NCBI RefSeq assembly: GCF_017301615.1
Contig: NZ_CP059066.1
Location: 1,471,001-1,535,000, forward strand
Direction: 5' to 3'
DNA length: 64,000 nucleotides
Source of the DNA: Koleobacter methoxysyntrophicus
GTDB lineage: Bacteria > Bacillota > Thermosediminibacteria > Koleobacterales > Koleobacteraceae
Part shown: positions 1 to 64,000 of the stretch, one piece after another
Position numbering within the stretch: position 1 is the stretch's first letter
Layout of the letters: each line of letters starts with the position of its first letter
Notes under the pieces: model-generated
The model's database searches: none
The model's input: the letters and a program-made list of their open reading frames with translations, nothing else
Told to the model about the DNA's origin: nothing
Made by a program: the position numbers and the translations under genes

Positions 1-476
1 CGATGATTATTCTTTCCCGGGAAATAGGGGAGATCTATTCGAATATTCCCCTGAAACCTGAATGGAAGCTGGAGGATACCAATAAAAGTAAAGGCAATAC
101 TGCCCTTGACCTGGGTGATGATGAGTTTACCTTAGGCAGACCCCACCCGATGATTGACTTGAACTTCAGGTGTGAAAGGATTTTAAAGGAAGTTGATGAC
201 CCCGAAACCGCCGTTATTCTATTAGATGTAGTAATAGGTTTCGGTGCTAATAAAGACCCGGCAGGTGAACTTGCACCGTGCATAAGGGAGGCCAAGAAAA
301 AGGTAGAAGAGCGGGGAGGTTACCTTTCGGTGATTGCGTATGTATGCGGAACCGACGGAGACCCCCAAAACCTGAAAGAACAGGAAGAAAAACTGAAACA
401 GGTAGGGGCTGTAATAATGCCCAGCAATTTTAGGGCAGCCAAATTTGCCGCTGAGGTTATAAAAAGACTGGCTTAG
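1..476 (+). CDS. FdrA/AllF-like protein, C-terminal part (cut by left window edge)
   Basis: This is the last ~157 residues of an FdrA-family protein. The frame is open to the window edge, so the real start lies outside. It aligns with the C-terminal third of the complete paralogue at 22415: both carry YSN-PLK, a DDEFT/EDEFT-GR/L-HPM-D block, VIG-G followed by DPA, and YVCG-D-DPQN. FdrA proteins have a succinyl-CoA-synthetase-like fold; E. coli FdrA is AllF, a subunit of oxamate carbamoyltransferase, which makes carbamoyl phosphate from oxalurate. The genes that follow (microprotein, DUF1116, cyclase, carbamate kinase, amidase) fit that chemistry. The true substrate here is inferred only. The downstream microprotein starts 11 bases after the stop, so they are probably cotranscribed. 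Confidence 0.85.
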   Translation, partial: MIILSREIGEIYSNIPLKPEWKLEDTNKSKGNTALDLGDDEFTLGRPHPMIDLNFRCERILKEVDDPETAVILLDVVIGFGANKDPAGELAPCIREAKKKVEERGGYLSVIAYVCGTDGDPQNLKEQEEKLKQVGAVIMPSNFRAAKFAAEVIKRLA

Positions 477-487
477 GGGGATTGTCA

Positions 488-658
488 ATGGATAAGATAA
501 ATGAACTATTTAACCGGGAGTTGAAGGTAATCAATATGGGGCTTGAGAGCTTTGCTGATGAATTAAAACAGCAGGGTGTTGAGGTTGTCCATGTAAACTG
601 GAAACCCCCGGCCGGGGGCAACGCCAGATTGGCAGCCATACTGAACAAACTTAAGTAA
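488..658 (+). CDS. stand-alone microprotein of the FdrA/DUF1116 system (56 aa)
   Basis: A 56-residue protein starts at ATG 488 behind a TTAGGGGGATTG ribosome-binding region and lies tightly between the FdrA-like and DUF1116 genes. Its core reads KVINMGLESFADELKQQG and then VVHVNWKPPAGG. The small gene at 23955 in cluster B has the matching pattern KVINIGLQQF, QG, then VHVDWRPPA. Conservation of this pattern, and of its place directly after fdrA in both paralogous clusters, argues that it is a real gene. I recall similar segments fused to larger FdrA or DUF1116 proteins elsewhere, which would make this a detached domain; that is from memory and unchecked. It may be a structural subunit of the carbamoyltransferase. 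No signal peptide or membrane segment is seen. Confidence 0.75.
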   Translation: MDKINELFNRELKVINMGLESFADELKQQGVEVVHVNWKPPAGGNARLAAILNKLK

Positions 659-676
659 AAAGGGGGATGAAATAAT

Positions 677-1921
677 ATGGACATCAATGCAGCGAATCAG
701 AAAGCCGTTGAAAAGGTATTGAATGCTCAGCCGGTCCTGGTTGATATTGGAATTGCAGGTGAAGTAATTCCCGGAATGACTAAGAAGACCATACTTCATG
801 CGGGTCCCCCTATAACCTGGCAAAAGATGTCAGGGCCTATGAGGGGGGCGGTAATGGGAGCACTTATCTATGAAGGGCTTGCCGGAGATATCAAAGAAGC
901 TGAAGAACTGGCGGCTTCAGGGGAAATAACCTTTGACCCCTGCCACCATCACAATGCTGTAGGGCCGATGGCAGGGATCGTCTCGGCATCTATGCCCGTA
1001 TTCATAGTGCAAAACAAAGCGGAAGGGAATTATGCCTATTGCACCCTGAATGAAGGATTGGGGAAGGTGTTGAGGTATGGAGCCTATGGCCCTGAGGTCA
1101 TACAAAGGCTGAAATGGATGGAAAAGGTCCTTGCTCCTGCTCTTAAAGAAGCCCTCGAAATTGTAGGAGAAATCAACCTGAAAAACCTGATAGCCCAGGC
1201 CATTCAAATGGGAGACGAATGCCACAACAGGAATAAAGCCGGCACTTCCCTGTTTATGAGGGAAATTGCGCCGGGGCTTGTTCAGACAAAGAATTCCCCG
1301 GAGACCATAGCGGAGATCTTCAAATTTATTTCAGGAAATGATCACTTTTTCCTGAATCTATCAATGCCTGCATGCAAATGCACGATGGATGCCGCCCATG
1401 GAATAGAGAATTCCACTATGGTAACGGCCATGGCGAGAAACGGGACAGAATTCGGTATAAGGGTCAGCGGTTTGGGGGACAGATGGTTTACAGGCCCTGC
1501 TTCGGTAGTTGACGGCCTTTACTTCCCGGGGTATTCTTCAAAGGATGCAAACCCCGATATAGGTGACAGCGTTATTTCCGAAACTGCAGGCATAGGCGGA
1601 TTTGCAATGGCTGCTGCACCTGCCATTGTGAAATTCGTCGGAGGGACAGCGAAGGATGCCATAAATTACACCCTCAGCATGTATGAGATAACCATAGCTG
1701 AAAACAATGCCTTCGGAATACCGGTCTTGGAGTTCCGCGGAACCCCGACAGGCATCGATATCAGAAAGGTCGTTGAAACCGGTATACTCCCTGCAATTAA
1801 TACAGGGATAGCCCATAAAAAACCCGGGGTAGGGCAGGTCGGTGCCGGCCTTGTAAAGCCGCCGGTTAACTGTTTTGAGGATGCGCTGGTAGCTTTTGCT
1901 GAGATGATGGAAAACAAATAA
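677..1921 (+). CDS. DUF1116 / AllG (YlbE)-like carbamoyltransferase subunit
   Basis: A 414-residue protein starting at ATG 677 behind AGGGGGATGA. It closely resembles E. coli YlbE/AllG: LHAGPP near residue 39, SGPMRGAV, CHHHNAVGPMAGI, NEGLGKVLRYGAYG, MGDECHNRNKAG, ARNGTEFGIRVSGLG, and an HK-GVGQVGAGLVKPP end. AllG works with AllF (FdrA) and AllH in E. coli oxamate carbamoyltransferase. No AllH-like (DUF2877) gene is seen here, so the microprotein at 488 may take part instead (inference). The His-rich CHHHNAVGP block is a plausible active-site or metal site. A paralogue of 417 residues lies at 25453. Likely cytosolic and cotranscribed with its neighbours. Confidence 0.88.
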   Translation: MDINAANQKAVEKVLNAQPVLVDIGIAGEVIPGMTKKTILHAGPPITWQKMSGPMRGAVMGALIYEGLAGDIKEAEELAASGEITFDPCHHHNAVGPMAGIVSASMPVFIVQNKAEGNYAYCTLNEGLGKVLRYGAYGPEVIQRLKWMEKVLAPALKEALEIVGEINLKNLIAQAIQMGDECHNRNKAGTSLFMREIAPGLVQTKNSPETIAEIFKFISGNDHFFLNLSMPACKCTMDAAHGIENSTMVTAMARNGTEFGIRVSGLGDRWFTGPASVVDGLYFPGYSSKDANPDIGDSVISETAGIGGFAMAAAPAIVKFVGGTAKDAINYTLSMYEITIAENNAFGIPVLEFRGTPTGIDIRKVVETGILPAINTGIAHKKPGVGQVGAGLVKPPVNCFEDALVAFAEMMENK

Positions 1922-1951
1922 AAAAAATAAAAAGATTTTAAGGAGGAATGC

Positions 1952-2737
1952 ATGATGAGTTTCTTAGACAGGGTTAAACTTTATGACCTTACACAACCGT
2001 TAAGTCATTTAACGCCGCCATGGCCTACCTATGAACCGTTACAGATAAAGTTTTTCAAAAGGCTTGCACCCAACGGGGCCAACGGCCAGCTGTTGACCCA
2101 CAGCAACCACGTAGGCACCCACCTGGACGGTTCCCTTCATTTTTGCACCCACGGCAGGGATATAGCCAGCATTCCGTTAAATGAGCTGGTAGCCCCCGGC
2201 GTAGTAGTAGACCTGAGCGATATAGCAGAAGACTACGGCATATATACATCAAAGGACATAATGGAGAGGGTAGAGGTAAAAAAGGGTGACATCCTCATAA
2301 TCCATACGGGATACCACCACTATTCCTGGGAACAGCCGGAAGCCGATGAGGTAAGGTATATGGTAAAGCACCCCGGCCCGACCATGGAATTTGCCAGATG
2401 GTGTAAAGAAATGGAAATAAAGTGGATCGGTGTAGACTGCGGTTCAGCAGACCATCCCATGAACACCAAGATAAGGGAATGGTGTCCGGCACAGGCTAAA
2501 GAAGCCGACAAATACCTCAAGGAGAAGTACGGCAAGGGCCTTGATGAAATGTTTCCTCCTGACCACTATCAATTAATGCACGTAGAGCTCTTCCCCTATG
2601 ACATAATCCATGCCGAGAACCTGGGCGGTGATATAGATAAGCTTCTGAACAAGAGAACCGTCATAGGCTGCTTCCCGTGGAGGTTCGTAGGCGGAGAATC
2701 CAGCATCTGCAGAATAGTTGCCTTCCATGAAGAATAA
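1952..2737 (+). CDS. cyclase-family metal-dependent hydrolase
   Basis: A 261-residue cyclase-family protein, the group that contains kynurenine formamidase and isatin hydrolase. The metal-site motif is HVGTHLDGSLHF, with His53, His57, Asp59 and His63; most relatives have a Pro where this protein has Ser-Leu. Further family blocks are GDILIIHTGY, GVDCGSADHPMN and FPWRFVGGESS. ATG 1952 and ATG 1955 are both possible starts behind AGGAGG. These enzymes hydrolyse cyclic or acyl amides, so ring opening of a cyclic ureide is a reasonable role in this operon. A paralogue lies at 24209, and a decayed third copy follows the amidase gene at 4668. Confidence 0.85.
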   Translation: MMSFLDRVKLYDLTQPLSHLTPPWPTYEPLQIKFFKRLAPNGANGQLLTHSNHVGTHLDGSLHFCTHGRDIASIPLNELVAPGVVVDLSDIAEDYGIYTSKDIMERVEVKKGDILIIHTGYHHYSWEQPEADEVRYMVKHPGPTMEFARWCKEMEIKWIGVDCGSADHPMNTKIREWCPAQAKEADKYLKEKYGKGLDEMFPPDHYQLMHVELFPYDIIHAENLGGDIDKLLNKRTVIGCFPWRFVGGESSICRIVAFHEE

Positions 2738-2751
2738 GGAGATGTGCCGTA

Positions 2752-3726
2752 ATGGGAAAAACTATAGTAGTAGCTCTGGGGGGCAATGCTATTCTCCAGG
2801 CCGGGGAAAGGGGAACAGCGGCAGAACAGAAAAGGAACATTGAAAACACCGTCAAACAAATAGTTAAACTGATTAAAGATAACCATAGAGTAATTGTAAC
2901 CCATGGGAATGGCCCTCAGGTAGGGAACCTGATGATACAGCAGGAGGCTGCAAAGGGGAAGGTGCCGCCTATGCCCTTAGATGTATGCGGTGCCCAGACC
3001 CAGGGGCAGATCGGTTATATGATTCAGAACTCCCTTGAAAATGAATTCAAAAGACTGGGCATAAACAAAAAAGCCGTAACCCTGATAACACAGGTGCTGG
3101 TGGACAAAAATGACCCAGCTTTTGCAAATCCGACGAAACCGGTAGGGCCTTTTTATACAGAAGAGGAAGCCAGGAGGGCTATGGAGGAAAAGAGCGAAAT
3201 CTGGATAGAAGATAGCGGCAGAGGATGGAGGAGGGTTGTGCCTTCTCCCGATCCCAAAGGGATTGTAGAAAGAGATATAATCAAGAGCCTGGTGGAGAGA
3301 GATTTTGTTGTAATAGCCTCCGGGGGCGGCGGTATCCCGGTTATTGAAGATGCAGACGGCAGCCTTTTAGGGGTTGAGGCAGTGATAGACAAAGACCTGG
3401 CAGGGGAGAAACTGGCCCATGAAGTAGGAGCCGATACCTTTGTAATCCTCACAGATGTTCCGTATGTTGCAATCAACTACGGGACGCCGTCCCAGAAAAA
3501 CCTGGAGAAGGTTACCCTGGCCGAGATGGAGGATTATAAAAAACAGGGCCACTTCAGAGCGGGCAGTATGGGGCCGAAAGTCGAGGCCGTATGCCGTTTT
3601 GTGAGAAGAGGAGGCAAGATGGCTGTAATTGCTTCCCTCGATAAGGCTGTCGATGCCGTTTACGGAAAAACGGGAACGGTGATTGTAAATAATACCGATA
3701 AGCAGCTTATTGAAAAAGCAGGGTAG
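2752..3726 (+). CDS. arcC: carbamate kinase
   Basis: A 324-residue carbamate kinase of the amino-acid-kinase fold. It has VALGGNAIL at the N terminus, THGNGPQVGNL near residue 50, GAQTQGQIGY, GRGWRRVVPSPDP, ASGGGGIPV, VIDKDLAGEKLA, LTDVPYVAINYG and GSMGPKVEA. It transfers phosphate from carbamoyl phosphate to ADP, giving ATP, CO2 and ammonia. No arginine deiminase or ornithine carbamoyltransferase genes are nearby, so its carbamoyl phosphate most likely comes from the FdrA/DUF1116 proteins encoded upstream. The start is ATG 2752 with AAGGAGATG upstream, 14 bases after the cyclase stop. A second carbamate kinase is at 20288. Confidence 0.95.
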   Translation: MGKTIVVALGGNAILQAGERGTAAEQKRNIENTVKQIVKLIKDNHRVIVTHGNGPQVGNLMIQQEAAKGKVPPMPLDVCGAQTQGQIGYMIQNSLENEFKRLGINKKAVTLITQVLVDKNDPAFANPTKPVGPFYTEEEARRAMEEKSEIWIEDSGRGWRRVVPSPDPKGIVERDIIKSLVERDFVVIASGGGGIPVIEDADGSLLGVEAVIDKDLAGEKLAHEVGADTFVILTDVPYVAINYGTPSQKNLEKVTLAEMEDYKKQGHFRAGSMGPKVEAVCRFVRRGGKMAVIASLDKAVDAVYGKTGTVIVNNTDKQLIEKAG

Positions 3727-3768
3727 TCTTCGGAGCATTTTGATTACGTCAGGGGAGGTTGAGGCGAA

Positions 3769-4659
3769 TTGAAGGAATTCGTAGCTGCCGGGGTCCAGAT
3801 TGCTGTAAAACCCAATGATATAGAATATAATACCGAAAAGGTCATATCGTGGTTTGAGAAGGCCGTTAAAGAAAACGGAGCAGAGCTTGTGGTTTTCCCT
3901 GAAACCGTTACGACGGGATTTACCCCAGGGATGACGCCGGAGGAGCTGTATGACCATTTGAGCCCAATAGCTGAGTCGATATCGAAAATCTGTGATGCCG
4001 CCGGGAAACTGAAATCCCATATAATATTCCCCACATATGAAAGGGGGCCCGAGAGAGGTGTTGTTTACAACAGTTCCCTGTTAATTGACGATAACGGGAA
4101 GCTGCTGGGAACCTACAGGAAAACTCACCTGTTCCCTACCGAGAGGATCCAGGGAGGGGGATGGTCCACAGCGGGCAGTCAGGCACCCGTTTATTCCACA
4201 AAACTCGGGAAAATCGGGATGATTATTTGCTATGATGGTGATTTCCCTGAGCTATCAAGGGTCTTAGCTATCAAGGGGGCTGAAATAATAACGAGGCCTT
4301 CTGCCCTTTTGAGGAGTTTTGAAATATGGGATTTAACCAACAGGGCAAGGGCATATGACAATCACGTATATGTAATCGCCGTGAATGCCGTTGGCCCTGA
4401 TGCGGGAAATTATTATTATTTCGGACACAGCATGATAGTTGATCCTATTGCAAGGAAGTTAGCTCAGGGAAGAGGAACTGAAGAGATAATCTATTCAAAG
4501 CTCGATCCTGACCCGATAAAACGGGTCACTTATGGGGCAGATTCACCTATGATTTTTGACCATGTAGAAGACCGAAACCTTTCGGTTTACGGAGAAATCA
4601 TGACTGAAGCGAGATGCCCCTTTGAACCAGCAGAGAGGATTCCATATAAAAAGGGATGA
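3769..4659 (+). CDS. nitrilase-superfamily amidase (carbon-nitrogen hydrolase)
   Basis: A 296-residue carbon-nitrogen hydrolase with the full catalytic triad: Glu45 in VVFPE, Lys118 in YRKTH and Cys154 in IICYDGDFPE. The start is TTG 3769 behind GGGGAGG. The family includes N-carbamoyl amidases, omega-amidases and aliphatic amidases, all releasing ammonia from an amide or ureido bond. In this operon a probable job is deamidation of the amide acid left after carbamoyl transfer; hydrolysis of the ureide itself is an alternative. The cluster B paralogue at 21340 keeps the same triad. The C terminus (VEDRNLSVYG, EPAERIPY) is also shared by both copies, which suggests the same or closely related substrates. 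Confidence 0.9.
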   Translation: MKEFVAAGVQIAVKPNDIEYNTEKVISWFEKAVKENGAELVVFPETVTTGFTPGMTPEELYDHLSPIAESISKICDAAGKLKSHIIFPTYERGPERGVVYNSSLLIDDNGKLLGTYRKTHLFPTERIQGGGWSTAGSQAPVYSTKLGKIGMIICYDGDFPELSRVLAIKGAEIITRPSALLRSFEIWDLTNRARAYDNHVYVIAVNAVGPDAGNYYYFGHSMIVDPIARKLAQGRGTEEIIYSKLDPDPIKRVTYGADSPMIFDHVEDRNLSVYGEIMTEARCPFEPAERIPYKKG

Positions 4660-4667
4660 TTGCTTCT

Positions 4668-4772
4668 CTACACCCCCGGCAGGGATATAGGGTGCATTCC
4701 GTTAGATGAGCGGGGAGATAAGCACCGGGGCAATCCGGTATCTGCTGTATAGTCACTTTCCATAAAGAATAA
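4668..4772 (+). pseudogene. internally deleted relic of a cyclase-family gene
   Basis: Two blocks match the cyclase gene at 1952. About 4669-4712 matches ~2143-2186 (shared GGCAGGGATATAG, then GCATTCCGTTA-ATGAG). About 4730-4772 matches ~2696-2737, the 3' end of the gene (AATCC-G-ATCTGC, then TTCCAT-AAGAATAA). The ~510 bases between them in the intact gene are missing. Frames are broken, so this is a dead remnant. It implies that the cluster once had a second cyclase copy after the amidase gene, or that a duplication has largely been deleted. Confidence 0.75.
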
Positions 4773-4783
4773 GCAGAGAATAA

Positions 4784-4809
4784 GGGCGGGGATAACCTGC
4801 CCTTTTTTA
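4784..4809 (+). terminator. intrinsic terminator after cluster A
   Basis: Stem GGGCGGG / CCTGCCC (one G-U pair) with a 5-base loop, followed by six T. It lies after the amidase gene and the cyclase relic and probably ends the cluster A transcript before the PucR gene. Confidence 0.7.
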
Positions 4810-4842
4810 TAACGCATATGAAATTATAATTAATACTGACTG

Positions 4843-4960
4843 GATACTTTACTCGAGAAACGATAAGCCCGGTTTTGAATGTATGAAACAATAACAAATC
4901 CCGGAGCAATTATTTAGGGTTAAAAACTATGGATGGTGGAGGGTCAAATCGGTTTTTATA
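4843..4960. repeat. dispersed repeat, copy 1 (degenerate)
   Basis: TACTTTACTCGAGAAACG followed by ATAAGC-CGGTT-TGAAT resembles the copies at 25208 and 9775. The distal part GGTGGAGGG, then TTTTTATAA, resembles GGTGGAGGG-TGCCATTTATAA of copy 3. No plausible gene is present. With the relic and the terminator, this accounts for most of the gap 4660-5050. Confidence 0.5.
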
Positions 4961-5050
4961 AAAGATTTTGTTCCAAATTTAAATTAATGAAGGATTTCCT
5001 CTTTCTTTGTAGAAATTATACAAATATAAGTACTTGAAAGGGGAATAGCC

Positions 5051-6727
5051 TTGAAACGAGAACTGGGCATAACGGTCAGAGATGCACTGGAAGAGAAATT
5101 ATTAGGGAAAACCAGGGTTGTTGCCGGCCATAAGGGACTTGAAAGGGTTATTACCCAGGTTAACATTATGGAGGTCCCTGATATTTTAAACTGGGTAAAG
5201 GAAGGGGAACTCCTTTTAACAACGGTTTATTCTATTAAAGATGACAAACGGGCCCTTGAAGAGTTGATTCCCAAACTGAACGAAAAAGGCCTTGCCGGCC
5301 TCGGGATAAAACCCGGCAGATACATTAAGGACATACCTGTGGAAATGATTATCCAGGCCGATGAGTTAAATTTCCCTCTTCTAGAGCTTCCCTTTGAGGT
5401 GTCTTTTACTGATATAATTAATCCTGTACTTAATGAAATTTTTAATAAACAGGCAGCTTTTTTAAAACGTCTTGAAGACGTACACCAGAAATTTATGGAT
5501 GTAGTGCTGGAAGGAGGGGGCCTGCAGGAAATAGCCGATACCCTATCAACAATAGTCAATAATCCTGTTTTGATTAAAGATTATATCTCCGAAAATACGG
5601 CATTTTCATCCTGTAACATTGAAGGCCTTAATCTACGGGATCTGTTCCATGAAGCAGACGAACAGATGCCTTTGCCGGATTACGAAAGGTTTTTTTACTG
5701 TTATGACGAACTGGAGGGCAAAAGGGTTAAGAGGGTTATAACCCCTATAGTTGCAGGCAAAAAGGATTATGGGGCAATATATGTTTGGGAGATTAAAGGT
5801 TCCCTCAGAGGCTATGATTTCAGTGCCATTGAAAGGTGTTCAACCATAGCGGCCCTGGAAATGATTAAGGAACAGGCAGTAGTAGAAGTAGAAACCCGTT
5901 ATAAAAACGAGTTCATAGATGACCTGCTGTCAGGAGACATACGGTCCCAAAAGGCGGCTTTAGAACGGGCCAGGTTTTTCAATTGGGACCTTACCAGAAC
6001 ATATACAGTAATGATCATAAGTTTCTTAAATCTGGACCCATTTTTCAACGGTGATGGGAAAGGGGATATATTGCACCAAAACCAAAAAAACAGGGTGCTG
6101 AGATATGTTCATGCGGTTTTACAGAATAAAAAGATAAATGCCATTATCGGAAACAAAAGCGACAGCATTATCCTTCTCCTTCCGGCGGGAGGAGTGACGG
6201 GACGGGAAGACATAAAGGCGGCAGTTTTTAACCTGGCCGGACAATTTCTAAAGGCCATAGATCAGGGCGCCCCTGATCTTAAAGCGGTTATAGGGATAGG
6301 CAGGCATTATTCAAGCGTTCTGGAATTATGGAAGAGCTTTCAGGAGGCCAAAAAGGCCGTTGAAATAGGGAAAAACGTATCAGAGGGGAGGATAATCCAT
6401 TTTGATGATTTAGGGGTTTTTCGCCTCCTGTACAATTTTGCGTCAGATAAAGAAATAAGACAGTTCTATGACGAGTTTGCACGACCCATTGTGGAATACG
6501 ATAAAAAACACGGGACTGAACTCACAAAAACCCTGGAAACCTTTTACGAATGCAACGGCAACCTGAAAAAGGTTTCTGAAAAACTGTATACCCACTATAA
6601 TACAATTCTTTATAGAATCCAACGGATTCAGGAGATAATAGGGGTTAACCTGGAAAAGGCCTCAGATCGCTTAAGTGTCGAAATAGCCTTAAAACTTATG
6701 AAGGTCATGGAGTATAAGCAGACTTAG
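5051..6727 (+). CDS. PucR-family transcriptional regulator
   Basis: A 558-residue regulator starting at TTG 5051 behind GAAAGGGGAA. The N-terminal PucR domain (~1-125) has RDALEEKLLGKTRVVAGHKG, VNIMEVPDILNW and LLLTT. A middle GGDEF-like region follows (~290-420). The C-terminal PucR helix-turn-helix (~490-550) has ECNGNLKKVSEKLYTHYNTI and YRIQRIQEI. PucR proteins control purine and ureide catabolism in Bacillus and relatives, so this one probably senses a pathway metabolite and regulates cluster A. It sits at the 3' end of cluster A; a paralogue (33256) sits at the 3' end of cluster B. No terminator was recognised after the stop. Confidence 0.9.
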   Translation: MKRELGITVRDALEEKLLGKTRVVAGHKGLERVITQVNIMEVPDILNWVKEGELLLTTVYSIKDDKRALEELIPKLNEKGLAGLGIKPGRYIKDIPVEMIIQADELNFPLLELPFEVSFTDIINPVLNEIFNKQAAFLKRLEDVHQKFMDVVLEGGGLQEIADTLSTIVNNPVLIKDYISENTAFSSCNIEGLNLRDLFHEADEQMPLPDYERFFYCYDELEGKRVKRVITPIVAGKKDYGAIYVWEIKGSLRGYDFSAIERCSTIAALEMIKEQAVVEVETRYKNEFIDDLLSGDIRSQKAALERARFFNWDLTRTYTVMIISFLNLDPFFNGDGKGDILHQNQKNRVLRYVHAVLQNKKINAIIGNKSDSIILLLPAGGVTGREDIKAAVFNLAGQFLKAIDQGAPDLKAVIGIGRHYSSVLELWKSFQEAKKAVEIGKNVSEGRIIHFDDLGVFRLLYNFASDKEIRQFYDEFARPIVEYDKKHGTELTKTLETFYECNGNLKKVSEKLYTHYNTILYRIQRIQEIIGVNLEKASDRLSVEIALKLMKVMEYKQT

Positions 6728-6741
6728 AGAAAGCGAAAATT

Positions 6742-6845
6742 GATGCAATATTACATCAAAGGTAATCATTTAAATAATGACTAAATATTTGAAAAGTATT
6801 ATGCGATGCTATATAGCATCAATATGTGATTTAAATTAGCATCGC
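6742..6845 (+). promoter_or_regulatory. palindromic upstream activator-type sites
   Basis: A perfect 16-bp palindrome GATGCTATATAGCATC lies at 6805-6820. A related imperfect one, GATGCAATATTACATC, lies at 6742-6757. GCGATGC (6803) and GCATCGC (6839) form a further inverted pair. These lie ~70-175 bases upstream of the sigma-54-type promoter at 6916, where enhancer-binding activators normally bind. The regulator itself is not in the window. Confidence 0.6.
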
Positions 6846-6915
6846 CAGATTCTTTTAACATCACACCATTACAGTTCTTTGCTGTCATAGACAGACTCAA
6901 GCAAAGAAACAAGTC

Positions 6916-6931
6916 TGGCACAGAAATTGCA
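6916..6931 (+). promoter_or_regulatory. sigma-54 (-24/-12) promoter
   Basis: TGGCACAGAAATTGCA matches the sigma-54 consensus, with exactly ten bases between the invariant GG and GC. Transcription would start near 6942, about 40 bases before the CoA-transferase gene. E. coli atoDAEB, of similar content, is also sigma-54 dependent through AtoC. Confidence 0.8.
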
Positions 6932-6982
6932 ATATGTATTTGTGAATTTTTTTGCTGAGTTTATTATAATGGGGGTGCTATT

Positions 6983-7636
6983 GTGGAAAAAATCCGGTCT
7001 ATTAAAGATGCAGTTGAGAGAATTAAAGATGGAATGACCGTAATGGTGGGCGGCTTTTTAGGGGTAGGTACGCCTGAAGCCCTTGTGGATGCCCTTGTTG
7101 CAAAAGGAGTAAAAAATCTTACCGTAATTTGCAATGATTCCGCTTTCCCAGACAGAGGTATCGGAAAACTTATCGTCAACAAGCAGATTAAAAAGTTAAT
7201 TACATCCCATATCGGGACAAACCCTGAGACGGGAAGGCAGATGAATGAAGGTGAAACAGAGGTAGAGCTGGTCCCGCAGGGCACCCTTGCCGAGAGGATT
7301 AGAGCGGCTGGGGCAGGCCTGGGTGGAATCCTAACACCGACAGGGGTAGGGACCATAGTAGAACAGGGCAAGAAAAAGCTAGAAATTAATGGAAAGGAAT
7401 ATTTGCTTGAATTACCTATTAAAGCAGATATCGCTTTGTTAAAAGCAGAAAAAGCTGATAAAAAAGGCAATCTGATTTACAGGAAATCAGCGAGGAACTT
7501 TAACCCCATAATGGCTACTGCTGCCGACTTTGTTATAGTTCAGGTTGACGAAATCGTAGATGTGGGAGAGATTGACCCTGATGATGTAATGACTCCCGGA
7601 ATCTTTGTCGATATGATTGTAAGGGGGGATAATTAA
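6983..7636 (+). CDS. 3-oxoacid CoA-transferase, subunit A (AtoD/ScoA-like)
   Basis: A 217-residue alpha subunit of a family I CoA-transferase. It shows [64 protein letters not shown] and [15 protein letters not shown]. The start is GTG 6983 behind a GGGGGTG site. With subunit B it moves CoA between an acyl-CoA and a short-chain acid such as acetoacetate, butyrate or, conceivably, malonate. The stop overlaps the start of subunit B by one base. The sigma-54-type promoter and the AtoE-like carrier suggest uptake and activation of a short-chain acid. Confidence 0.92.
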
Positions 7637-8298
7637 TGGATAAAAAGGCAAGAAGGGAATTAATAGCAAAGAGGATAGCAAAGGAGTTTAAAGATGGTGA
7701 TATAGTCAATCTGGGGATAGGTATGCCTACACTGGTAGGGAATTTTGTCCCGGATGATGTGGAAATTATACTGCAGTCGGAGAACGGTTTTGTCGGCCTC
7801 GGACCGGCTCCTGCACCGGGAGAAGAAGACCCTGATTTAACTAATGCCGGAGGGCAGCCGGTAACGATTAAACCGGGTGGAGCCTTTTTTGACAGTGCTA
7901 TGTCTTTTTCGATAATAAGGGGCGGCCATGTGGATGCTACAGTATTGGGGGCTCTGGAAGTAGATGAAAAAGGGAACCTGGCTAACTGGATGATACCCGG
8001 GAAGATGGTACCCGGTATGGGCGGGGCTATGGACCTGGTTACTGGTGCCAAAAAGGTTATTATTGCTATGGAGCATACGGCTAAGGATGGTTCTCCCAAG
8101 ATACTTAAAGAATGCACACTCCCCCTTACTGGTAGAGAGGTTGTAGATCTAATCGTCACTGATATGGGGGTAATGGAAGTAACCGATAAGGGAATCGTTC
8201 TGAAAGAAATAGCTCCCGGCCTTACTGTTGAAGATGTCCAAAAAGCTACAGAAGCCAAACTTATAATAGACGAGAACCTGAAGGAAATGGAGGTTTAA
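7636..8298 (+). CDS. 3-oxoacid CoA-transferase, subunit B (AtoA/ScoB-like)
   Basis: A 220-residue beta subunit. It contains NLGIGMPTLVGNFVP near the start, the SENGFVGLGPAP block whose Glu carries the CoA thioester in this family, GGHVDATVLGALEVD, MVPGMGGAMDLV and LPLTGREVVD. ATG 7636 overlaps the TAA of subunit A, so translation is probably coupled. It forms the active heteromer with the preceding protein. Substrate preference cannot be read from the sequence. Confidence 0.93.
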   Translation: MDKKARRELIAKRIAKEFKDGDIVNLGIGMPTLVGNFVPDDVEIILQSENGFVGLGPAPAPGEEDPDLTNAGGQPVTIKPGGAFFDSAMSFSIIRGGHVDATVLGALEVDEKGNLANWMIPGKMVPGMGGAMDLVTGAKKVIIAMEHTAKDGSPKILKECTLPLTGREVVDLIVTDMGVMEVTDKGIVLKEIAPGLTVEDVQKATEAKLIIDENLKEMEV

Positions 8299-8348
8299 AA
8301 ATTAAGTCTTTCACCAACCGGGTATTTTGAAAAAGGAGGCGCAACTTA

Positions 8349-9512
8349 ATGATAAGACGGCTCAGCCGGTTTTTTGTTAAACTGGTAGAGAAATACCTTC
8401 CTGATCCCTTCCTTTTTGCTGTTATATTGACCTTAATAGTTTATGTAATGGGCATAGTGATTGCCGGTAATTCCCCACTTGAGATGATGATTCATTGGGG
8501 TAATGGCTTCTGGAATCTCCTGGCTTTTTCCATGCAGATGGTATTGGTCCTGGTAACAGGCCACGTGCTGGCCAGCAGCCCGTTTTTTAAGAGGTTTATG
8601 AAAAGGGTTGCCTTATCAATAAAAAATCCTGCCCAAGCTATAATGCTTACCTCATTCATATCAGCTGTAGCCTGCTGGATTAACTGGGGTTTCGGGCTGG
8701 TCATAGGGGCGCTTTTAGCGAAAGAGATTGCTAAAAACAACAGAGGTATAGATTACAGGCTTCTGATCGCTAGTGCTTATTCAGGATTTGTTGTCTGGCA
8801 CGCGGGGCTATCAGGTTCAGCACCATTACAGGTAGCAACTGCCGGGCATTTCCTCGAGAAGACAATTGGACTCGTGCCAACAAGCCAGACCCTTTTTGCT
8901 CCATTTAACCTGATTCCAGCATTTGTTATAATAATTACATTACCGTTCATAAATAAAATGATGGTGCCGTCAGAGGAGGAAGTAGTTGAAATCGATCCAT
9001 CTCTTTTAGTAGAAGAGAAAGAAGAAAAGATTGTTGTAAGCACACCTGCAGATAAAATGGAAAACAGCCCCGTATTATCGGTAATAATAGGTATTTTAGG
9101 GTTAGGATATATAATCTATTACTTCTCTACCAAGGGATTTGCCCTTAACCTAAATATAGTAAACTTTATATTCATGTTCCTGGGTATACTGTTCCATGGA
9201 ACCCCCAGGAGATATCTCGATGCCCTCTTAGAGGCTGTTAAAGGCGCGGGAGGAATAATACTTCAGTTCCCCTTCTATGCGGGAATAATGGGTATGATGG
9301 TTAGTTCAGGATTGGCAGCTATCATATCGCAATGGTTCGTTAACATTTCAACTCCTGCAACTTTTCCGTTTTTCACGTTCTTGAGTGCAGGACTTGTTAA
9401 CTTCTTCGTGCCTTCCGGGGGAGGTCAGTGGGCAGTTCAAGGCCCCATTATGATTCCTGCAGGCTTGGAATTAGGTGTAGATACAGGTAAGACTGTAATG
9501 GCGGTAGCATAG
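8349..9512 (+). CDS. short-chain fatty acid carrier, AtoE family, cut short by an in-frame TAG
   Basis: A hydrophobic transporter of the AtoE family, starting at ATG 8349 behind AAAGGAGGCG. It resembles E. coli AtoE from the start (RLSRFFVKLVEKYLPDPFLF, GNGFWNLLAFSMQMVLVLVTGH, INWGFGLVIGALLAKE) to the C-terminal region (FPFYAGIMGMM, FFVPSGGGQWAVQGP). The open frame stops at TAG 9510-9512, after MAVA. The same frame continues with GDAWTNMIQPFWALPALG, the normal AtoE C terminus. The stop therefore replaces an internal codon (Tyr in E. coli AtoE, commonly Trp in relatives as I recall) and removes ~50 residues with the last membrane segment. The product is probably inactive unless the stop is read through or is a sequencing error. 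Confidence 0.85.
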   Translation: MIRRLSRFFVKLVEKYLPDPFLFAVILTLIVYVMGIVIAGNSPLEMMIHWGNGFWNLLAFSMQMVLVLVTGHVLASSPFFKRFMKRVALSIKNPAQAIMLTSFISAVACWINWGFGLVIGALLAKEIAKNNRGIDYRLLIASAYSGFVVWHAGLSGSAPLQVATAGHFLEKTIGLVPTSQTLFAPFNLIPAFVIIITLPFINKMMVPSEEEVVEIDPSLLVEEKEEKIVVSTPADKMENSPVLSVIIGILGLGYIIYYFSTKGFALNLNIVNFIFMFLGILFHGTPRRYLDALLEAVKGAGGIILQFPFYAGIMGMMVSSGLAAIISQWFVNISTPATFPFFTFLSAGLVNFFVPSGGGQWAVQGPIMIPAGLELGVDTGKTVMAVA

Positions 9513-9662
9513 GGGGATGCGTGGACTAACATGATCCAGCCCTTCTGGGCCTTACCGGCATTGGGGATAGCAGGTTTGGGGGCAAGGGATATTATGGGAT
9601 ACTGTATAGTAGTTCTCCTTTACACAGGTATTATAGTAGGTTTAAGCTTACTCCTACTATGA
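9513..9662 (+). pseudogene. detached C-terminal part of the AtoE-like carrier
   Basis: Forty-nine codons follow in the same frame as the carrier upstream of TAG 9510, ending at TGA 9660-9662. The translation begins GDAWTNMIQPFWALP and ends with GYCIVVLLYTGIIVGLSL, the conserved AtoE C terminus. No ribosome-binding site or start supports separate translation. Confidence 0.8.
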
Positions 9663-9748
9663 AGACTGCTAATCTGTGAAATAAAAAGTTTTAATTTTTA
9701 ACCCGGTTGGTGGCAAGTAAAGACCTGAAATAAACCAAATACTGTTGT

Positions 9749-9776
9749 GCCCCCTGATTTCCGGGGGGCTCCCTTT
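9749..9776 (+). terminator. probable intrinsic terminator after the CoA-transferase operon
   Basis: Stem GCCCCC / GGGGGC with a 9-base loop, followed by TCCCTTTTCT. It is the only strong hairpin between the carrier gene and the ATPase promoter. The T run is interrupted. Confidence 0.55.
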
Positions 9777-9852
9777 TCTATTCAGTAAACGTTTAGCCTG
9801 CGGTATTGAATTAATAAAAGCACATAAGCCACTGTTATTTGGCATAGTCACA
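9775..9852. repeat. dispersed repeat, copy 2 (short form)
   Basis: ATTCAGTAAACG, then CACATAAGCCACTGTTATTTGGC, then ATAGTCA. These match, in the same order, ACTCAGGAAACG, CACATAAGCGACTGTTAATTTGGC and ATAGTCA of copy 3 (25208-25395). The inner hairpin section of copy 3 is absent. Confidence 0.55.
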
Positions 9853-9967
9853 TTTTTTTAATAAAAATTGAAATAATAATAAGGATAAACAAGATATTCA
9901 ATGGTTTTAAGAAAAAAATAAAAAATCTCACAAACTCAGTTTGTTAGAAATTTAACATACTTTGTGG

Positions 9968-10000
9968 TATAATAGGAGGAAATTGAGAAATTCCCTCCCA
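9968..10000 (+). promoter_or_regulatory. possible extended -10 promoter with adjoining inverted repeat
   Basis: TGGTATAAT is an extended -10 element (TATAAT at 9968-9973) without a clear -35. GGAGG-A-AATT and AATT-C-CCTCC form an imperfect inverted repeat just after it (9976-10000), a possible operator. Weaker than the promoter at 10011. Confidence 0.35.
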
Positions 10001-10010
10001 AGCCCTGTTG

Positions 10011-10039
10011 TTGAAAAGTCGATATCTATAGTGTATAAT
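10011..10039 (+). promoter_or_regulatory. sigma-A-type promoter of the atpZIB-ntp operon
   Basis: TTGAAA (10011-10016), a 17-base spacer and TATAAT (10034-10039). It lies just upstream of the ribosome-binding site AAGGTGAT of atpZ. No terminator is seen from here to 19852, so it may drive the whole ATPase block. Confidence 0.7.
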
Positions 10040-10053
10040 TGAAGGTGATTAAT

Positions 10054-10275
10054 TTGAAGGGCTGGAATATGAAAGGCCTTTACGGCTTATCACTGGTGGG
10101 TTTTCTGGGTTTTTCTATTGCTCTGCCCCTTATAGGCGGAATATATCTGGGGAGGGTTTTAGATGAACGCCTGGGTACCCAACCGCTGTTGTTAATTTTA
10201 GGGATCCTTTTAGGGATAGGTACGGGCTTCAGGAGTGCGTATATAGTTTTAAGCAGAGGCCCTAAGGGGAAGTGA
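10054..10275 (+). CDS. atpZ: AtpZ/AtpI-family F-ATPase accessory protein
   Basis: A 73-residue membrane protein with two predicted helices: GLSLVGFLGFSIALPLIGGI, then LLLILGILLGIGTGFRSAYI. Between them lies YLGRVLDERLGTQP, the typical AtpZ loop. TTG 10054 is preferred because AAGGTGAT lies five bases upstream; an upstream in-frame TTG at 10039 falls inside the -10 box. AtpZ proteins, encoded at the head of F-ATPase operons, help assemble or stabilise the Na+/H+ c-ring. Here it opens an operon that continues into a V-ATPase. Confidence 0.8.
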   Translation: MKGWNMKGLYGLSLVGFLGFSIALPLIGGIYLGRVLDERLGTQPLLLILGILLGIGTGFRSAYIVLSRGPKGK

Positions 10276-10283
10276 GATGCTGA

Positions 10284-10661
10284 TTGAACTTTCAGAATCT
10301 TCAATTTCTAATAATTAGGAAAACATTAATCGCGGCATCCTTTATATCTATAATTATACTGTATGCATTTGATGAAATAACTTCACTATTCTGGTTTTTT
10401 TATGGTATCATTATAAGCATATTAAACTTTAGATTATTAGCTTTAAATGTAAAAAAGTCCATTAGAATGACCCCTGAAAAATCCAGGATATATGCATTTA
10501 CTGGATATACCGTCAGGTATGTTCTGAATTTTATTGCCTTTATGGTTGCCGTTAAATCTTCGGCAACCGGCTTATTACTGGCTGCTGCAGGATATTTGCT
10601 CATCAAAGCTGTAATAATTGCTGACCCATTTTTAAATCACCTGAAATTCAGGAAGGAGTAG
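10284..10661 (+). CDS. atpI: ATP synthase subunit I (AtpI-like)
   Basis: A 125-residue protein with about four membrane helices and a positively charged tail (NHLKFRKE). Its position between atpZ and atpB and its hydropathy pattern fit the ATP synthase I family, chaperones for c-ring assembly. Sequence conservation in this family is low, so context carries much of the call. TTG 10284 is the likely start; GGGGAAGTGAG lies upstream. It lies 8 bases after atpZ and 8 bases before atpB. Confidence 0.75.
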   Translation: MNFQNLQFLIIRKTLIAASFISIIILYAFDEITSLFWFFYGIIISILNFRLLALNVKKSIRMTPEKSRIYAFTGYTVRYVLNFIAFMVAVKSSATGLLLAAAGYLLIKAVIIADPFLNHLKFRKE

Positions 10662-10669
10662 GATAAAAG

Positions 10670-11329
10670 GTGGATTTCTTCCCCCGTGTGATTTTTTCCT
10701 TTAAAGCCTTCGGTCAAACTGTTGAAATTACTGAAACTGTAATAGTAACATGGTTTATAATGGCGCTGCTAACACTGGTGGCCATATACAGCACCCGGAA
10801 ACTGAAAACCCTACCCGAAGGATTACAAAATGGGGTTGAGATTTTTGTGGAAGGCGTAGAATGGCTGATAGTAAATACAATGGGGGAAAAAGGAAGGGGG
10901 TTTATTCCGTTTATTGGCAGTCTCGGTTTATTCCTCCTTTCAGCAAACCTTATTGGGCTGGCTGCCTTAAGGCCGCCAACTTCTGACTTGAGTACGACCC
11001 TTGCCCTTGCAACTATTGTTTTTGTACTGACCCAGTATTATGGTATAAAGGAAAAGGGGCTAATTTCATATTTAAAAGGGTTTGCCCGACCCCTGCCATT
11101 AATGTTACCCCTCAACATAATAGGGGAGCTGGCGAATCCATTTTCCATGGCGTTTCGTCTCTTCGGCAATATCCTGGGAGGCGTAATTATAATGGGGCTC
11201 CTTTACAGGGCAGCACCCGTATTAATCCCCGTGCCCCTCCATATATATTTCGATATTTTTGCGGGGATAATCCAGACTTTTATTTTTATTATGCTTGCAA
11301 TGGTCTTTATTTCAATGGCCATGGATTAA
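10670..11329 (+). CDS. atpB: F-type ATP synthase subunit a
   Basis: A 219-residue Fo a subunit, starting at GTG 10670 behind AAGGAG. The conserved helix PLNIIGELANPFSMAFRLFGN carries the essential stator Arg163; GIIQTFIFIMLAMVFIS forms the last helix. It provides the ion half-channels against the c-ring. It is the only F-type a subunit in the window, yet the c, b, delta, alpha, gamma, beta and epsilon genes lie ~25.7 kb away at 36986-43235. It is followed after 29 bases by V-ATPase genes, an unusual arrangement. Confidence 0.93.
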   Translation: MDFFPRVIFSFKAFGQTVEITETVIVTWFIMALLTLVAIYSTRKLKTLPEGLQNGVEIFVEGVEWLIVNTMGEKGRGFIPFIGSLGLFLLSANLIGLAALRPPTSDLSTTLALATIVFVLTQYYGIKEKGLISYLKGFARPLPLMLPLNIIGELANPFSMAFRLFGNILGGVIIMGLLYRAAPVLIPVPLHIYFDIFAGIIQTFIFIMLAMVFISMAMD

Positions 11330-11358
11330 GAATATATAGATAAGGTGGTGATGGAACA

Positions 11359-11671
11359 TTGACAATCGAAGAAATAAAAGCTGTTAAAGAAGCTGAAAAG
11401 GAAGCTGAAAAAATCCGCATCGATGCCCAGAAGAGGGCAGCCCAGATTATCAAGGAGGCCAAGAATAAGGCAGAAGAACTCATCGAACAAGCGATAAAAG
11501 AAGCCGAACATGAAGGAACAAATATGGTAAGGGATGCCGAAGAATCCAGTTCAAAGGAGGTTGACAATATAAAGAAGGAATATGAACAAAAATATAAAGT
11601 TATGGAAGAACAGGCTTTGAAAAATATGGATAAAGCCGTAAACTTTATTATGGAGAGGATAGTGACGACCA

Positions 11672-11685
<14 letters not shown>
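11359..11685 (+). CDS. ntpF: V-type ATPase peripheral stalk subunit G/H (NtpF-like)
   Basis: A 108-residue, highly charged coiled-coil protein (repeated EAEKEAEKI, AQKRAAQIIKEA, KAEELIEQAIKEAEHEG). It matches the small peripheral-stalk subunit that opens bacterial V-ATPase operons. The start is TTG 11359 behind AAGGTGGTG. The last codons overlap the start of ntpI by 14 bases. It pairs with subunit E to form the stator stalk. Primary sequence is low in complexity, so position is important evidence. Confidence 0.82.
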
Positions 11686-14090
<2,405 letters not shown>

Positions 14091-14103
14091 GGGAGTGGGC
14101 TAA

Positions 14104-14706
14104 ATGGAAGGAATGGAGAAAATTAAAGAGAGGATTTTGGAGGATGCCCGCCGTGAAGCCGATAAAATAATCCGGGGAGCAGAAAAGGAAGCCCAGAATA
14201 TACTTGACCATGCTGAGAAAACTGCCCGGCAAAGGAAAAAGGCCTTATATGAAAAGGCACAAAAGGATTCTCAGGAGGCCAGGAGGAAAACCCTGGCTAT
14301 GGCTGAACTTGAGATGCGTAAAGGACTGCTGGCAGTAAAACAGAAAATGGTCGATACAGCCTTCGAGAGAGCCCTGGAAAAACTCCGGAATCTGGAAGGC
14401 AAAGATTACGAAAATATGATCATGGGGATGATGGAAAAGGCCGTTGAAACGGGGAATGAAGAGATAATTCTTTCCCCCAATGACCTTAAAAAGTTTAAAC
14501 CGGAATTTTTGTCAACTGTTAACCAAAGGCTTTCAAAGAAAGGAATAAAATCAAACCTTAAGATTGCCGAGGAAACCAGAAATATCCAGGGAGGTTTTAT
14601 TTTAAAAGGTGAAGGGGTAGAAGTCAACAATTCTTTTGAATCCATCATAAGAATGGAAAGAGATGAAATAGAATCCCAGGTTGCAGCTATCCTCTTCGGG
14701 GAATAA
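14104..14706 (+). CDS. ntpE: V-type ATPase subunit E
   Basis: A 200-residue peripheral stalk subunit. The N-terminal half is a charged coiled coil (ILEDARREADKIIRGAEKEA, AEKTARQRKKALYEKAQ). The C-terminal head has the family ending NIQGGFILKGEGVEVNNSFE and RDEIESQVAAILFGE. ATG 14104 follows GGGAGTGGG. It forms the stator stalk with NtpF and sits between K and C as in E. hirae. Confidence 0.92.
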   Translation: MEGMEKIKERILEDARREADKIIRGAEKEAQNILDHAEKTARQRKKALYEKAQKDSQEARRKTLAMAELEMRKGLLAVKQKMVDTAFERALEKLRNLEGKDYENMIMGMMEKAVETGNEEIILSPNDLKKFKPEFLSTVNQRLSKKGIKSNLKIAEETRNIQGGFILKGEGVEVNNSFESIIRMERDEIESQVAAILFGE

Positions 14707-14719
14707 AGGGGGGACCTCA

Positions 14720-15721
14720 ATGTCAAGCAACGAATATCTATATGCAGTTTCGAGGATAAAAGCCCTGGAAACAAAATTGCTTACTAAAAGCATCGTGGAA
14801 AGAATGCTGGAGGCCCCGACAGCCCAGGACGCCTTGAAAATCCTGGGAGAAACGGAGTACGGAACCTCTTTTGGAGAAGTGGAAAGTGTCTATGACTTTG
14901 AAAAGGTTATAAACAATGAACTTAAAAAGACGTATAAGGTAATTGATGAATCTACAAAAAACCCTCTTTTTACCAGACTGTCAACCCTTAGGTATGATTT
15001 CCACAATCTCAAGGTTTTGATAAAAGGGGAGTACCTCGGTGAGGATTATCAGAGGATTACCACGGAACTGGGGACGGTTCCTGTAGATAAAATTTTAAGG
15101 GCTGTTCGGGAAATGGATTATAAAGACCTGCCGCCTTTTATGAAACAGGCAGCAGAAGAAGCAGTGGTAGATTTCGAATTCCACAAAGACCCCCAGAGGA
15201 TCGATCTTATACTGGACAGACACCTTTTTAGAAATTTATATAAAACAGCCAGAGAAACGGGTCATAGATTCCCGGTAGAGGTAATTTCCACAGAGATTGA
15301 CCTCATAAATATCAATACCTTTTTAAGGGCCAGGAAAATGGGCCGGGACGCCCGGTTTTTGGAGAGTGCTCTCCTGGATAACGGGACACTGGATAAATCC
15401 CTGTTCCTCGAGAGCCTTAATGAGCCTTTAGGGGGCTTTATAGAAAGACTTTCCATGGGCAGATACGGCGAACTGGCCGGTGAAGGCATTCAATCAGTAG
15501 AAGAAACTAAAAGCACCACAGCCCTTGAAAAGATGATGGATGATTTCCTCCTGAATATGGTTAAAAAGGGCAAACTTGCCCCTTTCGGGGTAGAGCCCAT
15601 TATCGGTTACATTAAAGCCAGAGAAAATGAGGGGAAAATCATCAGGATGATAATGGTTGGCAAGATCAATCAGGTCCCTGCTGATAAAATAAGAGAAAGG
15701 TTACGTGATGTCTATGTATAA
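14720..15721 (+). CDS. ntpC: V-type ATPase subunit C
   Basis: A 333-residue subunit C (V0 d-like), the socket between the membrane ring and the central stalk. Recognisable blocks: EYLYAVSRIKALETKLL, DFHNLKVLIKGEYLGED, INTFLRARKMGRDA, FGVEPIIGYIKARENE and the C-terminal [23 protein letters not shown] (quoted in parts). ATG 14720 follows AAGGGGGGACC. Its stop overlaps the start of the next gene by 14 bases. Confidence 0.92.
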   Translation: MSSNEYLYAVSRIKALETKLLTKSIVERMLEAPTAQDALKILGETEYGTSFGEVESVYDFEKVINNELKKTYKVIDESTKNPLFTRLSTLRYDFHNLKVLIKGEYLGEDYQRITTELGTVPVDKILRAVREMDYKDLPPFMKQAAEEAVVDFEFHKDPQRIDLILDRHLFRNLYKTARETGHRFPVEVISTEIDLININTFLRARKMGRDARFLESALLDNGTLDKSLFLESLNEPLGGFIERLSMGRYGELAGEGIQSVEETKSTTALEKMMDDFLLNMVKKGKLAPFGVEPIIGYIKARENEGKIIRMIMVGKINQVPADKIRERLRDVYV

Positions 15722-16055
15722 GCTGGGTATAATCGGAGATAAGGATACGGTTCTGGCTTTTAAAGCCCTGGGGCTTTCTACCTATCCGGTGGTTGAGCCC
15801 GGGGAAGCTGAGCGGGCCTTAAAAAAGATGGTCACGGAAAATTATGCAGTTGTCTTTATTACAGAGCAGATAGCGGAAGAGATAAAGGATACTGTCGATG
15901 AGTATTCTCAAAATATCTTGCCGTCAATTATCCTTATTCCCAATAACCAGGGTTCTACGGGAATCGGCTTGAAGAAAATAAAAAGCTCTGTAGAAAAGGC
16001 TATAGGAGTAGATATTTTATTTGAAAGTGAGGGAGAGGAAATTGAAAGAAGGTAG
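15708..16055 (+). CDS. ntpG: V-type ATPase subunit F (NtpG)
   Basis: A 115-residue central stalk subunit. It has the family start [20 protein letters not shown] and the block [14 protein letters not shown], and ends in [20 protein letters not shown] 15708 lies 7 bases after AAAGG; GTG 15705 is also possible. It overlaps ntpC upstream and ntpA downstream. It binds subunit D in the rotor. Confidence 0.9.
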
Positions 16056-17814
16056 GATTACCAAGGTTTCTGGTCCCCTTGTTGTTGCAGAAGGCCTTGA
16101 CAACGCCAAGATGTTCGATGTGGTAAGGGTCGGGCCTATGCGGCTCATCGGGGAAGTTATAGAAATCCGCGGCAGCAAGGCTTCTATTCAGGTTTATGAA
16201 GAGACTGCCGGATTAAGCCCCGGAGACCCGGTAGTAACTACGGGTGAACCACTGAGCGTTGAACTGGCTCCGGGTATGCTTGAAGGGATCTTTGATGGTA
16301 TTCAGAGGCCCTTAAATCTAATCGAAGAAAAAGCAGGGGCGTTTATTACAAGGGGTATAGAAGTACCCTCTATAGATAGAGAAAAGAAATGGAAGTTCGA
16401 GCCCAGGGTTAAGCCGGGAGATAAGGTGCAGGGCGGAGATATAATCGGTACCGTTCAGGAAACGGTAATCGTAGAGCACAGGATAATGGTGCCCCACGGA
16501 ATAGAGGGGACTGTGGAAGAGATTAAATCAGGGGAATTTACTGTTGTTGATACCATTGCCAGGATAAAGACCGCTGAGGGCATAAAAGAAATACAGATGC
16601 TTCAAAAATGGCCTGTTCGTAAGATAAGGCCGTATAAAAAGAAACTGGCTCCGGAAGAGCCGATGTCAACAGGGCAGAGGGTTATCGATACCTTTTTCCC
16701 TGTAGCTAAAGGAGGAACGGCATGTATCCCTGGGCCTTTCGGAAGCGGGAAAACTGTTGTCCAGCACCAGCTTGCAAAATGGGCCGATGCCGACATTGTG
16801 GTATATATAGGGTGCGGAGAACGGGGTAATGAGATGACCGACGTTCTTCTGGAATTCCCGGAACTGACAGACCCTAAGAGCGGCGAACCGCTTATGAAAC
16901 GGACCGTTCTTATTGCCAATACCTCAAATATGCCCGTTGCGGCCAGGGAGGCTTCAATATACACGGGGATCACAATAGCCGAGTATTTCAGAGACATGGG
17001 ATACAGTGTTGCCCTGATGGCCGATTCTACCTCCCGCTGGGCAGAAGCCTTAAGGGAGATGTCAGGCCGTCTTGAGGAAATGCCCGGTGAGGAAGGTTAT
17101 CCCGCATATCTTGCTTCGAGGCTGGCTGAGTTTTATGAGAGGGCCGGCAAGGTTGTGTGTGCGGGAAGCGATGACCGCATAGGTGCCCTAACGGCCGTTG
17201 GCGCCGTATCACCGCCGGGTGGGGACCTTTCTGAACCCGTTACCCAGGGTACATTGAGGGTTGTTAAGGTGTTCTGGGCCCTGGATGCAGCCCTGGCATA
17301 TGCCCGACACTTCCCGGCCATAAACTGGCTGACCAGTTATTCCCTGTATCTGGATAAGATCGAGGAATGGATAGACAAACAGATTAACCAGGAATGGAGC
17401 AGTTTAAGGGCTGAGGCAATGAGATTGCTGCAGGAAGAATCAGAACTTCAGGAAATCGTAAGGCTGGTAGGTATTGATGCCCTTTCGGTAAAGGACAGGT
17501 TGACCCTGGAGTCAGCCAAGTCCATTAGGGAGGATTATCTCCACCAGAATGCCTTTCACGAAGTGGATACCTATGCCTCCCTCAAGAAACAGTACAGCAT
17601 GTTAAAGCTTATAATTATGTTCCACAATGAGGCCAACAAAGCCATTGATGCCGGTGCGGCCTTTAAAGATATAGTAAACCTCCCGGTAAGGGAAAAAATA
17701 GCCAGAGCGAAATATATTCCTGAAGACAGGATAGAAGAAATAAATGCTATACAGAAGGATATCAAAGAACAGCTTGAGGCCCTGGTGACAGAGGGAGGGA
17801 TGTTAAGTGCTTAA
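16042..17814 (+). CDS. ntpA: V-type ATPase catalytic subunit A
   Basis: A 590-residue catalytic subunit. TTG 16042 behind GGGAGAGGAA gives the normal N terminus [18 protein letters not shown]. Walker A is GPFGSGKT at residues 231-238, where many V-type A subunits have Cys in place of this Ser. Other blocks: [49 protein letters not shown]. The insert at ~115-190 ([16 protein letters not shown]) is the A-type non-homologous region. It hydrolyses or synthesises ATP in the A3B3 head. Confidence 0.96.
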
Positions 17815-19192
17815 GGAATATAAAACCGTTAGAGAAGTTGCCGGCCCCCTGATGCTGGTAGAACAGGTCGAAGGGGTAAAATACGATGAACTGGTGGAAA
17901 TAGAGCTTGCAAACGGTGAAACCAGGAGGGGCAAGGTCCTTGAAGTAAACGGTGATAAAGCCCTGGTGCAGCTCTTTGAAGGGTCAACGGGTATTAATAT
18001 CTATGACGCCAGGGTTAGATTCCTCGGTAAAAGTATAGAGTTACCCGTATCGATGGACATCCTCGGCAGGGTTTTCGATGGGTTCGGGAGGCCCAGAGAC
18101 AACGGCCCGAGGATTATCCCTGAAAAAAGGCTGGATATAAACGGTAACCCTATCAATCCTACGGCCAGGGACTACCCGTCGGAGTTTATTCAAACGGGTA
18201 TATCTGCCATCGACGGGCTGAATACCCTTGTGCGCGGTCAGAAGCTTCCCCTCTTCTCGGGTTCAGGTCTGCCCCACTCACAGCTGGCGGCCCAGATTGC
18301 CCGTCAGGCCAGGGTGCTGGGAGGAGAAGAAAGCAGATTCGCTATAGTATTCGCTGCTATCGGTATAACCTTTGAAGAAGCCGACTTTTTCATTTCCGAT
18401 TTTACAAGGACCGGTGCGATAGACCGCTCTGTCCTGTTTATGAACCTGGCCAATGACCCGGCCATCGAGCGTATAGCGACACCCCGTATGGCGTTGACGG
18501 CAGCGGAATACCTGGCTTATGAAAAGGATATGCACGTCCTTGTAATACTTACAGATATAACCAATTACTGCGAGGCATTGAGGGAGATCTCCGCTGCCCG
18601 TAAAGAGGTGCCCGGCCGCCGCGGTTATCCGGGTTACCTTTACACCGACCTTTCTACGATCTATGAGAGGGCAGGAAGAATTAAGGGCAAAAAGGGTTCT
18701 ATAACCCAGATACCGATCCTGACCATGCCTGAAGATGATAAAACCCACCCTATCCCCGACCTTACGGGATATATCACAGAAGGTCAGATAATCCTCAACA
18801 GGGACCTTTTCAGGAAGGGTATAAACCCGCCTATAGATGTGCTGCCGTCCTTATCCCGTCTCAAGGATAAGGGTATAGGTGCAGGCAAAACCCGGGAGGA
18901 CCATGCGGATACTATGAACCAGCTGTATGCTGCATATGCCCGGGGCAAGGAGGCCAAGGAACTGGCAGCCATCCTCGGAGAAGCGGCTTTGAGTGATGTA
19001 GATAAGCTCTTTGCCAAATTTGCCGATGAATTTGAAAAACGGTACGTATCTCAGGGAGAATACGAAAACCGGAGTATTATCGATACTTTAACTATCGGGT
19101 GGGAGCTTTTAACCATTCTTCCCAAGGCAGAACTCAAGCGGATCAGGGATGAATACATCGATAAGTACCTGCCCGAAAAAGGGGATGCTTAG
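17807..19192 (+). CDS. ntpB: V-type ATPase subunit B
   Basis: A 461-residue non-catalytic nucleotide-binding subunit. GTG 17807 overlaps the 3' end of ntpA and follows GAGGGAGGG. It has [54 protein letters not shown] in place of a Walker A loop, and [20 protein letters not shown]. This lack of a P-loop is normal for B subunits. It forms the A3B3 head with ntpA. Confidence 0.96.
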
Positions 19193-19195
19193 GCC

Positions 19196-19834
19196 GTGGA
19201 AATTAGAGTTAATCCAACCCGGATGGAGTTAACCAAACTTAAGAAGCGATTAAAGATAGCCAAAAGGGGCCATAAGCTCTTGAAAGATAAGCAGGATGAG
19301 CTGATTAAGAAGTTCGTGGACCTGGTAAAAAGGAACAAGGAACTGAGGGAACAGGTGGAGAAGGAGCTCACCTCAGCCCTCAGGGACTTTGTTATGGCCA
19401 GGGCCGTAATGCCCGGCGAGGTCCTTGAAGAGAGCCTGATGTATCCTGTAGGCAGTGTCGATATAGAGGTAGGCCGCAAGAATATTATGAGCGTTATTGT
19501 CCCGACTATTAAAGCCGTCCAGCAGCAGGAGAACAAAAACATCTTTTCTTACGGCTTCTACAATACCACAGGTCAGCTGGATGATGCCATAACGGTCCTT
19601 TCGGGGATTCTGCCCAAGCTTCTTGAGCTTGCAGAAGTGGAAAAGACCTGTCAGCTTATGGCTGCCGAAATAGAAAAGACACGCCGAAGGGTTAATGCCT
19701 TAGAGCATATAATGATACCGCAGATGACGGATAAAATTAAGTATATAACTATGAAACTGGATGAAAATGAAAGAGGAAATCTCACCCGCCTGATGAAGAT
19801 AAAGGAAATGGTCATGGTGGAAGGCAGGGTATAG
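19196..19834 (+). CDS. ntpD: V-type ATPase subunit D (central stalk)
   Basis: A 212-residue central shaft subunit starting at GTG 19196, three bases after ntpB. It has VNPTRMELTKLKKRLKIAKR and GHKLLKDKQDELIKKF at the N terminus and RRRVNALEHIMIPQ near the C terminus, all typical of subunit D. Long helices dominate at both ends. It rotates inside the A3B3 head and ends the operon, before a strong terminator. Confidence 0.95.
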   Translation: MEIRVNPTRMELTKLKKRLKIAKRGHKLLKDKQDELIKKFVDLVKRNKELREQVEKELTSALRDFVMARAVMPGEVLEESLMYPVGSVDIEVGRKNIMSVIVPTIKAVQQQENKNIFSYGFYNTTGQLDDAITVLSGILPKLLELAEVEKTCQLMAAEIEKTRRRVNALEHIMIPQMTDKIKYITMKLDENERGNLTRLMKIKEMVMVEGRV

Positions 19835-19851
19835 ATGAGAGTCATGAAAAG

Positions 19852-19885
19852 GTATGCCTTAAAGTAAAAGGCATACTTTTTTTTT
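19852..19885 (+). terminator. intrinsic terminator of the V-ATPase operon
   Basis: Perfect 9-bp stem GTATGCCTT / AAGGCATAC with a short A-rich loop, followed by nine T. It lies 18 bases after the ntpD stop. Confidence 0.9.
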
Positions 19886-20022
19886 ACGGTTTTGGAATCT
19901 GCTTTAATTTAGTTATCGGTGTTTTGGCATATTCCCAGAAAAATTTTTATTTTTACTGGTAAAATTGACCTTGAATTGTTGACAATACACAAAACTATTA
20001 ACTGATGATATGAAAAATTAAC

Positions 20023-20222
20023 AATTCCTGATTTAGGATAAATCAAGGAATTTTGAATAGTCAATAAAAAGCCAAATATTAACGAGCATATATTGTTTTT
20101 AAAATTATATATTTTTTTTATTTTATAAGGATTAACAGTTATACATTAATATTTTTATGAACGGTCGACAATGAATCTAACTAGCTGCTAATGTACCATA
20201 TAATTGAGGGTTAACCCCAATT
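20023..20222 (+). promoter_or_regulatory. AT-rich leader of cluster B with two inverted repeats
   Basis: The gap 19886-20287 has no plausible gene and is very AT-rich. It holds a hairpin AATTCCTGATTT / AAATCAAGGAATT (20023-20052) and a near-palindrome AATTGAGGGTTAACCCCAATT (20202-20222, one bulged A). The second lies 65 bases before the carbamate kinase start and is a reasonable operator candidate, for example for a PucR protein. A TTGACA at 19979 has no convincing -10 partner. Confidence 0.4.
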
Positions 20223-20287
20223 AAGGTTTCGAATTGGGAAGGAGAGGCTCAATAGAAAGATGTCTTTGTAATGAGAGGGGGATTTCA

Positions 20288-21223
20288 TTGAGAAGGGTTG
20301 TTGTTGCTCTGGGAGGCAATGCTATACTGCAGCCGGGTCAGAGAGGAACATTTTCCGAACAATTTGACAATGTTAAAAAGGCATCTAATGAAATAATCAA
20401 ACTTATCGATAAAGGGTTTAAAGTTGTAGTAACCCATGGAAACGGCCCGCAGGTCGGGAATATACTTTTGCAAAATGAAATCGCAAAAAAAATTGTCCCG
20501 CCCATGCCCCTTTTCGTATGTGGAGCCCAGAGCCAGGGTTTGATAGGGATAATGCTGCAGCAGGCACTCCGTGAAAAATTAATTGAGAACAAGATAGAGC
20601 TTTCTGTTGCTACTATACTTACACAGGTTGAAGTAAGGGATGACGACCCTGCTTTTAAAAACCCCCTTAAACCCATAGGCCCTTTTTACAGTGAAGAAGA
20701 GGCTCGGGAAATGATAAAACAGGGCGTCGTGATGAAGGAAGATGCCGGTCGGGGATGGAGAAGAGTTGTACCTTCGCCTGATCCAATAGATATTGTTGAG
20801 AAACATGCATTGAAACAGCTCTTATCGAATAATACCCTTGTAATAGCCTGTGGCGGAGGAGGTATACCGGTTGTTAAAGACCCTAAGGGCAATTATAAAG
20901 GGGTAGAAGCGGTTATCGATAAAGACCTGGCAGCCGAAAAACTTGCCGAGAGCATCGATGCAGAATTGCTGATAATTCTTACGGATGTACCTAAGGTCGC
21001 TATAAATTATGGAAAGGAAAACCAAACTGATTTGGGGAAAGTAACAGCTGAAGAAATGAGAAGATATCAGCGAGAAGGCCATTTTAAAGACGGCAGCATG
21101 GGGCCTAAGGTTGAAGCAGCTCTTAGGTTTGTGGAATACAAAAAGGGAACAGCGGTCATAACGGCTTTGGATAAATGCGAGGAGGCCTTAAAAGGGGAAA
21201 ATGGGACAGTTATAACCTCTTAA
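20288..21223 (+). CDS. arcC: carbamate kinase (second copy)
   Basis: A 311-residue carbamate kinase paralogous to that at 2752. It has VALGGNAILQPGQRGT, THGNGPQVGNI, GAQSQGLIGI, GRGWRRVVPSPDP, ACGGGGIPV, VIDKDLAAEKLA and GSMGPKVEAALRF. TTG 20288 is preferred: GAGAGGGGGATTTCA precedes it and it gives the N terminus RRVVVALGG that aligns with the first copy; the frame is open further upstream. It makes ATP from carbamoyl phosphate. It is the first gene of cluster B, whereas in cluster A the kinase comes near the end. Confidence 0.95.
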   Translation: MRRVVVALGGNAILQPGQRGTFSEQFDNVKKASNEIIKLIDKGFKVVVTHGNGPQVGNILLQNEIAKKIVPPMPLFVCGAQSQGLIGIMLQQALREKLIENKIELSVATILTQVEVRDDDPAFKNPLKPIGPFYSEEEAREMIKQGVVMKEDAGRGWRRVVPSPDPIDIVEKHALKQLLSNNTLVIACGGGGIPVVKDPKGNYKGVEAVIDKDLAAEKLAESIDAELLIILTDVPKVAINYGKENQTDLGKVTAEEMRRYQREGHFKDGSMGPKVEAALRFVEYKKGTAVITALDKCEEALKGENGTVITS

Positions 21224-21339
21224 TAGCAATTTATGCAGGGCACTCCTGGATTTTAGAAAGGAATCTACCCTGTAGGGAAAGCAGGCGCAAAGCATGCTGA
21301 TATTGAAACCAAACAAAATCTAAATCAGGGGTGATGTCA

Positions 21340-22242
21340 GTGAAAAGATTTGTGGTTGCAGGGGTTCAAATGGCAGTTAAACCGAATGATGTTAATTACA
21401 ATGTCGAAAAGTCCATCAAATGGTTAGAAAGGGCTGTCAGCGAGTGCCATCCGGACCTGGTTGTTTTTCCTGAAACGATTACAACAGGATTTGCAACAGG
21501 CCTGTCACCAGAAGAGTTGTACGACCTGGTAGATACTGTCCCGGGGAGGCTAACAGAAAGAATATGTGAGGCAGCTAAAAAATTTAGGGTATATGTTGTA
21601 TTTACTACCTATGAGAGAGGGAACACCCGCGGGGAAGTCTACAATTCCGCAGCTCTGATCGATTATAACGGTGAAATCGTTGGGGTATACCGAAAAACCC
21701 ATCCATATTCCCTTGAAAACGTTAATAGAGGCGGGTGGGTAACACCGGGCATGGATACCCCTGTATTCGATACACAATTGGGCAAAATAGGGATAATAAT
21801 CTGTTATGATGGGGATTTTCCCGAGCTTTCAAGGGCTTTAGCTGTGAAAGGAGCAGAAATTATTGTCAGACCCTCTGCCTTATTGAGAAGTTATGAAATT
21901 TGGTCCCTTACAAATCGAGCGAGAGCCTATGACAATCATGTATACGTAGTAGGGGTAAATGCAGTAGGCCCTGATGCGGCGGGGAATTATTACATGGGCA
22001 ACAGCATGATAGTTACTCCTATTGCCCAATGCATAGCCCAGGGAAGGGGAGCTGAAGAGGTCATCTATGCCGAACTCGACCCCGACCCGCTGAGATACAT
22101 AACTTATGGATCTAAATCGCCTCAGGTATTTGATCATCTGGAAGATAGGAATTTAAATGTTTACGTTGATGCCATGAAACCGGCAAAAAGCGCCTTTGAA
22201 CCTTCAAAACGGGTTCCCTTCCTTAAAAAAATTAATATTTAG
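21340..22242 (+). CDS. nitrilase-superfamily amidase (second copy)
   Basis: A 300-residue paralogue of the amidase at 3769. The triad is intact: Glu45 in VVFPE, Lys119 in YRKTH, Cys155 in IICYDGDFPE. Three starts are in frame (GTG 21331, ATG 21334, GTG 21340); GTG 21340 is preferred because AGGGGTGAT lies just upstream and the resulting KRFVVAGVQMAVKPND aligns with the first copy. It probably hydrolyses an amide or ureide intermediate of the cluster B pathway. It follows the carbamate kinase as in cluster A. Confidence 0.9.
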   Translation: MKRFVVAGVQMAVKPNDVNYNVEKSIKWLERAVSECHPDLVVFPETITTGFATGLSPEELYDLVDTVPGRLTERICEAAKKFRVYVVFTTYERGNTRGEVYNSAALIDYNGEIVGVYRKTHPYSLENVNRGGWVTPGMDTPVFDTQLGKIGIIICYDGDFPELSRALAVKGAEIIVRPSALLRSYEIWSLTNRARAYDNHVYVVGVNAVGPDAAGNYYMGNSMIVTPIAQCIAQGRGAEEVIYAELDPDPLRYITYGSKSPQVFDHLEDRNLNVYVDAMKPAKSAFEPSKRVPFLKKINI

Positions 22243-22414
22243 CCTAAATATTAAAAAATTGTTGCAACTTTTTTATGTAACAGCTTTATCTAAAAAAATT
22301 TTACAGCAAACTTGCGGGTTTAAATAAAGAAATAAGCAAACAAACAAAGAAAGGTGGTGATAAAAAAACAGGATTTCTAACATCGAACCTAAATATAGGG
22401 GGGTGGTTGTTTAA

Positions 22415-23971
22415 GTGCAGCAAATTGAAGTTCTGCATGGTACCTATTATGACAGTGTAACACTTATGAGGGTAGCTCAGGAAGTCGCTAAAATTGAGGG
22501 GATTGAAGAGGCAACACTGAACATGGCAACTGAAGCCAACATAAAGATTATGGCAGCTGCCGGTTTTGACTTTACCGGGTTGGAGTTTTCCCCTTCAGAT
22601 CTGATTATAGCCGTAAAAGGGAAAGAAGAGGTTTTGAGTAATGCTATAGCCAAAGCTAAGGAATATTTAGTCTCTCCTCCCTGGAAAAAAACGCAGACGT
22701 TAGATTCGGATGAATACTATCCCAAAAGCGTTGAGGGAGCGCTTTCGATCCTTCCTGATGCCAATCTGGCACTTATTTCCATAGCAGGTCGTTACGCCGG
22801 GGCTGAAGCCAAGAAAAGCCTTGAGAGAGGCCTGCATGTGATGCTGTACTCCGATAATGTACCGCTGGAAACAGAAATTGAAATTAAAAAAATTGCGAAG
22901 GACAAAAATCTATTGGTTATGGGGCCTGACTGCGGGACCGCAGTTATACGAGGTAAAGGGTTGGGATTTGCAAATGCCTGCCCTGTTGGACCAGTGGGAA
23001 TTGTAGCTGCTGCCGGTACGGGGCTTCAAGAGGTACATGTCCAGCTTGCCCGCCGGGGTGTTGGAGTGCTCCACGCCATCGGGACGGGGGGCAGGGATGT
23101 AAAGGAAGATGTAGGCGGAATAACGACCTTGAGCGGGATCGATGCCTTAATCGAGGATGATGAAATCAAAGTAATTGTTGTAATCGGTAAGCCGCCTGCT
23201 TCAAGTGTAGAAAAAAAGGTTTTGGAGAGGCTTCAGCATGCAAATAAGCCTTCGGTTATAGGTTTTATCGGTTCCGGACTGTCCGGCGACAGACCGCCAA
23301 TCTATGTTTGCAGGGAACTTGAGGAGACCGCTGCAGTAACTGCTGCTTTAGTGCTCGGTCAAGAAGTTGAAGCTGTGAGAGAAAAACTGACGGAAAGATA
23401 TGAATTACTGAAAAGAAAAGCCCTTAAAAGCAGACATAGGGGGTTTTTAAGGGGGCTCTATTCAGGAGGGACACTCTGCTATGAAGCCCAACTTATTGCA
23501 GCAGACCTTATAGGGCCTGTTTACAGCAATGCTCCGCTTAAATCAGGAATGCGGCTGCCTGATAGCCTAAAGAGTATAGGTCATTCAATGGTTGACTATG
23601 GGGAGGATGAGTTTACTCAGGGAAGGCTCCACCCCATGATGGACAGCTCCTTTAGAGCAAACAGGCTTATAATGGAAGCAGAAGATCCGGAAGTAAAAGC
23701 AGTATTATTTGACTGTGTCATTGGTTACGGCTGCCACCCTGATCCGGCTAAACAGATGGCAGAGGCAGTTAAACGGGCGCGTATAAAAACAGGAGACCGC
23801 GTAACCTTTATAAGTTATGTGTGTGGGGTTGATTCCGATCCTCAAAACGCAGCACGGCAGCGCGAGATTTTGGAAAGAGCGGGGGTTATTGTTTTAGACA
23901 GCAATGCGGAAGCGGCCCGCTTTGCATGCTATACCGTAATGGGGGATGATAAATATGGCATCAATGAATAA
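22415..23971 (+). CDS. FdrA/AllF-like carbamoyltransferase subunit (complete)
   Basis: A 518-residue FdrA-family protein starting at GTG 22415 behind TAGGGGGGTGG. It has the succinyl-CoA-synthetase-like architecture. The middle part has MGPDCGTAVIRGKGLGFANA, GPVGIVAAAGTGLQEVHVQL, HAIGTGGRDVKEDVGGI and VVIGKPPASSVEKKV; the C-terminal part has GTLCYEAQLI, YGEDEFTQGRLHPMMD and YVCGVDSDPQN. E. coli FdrA/AllF is part of oxamate carbamoyltransferase. The residues normally used for CoA ligase phosphorylation were not identified. Its end overlaps the microprotein gene by 17 bases, so the two are probably translationally coupled. Confidence 0.9.
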   Translation: MQQIEVLHGTYYDSVTLMRVAQEVAKIEGIEEATLNMATEANIKIMAAAGFDFTGLEFSPSDLIIAVKGKEEVLSNAIAKAKEYLVSPPWKKTQTLDSDEYYPKSVEGALSILPDANLALISIAGRYAGAEAKKSLERGLHVMLYSDNVPLETEIEIKKIAKDKNLLVMGPDCGTAVIRGKGLGFANACPVGPVGIVAAAGTGLQEVHVQLARRGVGVLHAIGTGGRDVKEDVGGITTLSGIDALIEDDEIKVIVVIGKPPASSVEKKVLERLQHANKPSVIGFIGSGLSGDRPPIYVCRELEETAAVTAALVLGQEVEAVREKLTERYELLKRKALKSRHRGFLRGLYSGGTLCYEAQLIAADLIGPVYSNAPLKSGMRLPDSLKSIGHSMVDYGEDEFTQGRLHPMMDSSFRANRLIMEAEDPEVKAVLFDCVIGYGCHPDPAKQMAEAVKRARIKTGDRVTFISYVCGVDSDPQNAARQREILERAGVIVLDSNAEAARFACYTVMGDDKYGINE

Positions 23972-24134
23972 CTTGCTCAAAGAGGGCCCTAAAGTAATAA
24001 ATATAGGTCTCCAACAATTTTACAGTGACATCAAAGCCCAAGGTGCGCCTGCAGTCCACGTTGACTGGAGACCTCCGGCTGTTAAAGAGGAACTGCTGTC
24101 CAAACTTCTTAAACTTAGGGGAAAGCGCTCATAG
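23955..24134 (+). CDS. stand-alone microprotein of the FdrA/DUF1116 system (second copy, 59 aa)
   Basis: A 59-residue protein overlapping the end of the FdrA gene. ATG 23955 lies seven bases after GGGGGAT; ATG 23946 is in frame but has no suitable site. The core KVINIGLQQFYSDIKAQG and VHVDWRPPA matches the cluster A microprotein at 488. The N terminus and the charged tail (KLLKLRGKRS) differ. Retention after separate evolution of the two clusters, and fusion-like overlap with fdrA, argue for a real subunit. Function unknown; a role in the carbamoyltransferase complex is inferred. Confidence 0.75.
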   Translation: MASMNNLLKEGPKVINIGLQQFYSDIKAQGAPAVHVDWRPPAVKEELLSKLLKLRGKRS

Positions 24135-24208
24135 GATAGAAGTTGGCGGCATAAAGTGATAAATCAACAAAAATTAAGAAAAAGTAATTTTAAAAGGAGG
24201 ATTATACT

Positions 24209-25000
24209 ATGGCAAAGAAAATTTATGACCTTTCTCAAAATTTAGGTACGGATACACAATTTTGGCCTTTTTATCCGCCGTTTGAGGCTAAATATTTCAA
24301 AAGGAAGCCGGAACATGGAGTAAATGCACAGTACATTCAGACTTCGAACCATATTGGAACTCACCTTGATGCACCACGCCACTTTGTAACCGGTGGAGCT
24401 ACCATTGAACAGATACCTCTGACAAAGCTGTATGGCCCCGGAGTAATTGTAGACCTCAGGGATGAGATGGATGATTTGGCTCTCTATACGCCTGAAATGA
24501 TTGAAAAACGCGTTAAGGTAAAAGAAGGCGATATCCTTGTGCTCAATACCGGATGGCACAGGTATGCACCTGATGGAGAAGAACCTGATGAAGAACGGTA
24601 TATTTTACTGCACCCCGGTCCACATCCGGATATGGTTCAATGGCTATTGGACAAGAAAATATTCCTGTGGTGTGTTGATGCTGTTTCTACCGACCATCCG
24701 ATGAATCTGCCTATTGGAAGATTCCTTGGGAAAGGAACATTTGGCCAGTGCGAAAAGGTGCGCAAGTTATGTGAAGAAAAGCTCGGCGGGAAAGAAGCTG
24801 TAGATAAATTGTTCCCGGTAGAACACTACCAACTTACACACAATGCCCTATTCCCTAATGACTGCATACATGCAGAAAACCTGGGAGGGGAAATAGATGC
24901 CCCTGAACTGCAGAACAAGAGGCTTACTATAGGATGCTTCCCATGGAAGTTCCAAGGAGGAGAGGCTGCTTTCTGCAGGATGGTAGCTTTTCTGGATTAA
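24209..25000 (+). CDS. cyclase-family metal-dependent hydrolase (second copy)
   Basis: A 263-residue paralogue of the hydrolase at 1952, starting at ATG 24209 behind AAAAGGAGG. The metal-site motif HIGTHLDAPRHF (His48, His52, Asp54, His58) is closer to the family consensus than in cluster A. Other shared blocks: GPGVIVDLRDE, GDILVLNTGWHRY, CVDAVSTDHPMN, VEHYQLTHNALFP, IHAENLGGEID and FPWKFQGGEAAFCR. A likely role is hydrolytic ring opening or deformylation of a cyclic ureide, just before the FdrA/DUF1116 step. In cluster B it comes before DUF1116, while in cluster A it follows it. Confidence 0.87.
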   Translation: MAKKIYDLSQNLGTDTQFWPFYPPFEAKYFKRKPEHGVNAQYIQTSNHIGTHLDAPRHFVTGGATIEQIPLTKLYGPGVIVDLRDEMDDLALYTPEMIEKRVKVKEGDILVLNTGWHRYAPDGEEPDEERYILLHPGPHPDMVQWLLDKKIFLWCVDAVSTDHPMNLPIGRFLGKGTFGQCEKVRKLCEEKLGGKEAVDKLFPVEHYQLTHNALFPNDCIHAENLGGEIDAPELQNKRLTIGCFPWKFQGGEAAFCRMVAFLD

Positions 25001-25207
25001 TAATGAACAACAAAATCCATCCCGCTGACTGAGGGAAGTTGGGCGGCAGTTCAATATTAATTGGCAACTGACATAAATCGGTAATTTTTATCAATTGCAT
25101 TCGCCGTAAAACAGAAAAATGAGGGAAGAGATAAAATATTTCTTCCCTCATCGAAGGATTTATTAGATTTAGTTTAATTTAGAAAATTAAAAATAAACAA
25201 TTGGCTA

Positions 25208-25395
25208 TATACTTTACTCAGGAAACGGTAAGTTCGGTTGAATAAATGGCAAACACATAAGCGACTGTTAATTTGGCTCTTAGCCTGTGATGGCGGAGAG
25301 CCAAATTCCAGAGTGAGCGGAGCTAAGAGCGGTGCGAACGGCAGGTGGAGGGATGCCATTTATAATCCTCACTGAGCTAAGGGGATAGTCATAAT
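25208..25395. repeat. dispersed repeat, copy 3 (longest, structured)
   Basis: The longest copy of a repeat also seen at 4843 and 9775. Arms ATAAATGGCA (~25242) and TGCCATTTAT (~25355) enclose it, and an inner 11-bp perfect stem AATTTGGCTCT / AGAGCCAAATT lies at 25270-25307. It also has GCGGAGCTAAGAGCGGTGCG and ends near ATAGTCA. It occupies most of the 452-base gap 25001-25452. The minus-strand reading frame through it looks like a by-product, not a gene. Confidence 0.6.
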
Positions 25396-25452
25396 AAAAA
25401 ATAAACGTTTTTAAAAACAAGAGGTAAAAGCGTATTAGGAGGTAAAATATTT

Positions 25453-26706
25453 ATGGTGAACATTGAAAATGCTAATCAAGAAGCCTTAAGCAAGCTGTTA
25501 AACGCCAGACCGGTTTTGATCGATATGGGGATTGCAAAGGATGTTATCCCCGGCTTAAAAGAAAAGATGTTTCTACATGCTGGGCCTCCGATAAAATGGG
25601 AAAATATGTCGGGTCCAATGCGGGGGGCTGTCATTGCCGGGATTTTGTATGAAGGGCTGGCTAAAACGCCTGAGGAAGCGGAAGAACTGGCTGCAAGCGG
25701 TGAAATTACCTTTGAACCGAATCATCACCACCACTCAGTAGGCCCTATGGCAGGAGTAATTACCCCAAATATGCCTGTCTTTATTGTAGAGAACAAAGAA
25801 TACGGAAACAAATCCTTTACTAACATGATGGAAGGCCTTGGAAAGACCATGAGGATGGGGGCATACAGTCAGGAAGTAATAGAACGGCTTAAATGGATGA
25901 AGGAAGTTCTTTACCCGAATTTAAAGGCAGGTATCAGAGAATCAGCAAAAGAGGGAGGCATAGACCTAAAGTACATTATTGCACAGGCACTTCACATGGG
26001 TGATGAGCTGCATAACAGGAATAAAGCTGGTACATCCCTTTTTGTAAGATTGCTGGCACCTTATATGATAGAAGCATCTGATAATAAAAAAGGACCGGCT
26101 GAGGTTATACGCTTTTTGGATAAAAATGATATATTTTTCGTTAATCTTGCAATGGCTGCTGCCAAGGCTTCACTGGAGCCTGCACATGGAGTTGAAGGGT
26201 CAAGCCTGGTAACAATTATGTCGCGTAACGGTACAGAGTTTGGTATAAAAGTTTCAGGTCTGGGTGATGAGTGGTTTACTGCGCCGGCTGCTGTTCCCGA
26301 AGTTCTGCTTTTCCCCGGATTTACCAGAGAAGATGTTAATCCTGATATAGGGGATAGTGCAATAATGGAGACCCTTGGTGTAGGAGGCTTTGCCTTGGCA
26401 GCTGCACCGGCAATAGTCCAGTTTATAGGGGGCACATACCAGGATAGTGTTAATTACACCAAAGAAATGTACGAAATAGTTATAGGGGAGAATAATGTTT
26501 ATACGATTCCAAGCTTTAACTTCCGCGGGACACCAACCGGCATCGATGTGCTGAAGGTTGCAGAAACCGGGATAACGCCTATTTTGGATACCGGGGTTGC
26601 CTGCAAACGTGCAGGGGTCGGCCAGGTTGGAGCCGGAATAGTCCGCACACCTATGGGTGCATTTGAGAAGGCAGCCGAGCGTTTTGCAGAGAAGTATTTA
26701 GGCTGA
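25453..26706 (+). CDS. DUF1116 / AllG (YlbE)-like carbamoyltransferase subunit (second copy)
   Basis: A 417-residue paralogue of the protein at 677, starting at ATG 25453 behind AGGAGGTAAAATATTT. It has LHAGPPIKWENMSGPMRGAV, NHHHHSVGPMAGV, EGLGKTMRMGAYSQEV, MGDELHNRNKAG, SRNGTEFGIKVSGLGDEWF, FRGTPTGIDVLKVAETGI and CKRAGVGQVGAGIVRTPMG. Compared with cluster A, the His-rich block reads NHHHH instead of CHHHN. It is separated from the rest of cluster B by the repeat at 25208, but lies on the same strand and in the same functional set. Confidence 0.88.
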   Translation: MVNIENANQEALSKLLNARPVLIDMGIAKDVIPGLKEKMFLHAGPPIKWENMSGPMRGAVIAGILYEGLAKTPEEAEELAASGEITFEPNHHHHSVGPMAGVITPNMPVFIVENKEYGNKSFTNMMEGLGKTMRMGAYSQEVIERLKWMKEVLYPNLKAGIRESAKEGGIDLKYIIAQALHMGDELHNRNKAGTSLFVRLLAPYMIEASDNKKGPAEVIRFLDKNDIFFVNLAMAAAKASLEPAHGVEGSSLVTIMSRNGTEFGIKVSGLGDEWFTAPAAVPEVLLFPGFTREDVNPDIGDSAIMETLGVGGFALAAAPAIVQFIGGTYQDSVNYTKEMYEIVIGENNVYTIPSFNFRGTPTGIDVLKVAETGITPILDTGVACKRAGVGQVGAGIVRTPMGAFEKAAERFAEKYLG

Positions 26707-26727
26707 GGCCCAGAAAAGAATAAATTT

Positions 26728-26798
26728 TAGGCGTATTCTCTGAAATACTCTGTTAAAGAGGGAAAAGCAAGGGTTTTAATAAAAGGAGAATACGCCTA
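26728..26798 (+). promoter_or_regulatory. 71-base structured element upstream of the permease gene
   Basis: A perfect 13-bp inverted repeat TAGGCGTATTCTC (26728-26740) / GAGAATACGCCTA (26786-26798) encloses 45 bases that contain two small stems (CTCT/AGAG and TTTT/AAAA), so a three-way junction is possible. It could be a cis-regulatory RNA or a long terminator for the DUF1116 gene. It does not match the purine riboswitch core that I know. Confidence 0.4.
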
Positions 26799-26817
26799 TT
26801 TAAAGAGTTATATAAGT

Positions 26818-26855
26818 ATTTGTCTGTGTATCAGCAATTTGTCTGTGTATCAGCA
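26818..26855 (+). repeat. perfect tandem 19-bp direct repeat
   Basis: Two exact adjacent copies of ATTTGTCTGTGTATCAGCA, 180 bases before the permease start. Exact tandem sites in a leader suggest paired operator sites or a recent slippage duplication. The rest of the gap 26707-27035 shows no gene. Confidence 0.7.
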
Positions 26856-27035
26856 GTTTTGAATTTTGCTTACATTGATTTTTGGTTGACGATTATCTAA
26901 AGAAAAAAGGAAAGAGACCGTTTTTAAAAAGTCGAAATATTCCGAAACAATAGAGGGGGTGAAAAGTAACATATATGAGCTTCTGATTTTTTAAGAGCAA
27001 TTTTAAATTGAAAATTAAGGAGGGGAATTCGAAAC

Positions 27036-28487
27036 ATGGATGAGAACTTAAGAGTAGTTCCCAAGGGGTACGAAGAAAATCCGGATTTACTGCCATTACC
27101 GCAGGATAAGAGACATTTTGGAACTCGTACCTTTATCTTTATGATGTTTGGTCTGAACACGTGCATTCCTATGTTCTTTTTAGGCCCTATAGCAAAATCC
27201 TTAGGCCTCAGCATAGGGCAGGCGGTAGTTGGTGCCTTTTTAGGTAACCTGATAGCAGTAATAGTAGCCTGGCTCAACGGGATAGCCGGAGTTAAATACG
27301 GCATAACATATCCCGTTCAACTCAGGAGTTCATTCGGATTTAAAGGAATGCGCATACCCGTTGTATTGAGAGGTATATCGGGTGCAGTATGGTATGGAAT
27401 AGAAATATATGCAGCTTCACTGGCTTTGATGATGATTTTATTAATGGCCTTAGGTATTCCTTCAGAAGATATCCTTATGACAGCTATACGTTATATACCA
27501 ATAGCCTGTTTACTGTACGTTGCTTCCATTATAATTGTTATGAGACGGGGTCTTGGAGCAATCGGGAAGGTTGCTGACTGGGCAGGACCCTTAATGCTTC
27601 TGTATTTTTTATGGCTGGTAATTTTCCTGCTTACCAGGTCTGAATTCAGACCAAATATTGCAGAAATGTATGTAAGCACAGCAGGCTATTTCAGCAGCAG
27701 TTTTTTAATTTACTTAGCAGTACAGACCAACTGGTGGGCTACTATTGCTCTTAATATATCTGACCTTTCCAGGGGAATTAAACAGAACGAACCGAATGCT
27801 TTACCGATAGGAATGATAGTGGGTATCGTATTCGGCCAAATGCTCGGTAGTGCGCTAGGCCATGCAGCAGCAAGCCTGACAGGTGTGGTACTCCCTCAAG
27901 AAATTATACTGAAGTATGCCCCCGGTACCATAGCGGTCCTACTAGGGCTTATTTTTGCTGTTATTGCCCCCTGGAGTACTGATGTAACGGCAAATGCACC
28001 AGCCTTTGCTAATCTTTTTATGACTGAGGCTAAGGTTTCTTGGAAAAAGGCTGTAACTATTGCCGGAATTGTTGCCTTTTTCCTTGCTCCCTGGTGGGCG
28101 GTTGAAAAAGGGCCGGATTTCGTTAATTACATTACAAACTGGGCCAGCAACTACGGAATACTTTTAGGACCGATTGCAGGTATTATGGTAGCTGATTTCT
28201 GGATTGTAAAGAAAGGAAATTATGACCTGCAAAAACTATACTCGTATGGGCAGGAAGGCTATTGGTACAGCAATGGTTGGAACAAAGCGGCATATTACAG
28301 CCTTGTGCTGACGTGGGTTCTGTGCTATATTATTGCCTTTCCGACAGGCCAGATTGCCTACGTTGGAAAAATTCCCTTCCCCGGTGGTGTTATTTGGTAT
28401 CCTGCAGTGTTGATATCCCTTCTTCTTTATGCTTATTTCGCTAAGACCTCTGGAGAAAGCCAGAATCTGGCTCAGACCAGCAGTTAA
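27036..28487 (+). CDS. NCS1-family permease (nucleobase / hydantoin / allantoin type)
   Basis: A 483-residue NCS1 transporter with about twelve membrane helices, starting at ATG 27036 behind AAGGAGGGGAA. The typical features are a hydrophilic N terminus ending PLPQDKRHFGTRTF, the block GVKYGITYPVQLRSSFGFKG, the VWYGIEIYAAS helix, and TNWWATIALNISDLSRG in the middle. Relatives carry cytosine, uracil, hydantoin, allantoin or thiamine. Its position between the ureide genes and the molybdenum hydroxylase makes it the probable importer of the cluster B substrate. The exact substrate cannot be told. Confidence 0.92.
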   Translation: MDENLRVVPKGYEENPDLLPLPQDKRHFGTRTFIFMMFGLNTCIPMFFLGPIAKSLGLSIGQAVVGAFLGNLIAVIVAWLNGIAGVKYGITYPVQLRSSFGFKGMRIPVVLRGISGAVWYGIEIYAASLALMMILLMALGIPSEDILMTAIRYIPIACLLYVASIIIVMRRGLGAIGKVADWAGPLMLLYFLWLVIFLLTRSEFRPNIAEMYVSTAGYFSSSFLIYLAVQTNWWATIALNISDLSRGIKQNEPNALPIGMIVGIVFGQMLGSALGHAAASLTGVVLPQEIILKYAPGTIAVLLGLIFAVIAPWSTDVTANAPAFANLFMTEAKVSWKKAVTIAGIVAFFLAPWWAVEKGPDFVNYITNWASNYGILLGPIAGIMVADFWIVKKGNYDLQKLYSYGQEGYWYSNGWNKAAYYSLVLTWVLCYIIAFPTGQIAYVGKIPFPGGVIWYPAVLISLLLYAYFAKTSGESQNLAQTSS

Positions 28488-28526
28488 TTGCTGCAAAATA
28501 ATGCCCTGTAAGGGTTTGTTTAACCA

Positions 28527-28567
28527 TCACCTTATATTCAGGCAGCCTTTGCCTGAATATAAGGTGA
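28527..28567 (+). promoter_or_regulatory. 18-bp perfect inverted repeat before the molybdenum hydroxylase genes
   Basis: TCACCTTATATTCAGGCA and its exact complement flank a 5-base loop GCCTT. It lies 40 bases after the permease stop and 27 bases before the FAD subunit start. An A-rich stretch, not a T run, follows, so it is more likely an operator, an mRNA stability or processing hairpin, or part of an attenuator than a simple terminator. Confidence 0.6.
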
Positions 28568-28593
28568 AAAATAAAAAGAGGGTGGTGGTTAAG

Positions 28594-29466
28594 ATGATAA
28601 ACTTTGAATTAGAACGACCCAAATCACTCCAAGAAGCTGTGGGTATTTTGAACAGACTTGGCAGCAGAGCAATGCCAAAGGCAGGAGGAACCGATTTATT
28701 AATCAACATGAAAAAGCGTTTGATAAAAGCGGAAGTTGTTGTTGACCTCAATCTTATACCGGAATTATCGGAAGTGAGCTTTGATGAAGATTCCGGCCTA
28801 TCGATAGGTGCTACAGCGACATGTACAGAGGTAATAAAAAAAGAAAAAGTCAAAGCACACTTCCCCGCACTTTATGATGCATGTCTGTCACATTCGGACT
28901 GGCAGATTAGAAACAGGGCTACAGTAGTGGGAAATGTCTGTTCGGCGGTACCCTCAGGAGATATTTTGCCAGCTTTATACTGTTATGAAGCGATTGTGAA
29001 TACAGCAGGTCCCAATGGAGAAAGGGAAATACCTATAAGCAGCTTTATACTAGGCCCGCGCAAGATAGATTTAAAGTCGGGGGAGATTGTAACAGGGGTT
29101 TTTATACCGCTGCCTCGGGGGAGGTCATCCGGATGCTACTTAAAACACGGCAGACGAAATGCCCTCGACCTGGCCCAGGTAGGAGTCTGCTGTGTTGCTG
29201 TTGAAAATAACGGGAATATTGAATATCGACTCGCGTATGGAGCGGTTGCACCGACCCCGGTGAGAGCTCCCGAAGCGGAAAAGGCAATCAAAGGTGTTAA
29301 AGAACCCGATGATTTACTTTTAGAGGAAGCTGCTTCTTTAGCTCAAAAGGCAGTAAAACCTATAACAGATGTACGTGCTAGTTCGGACTATCGGTTGGCT
29401 ATGGTGGGTGAACTCACCAAACGGGCTGTAAAAATTTGTATAGAGCGCCTTAAGGAGGAGGGATAG
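28594..29466 (+). CDS. molybdenum hydroxylase FAD-binding subunit (XDH/CoxM-like)
   Basis: A 290-residue FAD subunit of the xanthine dehydrogenase family. It has MPKAGGTDLLINMKK, IGATATCTEV, WQIRNRATVVGNVCSAVPSGD and a C-terminal domain ending VGELTKRAVKI. The GNVCSAVPSGD block is the FAD-binding signature. ATG 28594 follows AGAGGGTGG; the frame is open further upstream but without a start signal. It passes electrons from the Fe-S subunit to NAD+ or another acceptor. It is followed by the Fe-S gene after four bases. Confidence 0.9.
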   Translation: MINFELERPKSLQEAVGILNRLGSRAMPKAGGTDLLINMKKRLIKAEVVVDLNLIPELSEVSFDEDSGLSIGATATCTEVIKKEKVKAHFPALYDACLSHSDWQIRNRATVVGNVCSAVPSGDILPALYCYEAIVNTAGPNGEREIPISSFILGPRKIDLKSGEIVTGVFIPLPRGRSSGCYLKHGRRNALDLAQVGVCCVAVENNGNIEYRLAYGAVAPTPVRAPEAEKAIKGVKEPDDLLLEEAASLAQKAVKPITDVRASSDYRLAMVGELTKRAVKICIERLKEEG

Positions 29467-29470
29467 GCTT

Positions 29471-29965
29471 ATGACAAAAAGAGAAGTGACTTTTACTTTA
29501 AACGGAAGACCTGTAACCTATCTAGTCGAGCCGAGGACAACTCTTCTTCGAGCACTGCGTGAACACGGTGTAACCAGTGTAAAAAGGGGTTGTGAAGAAG
29601 GGGAATGCGGTACATGCACCGTCCTCCTTGATGGTATTCCTGTTAAATCCTGTACACTCCTTGCCCTTGAAGTTGAAGGAAAAGCAGTATTGACCGTCGA
29701 AGGGCTGGTAAGTAAAGATGGGAAACTCCATCCAGTTCAGCAGGCCTTTATTGAGGGGGGCGGAATCCAATGCGGATTTTGCACACCTGGGATGGTATTG
29801 ACTGCCTATGCACTGCTGAGTGAAAATCCTGACCCAACGGAGGATGATATACGCCGTGCTCTTGCCGGGAATCTCTGCAGATGCACGGGTTATAGTGGGA
29901 TATTTAGGTCTGTCAAACGTGCTGCTGAACTGCTTAAAGAGGGGGCAGGATGCTGTAATTCATAA
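29471..29965 (+). CDS. molybdenum hydroxylase [2Fe-2S] subunit (XDH/CoxS-like)
   Basis: A 164-residue subunit with two [2Fe-2S] clusters. The plant-type site is Cys41, Cys46, Cys49 and Cys61 (GCEEGECGTC, then KSC). The second site is Cys101, Cys104, Cys136 and Cys138 (QCGFCTPGM, then NLCRCTGY). All eight ligands are present. ATG 29471 follows AAGGAGGGATAGG. It transfers electrons from the molybdenum subunit to the FAD subunit. Confidence 0.95.
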   Translation: MTKREVTFTLNGRPVTYLVEPRTTLLRALREHGVTSVKRGCEEGECGTCTVLLDGIPVKSCTLLALEVEGKAVLTVEGLVSKDGKLHPVQQAFIEGGGIQCGFCTPGMVLTAYALLSENPDPTEDDIRRALAGNLCRCTGYSGIFRSVKRAAELLKEGAGCCNS

Positions 29966-30026
29966 AATTCAAATATGTTTAACTGAGTTTTTGAGCAATT
30001 TTAAAGATAGTAGGAGGCGATACGAC

Positions 30027-32384
30027 ATGGGAAGAGACAGCATGATAGGGGCATGGGTAAAAAGGGTATATGACCCAGAAAAAGCGGCAGGAACCCTCAA
30101 ATATACTGATGACCTAAACTTTGGCCCAGAATTACTTCATGCAAAAGCAGTTCGCTCTACCATCGCGTGCGGCCGGATTGTAAACATTGATTATACTGAG
30201 GCCCTTAAAGTACCCGGCGTAGTTAAAGTAATACTTGGCAAGGACCGACCAATACGCTGCGGTATTTACCTCAAGGATAGAGTGCCGATAGCAGTTGAAA
30301 AAGTTCGCTATTTAGGGGAACCGGTAGCTCTCGTCGTAGCCGAGAGTGAGGATGCAGCTGAAGAAGGAGCACAGAGGGTTAAAGTTGAATATGAAGAAGA
30401 AGAAGCAGTCTTTGATCCGGTTGAAGCGATGAAGGAAGGGGCACCCTTAGTTCACCCTGACCTGGGGAACTATGAACGGGTTTCATTTGTCACACCCGAA
30501 CCTGGTACAAATATTGCCCAGCACTTTAAAATCCGCCGGGGTGATATAGAGAAAGGCTTTGAAGAAGCTGACCATATTTTAGAAGAGTCTTTCAGCTGCC
30601 CGCAGATAGCCCATGCTTTTTTAGAGACTCATAACTGCATATGCCAGCAAGACCCCGTGACCCAGGAAATTACAGTATGGACATCTGCCCAGTCAGCATT
30701 TACCGTGCGGGAGATTATTGCTAAGACTTTAAATCTCCCGTTGAACAAGGTCCGCGTTATTACACCACCGATCGGCGGCGGTTTCGGAGGCAAGGCAGGG
30801 GTAACGGTAGAAGGCTTGTGCTTGATGGCAGCTTTAGACCCGGATATAAAAGGGAGACCGGTTAAGCTTTTCATTTCAAGGGAAGAAGTTCTTCTGTCTT
30901 CATGGGTCCGCCAGGGTTGGAATACGAAGGTAAAAATGGGAGTTAAAAAGGACGGTACTATTACTGCTATGAAGGTTGAGGTTATATTCGATACAGGGGC
31001 TTCAGCAGAATATGGCGTTAATCCTGTAAGGAGTGCGGGATATACTTCCAATGGCTGCTACTATGTCCCTAATATATGGTCTGATACCTATGGGGTGTAT
31101 ACGAACAAACCATTTGGAGGTGCATACCGGGGTTTCGGCCTGCCGGAGCTTTTAGGTGGTCTGGAATTGGTTGTAGATACTGTTGCCCACAGGTTAAATA
31201 TAGATCCGGTTGAATTCAGGCTTAAGAATCTTATTAAGCCGGGGCTTCCTATGTGCACAGGTACTCCCATACAGCCCCATGCTTTGGAAACCATTATTAA
31301 AAAGGTGGCAGAAAAAATCAATTATTATAAGAATGAACCACCTATAAGGAAGGGATGGAAGAGAGGCAAAGGTATAGCATTAGCAATAAAAGCACCTGCC
31401 ATGCCTGCTGATGCATCTTCTTCAGCGGTAGTGGAAATATTGGGTGATGGATCAGTAAAACTTCTGGCAGCTACAATGGATATGGGACAGGGAGCTTATA
31501 CAGCATACGCACAAATTGTTTCAGAAGAGTTAGGAGTTCCCATTGATAAGGTTAAATGCTACTATCCAGATACTGCTTCACATCCGTATGACTGGCAGAC
31601 AGTAGCCAGCCGCTCGCTCTGGTCAATGGGTATGGCAATAAAGCGAGCATGTGAAGATGCTAAAAAACAACTGCTTGCTCTATATGCTGAATACTGGCAG
31701 TGCAAGCCAGAGGAAATTTCTATCGATAATGGCATAGTAAGGTGTGCAAGGTTAGGGAAAGAAGAGCCTATAGATGAAAAGGTGCAGAACGGTTTTAAAA
31801 TGCCGGACGGCAAGCTTAAAGGAGGGCCAATTATAGGCCGCGGTCAATTTACTCCACCGGATGTAATTTATCCAGATTTAGAGACTGGGCAGTCCCCCAA
31901 GAGCGTAGTTCATTTTACCGTAGGTGCAGTAGGAGTAGATCTGGAGGCAGACCCAAGCACAGGTGAGGTTGTTATCAATAAGATCGTTGGAGGTTATGAT
32001 TTAGGAAAGGCTATATCTCCGTTCAATGTCAAGTGTCAGATAGAAGGGGGAACAGTTCAGGGAGTTTCACAGGTGCTATATGAAGGAATGTACTATGATG
32101 CCCAAGGCAGGCTCCTTAATCCGGATTTTACAGATTACAAAATTGCTACTACAATGGATGTCCCATGGGAAATAGAGAGCTTTTGGGAAGAAACCCCTGA
32201 AGAACTGTCGCCCTACGGAAACAGGGGAGTTGGAGAACATCCTATGATTGCTGTAGGTCCTGCAATAGGTAATGCCCTATATAAGGCATTAGGAATAAGA
32301 ATACACAAACAACCTTTTACTAGGGAGCGCGTATATATGGCAAACAAAGCCGCAGAAAAGGGTGAAGAAGATTTCTGGGATTAA
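30027..32384 (+). CDS. molybdenum hydroxylase catalytic subunit (XDH family)
   Basis: A 785-residue molybdopterin-binding subunit. ATG 30027 behind TAGGAGGCG gives a normal N terminus. It has GGGFGGKAG, GAYRGFGLPE, MDMGQGAYTAYAQI and the end NRGVGEHPMIAVGPAIGNAL, whose Glu737 corresponds to the catalytic base of the family. It hydroxylates a carbon next to a ring nitrogen with water as oxygen source, as in purines, pyrimidines or nicotinate. No xdhC-like maturation gene is in the window. Together with the permease it probably starts cluster B catabolism. Substrate is not readable. Confidence 0.92.
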   Translation: MGRDSMIGAWVKRVYDPEKAAGTLKYTDDLNFGPELLHAKAVRSTIACGRIVNIDYTEALKVPGVVKVILGKDRPIRCGIYLKDRVPIAVEKVRYLGEPVALVVAESEDAAEEGAQRVKVEYEEEEAVFDPVEAMKEGAPLVHPDLGNYERVSFVTPEPGTNIAQHFKIRRGDIEKGFEEADHILEESFSCPQIAHAFLETHNCICQQDPVTQEITVWTSAQSAFTVREIIAKTLNLPLNKVRVITPPIGGGFGGKAGVTVEGLCLMAALDPDIKGRPVKLFISREEVLLSSWVRQGWNTKVKMGVKKDGTITAMKVEVIFDTGASAEYGVNPVRSAGYTSNGCYYVPNIWSDTYGVYTNKPFGGAYRGFGLPELLGGLELVVDTVAHRLNIDPVEFRLKNLIKPGLPMCTGTPIQPHALETIIKKVAEKINYYKNEPPIRKGWKRGKGIALAIKAPAMPADASSSAVVEILGDGSVKLLAATMDMGQGAYTAYAQIVSEELGVPIDKVKCYYPDTASHPYDWQTVASRSLWSMGMAIKRACEDAKKQLLALYAEYWQCKPEEISIDNGIVRCARLGKEEPIDEKVQNGFKMPDGKLKGGPIIGRGQFTPPDVIYPDLETGQSPKSVVHFTVGAVGVDLEADPSTGEVVINKIVGGYDLGKAISPFNVKCQIEGGTVQGVSQVLYEGMYYDAQGRLLNPDFTDYKIATTMDVPWEIESFWEETPEELSPYGNRGVGEHPMIAVGPAIGNALYKALGIRIHKQPFTRERVYMANKAAEKGEEDFWD

Positions 32385-32398
32385 ATTTATAAATGTTA

Positions 32399-32437
32399 AA
32401 ACCGATGCAGTTCGGAATTTCCGAAATGCATCGGTTT
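32399..32437 (+). promoter_or_regulatory. long nested hairpin between catalytic subunit and Fe-S protein genes
   Basis: AAACCGATGCA / TGCATCGGTTT (11 bp) encloses TTCGGA / TCCGAA (6 bp) with one mismatch between them. It ends 23 bases before the next start. No T run follows, so processing, partial termination or protein binding are the options. Confidence 0.5.
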
Positions 32438-32460
32438 CGATTTGAAGGAGCACTGGTAAT

Positions 32461-33144
32461 ATGAATAGAGTCCAAAGAGAATTTACAGAATTGCTGAACT
32501 CGAAAGTAGATTTTTTTGGATTTGTTAATGTTAGAGACTATTGTTCGGCAGCCCGAAACGAGGAGAACTGGATTGACCCTTTTGATCTGATTGCGGAACC
32601 GAAGACAATAGTTGTAATAGGGGTAAAAACCGTAGATGAGTTATTAAAAAGGCCGGGGAAAAATGTGGCCTGGCATAATATAACTATAAATATAAAGTTG
32701 AACCAGGTTTTATATGATTTATCCAGGTTTTTAAGCAAAAAAGGTTTCCAGGTATTCCCGCATTTTACAATAAACCAGAACTATACACCCCCCAAATGGC
32801 AGGATATAGCCAGAGATGTAATGCCATCAAAAATCATCGCTAAAATAGCTGGTATCGGATCTATTGGCAGAAATAATCTTTTTATTCACAAAGAATTTGG
32901 TGCAGGGGTAAGGTTGACAGCACTTACTACATCTGCAGAATTTAATTGGGTTCACAAGGTTTATGAAAATCTGTGTAACTCTTGCGGCTTATGTATAAAT
33001 ATGTGTCCTGCAGGAGCATTAACGGAAAAGGGATATGACCCTGAAAGGTGCTGGCAATTTCTGTATAAACTTCAGAAAACATGGGGTTATGCTGGTTGTG
33101 GTAACTGTATGCTGGCCTGTGGAAGGAAGAGAAACAATAGTTAA
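32461..33144 (+). CDS. QueG-like 4Fe-4S cluster protein
   Basis: A 227-residue protein with the general layout of epoxyqueuosine-reductase-like Fe-S proteins. The central part has KIAGIGSIGRNNLFI. A ferredoxin-type domain follows with CNSCGLCINMCPAGAL, and two further cysteine groups lie at the C terminus (GCGNCMLACG). It is shorter than QueG (~350-380) and lacks its C-terminal half. It may pass electrons for, or help mature, the molybdenum enzyme; this is a guess from context. ATG 32461 follows AAGGAGCAC. Confidence 0.65.
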   Translation: MNRVQREFTELLNSKVDFFGFVNVRDYCSAARNEENWIDPFDLIAEPKTIVVIGVKTVDELLKRPGKNVAWHNITINIKLNQVLYDLSRFLSKKGFQVFPHFTINQNYTPPKWQDIARDVMPSKIIAKIAGIGSIGRNNLFIHKEFGAGVRLTALTTSAEFNWVHKVYENLCNSCGLCINMCPAGALTEKGYDPERCWQFLYKLQKTWGYAGCGNCMLACGRKRNNS

Positions 33145-33169
33145 TATCTTTAAGAAAAAACGAAATCTT

Positions 33170-33199
33170 TTAACAGGTTAAACAGCTGTATGTTATAAT
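33170..33199 (+). promoter_or_regulatory. sigma-A-type promoter of the second pucR gene
   Basis: TTAACA (33170-33175), an 18-base spacer and extended -10 TGTTATAAT (TATAAT 33194-33199). Transcription would start near 33206, at the beginning of the hairpin described next. Confidence 0.65.
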
Positions 33200-33203
33200 A
33201 AAG

Positions 33204-33237
33204 ACAAGTGCATCTGCAGTTATGTACTTGTTTTTTT
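33204..33237 (+). terminator. leader hairpin with T run before pucR2 (terminator or attenuator)
   Basis: A 9-bp stem ACAAGTGCA / TGTACTTGT (one G-T pair) with a 10-base loop, then seven T (the first in the stem). It lies between the promoter at 33170 and the GTG start at 33256. It may be the end of the cluster B transcript, an attenuator for pucR2, or both. Confidence 0.6.
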
Positions 33238-33255
33238 GTAGGGGGGAGTGATACC

Positions 33256-34941
33256 GTGGATAGAGATTACGGGGTAAAAATTAAAGATATTATGCTTCTT
33301 AAGCCCTTTCAACGGGCAAGGATTATTGCTGGTGGGGATAATGGCTTAGAAAGAGTTGTTAGAAGCATTAATGTATTAGAGGTACCGGATATTGCAGATT
33401 GGAAGATAAAAAATGAATTGCTCCTCTCCCAGGGCTTTTCATTAAAACATGAAAAAGATAGAGAAAAGATACTTAAAATCATTGTAGAGAAAGGTGCTTC
33501 AGGCCTATGCGTGAAACCTAAAAGGTATCTTGAAAAAGTTCCGGATGATATGGTTGAATTAGCGAATAAACTAGAATTTCCTTTAATTGAACTGCCTTTT
33601 GAACTGACATTTTCCGAAATAATAGCTTCTGTGATGAACATGATCAATAGCAAACAAACTATGATCCTGGAGCAGAGTGCAAAAACCCATAAAGAACTAA
33701 TGAATATTGTTCTAAAGGGTGGGGATATTGAACATATTTGCAGTAAAATATCGGATTCAATAAATAATACCGTAGTAATAGAAGACAAATACGGAAAGCC
33801 TTTGGCTTATTCCATTAAAGTTAAATCGGGGAGTGAAAAAGACGCCGTTGAACATTTGTTAATGAAAAAATATTTGCAAAATTCACAAAAGATTGACGCT
33901 GCCTTCAGTAATAATATAGGAATAAATAAGGATTATAAAGAAGTTAAAATTCCGATAATAACGGAACTGAAGTTTTTTGGATATATATGTGTATTGGAAA
34001 CGGTAAGACCGCTTATGAGCTTCGACATTATAGCTGTTGAAAATGCAACAACGGTCATTGCCCTGGCAATAATGAAAAAAAAGGCTATAGAAGAAATTGA
34101 AAAGAGGCATTTAAATGAATTTATCGACTTAGTTATTTCTAAAAACGTGGAAAATGACCAGGAGATAATACAACAGGGGGAGTATTACGGTATTGACCTT
34201 GAAAAAAAGCATAATATAATTTTAATTCACTGTAATGACAATGACTCGCATGAGAAAGAAAGTATATCTGTTTTAGAAAAAAACGAAAATACCCAGCGGG
34301 TGCGTAATAAACTTTATGATATAATAAAATTTACCCTTTCCATGGAAGGATATAAAGGCATAGTCGGAACTAAAGCGGGAGACATCGTAGTCCTGCTTGA
34401 ATCGGATGAATATGAAGATTATAACCTCTTGAAAAAGGAATTGGACAAACTCGCGCACAAAATCCTCTTAAAAGCACAAAAAGAGTTAAAAAATGATAAT
34501 ATAATAGCTTCAATAAGCAGGCGCTACAAGGGAATATATATATCCGAAGGTTACAAAGAGGCAAAAAAGGCTTTACTGATAACCCAAAATAATAATTTAT
34601 CTAAAGGAAGCAGGGTTGTCCATTTTGGGGAACTGGGGATTTTCAGACTTTTGCACTATGTTCCCAAAAAGGATTTAGACGATTTTTTAAAAGAATATCT
34701 TCAACCCCTTATTCAGTACGATGAAAAAAACGACTGTCATCTTATTAAAACCCTTGAAGCATATTTTATGTTTAACGGCAATATAAAAGATACGGCCAAG
34801 TATTTGTATGTTCATTACAATACGATCGTATACAGATTACAGAAAATCAAAGAGATTGTCGGACATAATTTTGAAGAATGGAATGAAAGGTTGAATATGC
34901 AGTTGGCATTGAAACTAATGAAGCTCCAAAATGAGCAGTAA
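33256..34941 (+). CDS. PucR-family transcriptional regulator (second copy)
   Basis: A 561-residue paralogue of the regulator at 5051. GTG 33256 behind GGGGGGAGTGAT fits; the frame is open upstream through the leader hairpin. The N-terminal PucR domain has VKIKDIMLLKPFQRARIIAG, INVLEVPDIADW and ELLLSQGF. A GGDEF-like region lies at ~300-430. The C-terminal helix-turn-helix has FNGNIKDTAKYLYVHYNTI and YRLQKIKEIVG. It probably controls cluster B, and perhaps A, in response to a ureide or nucleobase. Confidence 0.9.
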   Translation: MDRDYGVKIKDIMLLKPFQRARIIAGGDNGLERVVRSINVLEVPDIADWKIKNELLLSQGFSLKHEKDREKILKIIVEKGASGLCVKPKRYLEKVPDDMVELANKLEFPLIELPFELTFSEIIASVMNMINSKQTMILEQSAKTHKELMNIVLKGGDIEHICSKISDSINNTVVIEDKYGKPLAYSIKVKSGSEKDAVEHLLMKKYLQNSQKIDAAFSNNIGINKDYKEVKIPIITELKFFGYICVLETVRPLMSFDIIAVENATTVIALAIMKKKAIEEIEKRHLNEFIDLVISKNVENDQEIIQQGEYYGIDLEKKHNIILIHCNDNDSHEKESISVLEKNENTQRVRNKLYDIIKFTLSMEGYKGIVGTKAGDIVVLLESDEYEDYNLLKKELDKLAHKILLKAQKELKNDNIIASISRRYKGIYISEGYKEAKKALLITQNNNLSKGSRVVHFGELGIFRLLHYVPKKDLDDFLKEYLQPLIQYDEKNDCHLIKTLEAYFMFNGNIKDTAKYLYVHYNTIVYRLQKIKEIVGHNFEEWNERLNMQLALKLMKLQNEQ

Positions 34942-35050
34942 CTATTTTACAATATTATTCCTTTTCCTTTAATACCTCCTTTGATACCTACAGAGTATAC
35001 GGCCGAATACAATCCGCCGGCTGATCGGTTCGACAGTTCTAGTCTAGGGA

Positions 35051-35113
35051 CCATTATAATAAATGGTAATACGATTATTTTCCGATCCGGTGTTTTAAGC
35101 CTGGATCTTTTTT
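35051..35113 (+). terminator. terminator region after pucR2
   Basis: Stem GATCCGG (35084-35090) / CTGGATC (35101-35107), one G-U pair, followed by six or more T. A smaller stem ACCATT / AATGGT (35051-35068) lies upstream. The gap 34942-35268 otherwise shows only AT-rich sequence and no convincing gene. Confidence 0.65.
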
Positions 35114-35268
35114 ATTCCGCATAATTAAATCAAATGTGCTGTTCTTTTTAATTCCCCCTTCCCAAAAAATATAAAATATTGTATACTTTATTCATAAAAT
35201 AATACAAAAATAAGTTTTATGTGCTATTCTATTTAAACAGTTATGCTTTATTTAGGGGGTTTTTTTAT

Positions 35269-36792
35269 ATGTTTGACAAAAATATCAAAGCTAGAAGAAT
35301 CTGTTCTAATCCTTCTGCTGAAGAATTGCGCGAGTTTGCTAAATTTGAAGAAAGGAAGACAAAATATGGTAGTGCCTGTTATATTACAAAGGTCCGATCG
35401 AGGAGTGCAAAGAATACGTACATAATAAAGGACAGAGAACTGCATCTCGGTGTTGGGCAGCAGTCCATAGAGGTTTCTGAAGCTGTAGAAATCATTGGCC
35501 AGGTCAGAAACTATCTCAAAGGGAAAGAAGTTATTTCAATGGATAAGGTTTTAGGAAAACACCCGGAAAGCAGGTTCAGCTGCCGCCTTTACATTACAAA
35601 AGAATCAGCCCGAATACCATATATGTGGGATGCTACCCTTTTTCCCGCTGAACTTAATAACATTGAACCTGACCTGGTAACGGTATATGTTCCCGAATGG
35701 CCTGAACGAAAAATACTCGTTCACCCTGTAGAAGGGATAACGTATATCCTAGGGACCGATTATTTCGGTGAATGCAAAAAATCGTTTCTAAGGATGGCAA
35801 TGTACAGGATGAAATCAAAAGGATGTCTGGGTCTTCACGCCGGAAGTAAGGTAATAAAAATAAAGGATCGTATGGGCAATCTGCGGGAAGTAGGATTCAT
35901 AATGTTCGGATTAAGCGGAACGGGAAAGACGACCCTTACCATACATGACCACGACCTTAAGGGTGAAGAAGGGATAATAATACGTCAGGATGATGTTGTT
36001 TTTTTAAATGACAAAGGATACTGTTATGGAACTGAAAACGGTTTTTTCTTTAAAACAGAAGGCCTTGAACCTTCACAGAAGGTTTTATATCAAGCTGCTA
36101 CCCGGGAAGACTGCATTTTAGAAAATGTATGGGTCGATGACAGTGGAGAAGTGGATTTTTCAAATTTGACCCTCACATCCAACGGGAGGGGTGTTGTTTC
36201 TAGAGAAAAAGTAATATATACTGATGATGAAGTAGATTTAAAAAAAGCAGATAAAAAAATATTTATAACCCGCAGAAATGACATAGTGCCCCCTGTTGCG
36301 AAGCTCAACCCCCAGCAGGCCGCCGCCTTCTTTGTTTTAGGAGAATCTATCGAAACATCGGCAGGAGACCCGACACGGGCAGGTCAGTCAAAACGTGAAG
36401 TGGGAACAAATCCTTTTATAATCGGGCCTGAAGCCGATGAAGGAAACAGGTTCCTTGAGATTCTAAAAAAGAACCCTGATATAGAGTGCTTCCTTTTAAA
36501 TACCGGCAGTGTGGGAGCTAAGGGGGATTTTAAAGGAGAGAAGATAACAATTAAAGTTACAACCGAAATTATGAAACAAATAGCAAAAGGAGCCATAGAC
36601 TGGAAGGTTGATCCCTGCTGGGGTTATCAGGTCCCCGCCAAAGTTGAGGGATTGAATATTGCACAATATAACCCTGAAAGATTTTACACCGGTGAAGAAT
36701 ATGAGAAAATGATAGAAAACCTGCGGAAGGAGCGCAGGGAATGGTTAGCCCGATTCCCGGGGTTATATAATGAAATCCTGGATGCTATTTGA
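35269..36792 (+). CDS. pckA: phosphoenolpyruvate carboxykinase (ATP)
   Basis: A 507-residue ATP-dependent PEP carboxykinase. ATG 35269 behind TTTAGGGGG is preferred over the open frame upstream. It has the kinase loop FGLSGTGKTTLT, the metal site region IRQDDVVFLN, ENGFFFKTEGL and the block NDIVPPVAKLNPQQAAAFF. ETSAGDPTRAG follows. It converts oxaloacetate and ATP to PEP, CO2 and ADP, or the reverse in some anaerobes. Unrelated to the flanking operons in function and bounded by terminators on both sides, so probably a single-gene unit. Confidence 0.93.
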   Translation: MFDKNIKARRICSNPSAEELREFAKFEERKTKYGSACYITKVRSRSAKNTYIIKDRELHLGVGQQSIEVSEAVEIIGQVRNYLKGKEVISMDKVLGKHPESRFSCRLYITKESARIPYMWDATLFPAELNNIEPDLVTVYVPEWPERKILVHPVEGITYILGTDYFGECKKSFLRMAMYRMKSKGCLGLHAGSKVIKIKDRMGNLREVGFIMFGLSGTGKTTLTIHDHDLKGEEGIIIRQDDVVFLNDKGYCYGTENGFFFKTEGLEPSQKVLYQAATREDCILENVWVDDSGEVDFSNLTLTSNGRGVVSREKVIYTDDEVDLKKADKKIFITRRNDIVPPVAKLNPQQAAAFFVLGESIETSAGDPTRAGQSKREVGTNPFIIGPEADEGNRFLEILKKNPDIECFLLNTGSVGAKGDFKGEKITIKVTTEIMKQIAKGAIDWKVDPCWGYQVPAKVEGLNIAQYNPERFYTGEEYEKMIENLRKERREWLARFPGLYNEILDAI

Positions 36793-36801
36793 GATTCGAC
36801 C

Positions 36802-36836
36802 ATAAAAACAGGTGATTAAAATCACCTGTTTTTATA
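36802..36836. terminator. bidirectional-type terminator after pckA
   Basis: AAAAACAGGTGAT / ATCACCTGTTTTT, a perfect 13-bp stem with a TAAA loop and T-rich sequence after it. Symmetrical A and T tails allow function in either direction. Confidence 0.9.
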
Positions 36837-36880
36837 TTTTCTATTTAAATAAATACGCGGTATCTGCCTGTAAAATTTAA

Positions 36881-37528
<648 letters not shown>

Positions 37529-37539
37529 AAAGCATAGAT

Positions 37540-37566
37540 GCGGAGCTAACGGTAAGCGGTGGAGTA
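37540..37566. repeat. possible fragment of the dispersed repeat
   Basis: GCGGAGCTAACGG, then GCGGTGGAG, recalls GCGGAGCTAAGAGC and CAGGTGGAG of the repeat copy at 25208. It lies in the short gap between the two c-subunit genes. The match is short. Confidence 0.3.
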
Positions 37567-37574
37567 TTATTTAG

Positions 37575-37862
<288 letters not shown>

Positions 37863-37876
37863 GGAAGGTGTCGGGG

Positions 37877-38359
37877 ATGATTAATAAGTATACCTATATC
37901 TTTCAGATAGTAAATTTTATCGTCCTGTATCTCCTTCTCAGGCGTTTTTTATTTACTCCTATAACCCGTTTCATGGAAGACAGGGCCAGAAAAATTCAGG
38001 AAGAAAAGGAACGTGCTGAAGCAGAAAGAAAAAATGCCGGTAAAATCAGGAAGGAATATGAAGAGAAGATTAAAAGCATTGACCGGCAAGCTGAAATAAG
38101 ATTTAAAGAAGCAGTAAGGGAAGGGGAAAAGCAGGGAAGGGAAATAATATCGGCAGCTAAAGCCAGGGCCCGAAGCATAATAAATGATGGTTACAGGGAA
38201 CTGGAACGGGAAAGGGAAAAAGCTCTAAGGGAAATGAAACATCAGATGGTTTCCCTATCGGTGGCAGCAGCTTCACGTATTATAGAAAGAGAACTGGACG
38301 AAAAAAAGCACAGGGCCCTGGTAGATGATTTTATATCAAAGGCAGGTAACCCGAAATGA
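37877..38359 (+). CDS. atpF: F-type ATP synthase subunit b
   Basis: A 160-residue b subunit. One N-terminal membrane helix (YIFQIVNFIVLYLLLRRFLF) is followed by a long charged coiled coil (RKIQEEKERAEAERKNAGKI) and ends in ERELDEKKHRALVDDFI. ATG 37877 is preferred; GTG 37868 in the same frame is possible. It forms the peripheral stalk. It overlaps atpH by four bases (ATGA). Confidence 0.92.
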   Translation: MINKYTYIFQIVNFIVLYLLLRRFLFTPITRFMEDRARKIQEEKERAEAERKNAGKIRKEYEEKIKSIDRQAEIRFKEAVREGEKQGREIISAAKARARSIINDGYRELEREREKALREMKHQMVSLSVAAASRIIERELDEKKHRALVDDFISKAGNPK

Positions 38360-38922
38360 AGGATGCGGTTGCAGCCAGGTATGCTGAGGCCCTGTTTAAT
38401 GTGGCCCGGGAACAAAACAAAGTACAAAAATTCAGAGAAGAGTACTCCTTTGCGGTGAATGTTCTTAATTTTAAACCCCAATTAAAGATAATACTGACCC
38501 ATCCGCTAATTCATGCTGATGAGAAAAGGTCCATCCTCAAGGGGATATTTTCAGGGAAAATCAGTTCATCCATACTGAATTTTTTATTTATCCTTGTAGA
38601 TAATAAGAGGTTGGAATTTCTGGAGAGGATAAATGACCATTTTCAGGAAATGTCTGGTAAGGCACTGGGTATGAAAAAGGCTGTTATCGTATCCGCAGTT
38701 TCCCTCACCCTTGAGGAAAAAAGAAAAATCAAAGCAGCTTTTGAAAAGAAACTTGGCATACGGCTAAAACCCCGGTACATCGTCGAGAACGGAATCCTGG
38801 GAGGAGTCATAGTCAGGATTGAAGATAAGGTTTATGACGGCAGCATAAAACACCAGCTCAATAGGATAGAACAGAAACTAATCAATGTATTAGAGGTTCA
38901 GCGAACTCGCTTCACTCGATGA
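38356..38922 (+). CDS. atpH: F-type ATP synthase subunit delta
   Basis: A 188-residue delta subunit that starts at ATG 38356 inside the atpF stop. It has VAARYAEALFNVAREQNKV and the C-terminal block RYIVENGILGGVIVRIEDKV. It joins the stalk to the alpha3beta3 head. The last residues, VQRTRFTR, are unlike the usual ending, and its stop lies inside the strong hairpin at 38918, which suggests that the 3' end was altered by an insertion. Confidence 0.92.
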   Translation: MKDAVAARYAEALFNVAREQNKVQKFREEYSFAVNVLNFKPQLKIILTHPLIHADEKRSILKGIFSGKISSSILNFLFILVDNKRLEFLERINDHFQEMSGKALGMKKAVIVSAVSLTLEEKRKIKAAFEKKLGIRLKPRYIVENGILGGVIVRIEDKVYDGSIKHQLNRIEQKLINVLEVQRTRFTR

Positions 38923-38963
38923 TTCAGTGGGGGTATCTGCACTCCCCCACTAGTAGAATCATC
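38918..38963 (+). promoter_or_regulatory. strong two-part hairpin at the atpH stop
   Basis: GATGATTC / GAATCATC (outer 8 bp) and GTGGGGG / CCCCCAC (inner 7 bp). It includes the atpH stop codon and ends 48 bases before atpA. No T run follows, so it is probably not a terminator. It could be the scar of a small mobile element or a control of the atpH-atpA junction. Confidence 0.6.
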
Positions 38964-39010
38964 ATTAAATTTAAAACAGAATTATGGAAGCAGGTCAGGG
39001 GTGTTTTGTA

Positions 39011-40534
39011 GTGGGTTTACGGGTAGAAGAGCTCAGTTCCTTTCTCGAAGAACAGATAAAAAAATATGAAAAATCAATCGATACCTTTGATACCGGAAGG
39101 GTCGTAACGGTAGGAGACGGGATAGCGAGAATTCACGGGCTTATGAAGGCAATGTCAGGGGAACTTCTTGAGTTTCCCGGTGGAATCTACGGTATGGCTC
39201 TTAACCTGGAGGAAAACAGTATAGGCTGTGTAATGCTGGGGCCTGACAGCGAGATTAAGGAAGGGGATGAGGTCAAGAGTACGGGAAGGATTGTTGAAGT
39301 TCCTGTTGGAGAGGAACTTCTCGGGAGGGTGGTGAATGCCCTGGGCCAGCCTATCGATGGTAGAGGGCCTTTAAATGCCCGCAAATTCAGGCCGGTAGAA
39401 GCACCGGCCCCGGGTATTATTCAGCGCAAACCGGTAGATACCCCCCTGCAAACTGGAATTAAAGCCATAGATTCTATGATTCCTATAGGGAGGGGGCAGC
39501 GAGAGCTGTTAATAGGAGACCGTCAGACGGGAAAGACTGCAGTAGCAGTGGATGCTATAATAAATCAAAAAAATGAGAATGTTATCTGCATATATGTGGC
39601 AATAGGTCAGAAGGCATCAAGTGTAGCCCGTCTCGTTGAGACCCTTAAAAAATACGGAGCCATGGAATACACTACAGTTGTGGCGGCCAATGCCGGGGAG
39701 CTGGCAGCCCTCCAGTATATTGCTCCTTATGCCGGCTGTGCTATGGGAGAGGAATTTATGTATAATTCCAGGGATGTTCTAATAGTATATGATGACCTGT
39801 CAAAACATGCCATTGCTTACAGGGCCATTTCCCTGCTTCTCAGGAGACCGCCGGGCCGGGAAGCCTTTCCGGGGGACGTATTTTACCTCCATTCCCGACT
39901 CCTAGAACGTTCTGCCCGCCTGAATGAGGAACTGGGGGGTGGCTCAATGACTGCATTACCCATTGTAGAAACCCTGGCAGGGGATGTTTCGGCCTATATA
40001 CCAACGAATGTCATTTCTATAACAGACGGTCAGATATATTTCGAAACTGAACTTTTTTTCTCCGGCATAAGGCCGGCTATAAATGCAGGCCTTTCGGTTT
40101 CCCGGGTAGGGGGGGCTGCCCAGATTAAGGCCATGAAGGAAGTGGCAGGACGCTTGAGGCTGGAACTGGCCCAGTACCGGGAACTCTCTGCCTTTGCCCG
40201 TTTTGGTTCAGACCTTGATAAGGAGACCAGAGAGCGCCTTTCAAGGGGTGAGAGAATCATAGAGGTCCTCAAGCAGGGCCAGTTCGAGCCTATGCCCGTA
40301 GAAAATCAGGTGATTATCATATATGCCCTTATAAACGGATATTTAGAAGATATCCCGATAGAGGATCTAAAGAGGTTTGAGAAAGAATTCCTCGGGTATA
40401 TGTCTTCAAAACATCCCGAAATAGGCAAAAGCATAAAAGAGACCGGAGAACTAAAGGATGGTATAAAGCAGAGGCTGGGAAAGGCCATTACGGATTTTAA
40501 GAAGGGATTTAAAACCAAAACTTCAGGCAATTAA
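39011..40534 (+). CDS. atpA: F-type ATP synthase subunit alpha
   Basis: A 507-residue alpha subunit. GTG 39011 behind AGGGGTG gives the normal N terminus ([20 protein letters not shown]); ATG 38984 is in frame but extends it beyond the family. Walker A is GDRQTGKT. It has [43 protein letters not shown] and [13 protein letters not shown]. Non-catalytic nucleotide-binding subunit of F1. Confidence 0.96.
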
Positions 40535-40561
40535 TAATACAGATATATATAAGGTGATGAT

Positions 40562-42873
<2,312 letters not shown>

Positions 42874-42983
42874 CATCCTCACTTCAAAGAATTTAGGATT
42901 CCAAATACCCGTTGCTTGTGATCAGAAGTATTCAGGAGGATTTTTCAAAAATGAATCATTTTAGAATCTAAGGAGGGTCTTTT

Positions 42984-43235
42984 TTGGGAAAGTTTAATCT
43001 TGAAGTTATTACCCCTGAGGGCAGGATATTTGAGGGGAACGTAGATGTTGTATCAATAAAGGGAATAGAAGGACGGATGAATATCTTAAAGGACCATACA
43101 CCCTTAATTTCAGAACTATCCCCCGGCGCCATCGAATTTAAAGCAGATGGAGAAATGAAGGTTATTGATGTTTCCGGGGGGTTTATTCATGTTGCTCCAC
43201 ATAAAGTGATTATTATTGCTTTCACCATTTTTTAA
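42984..43235 (+). CDS. atpC: F-type ATP synthase subunit epsilon lacking the C-terminal helical domain
   Basis: An 83-residue epsilon subunit; usual length is ~130-140. It has the N-terminal beta-sandwich (FNLEVITPEGRIFEG, GRMNILKDHTPLISELSPGA, GGFIHVAPHKVIII) and stops at TAA 43233. No further epsilon-like coding is visible in any frame downstream. The missing two helices normally inhibit ATP hydrolysis; similar short forms are known (for example in Chlorobium, as I recall). TTG 42984 follows AAGGAGGG. A 110-base gap separates it from atpD, with a six-codon ORF at 42951-42971. Confidence 0.88.
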   Translation: MGKFNLEVITPEGRIFEGNVDVVSIKGIEGRMNILKDHTPLISELSPGAIEFKADGEMKVIDVSGGFIHVAPHKVIIIAFTIF

Positions 43236-43353
43236 TAGGAATAATAAAAAATTAAAGAAAGATAATAAAAAAAGAGGGTTTACTAGGTATAGATTTATAA
43301 TCTATGGCAATAATTCCATATAAAAGAAGTATTGCCATAAGGAGGAAGAAGTC

Positions 43354-44112
43354 ATGATCAATAACTTCAGGGTTATATTAATTCTGATAATCTCCCTGAT
43401 GTCAACCCAGGTCATGGGAGCGGGGGTGGAAGTACCCTACAAAAACCCGTTAATTGATGCCTTTCAAGCAACGGGCTGCAGTGTGGTTGAAACCAGTGTA
43501 AATACGTGGTCCTGTATCGGGAATAATTACCTGAGTATAGAGGACCTTGAGAAAAAGACTTTAGAAGCTGCTGAAATTATCGGGTTATCCGGTGAAAAGC
43601 TGAAGTTTTTGAAGGAGTCTGATTCCGAACACAGGCTGATTAAAATAGAGGGTTTTTTACAGGAAGACGTGTATGTTGAAATATACCTTCAGTCAGTTCG
43701 GTTTCCGGAAGAGCTGGGAATAAAACCGGAAACCTATATAGTAATCAATGCGATTCAGAAAGCGGACTATTCAGCAGTAGAAGAACTCAAGAAAAAATTT
43801 GGCGCTGCATTGAAAAAACTTGGGGGTTACGGTCAAATCTATTATTGCATTACCGGCACTAAAAATGGTAAACTAGAAAAGGATGAGATTGAAAACAGCA
43901 TAATCGGGGCTTTTAAGGCTATTTCTGCACAACCCGTTGAAGGGATAGCTGACTCTATACTGCTGAGCATCTACGGGTATTCCGCTATAATCAAAGATTC
44001 CATAACGGTAATGGGGCAAAGAATCAACTTAAATATTGCGGCACGGTATAATGAACATGATGACAGGACCTATTTCTGGGTAGGGTCTCCGATAATATCG
44101 GTAGAATACTAA
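43354..44112 (+). CDS. ywmB: YwmB-family exported protein
   Basis: A 252-residue protein with an N-terminal signal peptide or anchor (VILILIISLMSTQVMGAG). The body resembles the YwmB family by length, by its position between atpC and murA as in B. subtilis, and by conserved-looking blocks such as GYGQIYYCITGTKNG. Its function is unknown; it is probably outside the membrane. ATG 43354 follows AAGGAGGAAG. The family call rests strongly on synteny. Confidence 0.7.
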   Translation: MINNFRVILILIISLMSTQVMGAGVEVPYKNPLIDAFQATGCSVVETSVNTWSCIGNNYLSIEDLEKKTLEAAEIIGLSGEKLKFLKESDSEHRLIKIEGFLQEDVYVEIYLQSVRFPEELGIKPETYIVINAIQKADYSAVEELKKKFGAALKKLGGYGQIYYCITGTKNGKLEKDEIENSIIGAFKAISAQPVEGIADSILLSIYGYSAIIKDSITVMGQRINLNIAARYNEHDDRTYFWVGSPIISVEY

Positions 44113-44194
44113 AAAACCAACTCCTGTGAGGCCAACCTAAGAAAGAGAACTGGGAAATACAAGTATAGATAGATGTATGAAGGAGGAAACACAC

Positions 44195-45451
44195 TTGTCT
44201 AAAATTATAGTCAAAGGAGGAAATTCACTGCATGGAACGGTTAAAGTAGATGGTGCAAAAAATGCGGCTCTCCCAATTCTGGCCGGTTCTCTTCTGGCAA
44301 ATGGTAAAAGCATTATAGAAGATATCCCTGATCTAGAGGATGTCAGGGTAATGTGTGAGGTTTTACAATCTCTAGGGGTTGACCTGGAATACGGGAATGG
44401 TAAGGCTGTTGTTAAATCCGATAATGTGTCCGGGATAGAAGCACCTTATGAGCTTGTAAGAAAAATGAGGGCGTCTTTTCTGGTTACAGGCCCTTTGTTA
44501 GCCAAACTGGGGAAAGCGAGGATTTCCCTTCCCGGGGGATGTGCTATAGGTTCACGACCTATAGATTTGCATCTTAAAGGTTTTAGTGCCCTGGGAGCTG
44601 AAATTTTTATGGGGCACGGTTATATCGAAGCCGCAGCAAAAAGATTGAAAGGTGACAGGATTTATCTGGATTATCCTAGTGTAGGGGCCACGGAAAATAT
44701 CATGATGGCTGCGGTACTGGCTGAAGGCCAGACCTTTATAGAAAATGCTGCCGAAGAACCTGAGATAGTAGATCTGGCCAATTACCTGAATGCTATGGGA
44801 GCAAGGATTAAGGGTGCGGGAACGGATCTGATTAAAATCGAGGGAGTAAAGGAACTTAAAGGAGTAAGACATCAGGTGATTCCCGACAGGATCGAAGCAG
44901 GAACTTACATGGCAGCAGCTGCTATTACCCGGGGTGACGTATTAATAAATAATGTGCTGTGTGACCACTTAAAATCCATAGTAGCGAAGTTAAAAGAAAC
45001 GGGGGCATATATTGAAGAACTGCCAAAAGGAATAAGGGTTAAAATGAATACAAGAGCTAAGGCGGTGGATGTTAAAACCCTTCCCTATCCCGGTTTTCCT
45101 ACCGATATGCAGGCACAGATGATGGCCCTTTTGAGCACCGCTGTTGGTACAAGTGTAATTATAGAAACGGTTTTTGAAAACCGCTTTATGCATGTAGATG
45201 AACTGAAAAGGATGGGGGCAAAGATTAAAATCGAGGGCCGCAGTGCCATTATAGAAGGAACAGAAAGCCTGTCAGGTGCACCTGTTAAAGCTACAGACCT
45301 TAGAGCGGGGGCAGCTTTAGTTCTGGCAGGCCTTGCCGCCGAAGGAGAGACTCAGGTAAATAATGCTTATCACCTGGATAGGGGTTATGCCAATATAGTT
45401 GCGAAGTTAAGAGGCCTTGGAGCCGAAATTTATAGAGACACCGATAACTGA
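44195..45451 (+). CDS. murA: UDP-N-acetylglucosamine 1-carboxyvinyltransferase
   Basis: A 418-residue MurA. It catalyses the first step of peptidoglycan precursor synthesis. TTG 44195 lies eight bases after AGGAGG and gives the N terminus [16 protein letters not shown] 44177 is in frame but lies before the ribosome-binding site. [13 protein letters not shown] carries the Lys-Asn pair, and Cys116 in [15 protein letters not shown] is the active-site cysteine, the fosfomycin-sensitive type. A terminator hairpin overlaps its last codons. Confidence 0.95.
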
Positions 45452-45471
45452 GGTAAATCGGTGTTTTTTTT
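45439..45471 (+). terminator. intrinsic terminator overlapping the murA stop
   Basis: Stem CACCGAT / ATCGGTG with an 11-base loop and eight T. The left arm lies inside the murA coding sequence. Confidence 0.85.
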
Positions 45472-45536
45472 ATTATCATTTTATATTCCCCTTTTTAATA
45501 TATTATAAAGACGGCATGTTAAAAGGGGGATTTGAA

Positions 45537-46514
45537 TTGAAGACCGTAGCTTATTTCATCCTCTTCTTGTTTTTGATTATAATTATCCTGCCGGCAGTTT
45601 TGGTAAAAAGCTGTGATATTATTTCTCTGCCTGAGGAAGAAAAAGGAGAGGGGGATATAGTCGTAAAGGTATATGACCATATGCAAAAAAGGATAATAAA
45701 AATGGAACTGGAGGAATATATAAAAGGGGTGGTAGCTGCCGAGATGCCGGCAGCTTTTGAAAAAGAAGCCTTAAAAGCCCAGGCTGTTGCAGCAAGGACC
45801 TATACTGTAGGCAGGTTAACGACTATGGGGGGGGCAGGCTGCAGCAGCCACCCTGAAGCGGATATTTGTACTGATCCTACTCACTGTCAGGCATGGTACC
45901 CAAAGGATGTTCTTTTAAAGCGGTGGGGGTTAATAGGATATTATAGATACTGGAAAAAAATATCTACAGCAGTAGAAGAGACGAGAGGGCTCATAATTAC
46001 ATATAAGGGAAATATTATCGACCCGGTTTTCCATTCTACAAGCGGCGGTAAAACGGAAAATTCTGAAGATGTATGGCAGAATCGGGTCCCTTATTTAAGA
46101 AGTGTTGTAAGCAAATATGAAACCCATTCCCCGAAATTTACCGAAACCGTAAGCATCCCCATCCAGGACTTTATTAAAAAACTAAAGGAAGAATATCCAG
46201 ACATTGAACTGACCAAAGAGGCTCTTAAAGATGCCATAAATGTGGTGGAGTGGAGTGAGGGGGGCAGGATTAAATATATCCGTCTGGGAAACAAGGTGGT
46301 GAAAGGAACCGACGTAAGGAGAATATTTGGCCTTAATTCTACAAACTTCAGATGGAAAATAGACAGGGAGTCTATCGATATCACAACTATCGGTTATGGA
46401 CACGGGGTAGGGATGAGCCAGTACGGAGCAGATGGCATGGCTAAAAACGGAAGCAATTTCGCAGAAATCCTTAAACATTACTATACCGGAGTGGACATAG
46501 ATAAACTGCCGTAA
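45537..46514 (+). CDS. spoIID: stage II sporulation protein D (lytic transglycosylase)
   Basis: A 325-residue SpoIID. One N-terminal membrane helix (YFILFLFLIIIILPAVLV) is followed by the SpoIID domain with VVAAEMPAAFEKEALKAQAV and AARTYTVGR; Glu in AAEMP is the catalytic residue of the family. DPVFHSTSGGKTENSEDVW and GYGHGVGMSQYGADGMAK complete it. TTG 45537 lies seven bases after GGGGG; ATG 45516 is possible. It trims peptidoglycan during engulfment. The expected sigma-E promoter is not clear; ATATT with TATTATAA downstream is a weak candidate. Confidence 0.93.
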   Translation: MKTVAYFILFLFLIIIILPAVLVKSCDIISLPEEEKGEGDIVVKVYDHMQKRIIKMELEEYIKGVVAAEMPAAFEKEALKAQAVAARTYTVGRLTTMGGAGCSSHPEADICTDPTHCQAWYPKDVLLKRWGLIGYYRYWKKISTAVEETRGLIITYKGNIIDPVFHSTSGGKTENSEDVWQNRVPYLRSVVSKYETHSPKFTETVSIPIQDFIKKLKEEYPDIELTKEALKDAINVVEWSEGGRIKYIRLGNKVVKGTDVRRIFGLNSTNFRWKIDRESIDITTIGYGHGVGMSQYGADGMAKNGSNFAEILKHYYTGVDIDKLP

Positions 46515-46546
46515 AAACAGGGCAGCCAAAAAAATAGAAAAACCTG

Positions 46547-46576
46547 GTATAAAATGATACAAATATGGCAATAATC
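46547..46576 (+). promoter_or_regulatory. sigma-F-type promoter of spoIIQ
   Basis: GTATA (46547-46551), 15 bases, GGCAATAAT (46567-46575). This fits the forespore sigma-F pattern, and spoIIQ is a sigma-F gene in B. subtilis. Confidence 0.65.
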
Positions 46577-46594
46577 TAGATGAGGTGATATGAA

Positions 46595-47449
46595 ATGGGT
46601 AATACTAGACGTTTATTTTTGAGATTAAAGTCTGCCAAACTGCCATTCAAAGTACAGAATAAAAGTCTGTATTTAGTCATAGGGTTATGTATTATAGCAA
46701 TAATAGCTACAGGTGTATGGGCTGTTAAAAGCTCTCCCGAAAAAGGTCCAGATAAAACAGACAAAAATGTTTCCTTTTTAAAAGAACAGATAGGGGCTGT
46801 CGAGCAGGAAAAACTTGAACAGAAGGAAATAGAGAAAAAACAAACGTCAAAAGAAGAAAACGGGCTTAAGCAGGCAGATAAACAGGCATCACAAGAAGCG
46901 GCGATGGAAGAGACAGGCTTTAAAACTGCTGCAGAAAGCCAAATAGAGGAAAGCAGTACACAAAGGCCTTCAGCTCAAAAGAAGAACCAGGAAGGAGTGA
47001 ATGCTGAATCTCAACCGGTGTTAAAGGTAAATTTAAACACAATGGTACAACCGGTTCTAGGAAAGGTTATAGTGGACTATGCTGTAGACAGACTGGTTTA
47101 TTCCAATACCCTGGAGCAGTGGCAGACCCATCCAGGGATAGATATAGCAGCCGATGAAGGAACCCCTGTGAAAGCAGTGCTTCCCGGGACCATCGTTGAT
47201 GTAACCTGCGATCCCCGCCTGGGAAACCTGATTGTAATCGAGCACGGGGACGGAATAAAAACAAAATACGGTAATCTCCTATCGGCTGGATTGGTAGAAA
47301 AAGGAGAATATGTAAATAAAGGAGATGTAATTGGAGCCGTTGGCCGGAGTGCAAGATTTGAAAGCGCCGACCCGCCCCATCTCCATTTTGAAATCGAACA
47401 GGATGGTAAACCGGTTGACCCCCATAATTATCTGCCTAAAATAGAATAA
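46595..47449 (+). CDS. spoIIQ: SpoIIQ-like M23-family protein
   Basis: A 284-residue protein with one membrane helix at ~24-47 (LVIGLCIIAIIATGVWAV), a long Gln/Glu/Lys-rich linker (~50-140) and a C-terminal LytM/M23 domain. Both metal motifs are present, HPGID and HLHFE, so endopeptidase activity is possible, unlike B. subtilis SpoIIQ. Its place between spoIID and spoIIID supports the assignment. It would sit in the forespore membrane and form the channel with SpoIIIAH. ATG 46595 follows GAGGTGAT. Confidence 0.85.
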   Translation: MGNTRRLFLRLKSAKLPFKVQNKSLYLVIGLCIIAIIATGVWAVKSSPEKGPDKTDKNVSFLKEQIGAVEQEKLEQKEIEKKQTSKEENGLKQADKQASQEAAMEETGFKTAAESQIEESSTQRPSAQKKNQEGVNAESQPVLKVNLNTMVQPVLGKVIVDYAVDRLVYSNTLEQWQTHPGIDIAADEGTPVKAVLPGTIVDVTCDPRLGNLIVIEHGDGIKTKYGNLLSAGLVEKGEYVNKGDVIGAVGRSARFESADPPHLHFEIEQDGKPVDPHNYLPKIE

Positions 47450-47457
47450 GTCAATAA

Positions 47458-47488
47458 GGGGATGGTGAAAAAACCATCTCCTTTTTTG
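47458..47488 (+). terminator. intrinsic terminator after spoIIQ
   Basis: Stem GGGGATGGT / ACCATCTCC (one G-T pair) with a GAAAAA loop and six T. Confidence 0.88.
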
Positions 47489-47566
47489 TATGTAACCTTC
47501 TATCTTATTTTTAACAGGCATATATATGTAAAAAAAGACCATGTAAACAGAGGGAGGGGTTATTCC

Positions 47567-47821
47567 ATGAAGGATTACATGAGAAGAAGGATTCTTGAGA
47601 CAGCTAAATATATGCTGGAAACAAAAGCTACCGTCAGAAAAGCTGCCAAGGTTTTTGGTGTAAGCAAGAGTACAGTCCATAAGGATATGACAGAGAGGCT
47701 TAAAAGAATTAATTCACAGCTTGCCGAAGAAGTAAAAAAGGTACTTGAATTTAATAAAGCCGAAAGGCATATAAGGGGAGGCCGTGCTACAAAGCGTAAA
47801 TATCAAAATACTTTAACTTAA
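47567..47821 (+). CDS. spoIIID: sporulation transcriptional regulator SpoIIID
   Basis: An 84-residue DNA-binding protein. The helix-turn-helix TVRKAAKVFGVSKSTVHKDM lies at ~22-41, followed by TERLKRINSQLAEEVKKVL and a basic tail with RHIRGGRATKRKY. Length, motif and position before mbl match SpoIIID, the mother-cell regulator. ATG 47567 follows AGGGAGGGG. A CATATATAT box upstream may be part of a sigma-E promoter (weak). Confidence 0.95.
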   Translation: MKDYMRRRILETAKYMLETKATVRKAAKVFGVSKSTVHKDMTERLKRINSQLAEEVKKVLEFNKAERHIRGGRATKRKYQNTLT

Positions 47822-47855
47822 CTTAAAATTTTCAGGAAAAAAAGGAGGAAATTTC

Positions 47856-47876
47856 ATGATTTTTGTAGAATATTAA
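47856..47876 (+). other. six-codon minimal ORF with strong ribosome-binding site
   Basis: ATG ATT TTT GTA GAA TAT TAA, eight bases after AAAGGAGGAAA. It lies between spoIIID and mbl. It could be a leader peptide or a translated relic. A similar six-codon ORF lies before atpC (42951-42971). Confidence 0.35.
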
Positions 47877-47915
47877 TCAAAGCGATCATACTATAAAATC
47901 GGGGGAGGCGCTTTG

Positions 47916-48935
47916 ATGTTCGGATTTCTGGCCGCAGATATAGGTATTGATTTAGGCACGGCAAGTGTTTTAGTCTACGTTAAGGGAAAAGGTGTTGTAC
48001 TACAAGAACCTTCGGTTGTTGCTATAGAAAAGGATACCCAAAAAATCCTGGCCGTTGGGGAAGAAGCCAGGCGGATGATCGGAAGGACCCCGGGGAATAT
48101 AACTGCTGTTCGCCCCTTAAAGGACGGAGTTATTGCTGATTATGATGTTACGGAAATGATGCTTAAATACTTCATAGGCAAGATATGCGGCAAGAGACTG
48201 CTTCTGCGGCCCCGCATAATGGTATGCATCCCCACAGGAGTAACCACCGTAGAAAAGAGGGCTGTCCTTGAGGCCACCCAAAGCGCCGGTGCAAGGAAGG
48301 TGTACCTTATTGAAGAACCCGTGGCAGCGGCTATCGGGGCAGGCCTTGACATTTCAAAACCCTATGGCAATATGGTGGTAGACATCGGTGGTGGTACAAC
48401 GGATGTTGCGGTTTTGTCCCTGGGCAATATAGTCTACAGTCAGTCTATAAGGGTTGCAGGGGACAAATTTGATGAGGCTCTGGTAAGATACATACGCAAG
48501 GAATACAATATTATGATCGGGGAGCGAACGGCAGAAGAACTTAAAATTAATGTAGGAACGGCTTTTCCCAAGGAACGTAGCGAGTCTATGGAAATAAGAG
48601 GAAGAAACCTTGTGACAGGGCTGCCAAAAAACATAATAATTACTTCTGAAGAAACTTATAAAGCTATGGAGGAACCAATACAGGCGGTTATTGATTGTAT
48701 TTTTCATGTTTTAGAAAACACCCCTCCTGAATTGTCGGCTGATATCAGTGAAAGGGGGATTGTTATGACGGGAGGAGGGTCTCTACTGAACGGGCTTGAT
48801 AAGCTCATCAGTGAACGAACCCAGATTCCGGTCCACGTAGCAGAAGATGCCATATCTTGCGTTGCCGTAGGAACGGGGAAGGCTCTGGAACACCTGGACA
48901 AGCTTGAACCGAGTTTGATAACCTATAAAAAATGA
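47916..48935 (+). CDS. mbl: rod-shape-determining MreB-like protein Mbl
   Basis: A 339-residue actin-like protein. ATG 47916 follows GGGGGAGG; TTG 47913 is possible. It has [31 protein letters not shown], the ATP-binding block [18 protein letters not shown] and the C-terminal [20 protein letters not shown]. Its place after spoIIID, as in B. subtilis, supports Mbl rather than MreB. It forms membrane-bound filaments that guide lateral wall synthesis. Confidence 0.94.
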
Positions 48936-49014
48936 TTTATAATATTAAGCAAGTCATTATTTTATACTGATAGGAGAACGGGGAGGTATGTATTTTAAAT
49001 AAGGAGGTGAGAGG

Positions 49015-49791
49015 ATGATAAGAGGGCTTTATACTTCCGCTTCTGGGATGCTTTCCGAGTCAATAAGGACCGATGTAATTTCAAATAATATTGCCAATGT
49101 AAACACAACGGGTTTCAAAAAGGAGTTAACCATTTTAAAAGCTGCCCCCGAAATGCGTATACACAGGTTAAATGATACGAGAGACCTTCCGCCATTGAGA
49201 ATAGACCTGAAGCCCTTTATCGGCAATCTGGGTACGGGGGTGCGGGTTGATGAAACCTTTACTTCCTTTGAACAGGGGCAGATAGTACATACTGGCAATA
49301 AGCACCATTTGGCATTGATGGGAGACGGTTTTTTTGCTGTTATGGACGGAGAAGGCAATATTGACTATACCCGGGATGGAAGCTTTACCGTTAACCGGGA
49401 CGGTTTCCTTGTTACCAAAGAGGGCCGGTATGTTTTAGGACAGCAGGGCCCCGTACAAATTCCGGAAGGGGACCTGGTTATAACCGAAAGGGGAGAAATA
49501 AGGGTTAACGGGCAGCTGATAGATACCGTAGCTGTGGTAGATTTCCCGGAGAAGACCGCCCTTGAAAAGATAGGGGACAACCTCTTCAGGCAGAATGAGG
49601 CTTCAGGGGAACCCTTTCTTGTTCAAAGTCAGGTTATTCAAGAAAGCCTTGAAAGGTCAAATGTCAATTCAGTTACAGAGATGGTCAACCTTATAACTGC
49701 TATGAGGGCATATGAAGCCAATCAGAGAAGCATCCATGCCCATGATGAAACCCTGGGTAAGGCGGTTAATGATGTTGGCAGACTCGGATAA
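49015..49791 (+). CDS. flhO: flagellar hook-basal body protein (FlgF/FlgG, FlhO-like)
   Basis: A 258-residue rod protein. N-terminal RGLYTSASGMLSESIRTDVI and SNNIANVNTTGFKK and the C-terminal SNVNSVTEMVNLITAMRAYE are the flagellar rod/hook signatures. In the middle, GDGFFAVMDGEGNIDYTRDG is typical of FlgG-like proteins. ATG 49015 follows AAGGAGGTGAGAGG. The position after mbl matches flhO in B. subtilis. Part of the flagellar rod. Confidence 0.9.
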   Translation: MIRGLYTSASGMLSESIRTDVISNNIANVNTTGFKKELTILKAAPEMRIHRLNDTRDLPPLRIDLKPFIGNLGTGVRVDETFTSFEQGQIVHTGNKHHLALMGDGFFAVMDGEGNIDYTRDGSFTVNRDGFLVTKEGRYVLGQQGPVQIPEGDLVITERGEIRVNGQLIDTVAVVDFPEKTALEKIGDNLFRQNEASGEPFLVQSQVIQESLERSNVNSVTEMVNLITAMRAYEANQRSIHAHDETLGKAVNDVGRLG

Positions 49792-49894
49792 GAGAATTGC
49801 CGTATAAGGGCCGGACTGCTTTGCAGAGGCCCTCCTGCTGCTGAATGACCGAAGCAGCGGAACAACGGAAAGTAAATAAGAGGAGGGACCTGTT

Positions 49895-50701
49895 ATGATG
49901 CGTTCATTATGGTCGGCAGCTTCTGGAATGCTGGGCCAGCAGATGAATGTGGATGTTATTGCCAATAACCTTGCAAATGTTAATACCAGCGGCTTTAAAA
50001 AGAGCAGGCTGGAATTTAAAGACCTTTTATATGAAACATTAAAGAGAACTAATATCTATGAGGATGGTCGGGGCAACCCGGTGGGGATCCAGGTAGGCCA
50101 TGGTGTCAGGCCTTCGGCAACGGCCAGACTCTTCACTCAGGGGAATATCCAGAATACGGGCAATCCCTTTGACCTGGCCATTGAGGGAGACGGATTCTTT
50201 GTAGTAGAGCTTCCTGATGGCTCAAGGGCATATACCAGAGACGGAGCTTTTAAACTTACCCTCTCGGATTTTGACAGGAAGCTGGTTACATCCGAAGGGT
50301 ACAAGGTCCTCAGTGCTGATGAAGACGAGATAATCATTTACGAGGAACTGGAGAATATAACTATTGCTGAAGACGGGACCATTACGGGGTTGAATGAAGA
50401 CGGTGAAATTGAAGAAATTGGGAAAATTGCCATAGCCAAATTTACCAACCCTGCAGGTCTTGAGGCCATAGGCAAAAACCTTTACGTTGAAACGGCTGCT
50501 TCAGGGGAAGCCCGAATAAAGGTAGATGATGATGAACCTGGATACGGCACCATTCTTCAGTATTTTCTGGAGATGTCAAATGTGCAGGTGGTAGAAGAGA
50601 TGGTAAATCTCATTACAGCTCAAAGGGCATATGAAGTCAGCTCAAAGGCGGTTCAAACATCCGATGAAATGCTTGCACAGGCAAACAATCTCAGGAGATA
50701 A
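49895..50701 (+). CDS. flgG: flagellar basal-body rod protein FlgG (FlhP-like)
   Basis: A 268-residue rod protein with MRSLWSAASGMLGQQMNVDV, NNLANVNTSGFKKSR, GDGFFVVELPDGSRAYTRDG and EMSNVQVVEEMVNLITAQRA. This is closest to FlgG in pattern and corresponds to flhP by order. ATG 49895 follows GAGGAGGGACC. The 103-base gap before it contains a hairpin AGGGCC-GGA-CTGC / GCAG-A-GGCCCT near 49807-49832 of unknown role. Confidence 0.9.
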   Translation: MMRSLWSAASGMLGQQMNVDVIANNLANVNTSGFKKSRLEFKDLLYETLKRTNIYEDGRGNPVGIQVGHGVRPSATARLFTQGNIQNTGNPFDLAIEGDGFFVVELPDGSRAYTRDGAFKLTLSDFDRKLVTSEGYKVLSADEDEIIIYEELENITIAEDGTITGLNEDGEIEEIGKIAIAKFTNPAGLEAIGKNLYVETAASGEARIKVDDDEPGYGTILQYFLEMSNVQVVEEMVNLITAQRAYEVSSKAVQTSDEMLAQANNLRR

Positions 50702-50712
50702 GGTGATATTCC

Positions 50713-51072
50713 GTGAAAACGACTTCCATTGATGATATAAATTTAAATGAGGGAATCAGGGGGATATTAAAGGACAGGGGCACAGATCCTGCTGTGTTTA
50801 AAGAAGCCCTAGATAGGGCTGTTAAGTCCAGAGAGAAAGAAGAGCTGATGAAGGTTTGCAGGGAATTCGAGTCGATTTTTATAAATATGCTTATGAAACA
50901 GATGAGGGCAACCATCCCAAAATCGGATTTTTTAAATAGGGGCATTGACAGGGAGATTTTCGAATCCATGTTTGATGAAGAGGTTTCAAAGGAAATGGCG
51001 AAAGGTGGGGGAATAGGTCTTGCCCGGGAAATATATCGTTCCCTGGTAGCACAAATTGATAGAAAGGTATAA
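50713..51072 (+). CDS. FlgJ-like rod-binding protein
   Basis: A 119-residue protein resembling the N-terminal rod-binding domain of FlgJ: CREFESIFINMLMKQMRATI, DFLNRGIDREIFESMFDEEV and GGGIGLAREIYRSLV. It lacks the muramidase domain of proteobacterial FlgJ, as usual in Firmicutes. GTG 50713 follows AGGTGATATT, 11 bases after flgG. It acts as a rod cap or scaffold. Confidence 0.88.
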   Translation: MKTTSIDDINLNEGIRGILKDRGTDPAVFKEALDRAVKSREKEELMKVCREFESIFINMLMKQMRATIPKSDFLNRGIDREIFESMFDEEVSKEMAKGGGIGLAREIYRSLVAQIDRKV

Positions 51073-51085
51073 TAACAATATCTGG

Positions 51086-51102
51086 CCCGGTAAAATACCG
51101 GG
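51086..51102 (+). terminator. hairpin after the flagellar genes
   Basis: CCCGGTA / TACCGGG, a perfect 7-bp stem with an AAA loop. The T run (51116-51123) follows 13 bases later, so termination may be weak; the transposon insertion lies at the end of this T run. Confidence 0.5.
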
Positions 51103-51129
51103 TCATATTATTATCTTTTTTTTGATCTT

Positions 51130-51177
51130 ATTGGCCGCACACTCGTGACTTCAGTCATGAGTAAGGCCAATTTTTTG
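51130..51177 (+). terminator. left-end hairpin acting as possible terminator
   Basis: ATTGGCC / GGCCAAT encloses the left-end recognition hairpin and is followed by six T. It could stop transcription coming from the flagellar genes. Confidence 0.55.
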
Positions 51178-51203
51178 TCAACTAAAATTTAGTTGACAAA
51201 AAA
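51171..51203. repeat. 16-bp inverted repeat inside the element's left end
   Basis: TTTTTTGTCAACTAAA and its exact complement around one central A. Position between the left-end hairpin and the tnpA promoter. Role unknown. Confidence 0.7.
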
Positions 51204-51232
51204 CCAGACCCATATACCAAACAAATGTTTTG

Positions 51233-51268
51233 CTCCTGCGGCAGCTTGTGTTATAATAACTGCAGGAG
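51233..51268 (+). promoter_or_regulatory. tnpA promoter flanked by an inverted repeat
   Basis: Extended -10 TGTTATAAT (TATAAT 51252-51257) lies between CTCCTGC (51233) and GCAGGAG (51262). The right arm contains the tnpA ribosome-binding site. A transcript reading in from outside would fold and hide this site, while one starting at this promoter would not. Confidence 0.5.
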
Positions 51269-51276
51269 TGAAGCGT

Positions 51277-51687
51277 ATGCCAGTCAATAAAGGGCGTGGT
51301 TACGTATATTATTTGCGCTGCCACATAGTCTTCTGCACCAAATACCGCCACAAGGTAATCGAAGGTCCGGTAGAAACCAGATTAAAAGAGATGTTTCAGT
51401 CGCTGGCAAAGCTCCATAAATTCGAGATCGTTACGATGGAAGTGATGCCGGACCATGTGCATATCCTAGTGGACTGCGCGCCCCAGCACTATCTTCCAGA
51501 TATTTTGAAGGCATTAAAAGGCAACACGGCACGCTTTTTGTTCAAAGAATTTCCCGCCCTCAAAAAGAAGCTGTGGGGCGGGCACCTCTGGAACCCGTCG
51601 TACTTCGCGGCCAGCGTCGGCGAAAACACCGAAGAAGCGGTCAAGAAGTACGTCGAGTCGCAAAAAGAGGGTGGAGAAATTGGCTGA
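51277..51687 (+). CDS. tnpA: IS200/IS605-family transposase TnpA (Y1 type)
   Basis: A 136-residue Y1 single-strand transposase. ATG 51277 follows GCAGGAGTG. The HUH motif is HVHIL (in MPDHVHILVDCAP) and the catalytic Tyr lies near KKYVESQKE. Blocks YLRCHIVFCTKYRHKV and LWGGHLWNPSYFAASVG are typical. It cuts and joins single-stranded ends at the hairpins. It overlaps tnpB by eight bases. Confidence 0.93.
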   Translation: MPVNKGRGYVYYLRCHIVFCTKYRHKVIEGPVETRLKEMFQSLAKLHKFEIVTMEVMPDHVHILVDCAPQHYLPDILKALKGNTARFLFKEFPALKKKLWGGHLWNPSYFAASVGENTEEAVKKYVESQKEGGEIG

Positions 51688-52801
51688 ATTAATCAACAAA
51701 GCATATAAAGTGCGCTTGTATCCCCTGCCGGAGCAGGAGGTGCAGTTCAGCAAGACTTTCGGCTGCGCCCGCTGGGTGTACAACCATTTTCTGGAGCGGC
51801 ATAACGAAATATACAAAGTCGAAAAGCGTTACTTGAGTTACAGCGAGTGTTCGGAGATGCTCACCCAGATCAAGGCCGCGCCCGGCACCGAATGGCTTGC
51901 CGAAGTGGACAAGTTCGCCCTGCAGAACAGCCTCAAAGACCTGGATGCCGCCTTTGTAAACTACTTCGAAGGCCGGGCCGGGTATCCCAGGTTCAAGAGC
52001 AAGCGCGGGTCGAAGCAGTCCTACCAGACCAACTACACGAACGGCAACATCCGCGTCGATAGGGAGCGCCGTTTGCTCAGACTGCCGAAAGTGGGCTGGG
52101 TGAGATACGCTGCCGACGGTCGGGAGATTCCCGGCAGCATAGTCAACGTCACGGTTACCTGGACGCCCTCCGGCAAATATTTCGCCTCGGTGCTGTGCCA
52201 GGTAGTCGTAGAGCCGCTGCAGCCGGCAGACAAAGAGACCGGCATCGACATGGGCATCAAAAAGTTCGCCATCCTTTCGACCGGAGAGGTAATTGAAAAC
52301 CCGAAATACTATATCAAGGCGCAAAAGAAATTAGCCAGGCTGCAGCGCGCTCTTTCGAAGAAAAAGAAAGGCTCTAAGAACCGCGAGAAAGAGCGGCTGA
52401 AGGTGGCCCGGCAGCAGGAGAAAGTCGCGAACCAGCGCAGGGATTTCCAGCACAAGCTCTCCAAAAGGCTGGTGGTCGAGAACCAAGTCATCAGCATGGA
52501 GGACTTGCGGATAAAGAACATGGTCAAGAACCGCAAGCTGGCGAAGGCCATATCCGACGCCGGCTGGGGCGAATTTCAGCGCATGGTGGAGTACAAGTCA
52601 GCCTGGTACGGCAGGGCATTTGTTAAAGTTGACCCTTTCTACCCGTCATCCAAGCTGTGCGAAAAATGCGGGACGAAGAACGCCATGCTGACCCTTTCCG
52701 ACCGCGAGTGGCAGTGCCCGGAGTGCGGAGCAATCCACGACCGGGACTTGAACGCGGCGCGGAACATTTTGGCCGAAGGTAAGCGAATACTGGCCGGTTA
52801 G
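51680..52801 (+). CDS. tnpB: RNA-guided nuclease TnpB
   Basis: A 373-residue TnpB, ancestor-type relative of Cas12. TTG 51680 follows GAGGGTGGAG and gives AELINKAYKVRLYPLPEQE; GTG 51671 is possible. RuvC residues are present: Asp190 in GIDMGIKKF, Glu274 in SMEDLRI and Asp354 in HDRDLNAA. The zinc finger CEKCG and CPECG is complete. It probably cuts DNA at guide-matched sites next to a TTGAT-like motif. It seems functional. Confidence 0.93.
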   Translation: MAELINKAYKVRLYPLPEQEVQFSKTFGCARWVYNHFLERHNEIYKVEKRYLSYSECSEMLTQIKAAPGTEWLAEVDKFALQNSLKDLDAAFVNYFEGRAGYPRFKSKRGSKQSYQTNYTNGNIRVDRERRLLRLPKVGWVRYAADGREIPGSIVNVTVTWTPSGKYFASVLCQVVVEPLQPADKETGIDMGIKKFAILSTGEVIENPKYYIKAQKKLARLQRALSKKKKGSKNREKERLKVARQQEKVANQRRDFQHKLSKRLVVENQVISMEDLRIKNMVKNRKLAKAISDAGWGEFQRMVEYKSAWYGRAFVKVDPFYPSSKLCEKCGTKNAMLTLSDREWQCPECGAIHDRDLNAARNILAEGKRILAG

Positions 52802-52970
52802 TTAAAATGAACCGCAGGGACTGCGGGGATGGCCTGTTGGAGGCCCGGTAAGACCTTCCGCAAGGGGGCGCGGCCCGATGAAGCAGGAATCGATGAAACG
52901 TCGAGTCCGGGGTTCCAGAATCCCGCGACTTTAGTCGTGGAGAGGTTCAAAAGGTCATTTTCCGGAAACT
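52802..52970 (+). ncRNA. putative omega RNA (reRNA) of TnpB with guide
   Basis: In IS605 elements the RNA scaffold comes from the tnpB 3' region and the right end, and the guide from the flank. Here 52802-52950 holds several stems, including CCGCAGGGACTGCGG and the right-end hairpin, and ends in TTCAA. The guide would begin at 52951 (AAGGTCATTTTCCGGA). The exact 5' end is unknown and may lie inside tnpB. Confidence 0.55.
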
Positions 52971-53069
52971 TGGGGCCGATTTTTTCAGAGAAGGCGAAAG
53001 GATTATTAACAATTTAAAGGGAATATTATATTATAAAAACACGGTATTTAACTATCAGGTGATGGTATT

Positions 53070-54125
53070 ATGAATTTCAAAATATTGTTATCCATACTCA
53101 TAATAACATTTAATATATCAATTCCCCTTTGGGGGATACAATTTTCAAGGATGGACGTAATGACAGACTGCGGCCCTCAATCGGTCTATACAATGGAGGT
53201 CAATCCGAAAAATAAATATCTCAAGATACTTCCCGTACTAGCCCATGATGAGGTCTTCGGTTTTGAAGAGGTTTCATCTATGGCCGGGAGAAAAAGGGCT
53301 TTTGCAGCGGTTAATGGGGGCTTTTTCAAAGAATACGGACAGCCCGTAGGGATGGTTATGATAGATGGCAGGCTTATTACACCGCCTACAGGGGAAACGC
53401 CGGTCCTTTGCATAACGAAGAACGGCAACGCATTTTTAAGAGAACTAAATTTTCACGGATATTTAAAGGTAAATAATTCAACAATAACTATAGATGGCTT
53501 AAACAGGCTTCAGCAGCAGGACGAGGTTGTTCTTTTTACCCGTGATTTCGGTTACTCTACAAGGGCCGGCCTTCCTACCCTTAACCTCATAATACAGGAT
53601 GGCATGGTAAAGGAAATCCTGGATGCTTCTGAACCTATCAGGATTCCGGCGGATTCGATGGTCCTGTCCTTTACGGGAACTGCCAGGGAAAGGTTACCCC
53701 AGGGGATAAAAGAAGGGGATTTGGCAGAATTTTTTTATACTGTAACACCGGTATCAGAACCCATAAAACAGGCTTTTGAAGCAGGGCCATGGTTGGTTAA
53801 AGACGGTAAGGTTATTGCCAGGGATAGAGAAATCAGAGTAGGAGTGACAAATGTGCCTGCTCCGAGAACTGCCGTTGGCATAAAAGGGGACGGAAAGGTA
53901 GTATTCGTTGTAGTGGATGGGAGGCAATCCCACAGCAGGGGCATGACCCATAAACAGCTGGCAGAATTCCTTTTAAACATCGGTATTGTTAACGGGGCTG
54001 CCCTGGATGGTGGGGGTTCCTCCACAATGTATTATAACGGTAAGGTAGTGAACCGGCCTTCCCTAGGAAGGGAGCGGAAAATAGGGGGGAGTATATGTAT
54101 ATTGTTCACCGGCAAACGAAAATAA
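53070..54125 (+). CDS. exported NAGPA-domain (phosphodiester glycosidase) protein
   Basis: A 351-residue protein with an N-terminal signal peptide (ILLSILIITFNISIPLWG). The NAGPA/DUF2233 domain has AAVNGGFF, GMVMIDGRLI, AFEAGPWLVKDGKV, VPAPRTAVGI, VVVDGRQSHSRGMTHKQLA and ALDGGGSSTMYYNGKV. Members hydrolyse phosphodiester-linked sugars, for example on wall teichoic acid or exopolysaccharide. ATG 53070 follows TCAGGTGATGG. It lies just after the transposon; its substrate is unknown. Confidence 0.85.
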   Translation: MNFKILLSILIITFNISIPLWGIQFSRMDVMTDCGPQSVYTMEVNPKNKYLKILPVLAHDEVFGFEEVSSMAGRKRAFAAVNGGFFKEYGQPVGMVMIDGRLITPPTGETPVLCITKNGNAFLRELNFHGYLKVNNSTITIDGLNRLQQQDEVVLFTRDFGYSTRAGLPTLNLIIQDGMVKEILDASEPIRIPADSMVLSFTGTARERLPQGIKEGDLAEFFYTVTPVSEPIKQAFEAGPWLVKDGKVIARDREIRVGVTNVPAPRTAVGIKGDGKVVFVVVDGRQSHSRGMTHKQLAEFLLNIGIVNGAALDGGGSSTMYYNGKVVNRPSLGRERKIGGSICILFTGKRK

Positions 54126-54210
54126 AACTGCCGGTAAAGCTGAAAGGATTGCGGTTTTATTGATGGATGGTATTATAGAAATATAAAATAAAAGAAAGGA
54201 GTTATTCGAA

Positions 54211-54645
54211 ATGCTTCAAAATATTGATGTGCAAAAAATAATACCACACAGATATCCCTTTTTGCTGGTAGACAGAATCCTGGAAATGGAGCCCGGGGTA
54301 AGGGCCGTAGGAATAAAAAACGTAACTATAAATGAACCTTTTTTCCAGGGCCATTTCCCTGGTAATCCCATAATGCCGGGAGTTCTAATAGTTGAAGCCC
54401 TGGCTCAGGTTGGGGCGGCAGCTTTGTTATCCGTAGAAGAAAACAGGGGCAAACTGGGTATATTTACCGGTATTGATAAACTGCGTTTCAGGAAACAGGT
54501 TATCCCCGGTGATCAGCTGCGGCTGGAAGTTCAGGTTTTGAAAATCAAAGGCCCTATGGGGAAAGCAAAGGCTTCCGCAGCGGTAAATGGCGAAATAGCT
54601 GCCGAAGGTGAGCTGATGTTCGCTCTGGTAGAAAATAGGACTTGA
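54211..54645 (+). CDS. fabZ: 3-hydroxyacyl-ACP dehydratase FabZ
   Basis: A 144-residue hot-dog-fold dehydratase. [14 protein letters not shown] near the start, [20 protein letters not shown] with the catalytic His, and VEALAQVGA with the catalytic Glu. ATG 54211 follows AAAGGAG. It removes water from 3-hydroxyacyl-ACP in fatty acid synthesis. In B. subtilis fabZ (ywpB) also follows the mbl-flhOP region, so synteny is kept despite the transposon. Confidence 0.95.
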
Positions 54646-54695
54646 TAAAAGGGTTTTTTAATTTTAAAATAGTTTAAACAGGGGGAGATATAGCT

Positions 54696-55367
54696 ATGAC
54701 AAAGCAGGAGATAGAGGACAATTTTCACCACAATTCATATAACAGCCGCTGGCTAAGGTACATAATCCGGTTAATTCTAGGGGCAGGTATTTTGCTGCTG
54801 TTATTTTTAATCTTCGACCATTTCAATATTATCCGGTACTTCGCTCCTGACAATATAAGAGGCTTACATAAATGGATAAATCGATTTGGAACAATCGGCC
54901 CTGTTATATATATATCACTAATTGCATTTGCAGCCGTATTTTTTATCCCCAGTTTACCTTTAGCAATAATAGGAGGGATTATGTATGGGCCTGTTCTGGG
55001 GACCCTTTATGTTTCATTAGGATCAACCCTCGGTGCTTCGGTGGCTTTCCTTATATCCAGATATGCTGCCAGGTCGCTGATAGAACAGATTTTTAAGAAT
55101 AATCCAATTCTACACAGAATAGATAAAGGGGTACAGGAGAAAGGATGGAAGATGCTTATATTAACCCGGTTTGTTCCAGTTATCCCGTTTCACGTGCAGA
55201 ATTATATATACGGCTTAACAAAAATAGATTTCTTTACTTATATAATTTTAACGTGGTTATGTCTGCTCCCGGGTGTGGTAATTTATGTTATGGCCGGAGG
55301 ATTGGTTCTTAAGTTCCTTAGAAGCCTGGAAAAGATCAGGGGATATTTGCGTTTTTTCTTAACGTGA
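54696..55367 (+). CDS. VTT-domain (TVP38/TMEM64, DedA-like) membrane protein
   Basis: A 223-residue membrane protein with ~5-6 helices. The VTT domain has FFIPSLPLAIIGGIMYGPVL, GSTLGASVAFLISRYAAR and LTRFVPVIPFHVQNYIYGL. Related proteins act in lipid flipping or membrane homeostasis. ATG 54696 follows GGGGGAGAT. A TnpB relic follows directly after the stop. Confidence 0.85.
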   Translation: MTKQEIEDNFHHNSYNSRWLRYIIRLILGAGILLLLFLIFDHFNIIRYFAPDNIRGLHKWINRFGTIGPVIYISLIAFAAVFFIPSLPLAIIGGIMYGPVLGTLYVSLGSTLGASVAFLISRYAARSLIEQIFKNNPILHRIDKGVQEKGWKMLILTRFVPVIPFHVQNYIYGLTKIDFFTYIILTWLCLLPGVVIYVMAGGLVLKFLRSLEKIRGYLRFFLT

Positions 55368-55397
55368 CATCCCCCCCTCAATCCTTTTCTCCCAGGG

Positions 55398-55530
55398 TCA
55401 TACCCCGAGAGCATCGAGCGCTCTTTTGGCGATGTTCAAAGCTCCAACCCTGTCCGCACCGGACTGGTAGCTGCATTCAGTGCACTTAAACCAGCCCTGT
55501 GTTTTGCGGTTTGTATCGAGAAACATTCCT
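55398..55530 (-). pseudogene. TnpB C-terminal relic
   Basis: On the minus strand a frame reads FLDTNRKTQGWFKCTEC, then SGADRVGALNIAKRALDALG. This is the zinc-finger and RuvC end of an IS605-type TnpB (CxxC, then ADxxxALNIA). The rest of the gene is missing. The 30 bases between it and 55367 may be the element's old right end. It is not closely related to the intact TnpB at 51680. Confidence 0.75.
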
Positions 55531-55551
55531 GCGAAGGGGGTTGAAAATAAT

Positions 55552-56166
55552 ATGCTGGATACCCATGCCAGAAAGTACATTCAGCCCTTTTTTGACGGGC
55601 TGGCCCGTTTATTTTTTAAATTGGGGGTATCCCCTGATACCCTTACTATATTTGCTTTTGTTTTAGGGTTGTTAAGCGCAGTTCTCCTTTTGGCCGGTTA
55701 TGCTGCCGCAGCATTAATTATATTGTGGATTTCAGGAATTCTGGATGTAACCGATGGCTCCCTTGCCCGTTTAACCAGGGCTTCTTCAAAATGGGGAGCT
55801 GTGATGGATCTGATCTTCGACAGGACCGTTGAAACGGCTATTATAATAGCCTTTGCTTTTATAGATCCCCCTACACGATTGCCCTTTGTCTTTCTTTTGA
55901 GTTCAATAATCTTCTCCTTTTCTATTTTTTTGACGGTAGGGGCTTTAGTAGGGAAGAAGGGAGAAAAGGCGTTTTATTATCAGGCCGGTTTAGCCGAAAG
56001 GACCGAGACCTTTATATTCTTTTCCCTGATGTTTGTATTTCCTTACTGGAGGATATTTTTTATTGTAATATTCACGATAATGATATATATTACAGGTTGT
56101 CAGCGCCTTTATGAGGCCTATAGGTATTTTAAATTAAACACAGAGGATAATCTGCATTCCGATTAG
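55552..56166 (+). CDS. CDP-alcohol phosphatidyltransferase family protein
   Basis: A 204-residue membrane enzyme with ~5-6 helices. The full family motif is present: DVTDGSLAR, eight residues, G, three residues, D, three residues, D (ending GAVMDLIFD). It exchanges CMP on a CDP-alcohol lipid for an alcohol headgroup such as glycerol phosphate, inositol or serine; substrate unknown. ATG 55552 follows AAGGGGG. Its upstream region was reshaped by the TnpB relic. Confidence 0.9.
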   Translation: MLDTHARKYIQPFFDGLARLFFKLGVSPDTLTIFAFVLGLLSAVLLLAGYAAAALIILWISGILDVTDGSLARLTRASSKWGAVMDLIFDRTVETAIIIAFAFIDPPTRLPFVFLLSSIIFSFSIFLTVGALVGKKGEKAFYYQAGLAERTETFIFFSLMFVFPYWRIFFIVIFTIMIYITGCQRLYEAYRYFKLNTEDNLHSD

Positions 56167-56314
56167 CGGCAGACCGTGCAACAATAAATTATTCTTATTC
56201 AGTATAAATAAGTATTATAAAATCATAATGCAGTATTGCTGTATAATAGAAATTAAAGGGTGAAGGTTAATAGCATGTGAAAATATTAACTTTCCCTTTG
56301 GGAGAGGAATATCA

Positions 56315-56980
56315 ATGTCAAAGCCTATCAAACTGGCAAATAACCGTAAATCAAAAAAGAATGGGATTAACCAGGTCCCTTATGCAGTATTATTATTTTT
56401 ATTTATTATCGTTACGGGAATTAAGGCTTATAACAACTCTACCGAACTTGCTGTATACTGGTTTTTCGGTATCTTATTCGGGTTTATCATAGAAAAGTCC
56501 AGATTCTGTTTTACAGCCTGTTTTAGGGACCCTATTCTCGTTGGCACTACATCCATATTAAAGGCAGTTTTAGTGGCTCTTTTCATAACTACCCCCGGTT
56601 TTGGAATAATCCAGTACAGGAATATGATAGCAGGAAACGGGATTGCAGGGATGATTGCCCCTGTTGGGCTACACACCGTTTTTGGTGCAATCCTCTTTGG
56701 GATAGGAATGGTAATAGCAGGGGGATGTGCCAGCGGAACCCTTGTTAGGATAGGAGAAGGGTTTTTAATGCAGATTATTACACTGGTGGGTTTTATAATA
56801 GGCGTCCTGTGGGGTGCCCATGATTTTGGCTGGTGGAGTAAACTCTTTATTTCACCATCGTGTACCATTCATATTCCTCAATTTGCGGGATGGTACGGTG
56901 CTGTATTTGGGCAGATGGCTGTTCTAGGATTCCTTTATTTTTTAGCAGAAAAATATGAGCGCAAGTTATTTAATAACTAA
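56315..56980 (+). CDS. YeeE/YedE-family membrane protein (first half-type)
   Basis: A 221-residue membrane protein with ~5-6 helices. It has EKSRFCFTACFRDP and GGCASGTLVRIGEG, the cysteine-bearing loops typical of the YeeE/YedE (TsuA-like) sulfur transporters. ATG 56315 follows GGGAGAGG. TsuA carries thiosulfate. It is about half the length of full YeeE, and the protein at 57267 seems to be its partner. TATAAT at 56242 is a possible promoter element upstream. Confidence 0.85.
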   Translation: MSKPIKLANNRKSKKNGINQVPYAVLLFLFIIVTGIKAYNNSTELAVYWFFGILFGFIIEKSRFCFTACFRDPILVGTTSILKAVLVALFITTPGFGIIQYRNMIAGNGIAGMIAPVGLHTVFGAILFGIGMVIAGGCASGTLVRIGEGFLMQIITLVGFIIGVLWGAHDFGWWSKLFISPSCTIHIPQFAGWYGAVFGQMAVLGFLYFLAEKYERKLFNN

Positions 56981-57007
56981 AATGCGGTTCTTATGGGAGG
57001 AATATAA

Positions 57008-57235
57008 ATGGCTGTAGTAAGGCTTGATTGTTTGCATGAACCCTGTCCCATTCCTCTTTTAAAAGGCCTTAAAATGCTGGAGACTATGAAACCAAGAGAT
57101 GTTCTGGTTCTGCTGACAGATCATAATTGTGCTACCAGCAATGTTTTAGACTGGGCAAGGAAGAAAGGATATAATATAAAACTTGAGGATTTAGGTGGCG
57201 GTGAATGGGAAATATATATAGAAAAAACTCGATAG
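57008..57235 (+). CDS. TusA/SirA-family sulfur carrier protein
   Basis: A 75-residue TusA-like protein. CLHEPCPIPLLKGLKML has the CPxPLLK motif whose Cys carries sulfur; NCATSNVLDWARKKGY and a C-terminal WEIYIEK follow. ATG 57008 follows GGGAGGA. It probably accepts or delivers sulfur to the YeeE/YedE-like proteins encoded on both sides. Confidence 0.9.
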   Translation: MAVVRLDCLHEPCPIPLLKGLKMLETMKPRDVLVLLTDHNCATSNVLDWARKKGYNIKLEDLGGGEWEIYIEKTR

Positions 57236-57266
57236 GGCTTTGCTGTTCCGTAGAGGAGGGGCTAGG

Positions 57267-57773
57267 TTGAATATTTTTAAAATAAGCCTGAATTACCTTA
57301 CAGGAGGAATATTATTAGGGATATTGAATATAATCCTTTTTGCCCTTACAGGCGAGCCCTGGAGAATAACCACAGGTTTTTTGCTCTGGGGGGCATGGAT
57401 AATTAAGGCTTTCGGAGGACAGCCGGAAAATTGGGAGTATTTTAAAGATCTCCAGCTTGTTGAAGGCTTAAATGACTCCTTTTTTACTAATAATCTTTCA
57501 CTATTAGCCCTCGGAATGGTATGTGGATCACTGCTTGCCGTTCTGCTGGCTTCCCACTTTAAGATGAAAAAAATTAAATCATGGCGGTATTTTATTACAG
57601 CATTGTTAGGTGGAATAATAATGGGTTACGGTACCAGGATTGCTTTTGGCTGTAATATAGGGGCTTTTTTTAGTGCAATTCCCTCTATGTCCCTTCATGG
57701 ATGGGTATTCGGCATCTTTATTTTTGTAGGGGCATGGATAGGTTGTAAAATCTTAGTCAGGTTTTTAGTATAA
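57267..57773 (+). CDS. YeeE/YedE-family membrane protein (second half-type)
   Basis: A 168-residue membrane protein with four or five helices. RIAFGCNIGAFFSAIPSMSL and HGWVFGIFIFVGAWIGCKIL match the second half of long YedE-type proteins. TTG 57267 lies seven bases after GAGGAGGGG. With the protein at 56315 it probably forms a two-part sulfur-compound transporter, with the TusA-like gene between them. Confidence 0.85.
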   Translation: MNIFKISLNYLTGGILLGILNIILFALTGEPWRITTGFLLWGAWIIKAFGGQPENWEYFKDLQLVEGLNDSFFTNNLSLLALGMVCGSLLAVLLASHFKMKKIKSWRYFITALLGGIIMGYGTRIAFGCNIGAFFSAIPSMSLHGWVFGIFIFVGAWIGCKILVRFLV

Positions 57774-57789
57774 ATTAAGGGGGTTAATT

Positions 57790-59055
57790 ATGTTAAATAA
57801 GAAAATTACTGTTAAATTATCAAGCGCTATTCTTGTTATATTTTTAATATTATTGATTTCAACAGGATGTGGGGGAAAACGAACAGATCAGGCAGAGACA
57901 TCCCTTTTGGGAAAATCCTTTGATGAAATTGTCAAAATGGCTGAAGGGACAGAAGTAAATTTCTATATGTGGGGAGGAGACCAGCGGGTAAACGCGTGGG
58001 TAGATAATTTTGTGGCAGAAAGGGTTAAAAAGGAATATGGAATTAAATTGAACAGGATTCCTATGAATGCAGAGGATTTTATAAATAAACTCCTGGGAGA
58101 AAAACAGCTGAATAAAAAAGAAGGGTCTATTGACCTGTTGTGGATAAATGGTGAAAACTTCTGGACAGCGAAAGAAAATGGGCTTCTGTTCGGGCCATTC
58201 ATTGATAAAATCCCTAACTATACCAGGTATCTGGATACCGCTTCTGATGATAACCTATTTGACTTCGGTTATCCTACAGAAGGATTTGAAGCCCCTTACG
58301 GTCGGGCCCAGCTGGTATTTATATACGATGAATCCAAGATTCCGGTACCTCCAAAAGACCTGGAAAAATTAAAAGAACTAGTAATGAAAAATCCGGGGAA
58401 ATTCACGTATCCTGCACCTCCGGACTTTACCGGCAGCGCCTTTATCAGAAACGTAATATATGAAACAGCAGGTGGATATAAACGGTTTATCGATGGGGAT
58501 ATGAATGAAGACGAACTAAAAGAGGCCATTAAACCGGCATGGGACTACCTAAATGAAATAAAACCTTACCTGTGGAAAGAGGGGAAAACATATCCGGCTG
58601 CATTAGCCCAGCAGGAAAACATGTTTGCCGATGGCGAGGTATGGATTACCATGAGTTATACACCCTTTAAAGCTGCCGGCGAAATAAAAAAGGGTACCTT
58701 TCCTGAAACAGCAAAAACCTTCATTCTCGAAAAGGGAACTATCGGTAATACCCATTTTCTGGCAATACCCTTCAATGCCAGGAACAAAGCGGGAGCTATG
58801 GTTGTGATTAATTTCCTGCAGGGGTTTGAAGCCCAGGCCTCAAAATTTGACCCAGAAAACTGGGGAGACCTTCCTGTCTTTGATTACGATAAATTATCCG
58901 CCGAGGAAAGGCAGATAGTAGAGAATACAGAAACAGGAGAAGCAACCCTGTCATTAGAAGAGCTTTTAAAACACAGGGTTCCTGAAATGCCGTCAAAATT
59001 TGTCCCGATAATAGAAGAAGAATGGATGAAAAACGTGGTTCGGGAGGGGAATTAG
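57790..59055 (+). CDS. YnjB-like ABC substrate-binding lipoprotein
   Basis: A 421-residue lipoprotein with a signal peptide and lipobox (LLISTGCGG; Cys ~28). The body resembles E. coli YnjB: VNFYMWGGDQRVNAWVDNFV, DLLWINGENFWTAKENGLLF and AQQENMFADGEVWITMSYTP. Substrate unknown. ATG 57790 follows AAGGGGG. It is the first gene of a complete ABC importer, and lies just after sulfur-related genes; E. coli ynjBCD is next to the sulfurtransferase gene ynjE. Confidence 0.87.
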   Translation: MLNKKITVKLSSAILVIFLILLISTGCGGKRTDQAETSLLGKSFDEIVKMAEGTEVNFYMWGGDQRVNAWVDNFVAERVKKEYGIKLNRIPMNAEDFINKLLGEKQLNKKEGSIDLLWINGENFWTAKENGLLFGPFIDKIPNYTRYLDTASDDNLFDFGYPTEGFEAPYGRAQLVFIYDESKIPVPPKDLEKLKELVMKNPGKFTYPAPPDFTGSAFIRNVIYETAGGYKRFIDGDMNEDELKEAIKPAWDYLNEIKPYLWKEGKTYPAALAQQENMFADGEVWITMSYTPFKAAGEIKKGTFPETAKTFILEKGTIGNTHFLAIPFNARNKAGAMVVINFLQGFEAQASKFDPENWGDLPVFDYDKLSAEERQIVENTETGEATLSLEELLKHRVPEMPSKFVPIIEEEWMKNVVREGN

Positions 59056-59061
59056 GCATCA

Positions 59062-59934
59062 ATGGAAAGGGTATCGGCCGGTTTTAAACCATATATAATG
59101 TTAGCCCCTGTGATGGCCGTACTTCTAGGGCTTTTTGTAGGGGGGATAGTTACCTGTCTCCTCCAGAGCTTGGGCTATTTTCCGGTAATAGGCCTCAGAG
59201 AGATTACCTTTAAGTATTACAGGGAAGTGCTGACAAATCCGGAATTTCTTAGATCCCTTTCTTTTAGCCTTTATATTTCCATGGTATCATCGGTAATAGC
59301 AGTAGTTTTAGGGGTGTTTGTCGCACACAGAATTTCCAGATACCTTCAGGGTCAGACCCTGGTCAAGCTGTTATATAAACTACCTATAGTGGTTCCCCAT
59401 ACAGTTGCGGCACTTATGATATTTATGCTTTTTTCAAGAAGCGGTATTATCAGCAGGGCAATATATCAATTGGGGCTTATAAGCTATCAGGAACAGTTTC
59501 CTGAAATGGTTTTTGATTCAAAAGGGATAGGTATTATAATAGCTTATATATGGAAGGAGATACCTTTTGTAGCCATAATGGTATATACTATTTTGAGGAA
59601 TATAAACGAGAGCTTCAGGGATGTTGCATATAATCTAGGGGCATCAGAAGGACAATTTTTCTATTACGTTCTGCTGCCTATTTCAATGCCTGCGATTATA
59701 TCTTCCTTTATAATAATTTTTGCATTTTCCTTTGGTGCTTTTGAGGTTCCGTATCTTCTGGGGCCTACGTATCCCAGAACCCTTCCGGTAATGGCCTATA
59801 CTTATTATATAAGCCCGGATTTAACCAGGAGGCCGTATACCATGGTAATAGCGGTATTTTTGACGATTATTTCTATAGGTCTTATTCTCGTTTACAGCAG
59901 AATCCTGAAGATATTCCAGATATACAGCAGGTGA
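59062..59934 (+). CDS. ABC transporter permease (YnjC N-half-like)
   Basis: A 290-residue permease with ~6 helices. The EAA loop is VAYNLGASEGQFFYYVLLPI. ATG 59062 lies six bases after the binding-protein stop with GGAGGGG upstream. E. coli YnjC is a fused double permease; here the halves are separate genes. It overlaps the next gene region closely. Confidence 0.9.
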   Translation: MERVSAGFKPYIMLAPVMAVLLGLFVGGIVTCLLQSLGYFPVIGLREITFKYYREVLTNPEFLRSLSFSLYISMVSSVIAVVLGVFVAHRISRYLQGQTLVKLLYKLPIVVPHTVAALMIFMLFSRSGIISRAIYQLGLISYQEQFPEMVFDSKGIGIIIAYIWKEIPFVAIMVYTILRNINESFRDVAYNLGASEGQFFYYVLLPISMPAIISSFIIIFAFSFGAFEVPYLLGPTYPRTLPVMAYTYYISPDLTRRPYTMVIAVFLTIISIGLILVYSRILKIFQIYSR

Positions 59935-59939
59935 ACGTT

Positions 59940-60743
59940 GTGAAGCTTAGAATAGATTTTTATACATCCTTACTGTTTTACAGCATTTTAGGCTTTCTTT
60001 TAATCCCTTTTTTAATCCTCTTTTTATGGGCTTTTTCGAAAAACTGGCCCTGGCCGGATCTGCTCCCTCATTCTCTGAGTACGAGGGGATGGGAGTCTAT
60101 TGCCGATATAAAATTTATAAAAGTACTTTTGCACAGTATTTTCCTTTCTATAACGGTCACCTTTCTAGTTCTTGTTATAAGTATCCCCGCAGCAAAAGCC
60201 TTGGCTTTTTATAATTTCAGGGGGAGAAATGTTTTGCAGATGCTGATTCTTGCCCCTATAGTGATTCCACCCATGGCAGTTACCATGGGGATCCACATAA
60301 ATTTCATTAAACTCGGTTTGACCGATACCTTCTGGGGGGTTGTACTTGTTCACCTTATTCCCACCATTCCATATGCAGTAAGGATCCTTGCCCATGTCTT
60401 TGAAGCGGTAGGATGGAATATTGAGGAACAGGCTAGGGTCTTGGGTGCTAAAAACTGGCAGATATTCCTGTATATAACCCTGCCGTTGATAACACCGGGG
60501 CTTTTTTCTGCAGGGGTGTTGTGCTTTATCATATCCTTTAGTCAGTATATACTGACATTTATGATAGGAGGCGGCAGGGTAATGACCATTACTATGGAAC
60601 TTTTCCCTTATGTAGCCAGCGGTGACAGGACCATAGCTTCCGTATACAGCCTGATATTTATATTAACCACACTGACTTTTGCCTTTTTGGTGGATAGATT
60701 CACCAGGGAAAACTATGAGAAAGGCAATCACTTTTATCTTTAG
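59940..60743 (+). CDS. ABC transporter permease (YnjC C-half-like)
   Basis: A 267-residue permease with ~6 helices and EAA loop EEQARVLGAKNWQIFLYITL. GTG 59940 is preferred, because AGGTGA lies five bases upstream; GTG 59931, overlapping the previous stop, is in frame too. It pairs with the permease before it. Confidence 0.9.
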   Translation: MKLRIDFYTSLLFYSILGFLLIPFLILFLWAFSKNWPWPDLLPHSLSTRGWESIADIKFIKVLLHSIFLSITVTFLVLVISIPAAKALAFYNFRGRNVLQMLILAPIVIPPMAVTMGIHINFIKLGLTDTFWGVVLVHLIPTIPYAVRILAHVFEAVGWNIEEQARVLGAKNWQIFLYITLPLITPGLFSAGVLCFIISFSQYILTFMIGGGRVMTITMELFPYVASGDRTIASVYSLIFILTTLTFAFLVDRFTRENYEKGNHFYL

Positions 60744-60755
60744 GGAGAAAGGAAT

Positions 60756-61790
60756 ATGGGGAATATACAGCTGAAAGGTATCGAAAAAAGTTTCGGAACA
60801 AAAAAAGTTCTTGAAAATATCAATCTAGATGTTAAAAACGGGGAAATGCTGGCACTTTTAGGGCCTTCGGGTTGCGGTAAGACAACCCTTCTTAAGGTGA
60901 TAGCAGGTCTTCTGAAGCCTGACAAAGGGGATATCGTATTTGATTGTAAATCAGTAGTCGATATCCCGACAGGAGCAAGGGAAGTCGTAATGGTCTTTCA
61001 AGATTATGTGCTTTTTCCACATCTTAATGTTGCTGAAAATATAGGCTTCGGATTGAGAATGGCCGGGATTCCTAAAAAAGAAAGGAGTAAAAAAGTTAGT
61101 CAACTGCTTGAACTAGTCCAGATGAAGGGCTTTGAAAACCGTTACCCCCGCCAGCTTTCCGGAGGACAAAAACAAAGGGTGGCCTTTGCCCGAGCCCTTG
61201 CCGTTGAACCAAAGGTCCTCCTTCTGGATGAACCTTTTTCCAATCTCGATTATCGCTTAAGGGAAGAGATGCGTGAATTTACCTGTCATTTACAAAGAAA
61301 GATGGGGGTAACCACTATACTGGTTACCCATGATAGGGAAGAAGCTATGATGACTGCAGATCGAATTGCCCTTATGCTTGATGGGCAAATAAAACAGTGT
61401 GATACCCCTGTGAACCTCTATTTTAAACCAAACAGCCCTGAAGTTGCTTCGTTTTTTGGAGAAGCCAACTATATTCAGGGAAGGGTCATAGAGGGTATAT
61501 TCCAGTGTTCCCTCGGTCGGTTTCAAGCCCCTTTAGGGCTGGAAGGCAAAGTTTCAGCCATGATAAGGCCTGAACAAATAGAAATAAGCGACAATGGAGA
61601 GTGGCCCATAAAAGGCAGGATTATAGAAAGGCGTTTTGCGGGTGAAAAACGCTACTACAGGGTGAAGGTTGGTGATTATATCCTTAAAGTAACATCACCG
61701 TCATGGAAAACATTAAAACACGACAGTGTAGGGGTTGTAATAGATTTTAATGAAATCAGCTACTTTAAAGATGTAAAAGGGGGGTCTTAG
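60756..61790 (+). CDS. ABC transporter ATP-binding protein (YnjD-like)
   Basis: A 344-residue ATPase. Walker A is GPSGCGKTT, signature [15 protein letters not shown], Walker B VLLLDEP, and the switch His is in LVTHDREEA. The C-terminal ~100 residues look like a TOBE-type regulatory domain ([10 protein letters not shown]). ATG 60756 follows AGGGAGAAAGG. Its stop overlaps the end of the convergent LysR gene by four bases. Confidence 0.95.
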
Positions 61791-61807
61791 CAGAACCCCC
61801 TTTTATT
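61775..61807. terminator. bidirectional terminator between ABC ATPase and lysR
   Basis: AAAAGGGGG / CCCCCTTTT with a 12-base loop containing both stop codons. T-rich sequence follows in both directions. Confidence 0.85.
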
Positions 61808-62674
61808 TGATTTAATAAAGGAAATGAATTTTTGTTCGTTAGTTGTAAGGGTTTTATCTTTTAAATGGGCTATATAAAAATTGCTTTTAAAGGATAAGCC
61901 CTTAATATTAACGGGTTTTAAAACCCCTGTATGAAGTTCCTTATTTATAGAGAGCCTGGACATAAAAGAAATTCCCTTCCCTGCAATAATACTGGATTTT
62001 ATTGCCTCCATAGAATTTAACTCCCCGATAATATTGAATTCATTTAAATTAGAACCTTCAAGGCTTTTTTCTACAATTTCTCTTATTCCTGACCCTTTTT
62101 CCCTTATAATCAAAGGGAGTTTTTTTAATTCCTCTATTGTTATTTCATCCTTCTTAAATAACTTGGGAGATACCACTGCGAAGATTTCATCGGGAGCCAG
62201 TTTAATCAGTTTTATCTGCTGGTTTATAACTCTACCCTGAATAATCCCGATGTCTATAGAATGGTTGATTAGCCTGTTAATTACTTCTCTTGTATTGCGT
62301 ATTTCAAGGTTTACCTTGATATCGGGGTATTTTTCCCTGAACAAAAAAATGCTGCAGGGAAGGGCATATTCCCCGACACTGCTGCATGACCCTATCATTA
62401 CAGGGCTTCCATTTCCGGAAAGTTTCTTTAGGTCCCTTTGAATATTATTGTTTAAAGCAAGTATAGTTTTTGCATAATCAAAGACGATTTGACCGGCTTC
62501 AGTGAGTTCTACTCCTTTATTGCTCCTTACCAGCAGTTTTGAATCCAGTTCTTTTTCAAGGGCCTGGATCTGCATGCTGAGAGCAGGTTGGGTTAAATGA
62601 AGTTCTTTGGCAGCCTTTGAGATACTGTTGGTTAAGACCGTTAAATAAAAAGCCTTTAAATAATCAAGATTCAA
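61787..62674 (-). CDS. LysR-family transcriptional regulator
   Basis: A 295-residue LysR protein on the minus strand. N-terminal helix-turn-helix: YLKAFYLTVLTNSISKAAKE and LHLTQPALSMQIQALEKELD. The effector domain has MIGSCSSVGEYALP and DIGIIQGRV. The start ATG at 62674 follows GGGGGG. It is convergent to the ABC genes and divergent from the flavoprotein gene, which is the usual place for its target. Effector unknown. Confidence 0.93.
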   Translation of the reverse strand: MNLDYLKAFYLTVLTNSISKAAKELHLTQPALSMQIQALEKELDSKLLVRSNKGVELTEAGQIVFDYAKTILALNNNIQRDLKKLSGNGSPVMIGSCSSVGEYALPCSIFLFREKYPDIKVNLEIRNTREVINRLINHSIDIGIIQGRVINQQIKLIKLAPDEIFAVVSPKLFKKDEITIEELKKLPLIIREKGSGIREIVEKSLEGSNLNEFNIIGELNSMEAIKSSIIAGKGISFMSRLSINKELHTGVLKPVNIKGLSFKSNFYIAHLKDKTLTTNEQKFISFIKSNKRGFC

Positions 62675-62950
62675 TTAAACCCCCCCTACTTCTTTTTGTA
62701 AGACTTCGCCATCGTTAATTAAAATAGATGATTAAAATAGGATTTAAGTGCACGGTTGATTATAAATCTTGAGGGAATCCAAGTTGTAATCGGCCCAGCA
62801 GTATAAGTTAAATAATATAAGGAATTTTTATATAACATAAAGAAGCGTTATTATTTTTTGTGAATAATTGAACTATAATTAAATTATAACACAGGCTTAC
62901 AGAAAATAAAAGAAAGTGAATGTTATAACAATTACTAAAGGGGGTTAGAC
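62675..62950. promoter_or_regulatory. divergent promoter region between lysR and the flavoprotein gene
   Basis: AT-rich, no gene. TATAAT at 62874 and TATAAC at 62885 are possible + strand -10 elements without clear -35 boxes. TTATT, seven bases, AATAA near 62852 has the dyad form of a LysR-type site (weak). Confidence 0.35.
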
Positions 62951-64000
62951 ATGTTAGTTCAGGATCTTAAGAAGGATTTAAAAAAGGATTTAAATGAGAG
63001 AATGGAGGAGATAGCAAGGGATTGTATGGGGGATGCCCCATCATATTGTGTCGCTACATGCCCCCTCCATGTTGATGCCAGGGGCTATATTAAGCATATA
63101 GCTGAGGGCAATTATAAGGAATCTGTAAAATTAATCAGAGAAAAGCTTCCCTTTCCGGCCATTATGGGTAGAATATGTGCTCATCCATGTGAAGAAAAGT
63201 GCAAGAGAAATGAACTAAACCAGCCTATGGCCATAGCTGCTCTTAAGAGATTTGCAGCACAATATGACGAAGAAGCTGATTGGGACCTTACTAAGGAAGA
63301 TGCTACAGGTAAAAAAGTGGCTGTAATCGGTTTAGGCCCTGCCGGCGCACTGGCAGCTTATGACCTGGCTAAAAAAGGCCATGATGTTACAGTTTTTGAA
63401 GCCCTCCCGGTGATGGGAGGTATGTTGAGGGTGGGGATCCCTGCTTACCGCCTTCCCAGAGAAATCATCGATAGGGAGTTTTCTATTCTCGAAAAATTAG
63501 GGGTAAATGTCAGGCTGAATACGCGGGTAGGAACGGATATAACTTTTGAAGACCTTCAGAAGGAATTCGATGCAGTGCTTATTACTGTAGGTTCCCATAA
63601 AAGTGCAATGCTCAATATTCCGGGCAGTGACCTGGCCGGCATCCTTCCGGGAGTGGATTTCTTAAGGGATGCAAGCCTTGGAAACAAAGTAGAATTGGGC
63701 AAAAGGGTAGTGGTTATCGGTGGAGGCAATGTAGCAATAGATGTAGCCAGAACTGCATGGAGGTTGGGGGCTGATGAGGTTGAACTCGTCTGTCTTGAAA
63801 GGGACTATAATGAAATGCCTGCCCACAGCTGGGAGATAGAAGATGCCGAAAAGGAAGGTGTTAAGATAAACTGCGGCTGGGGACCAAAGGAATTTTTAGG
63901 GGACAACGGCAGGGTAAAAGGTGTATCCTTGAAAAAATGCACTGCTGTATTCAATTCAGAGGGGAAATTCAGCCCTGAGTATGATGAAAATACAACCAGA
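62951..64000 (+). CDS. GltD-like Fe-S/FAD NAD(P)H oxidoreductase (runs off right edge)
   Basis: The first 350 codons of a longer gene, open to the window end. ATG 62951 follows AAAGGGGGTTAG. The N-terminal Fe-S domain has CVATCPLHVDARGYI and ICAHPCEEKCKRNELNQP. The FAD site is VAVIGLGPAGALAAYDL, then GGMLRVGIPAYRLP, and a second dinucleotide site VVVIGGGNVAIDVARTA. These match the small subunit of glutamate synthase and related anaerobic NAD(P)H oxidoreductases (NfnB, SudA and hydrogenase or formate dehydrogenase partners). The exact role depends on what follows. Confidence 0.9.
   Translation, partial: MLVQDLKKDLKKDLNERMEEIARDCMGDAPSYCVATCPLHVDARGYIKHIAEGNYKESVKLIREKLPFPAIMGRICAHPCEEKCKRNELNQPMAIAALKRFAAQYDEEADWDLTKEDATGKKVAVIGLGPAGALAAYDLAKKGHDVTVFEALPVMGGMLRVGIPAYRLPREIIDREFSILEKLGVNVRLNTRVGTDITFEDLQKEFDAVLITVGSHKSAMLNIPGSDLAGILPGVDFLRDASLGNKVELGKRVVVIGGGNVAIDVARTAWRLGADEVELVCLERDYNEMPAHSWEIEDAEKEGVKINCGWGPKEFLGDNGRVKGVSLKKCTAVFNSEGKFSPEYDENTTR

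What the first reader, a model, noticed from the sequence alone, without database searches (positions are those of the whole stretch)
8349..9662. AtoE-like carrier broken by one in-frame TAG
TAG at 9510 sits inside the conserved MAVA-GDAWTNMIQPFW block, and the frame is intact to TGA 9660. A single base change from Trp (TGG) or Tyr would explain it. This looks like a fresh loss of function, or readthrough.
Basis: partly seen in the sequence, partly recalled or inferred. Interest (0 to 1): 0.55.

Follow-up and report, generated by a model that had tools for sequence, protein, structure and literature searches.

The report
Fatty-acid transporter gene cut by stop
A gene for a short-chain fatty acid transporter in this bacterium carries one stop codon near its end where nearly all relatives have tryptophan; it is most likely a very recent loss of the gene, or a sequencing slip, and not a new way of reading the code.

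Summary
An AtoE-type short-chain fatty acid carrier (PF02667) starts at 8349, is stopped by TAG at 9510-9512, and continues in frame to TGA 9660-9662; both pieces match one Pfam model end to end. In 85 homologues the codon there is TGG in 82, TAT in 2 and TTC in 1, never a stop. The genome gives no support for reading UAG as an amino acid: no pyrrolysyl-tRNA synthetase over cut-off, no MttB, none of 51 tRNAs found has a CTA anticodon, release factor 1 is present, and TAG ends 15 of 59 other ORFs counted in the window. The rest of the gene has not decayed: 126 of 127 strongly conserved columns are kept, as in intact genes, which puts the lesion below about 1% neutral divergence. AlphaFold places codon 388 inside a helix of an ion-transporter-superfamily fold; the truncated protein would lose half of that helix, a short helix and the last long helix, so it is probably inactive. 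Best explanation: a very recent nonsense mutation in the third gene of an atoDAE-like operon. A single-base sequencing error cannot be excluded. Read-through is likely at trace level only. Interest is low.

The parts
6983..7636 (+). CoA-transferase subunit (AtoD-like), intact, upstream of atoE
   Evidence: PF01144, 259.6 bits; same order upstream of atoE in G001 and G003
7636..8298 (+). CoA-transferase subunit (AtoA-like), intact, overlaps the previous gene by one base
   Evidence: PF01144, 182.5 bits; same order upstream of atoE in G001 and G003
8349..9509 (+). atoE-like transporter, 387 codons before the stop; AGGAGG ribosome site at 8334-8339
   Evidence: PF02667 positions 1-403, 500.6 bits; sequence
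9510..9512 (+). in-frame TAG at codon 388, where 82 of 85 homologues have TGG
9513..9662 (+). remaining 49 codons of atoE and its own TGA stop; no start codon with a ribosome site at the usual distance seen
   Evidence: PF02667 positions 405-453, 77.3 bits

Best explanation
The gene is an atoE-type short-chain fatty acid (or acetoacetate-like) carrier, third in an atoD-atoA-atoE-like operon, that has just been inactivated by a single-base change which turned a conserved Trp codon into TAG. Translation ends after residue 387 by RF1; the product lacks half of a helix, the short helix after it and the last long helix, and is probably inactive. Shown: the stop, the intact frame on both sides, the Trp in relatives, the lack of decay, the absence of any UAG-decoding system found. 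Inferred: that the base is real, that the truncated protein does not work, and the substrate.
For: One stop in a collinear frame. Codon 388 is TGG in 82 of 85 homologues and a stop in none. Same gene order, CoA-transferase pair then atoE, in the two nearest genomes with a whole gene, G001 and G003. No decay: 1 of 104 conserved columns changed before the stop and 0 of 23 after it; the other 83 homologues have medians of 1 and 0. In a neutral simulation, no further stop and no loss at 126 conserved columns has probability 0.22 at 0.5% divergence and 0.044 at 1%. RF1 present at 563.6 bits, cut-off 423.25. TAG is an ordinary stop here: 16 of 60 window ORFs counting this one. The tail is strongly conserved in relatives, and codon 388 lies in predicted helix 379-396, followed by 398-408 and 412-436. 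Single in-frame stops in this family occur elsewhere: 2 of 55 matches, from 50 of 398 phylum genomes, the other a TGA at a different site.
Against: A sequencing error would look the same; no reads and no second assembly of the species were available. The lack of decay also fits a working gene that was misread, or a stop that is read through. The nearest homologues are only about 72-74% identical, so the change cannot be placed on a fine tree.
Confidence: 0.62

Rival explanations
1. Sequencing or assembly error: the organism has a sense codon there and an intact, working atoE.
For: Only one base needs to be wrong, and the gene shows no decay at all. The site lies at a run of five G.
Against: The genome is a single contig rated 100% complete, and 52 of 52 ABC_tran and 23 of 23 HATPase_c matches have no inner stop, so it is not error-ridden; this does not test a single base.
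Confidence: 0.29
2. Read-through or recoding: UAG at codon 388 is decoded as an amino acid often enough to make a useful amount of full-length carrier.
For: The tail keeps all 23 conserved columns. The base after the stop is G, which raises read-through in E. coli reporters (PMC11126739, section 10 read).
Against: PylS not found over cut-off (33.6 against 178.15 bits), MttB absent, none of 51 tRNAs found has anticodon CTA, three pattern hits for a CTA tRNA are not tRNAs, RF1 present, TAG is a common stop, downstream RNA folds no better than shuffles, z 0.58. In the same paper TAG reporters averaged 0.03% of wild type at 37 C and 0.80% at 25 C (passages). None of 85 homologues shares the stop. 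Caveat: the tRNA list is incomplete (no Ile-GAT or Ala-TGC found; 150 of 208 candidates scored).
Confidence: 0.07
3. The 387-residue product is itself a working carrier, or the two pieces are made separately and assemble.
For: 387 of 437 residues remain in frame.
Against: The lost part is among the most conserved of the family (for example G389 D390 A391 W392 T393 N394 Q397 P398 F399 W400 invariant in the 38-row alignment) and includes the last long helix. The first in-frame ATG after the stop (9531) has no ribosome site at the usual distance and would start after GDAWTN.
Confidence: 0.02

Closest known systems
AtoE / SCFA_trans family (Pfam PF02667)
   Same: Whole-length match, 590 bits over positions 1-453; downstream of a CoA-transferase pair as in atoDAE operons (operon name recalled).
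   Different: One in-frame TAG at codon 388, which none of 85 homologues has.
Ion-transporter superfamily carriers: AbgT (YdaH 4r0c, MtrF 4r1i), DASS/INDY (6wtw, 4f35)
   Same: The predicted fold matches these among the best in the PDB: 4r0c E 3.3e-6, 4r1i 1.3e-5, 6wtw 2.2e-4; superfamily names recalled.
   Different: TM-scores are about 0.5 and identity 12-16%, so a shared general fold, not the same family; no PDB relative by sequence.
Pyrrolysine (UAG) decoding
   Same: An in-frame UAG in an anaerobe-like genome of a phylum in which pyl genes are known (recalled).
   Different: No PylS over cut-off, no MttB, no CTA tRNA found.
Bacterial pseudogene with a single nonsense mutation
   Same: One stop, frame otherwise intact, relatives intact.
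   Different: No decay yet; whether the base is real is untested.

Membership tests
AtoE / SCFA_trans (PF02667) | Full-length match to the family model over its cut-off | tested here: met
   590 bits, cut-off 27, positions 1-453, read through the stop; 500.6 and 77.3 bits for the two pieces
AtoE / SCFA_trans (PF02667) | Ion-transporter-superfamily fold | tested here: met
   Model mean pLDDT 90.5; Foldseek hits to YdaH, MtrF, INDY with TM about 0.5. The model is of the read-through protein
AtoE / SCFA_trans (PF02667) | Transport of short-chain fatty acids | not testable with these tools
   No assay
Pseudogene by nonsense mutation | Stop inside a frame that is intact in relatives | tested here: met
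   0 of 85 homologues have a stop at the codon or elsewhere in the matched frame
Pseudogene by nonsense mutation | The base is real in the organism | not testable with these tools
   No reads or second assembly
Pseudogene by nonsense mutation | Signs of relaxed constraint (not required if very recent) | tested here: not met
   Conserved columns kept as in intact genes; expected if the change is very recent
Pyrrolysine or amber-suppressor decoding | PylS gene | tested here: not met
   Best match 33.6 bits, cut-off 178.15
Pyrrolysine or amber-suppressor decoding | tRNA with CTA anticodon | tested here: inconclusive
   0 of 51 tRNAs found and 0 of 3 pattern hits; the list lacks Ile-GAT and Ala-TGC, so it is not complete

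The most novel reading that the evidence does not exclude
UAG at codon 388 is decoded by an unrecognised route (for example a near-cognate tRNA in a leaky context), so that the cell makes a small amount of full-length carrier and the stop acts as a dimmer on fatty acid transport.
Probability: 0.04. Interest if true: 0.5.

Novelty: new member of a known kind. Interest (0 to 1): 0.1.

Why it matters
If the base is real, the strain has probably lost its only AtoE-type carrier although the CoA-transferase pair beside it is intact; this would matter to anyone who predicts its fatty acid metabolism from the genome. It says nothing new about the genetic code.

Tried and rejected
Pyrrolysine: rejected. 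Amber-suppressor tRNA: not found, with the gap in the tRNA list stated. Recoding signal by RNA structure after the stop: none (z 0.58). A shared stop in relatives: none of 85; the one other stop-bearing copy in the phylum sample, a TGA in G269, lies at query residue 342, not 388. A 3' atoE remnant in G002 (L015) at first looked like the same split gene, because a TAG stands in it four codons further on; there the 5' part is absent and a thiolase gene and a hairpin-like repeat lie in front, so it is a deletion remnant or an assembly join. dS between the window gene and relatives is saturated or near it, so dN/dS could not date the change. Viral contigs gave no relative. No PDB relative by sequence. 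Paper searches: AtoE (1 listing, off topic), read-through (one paper followed: passages, section 10), pseudogene searches (nothing), pyrrolysine (listing only, nothing on this case seen).

Rows dropped: the two most distant homologues (L014, L038) were left out of the conserved-column counts, leaving 83 others; they are among the 85. The structure used 37 of the 80 loci, picked for diversity. The 80 loci are the best kept of 587 relatives found. The 60 ORFs were picked by eye from the 101.

Full report
The frame from ATG 8349 has one stop, TAG 9510-9512 at codon 388, and runs on to TGA 9660-9662. The two pieces match PF02667 positions 1-403 and 405-453, and the place is the only strong member of the family in the genome, 590 bits against 40 or less for the next five matches.

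Relatives. 80 loci from named genomes and five from unnamed relatives were aligned to the gene. The codon at position 388 is TGG in 82 of 85, TAT in 2 and TTC in 1. No homologue has a stop in the matched frame. The two nearest genomes with a whole gene, G001 (same family) and G003 (same order), have TGG and the same order of genes, a CoA-transferase pair directly upstream; over all 85 loci, 21 have the second CoA-transferase gene within 2.5 kb on the same strand, before or after atoE (some loci are short). In a sample of 398 genomes of the phylum, 50 have the family at E 1e-40 or better, with 55 matches; two of these 55 hold one inner stop: this one and a TGA in G269, which lies at another site, query residue 342.

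Age. Of columns kept by at least 95% of the other homologues, the window gene breaks 1 of 104 before the stop and 0 of 23 after it; the other 83 have medians of 1 and 0. Under neutral change the chance of no further stop and no loss at the 126 kept columns is 0.22 at 0.5% divergence and 0.044 at 1%. The stop is therefore recent, or not real, or without effect. dS to relatives is saturated or near it and gives no date.

Decoding. PylS is not found over its cut-off and MttB is absent. RF1 is present. 51 tRNA genes were found by RF00005, and ARAGORN reads an ordinary anticodon in all 51, none CTA or TTA. A pattern for a CTA tRNA gave three places, none a tRNA. The list is not complete: Ile-GAT and Ala-TGC are missing and 150 of 208 candidates were scored. 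TAG ends 16 of 60 window ORFs, this one counted. Two large families show no inner stops, 52 of 52 and 23 of 23 matches. RNA behind the stop is not unusually structured. A study in E. coli reports mean TAG read-through of 0.03% of wild type at 37 C, 0.80% at 25 C and 0.49% at 18 C, and that G after the stop raises it (PMC11126739; passages, section 10). The window stop is followed by G, so trace read-through is likely but would give little carrier (inference).

Consequence. The model of the read-through protein (38 sequences, mean pLDDT 90.5, pTM 0.89) has helices 379-396, 398-408 and 412-436 at its end; codon 388 is inside the first. The first PDB match is an integrative model labelled MLEN-METQ (9a59), then the AbgT carriers YdaH and MtrF and DASS carriers such as LaINDY, TM about 0.5: the ion-transporter superfamily. 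By analogy with these (recalled), the lost part would include one side of the substrate site. The lost GDAWTN..QPFW block is invariant in the alignment apart from the two residues between. Loss of function is therefore likely, not shown.

Verdict. A very recent nonsense mutation is the best reading (0.62); a sequencing error is the main rival (0.29); working read-through is unlikely (0.07); a functional short or split carrier is least likely (0.02). The finding is ordinary.

Noticed in passing
window 10284-19834 and 36926-42873: Two rotary ATPase operons 17 kb apart: a V/A-type one (G/H 11359, I 11672, K 13593, A 16021) and an F-type one (b 37868, alpha 38984, gamma 40562). The only F-type subunit a (PF00119) found in the genome lies at 10670, with AtpI at 10284, directly in front of the V/A-type operon and not in the F-type one.
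   Followed up: partly
window 36926-37862: Two ATP-synt_C (subunit c) genes in a row in the F-type operon, a 200-aa one with two matched stretches and a 91-aa one.
   Followed up: no
L015 1501-1650 (G002, C31): A 3' atoE remnant of about 45-49 codons behind a thiolase gene and a hairpin-like inverted repeat, in a genome of the same order; L084 and L091 have thiolase, CoA-transferase pair and atoE in that order, so a deletion of the middle would give this arrangement.
   Followed up: partly
window 677-6727: Upstream of the ato-like genes lie AllG-type (oxamate carbamoyltransferase), cyclase, amino acid kinase, CN hydrolase and PucR regulator genes, which looks like a purine or allantoin breakdown cluster.
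   Followed up: no
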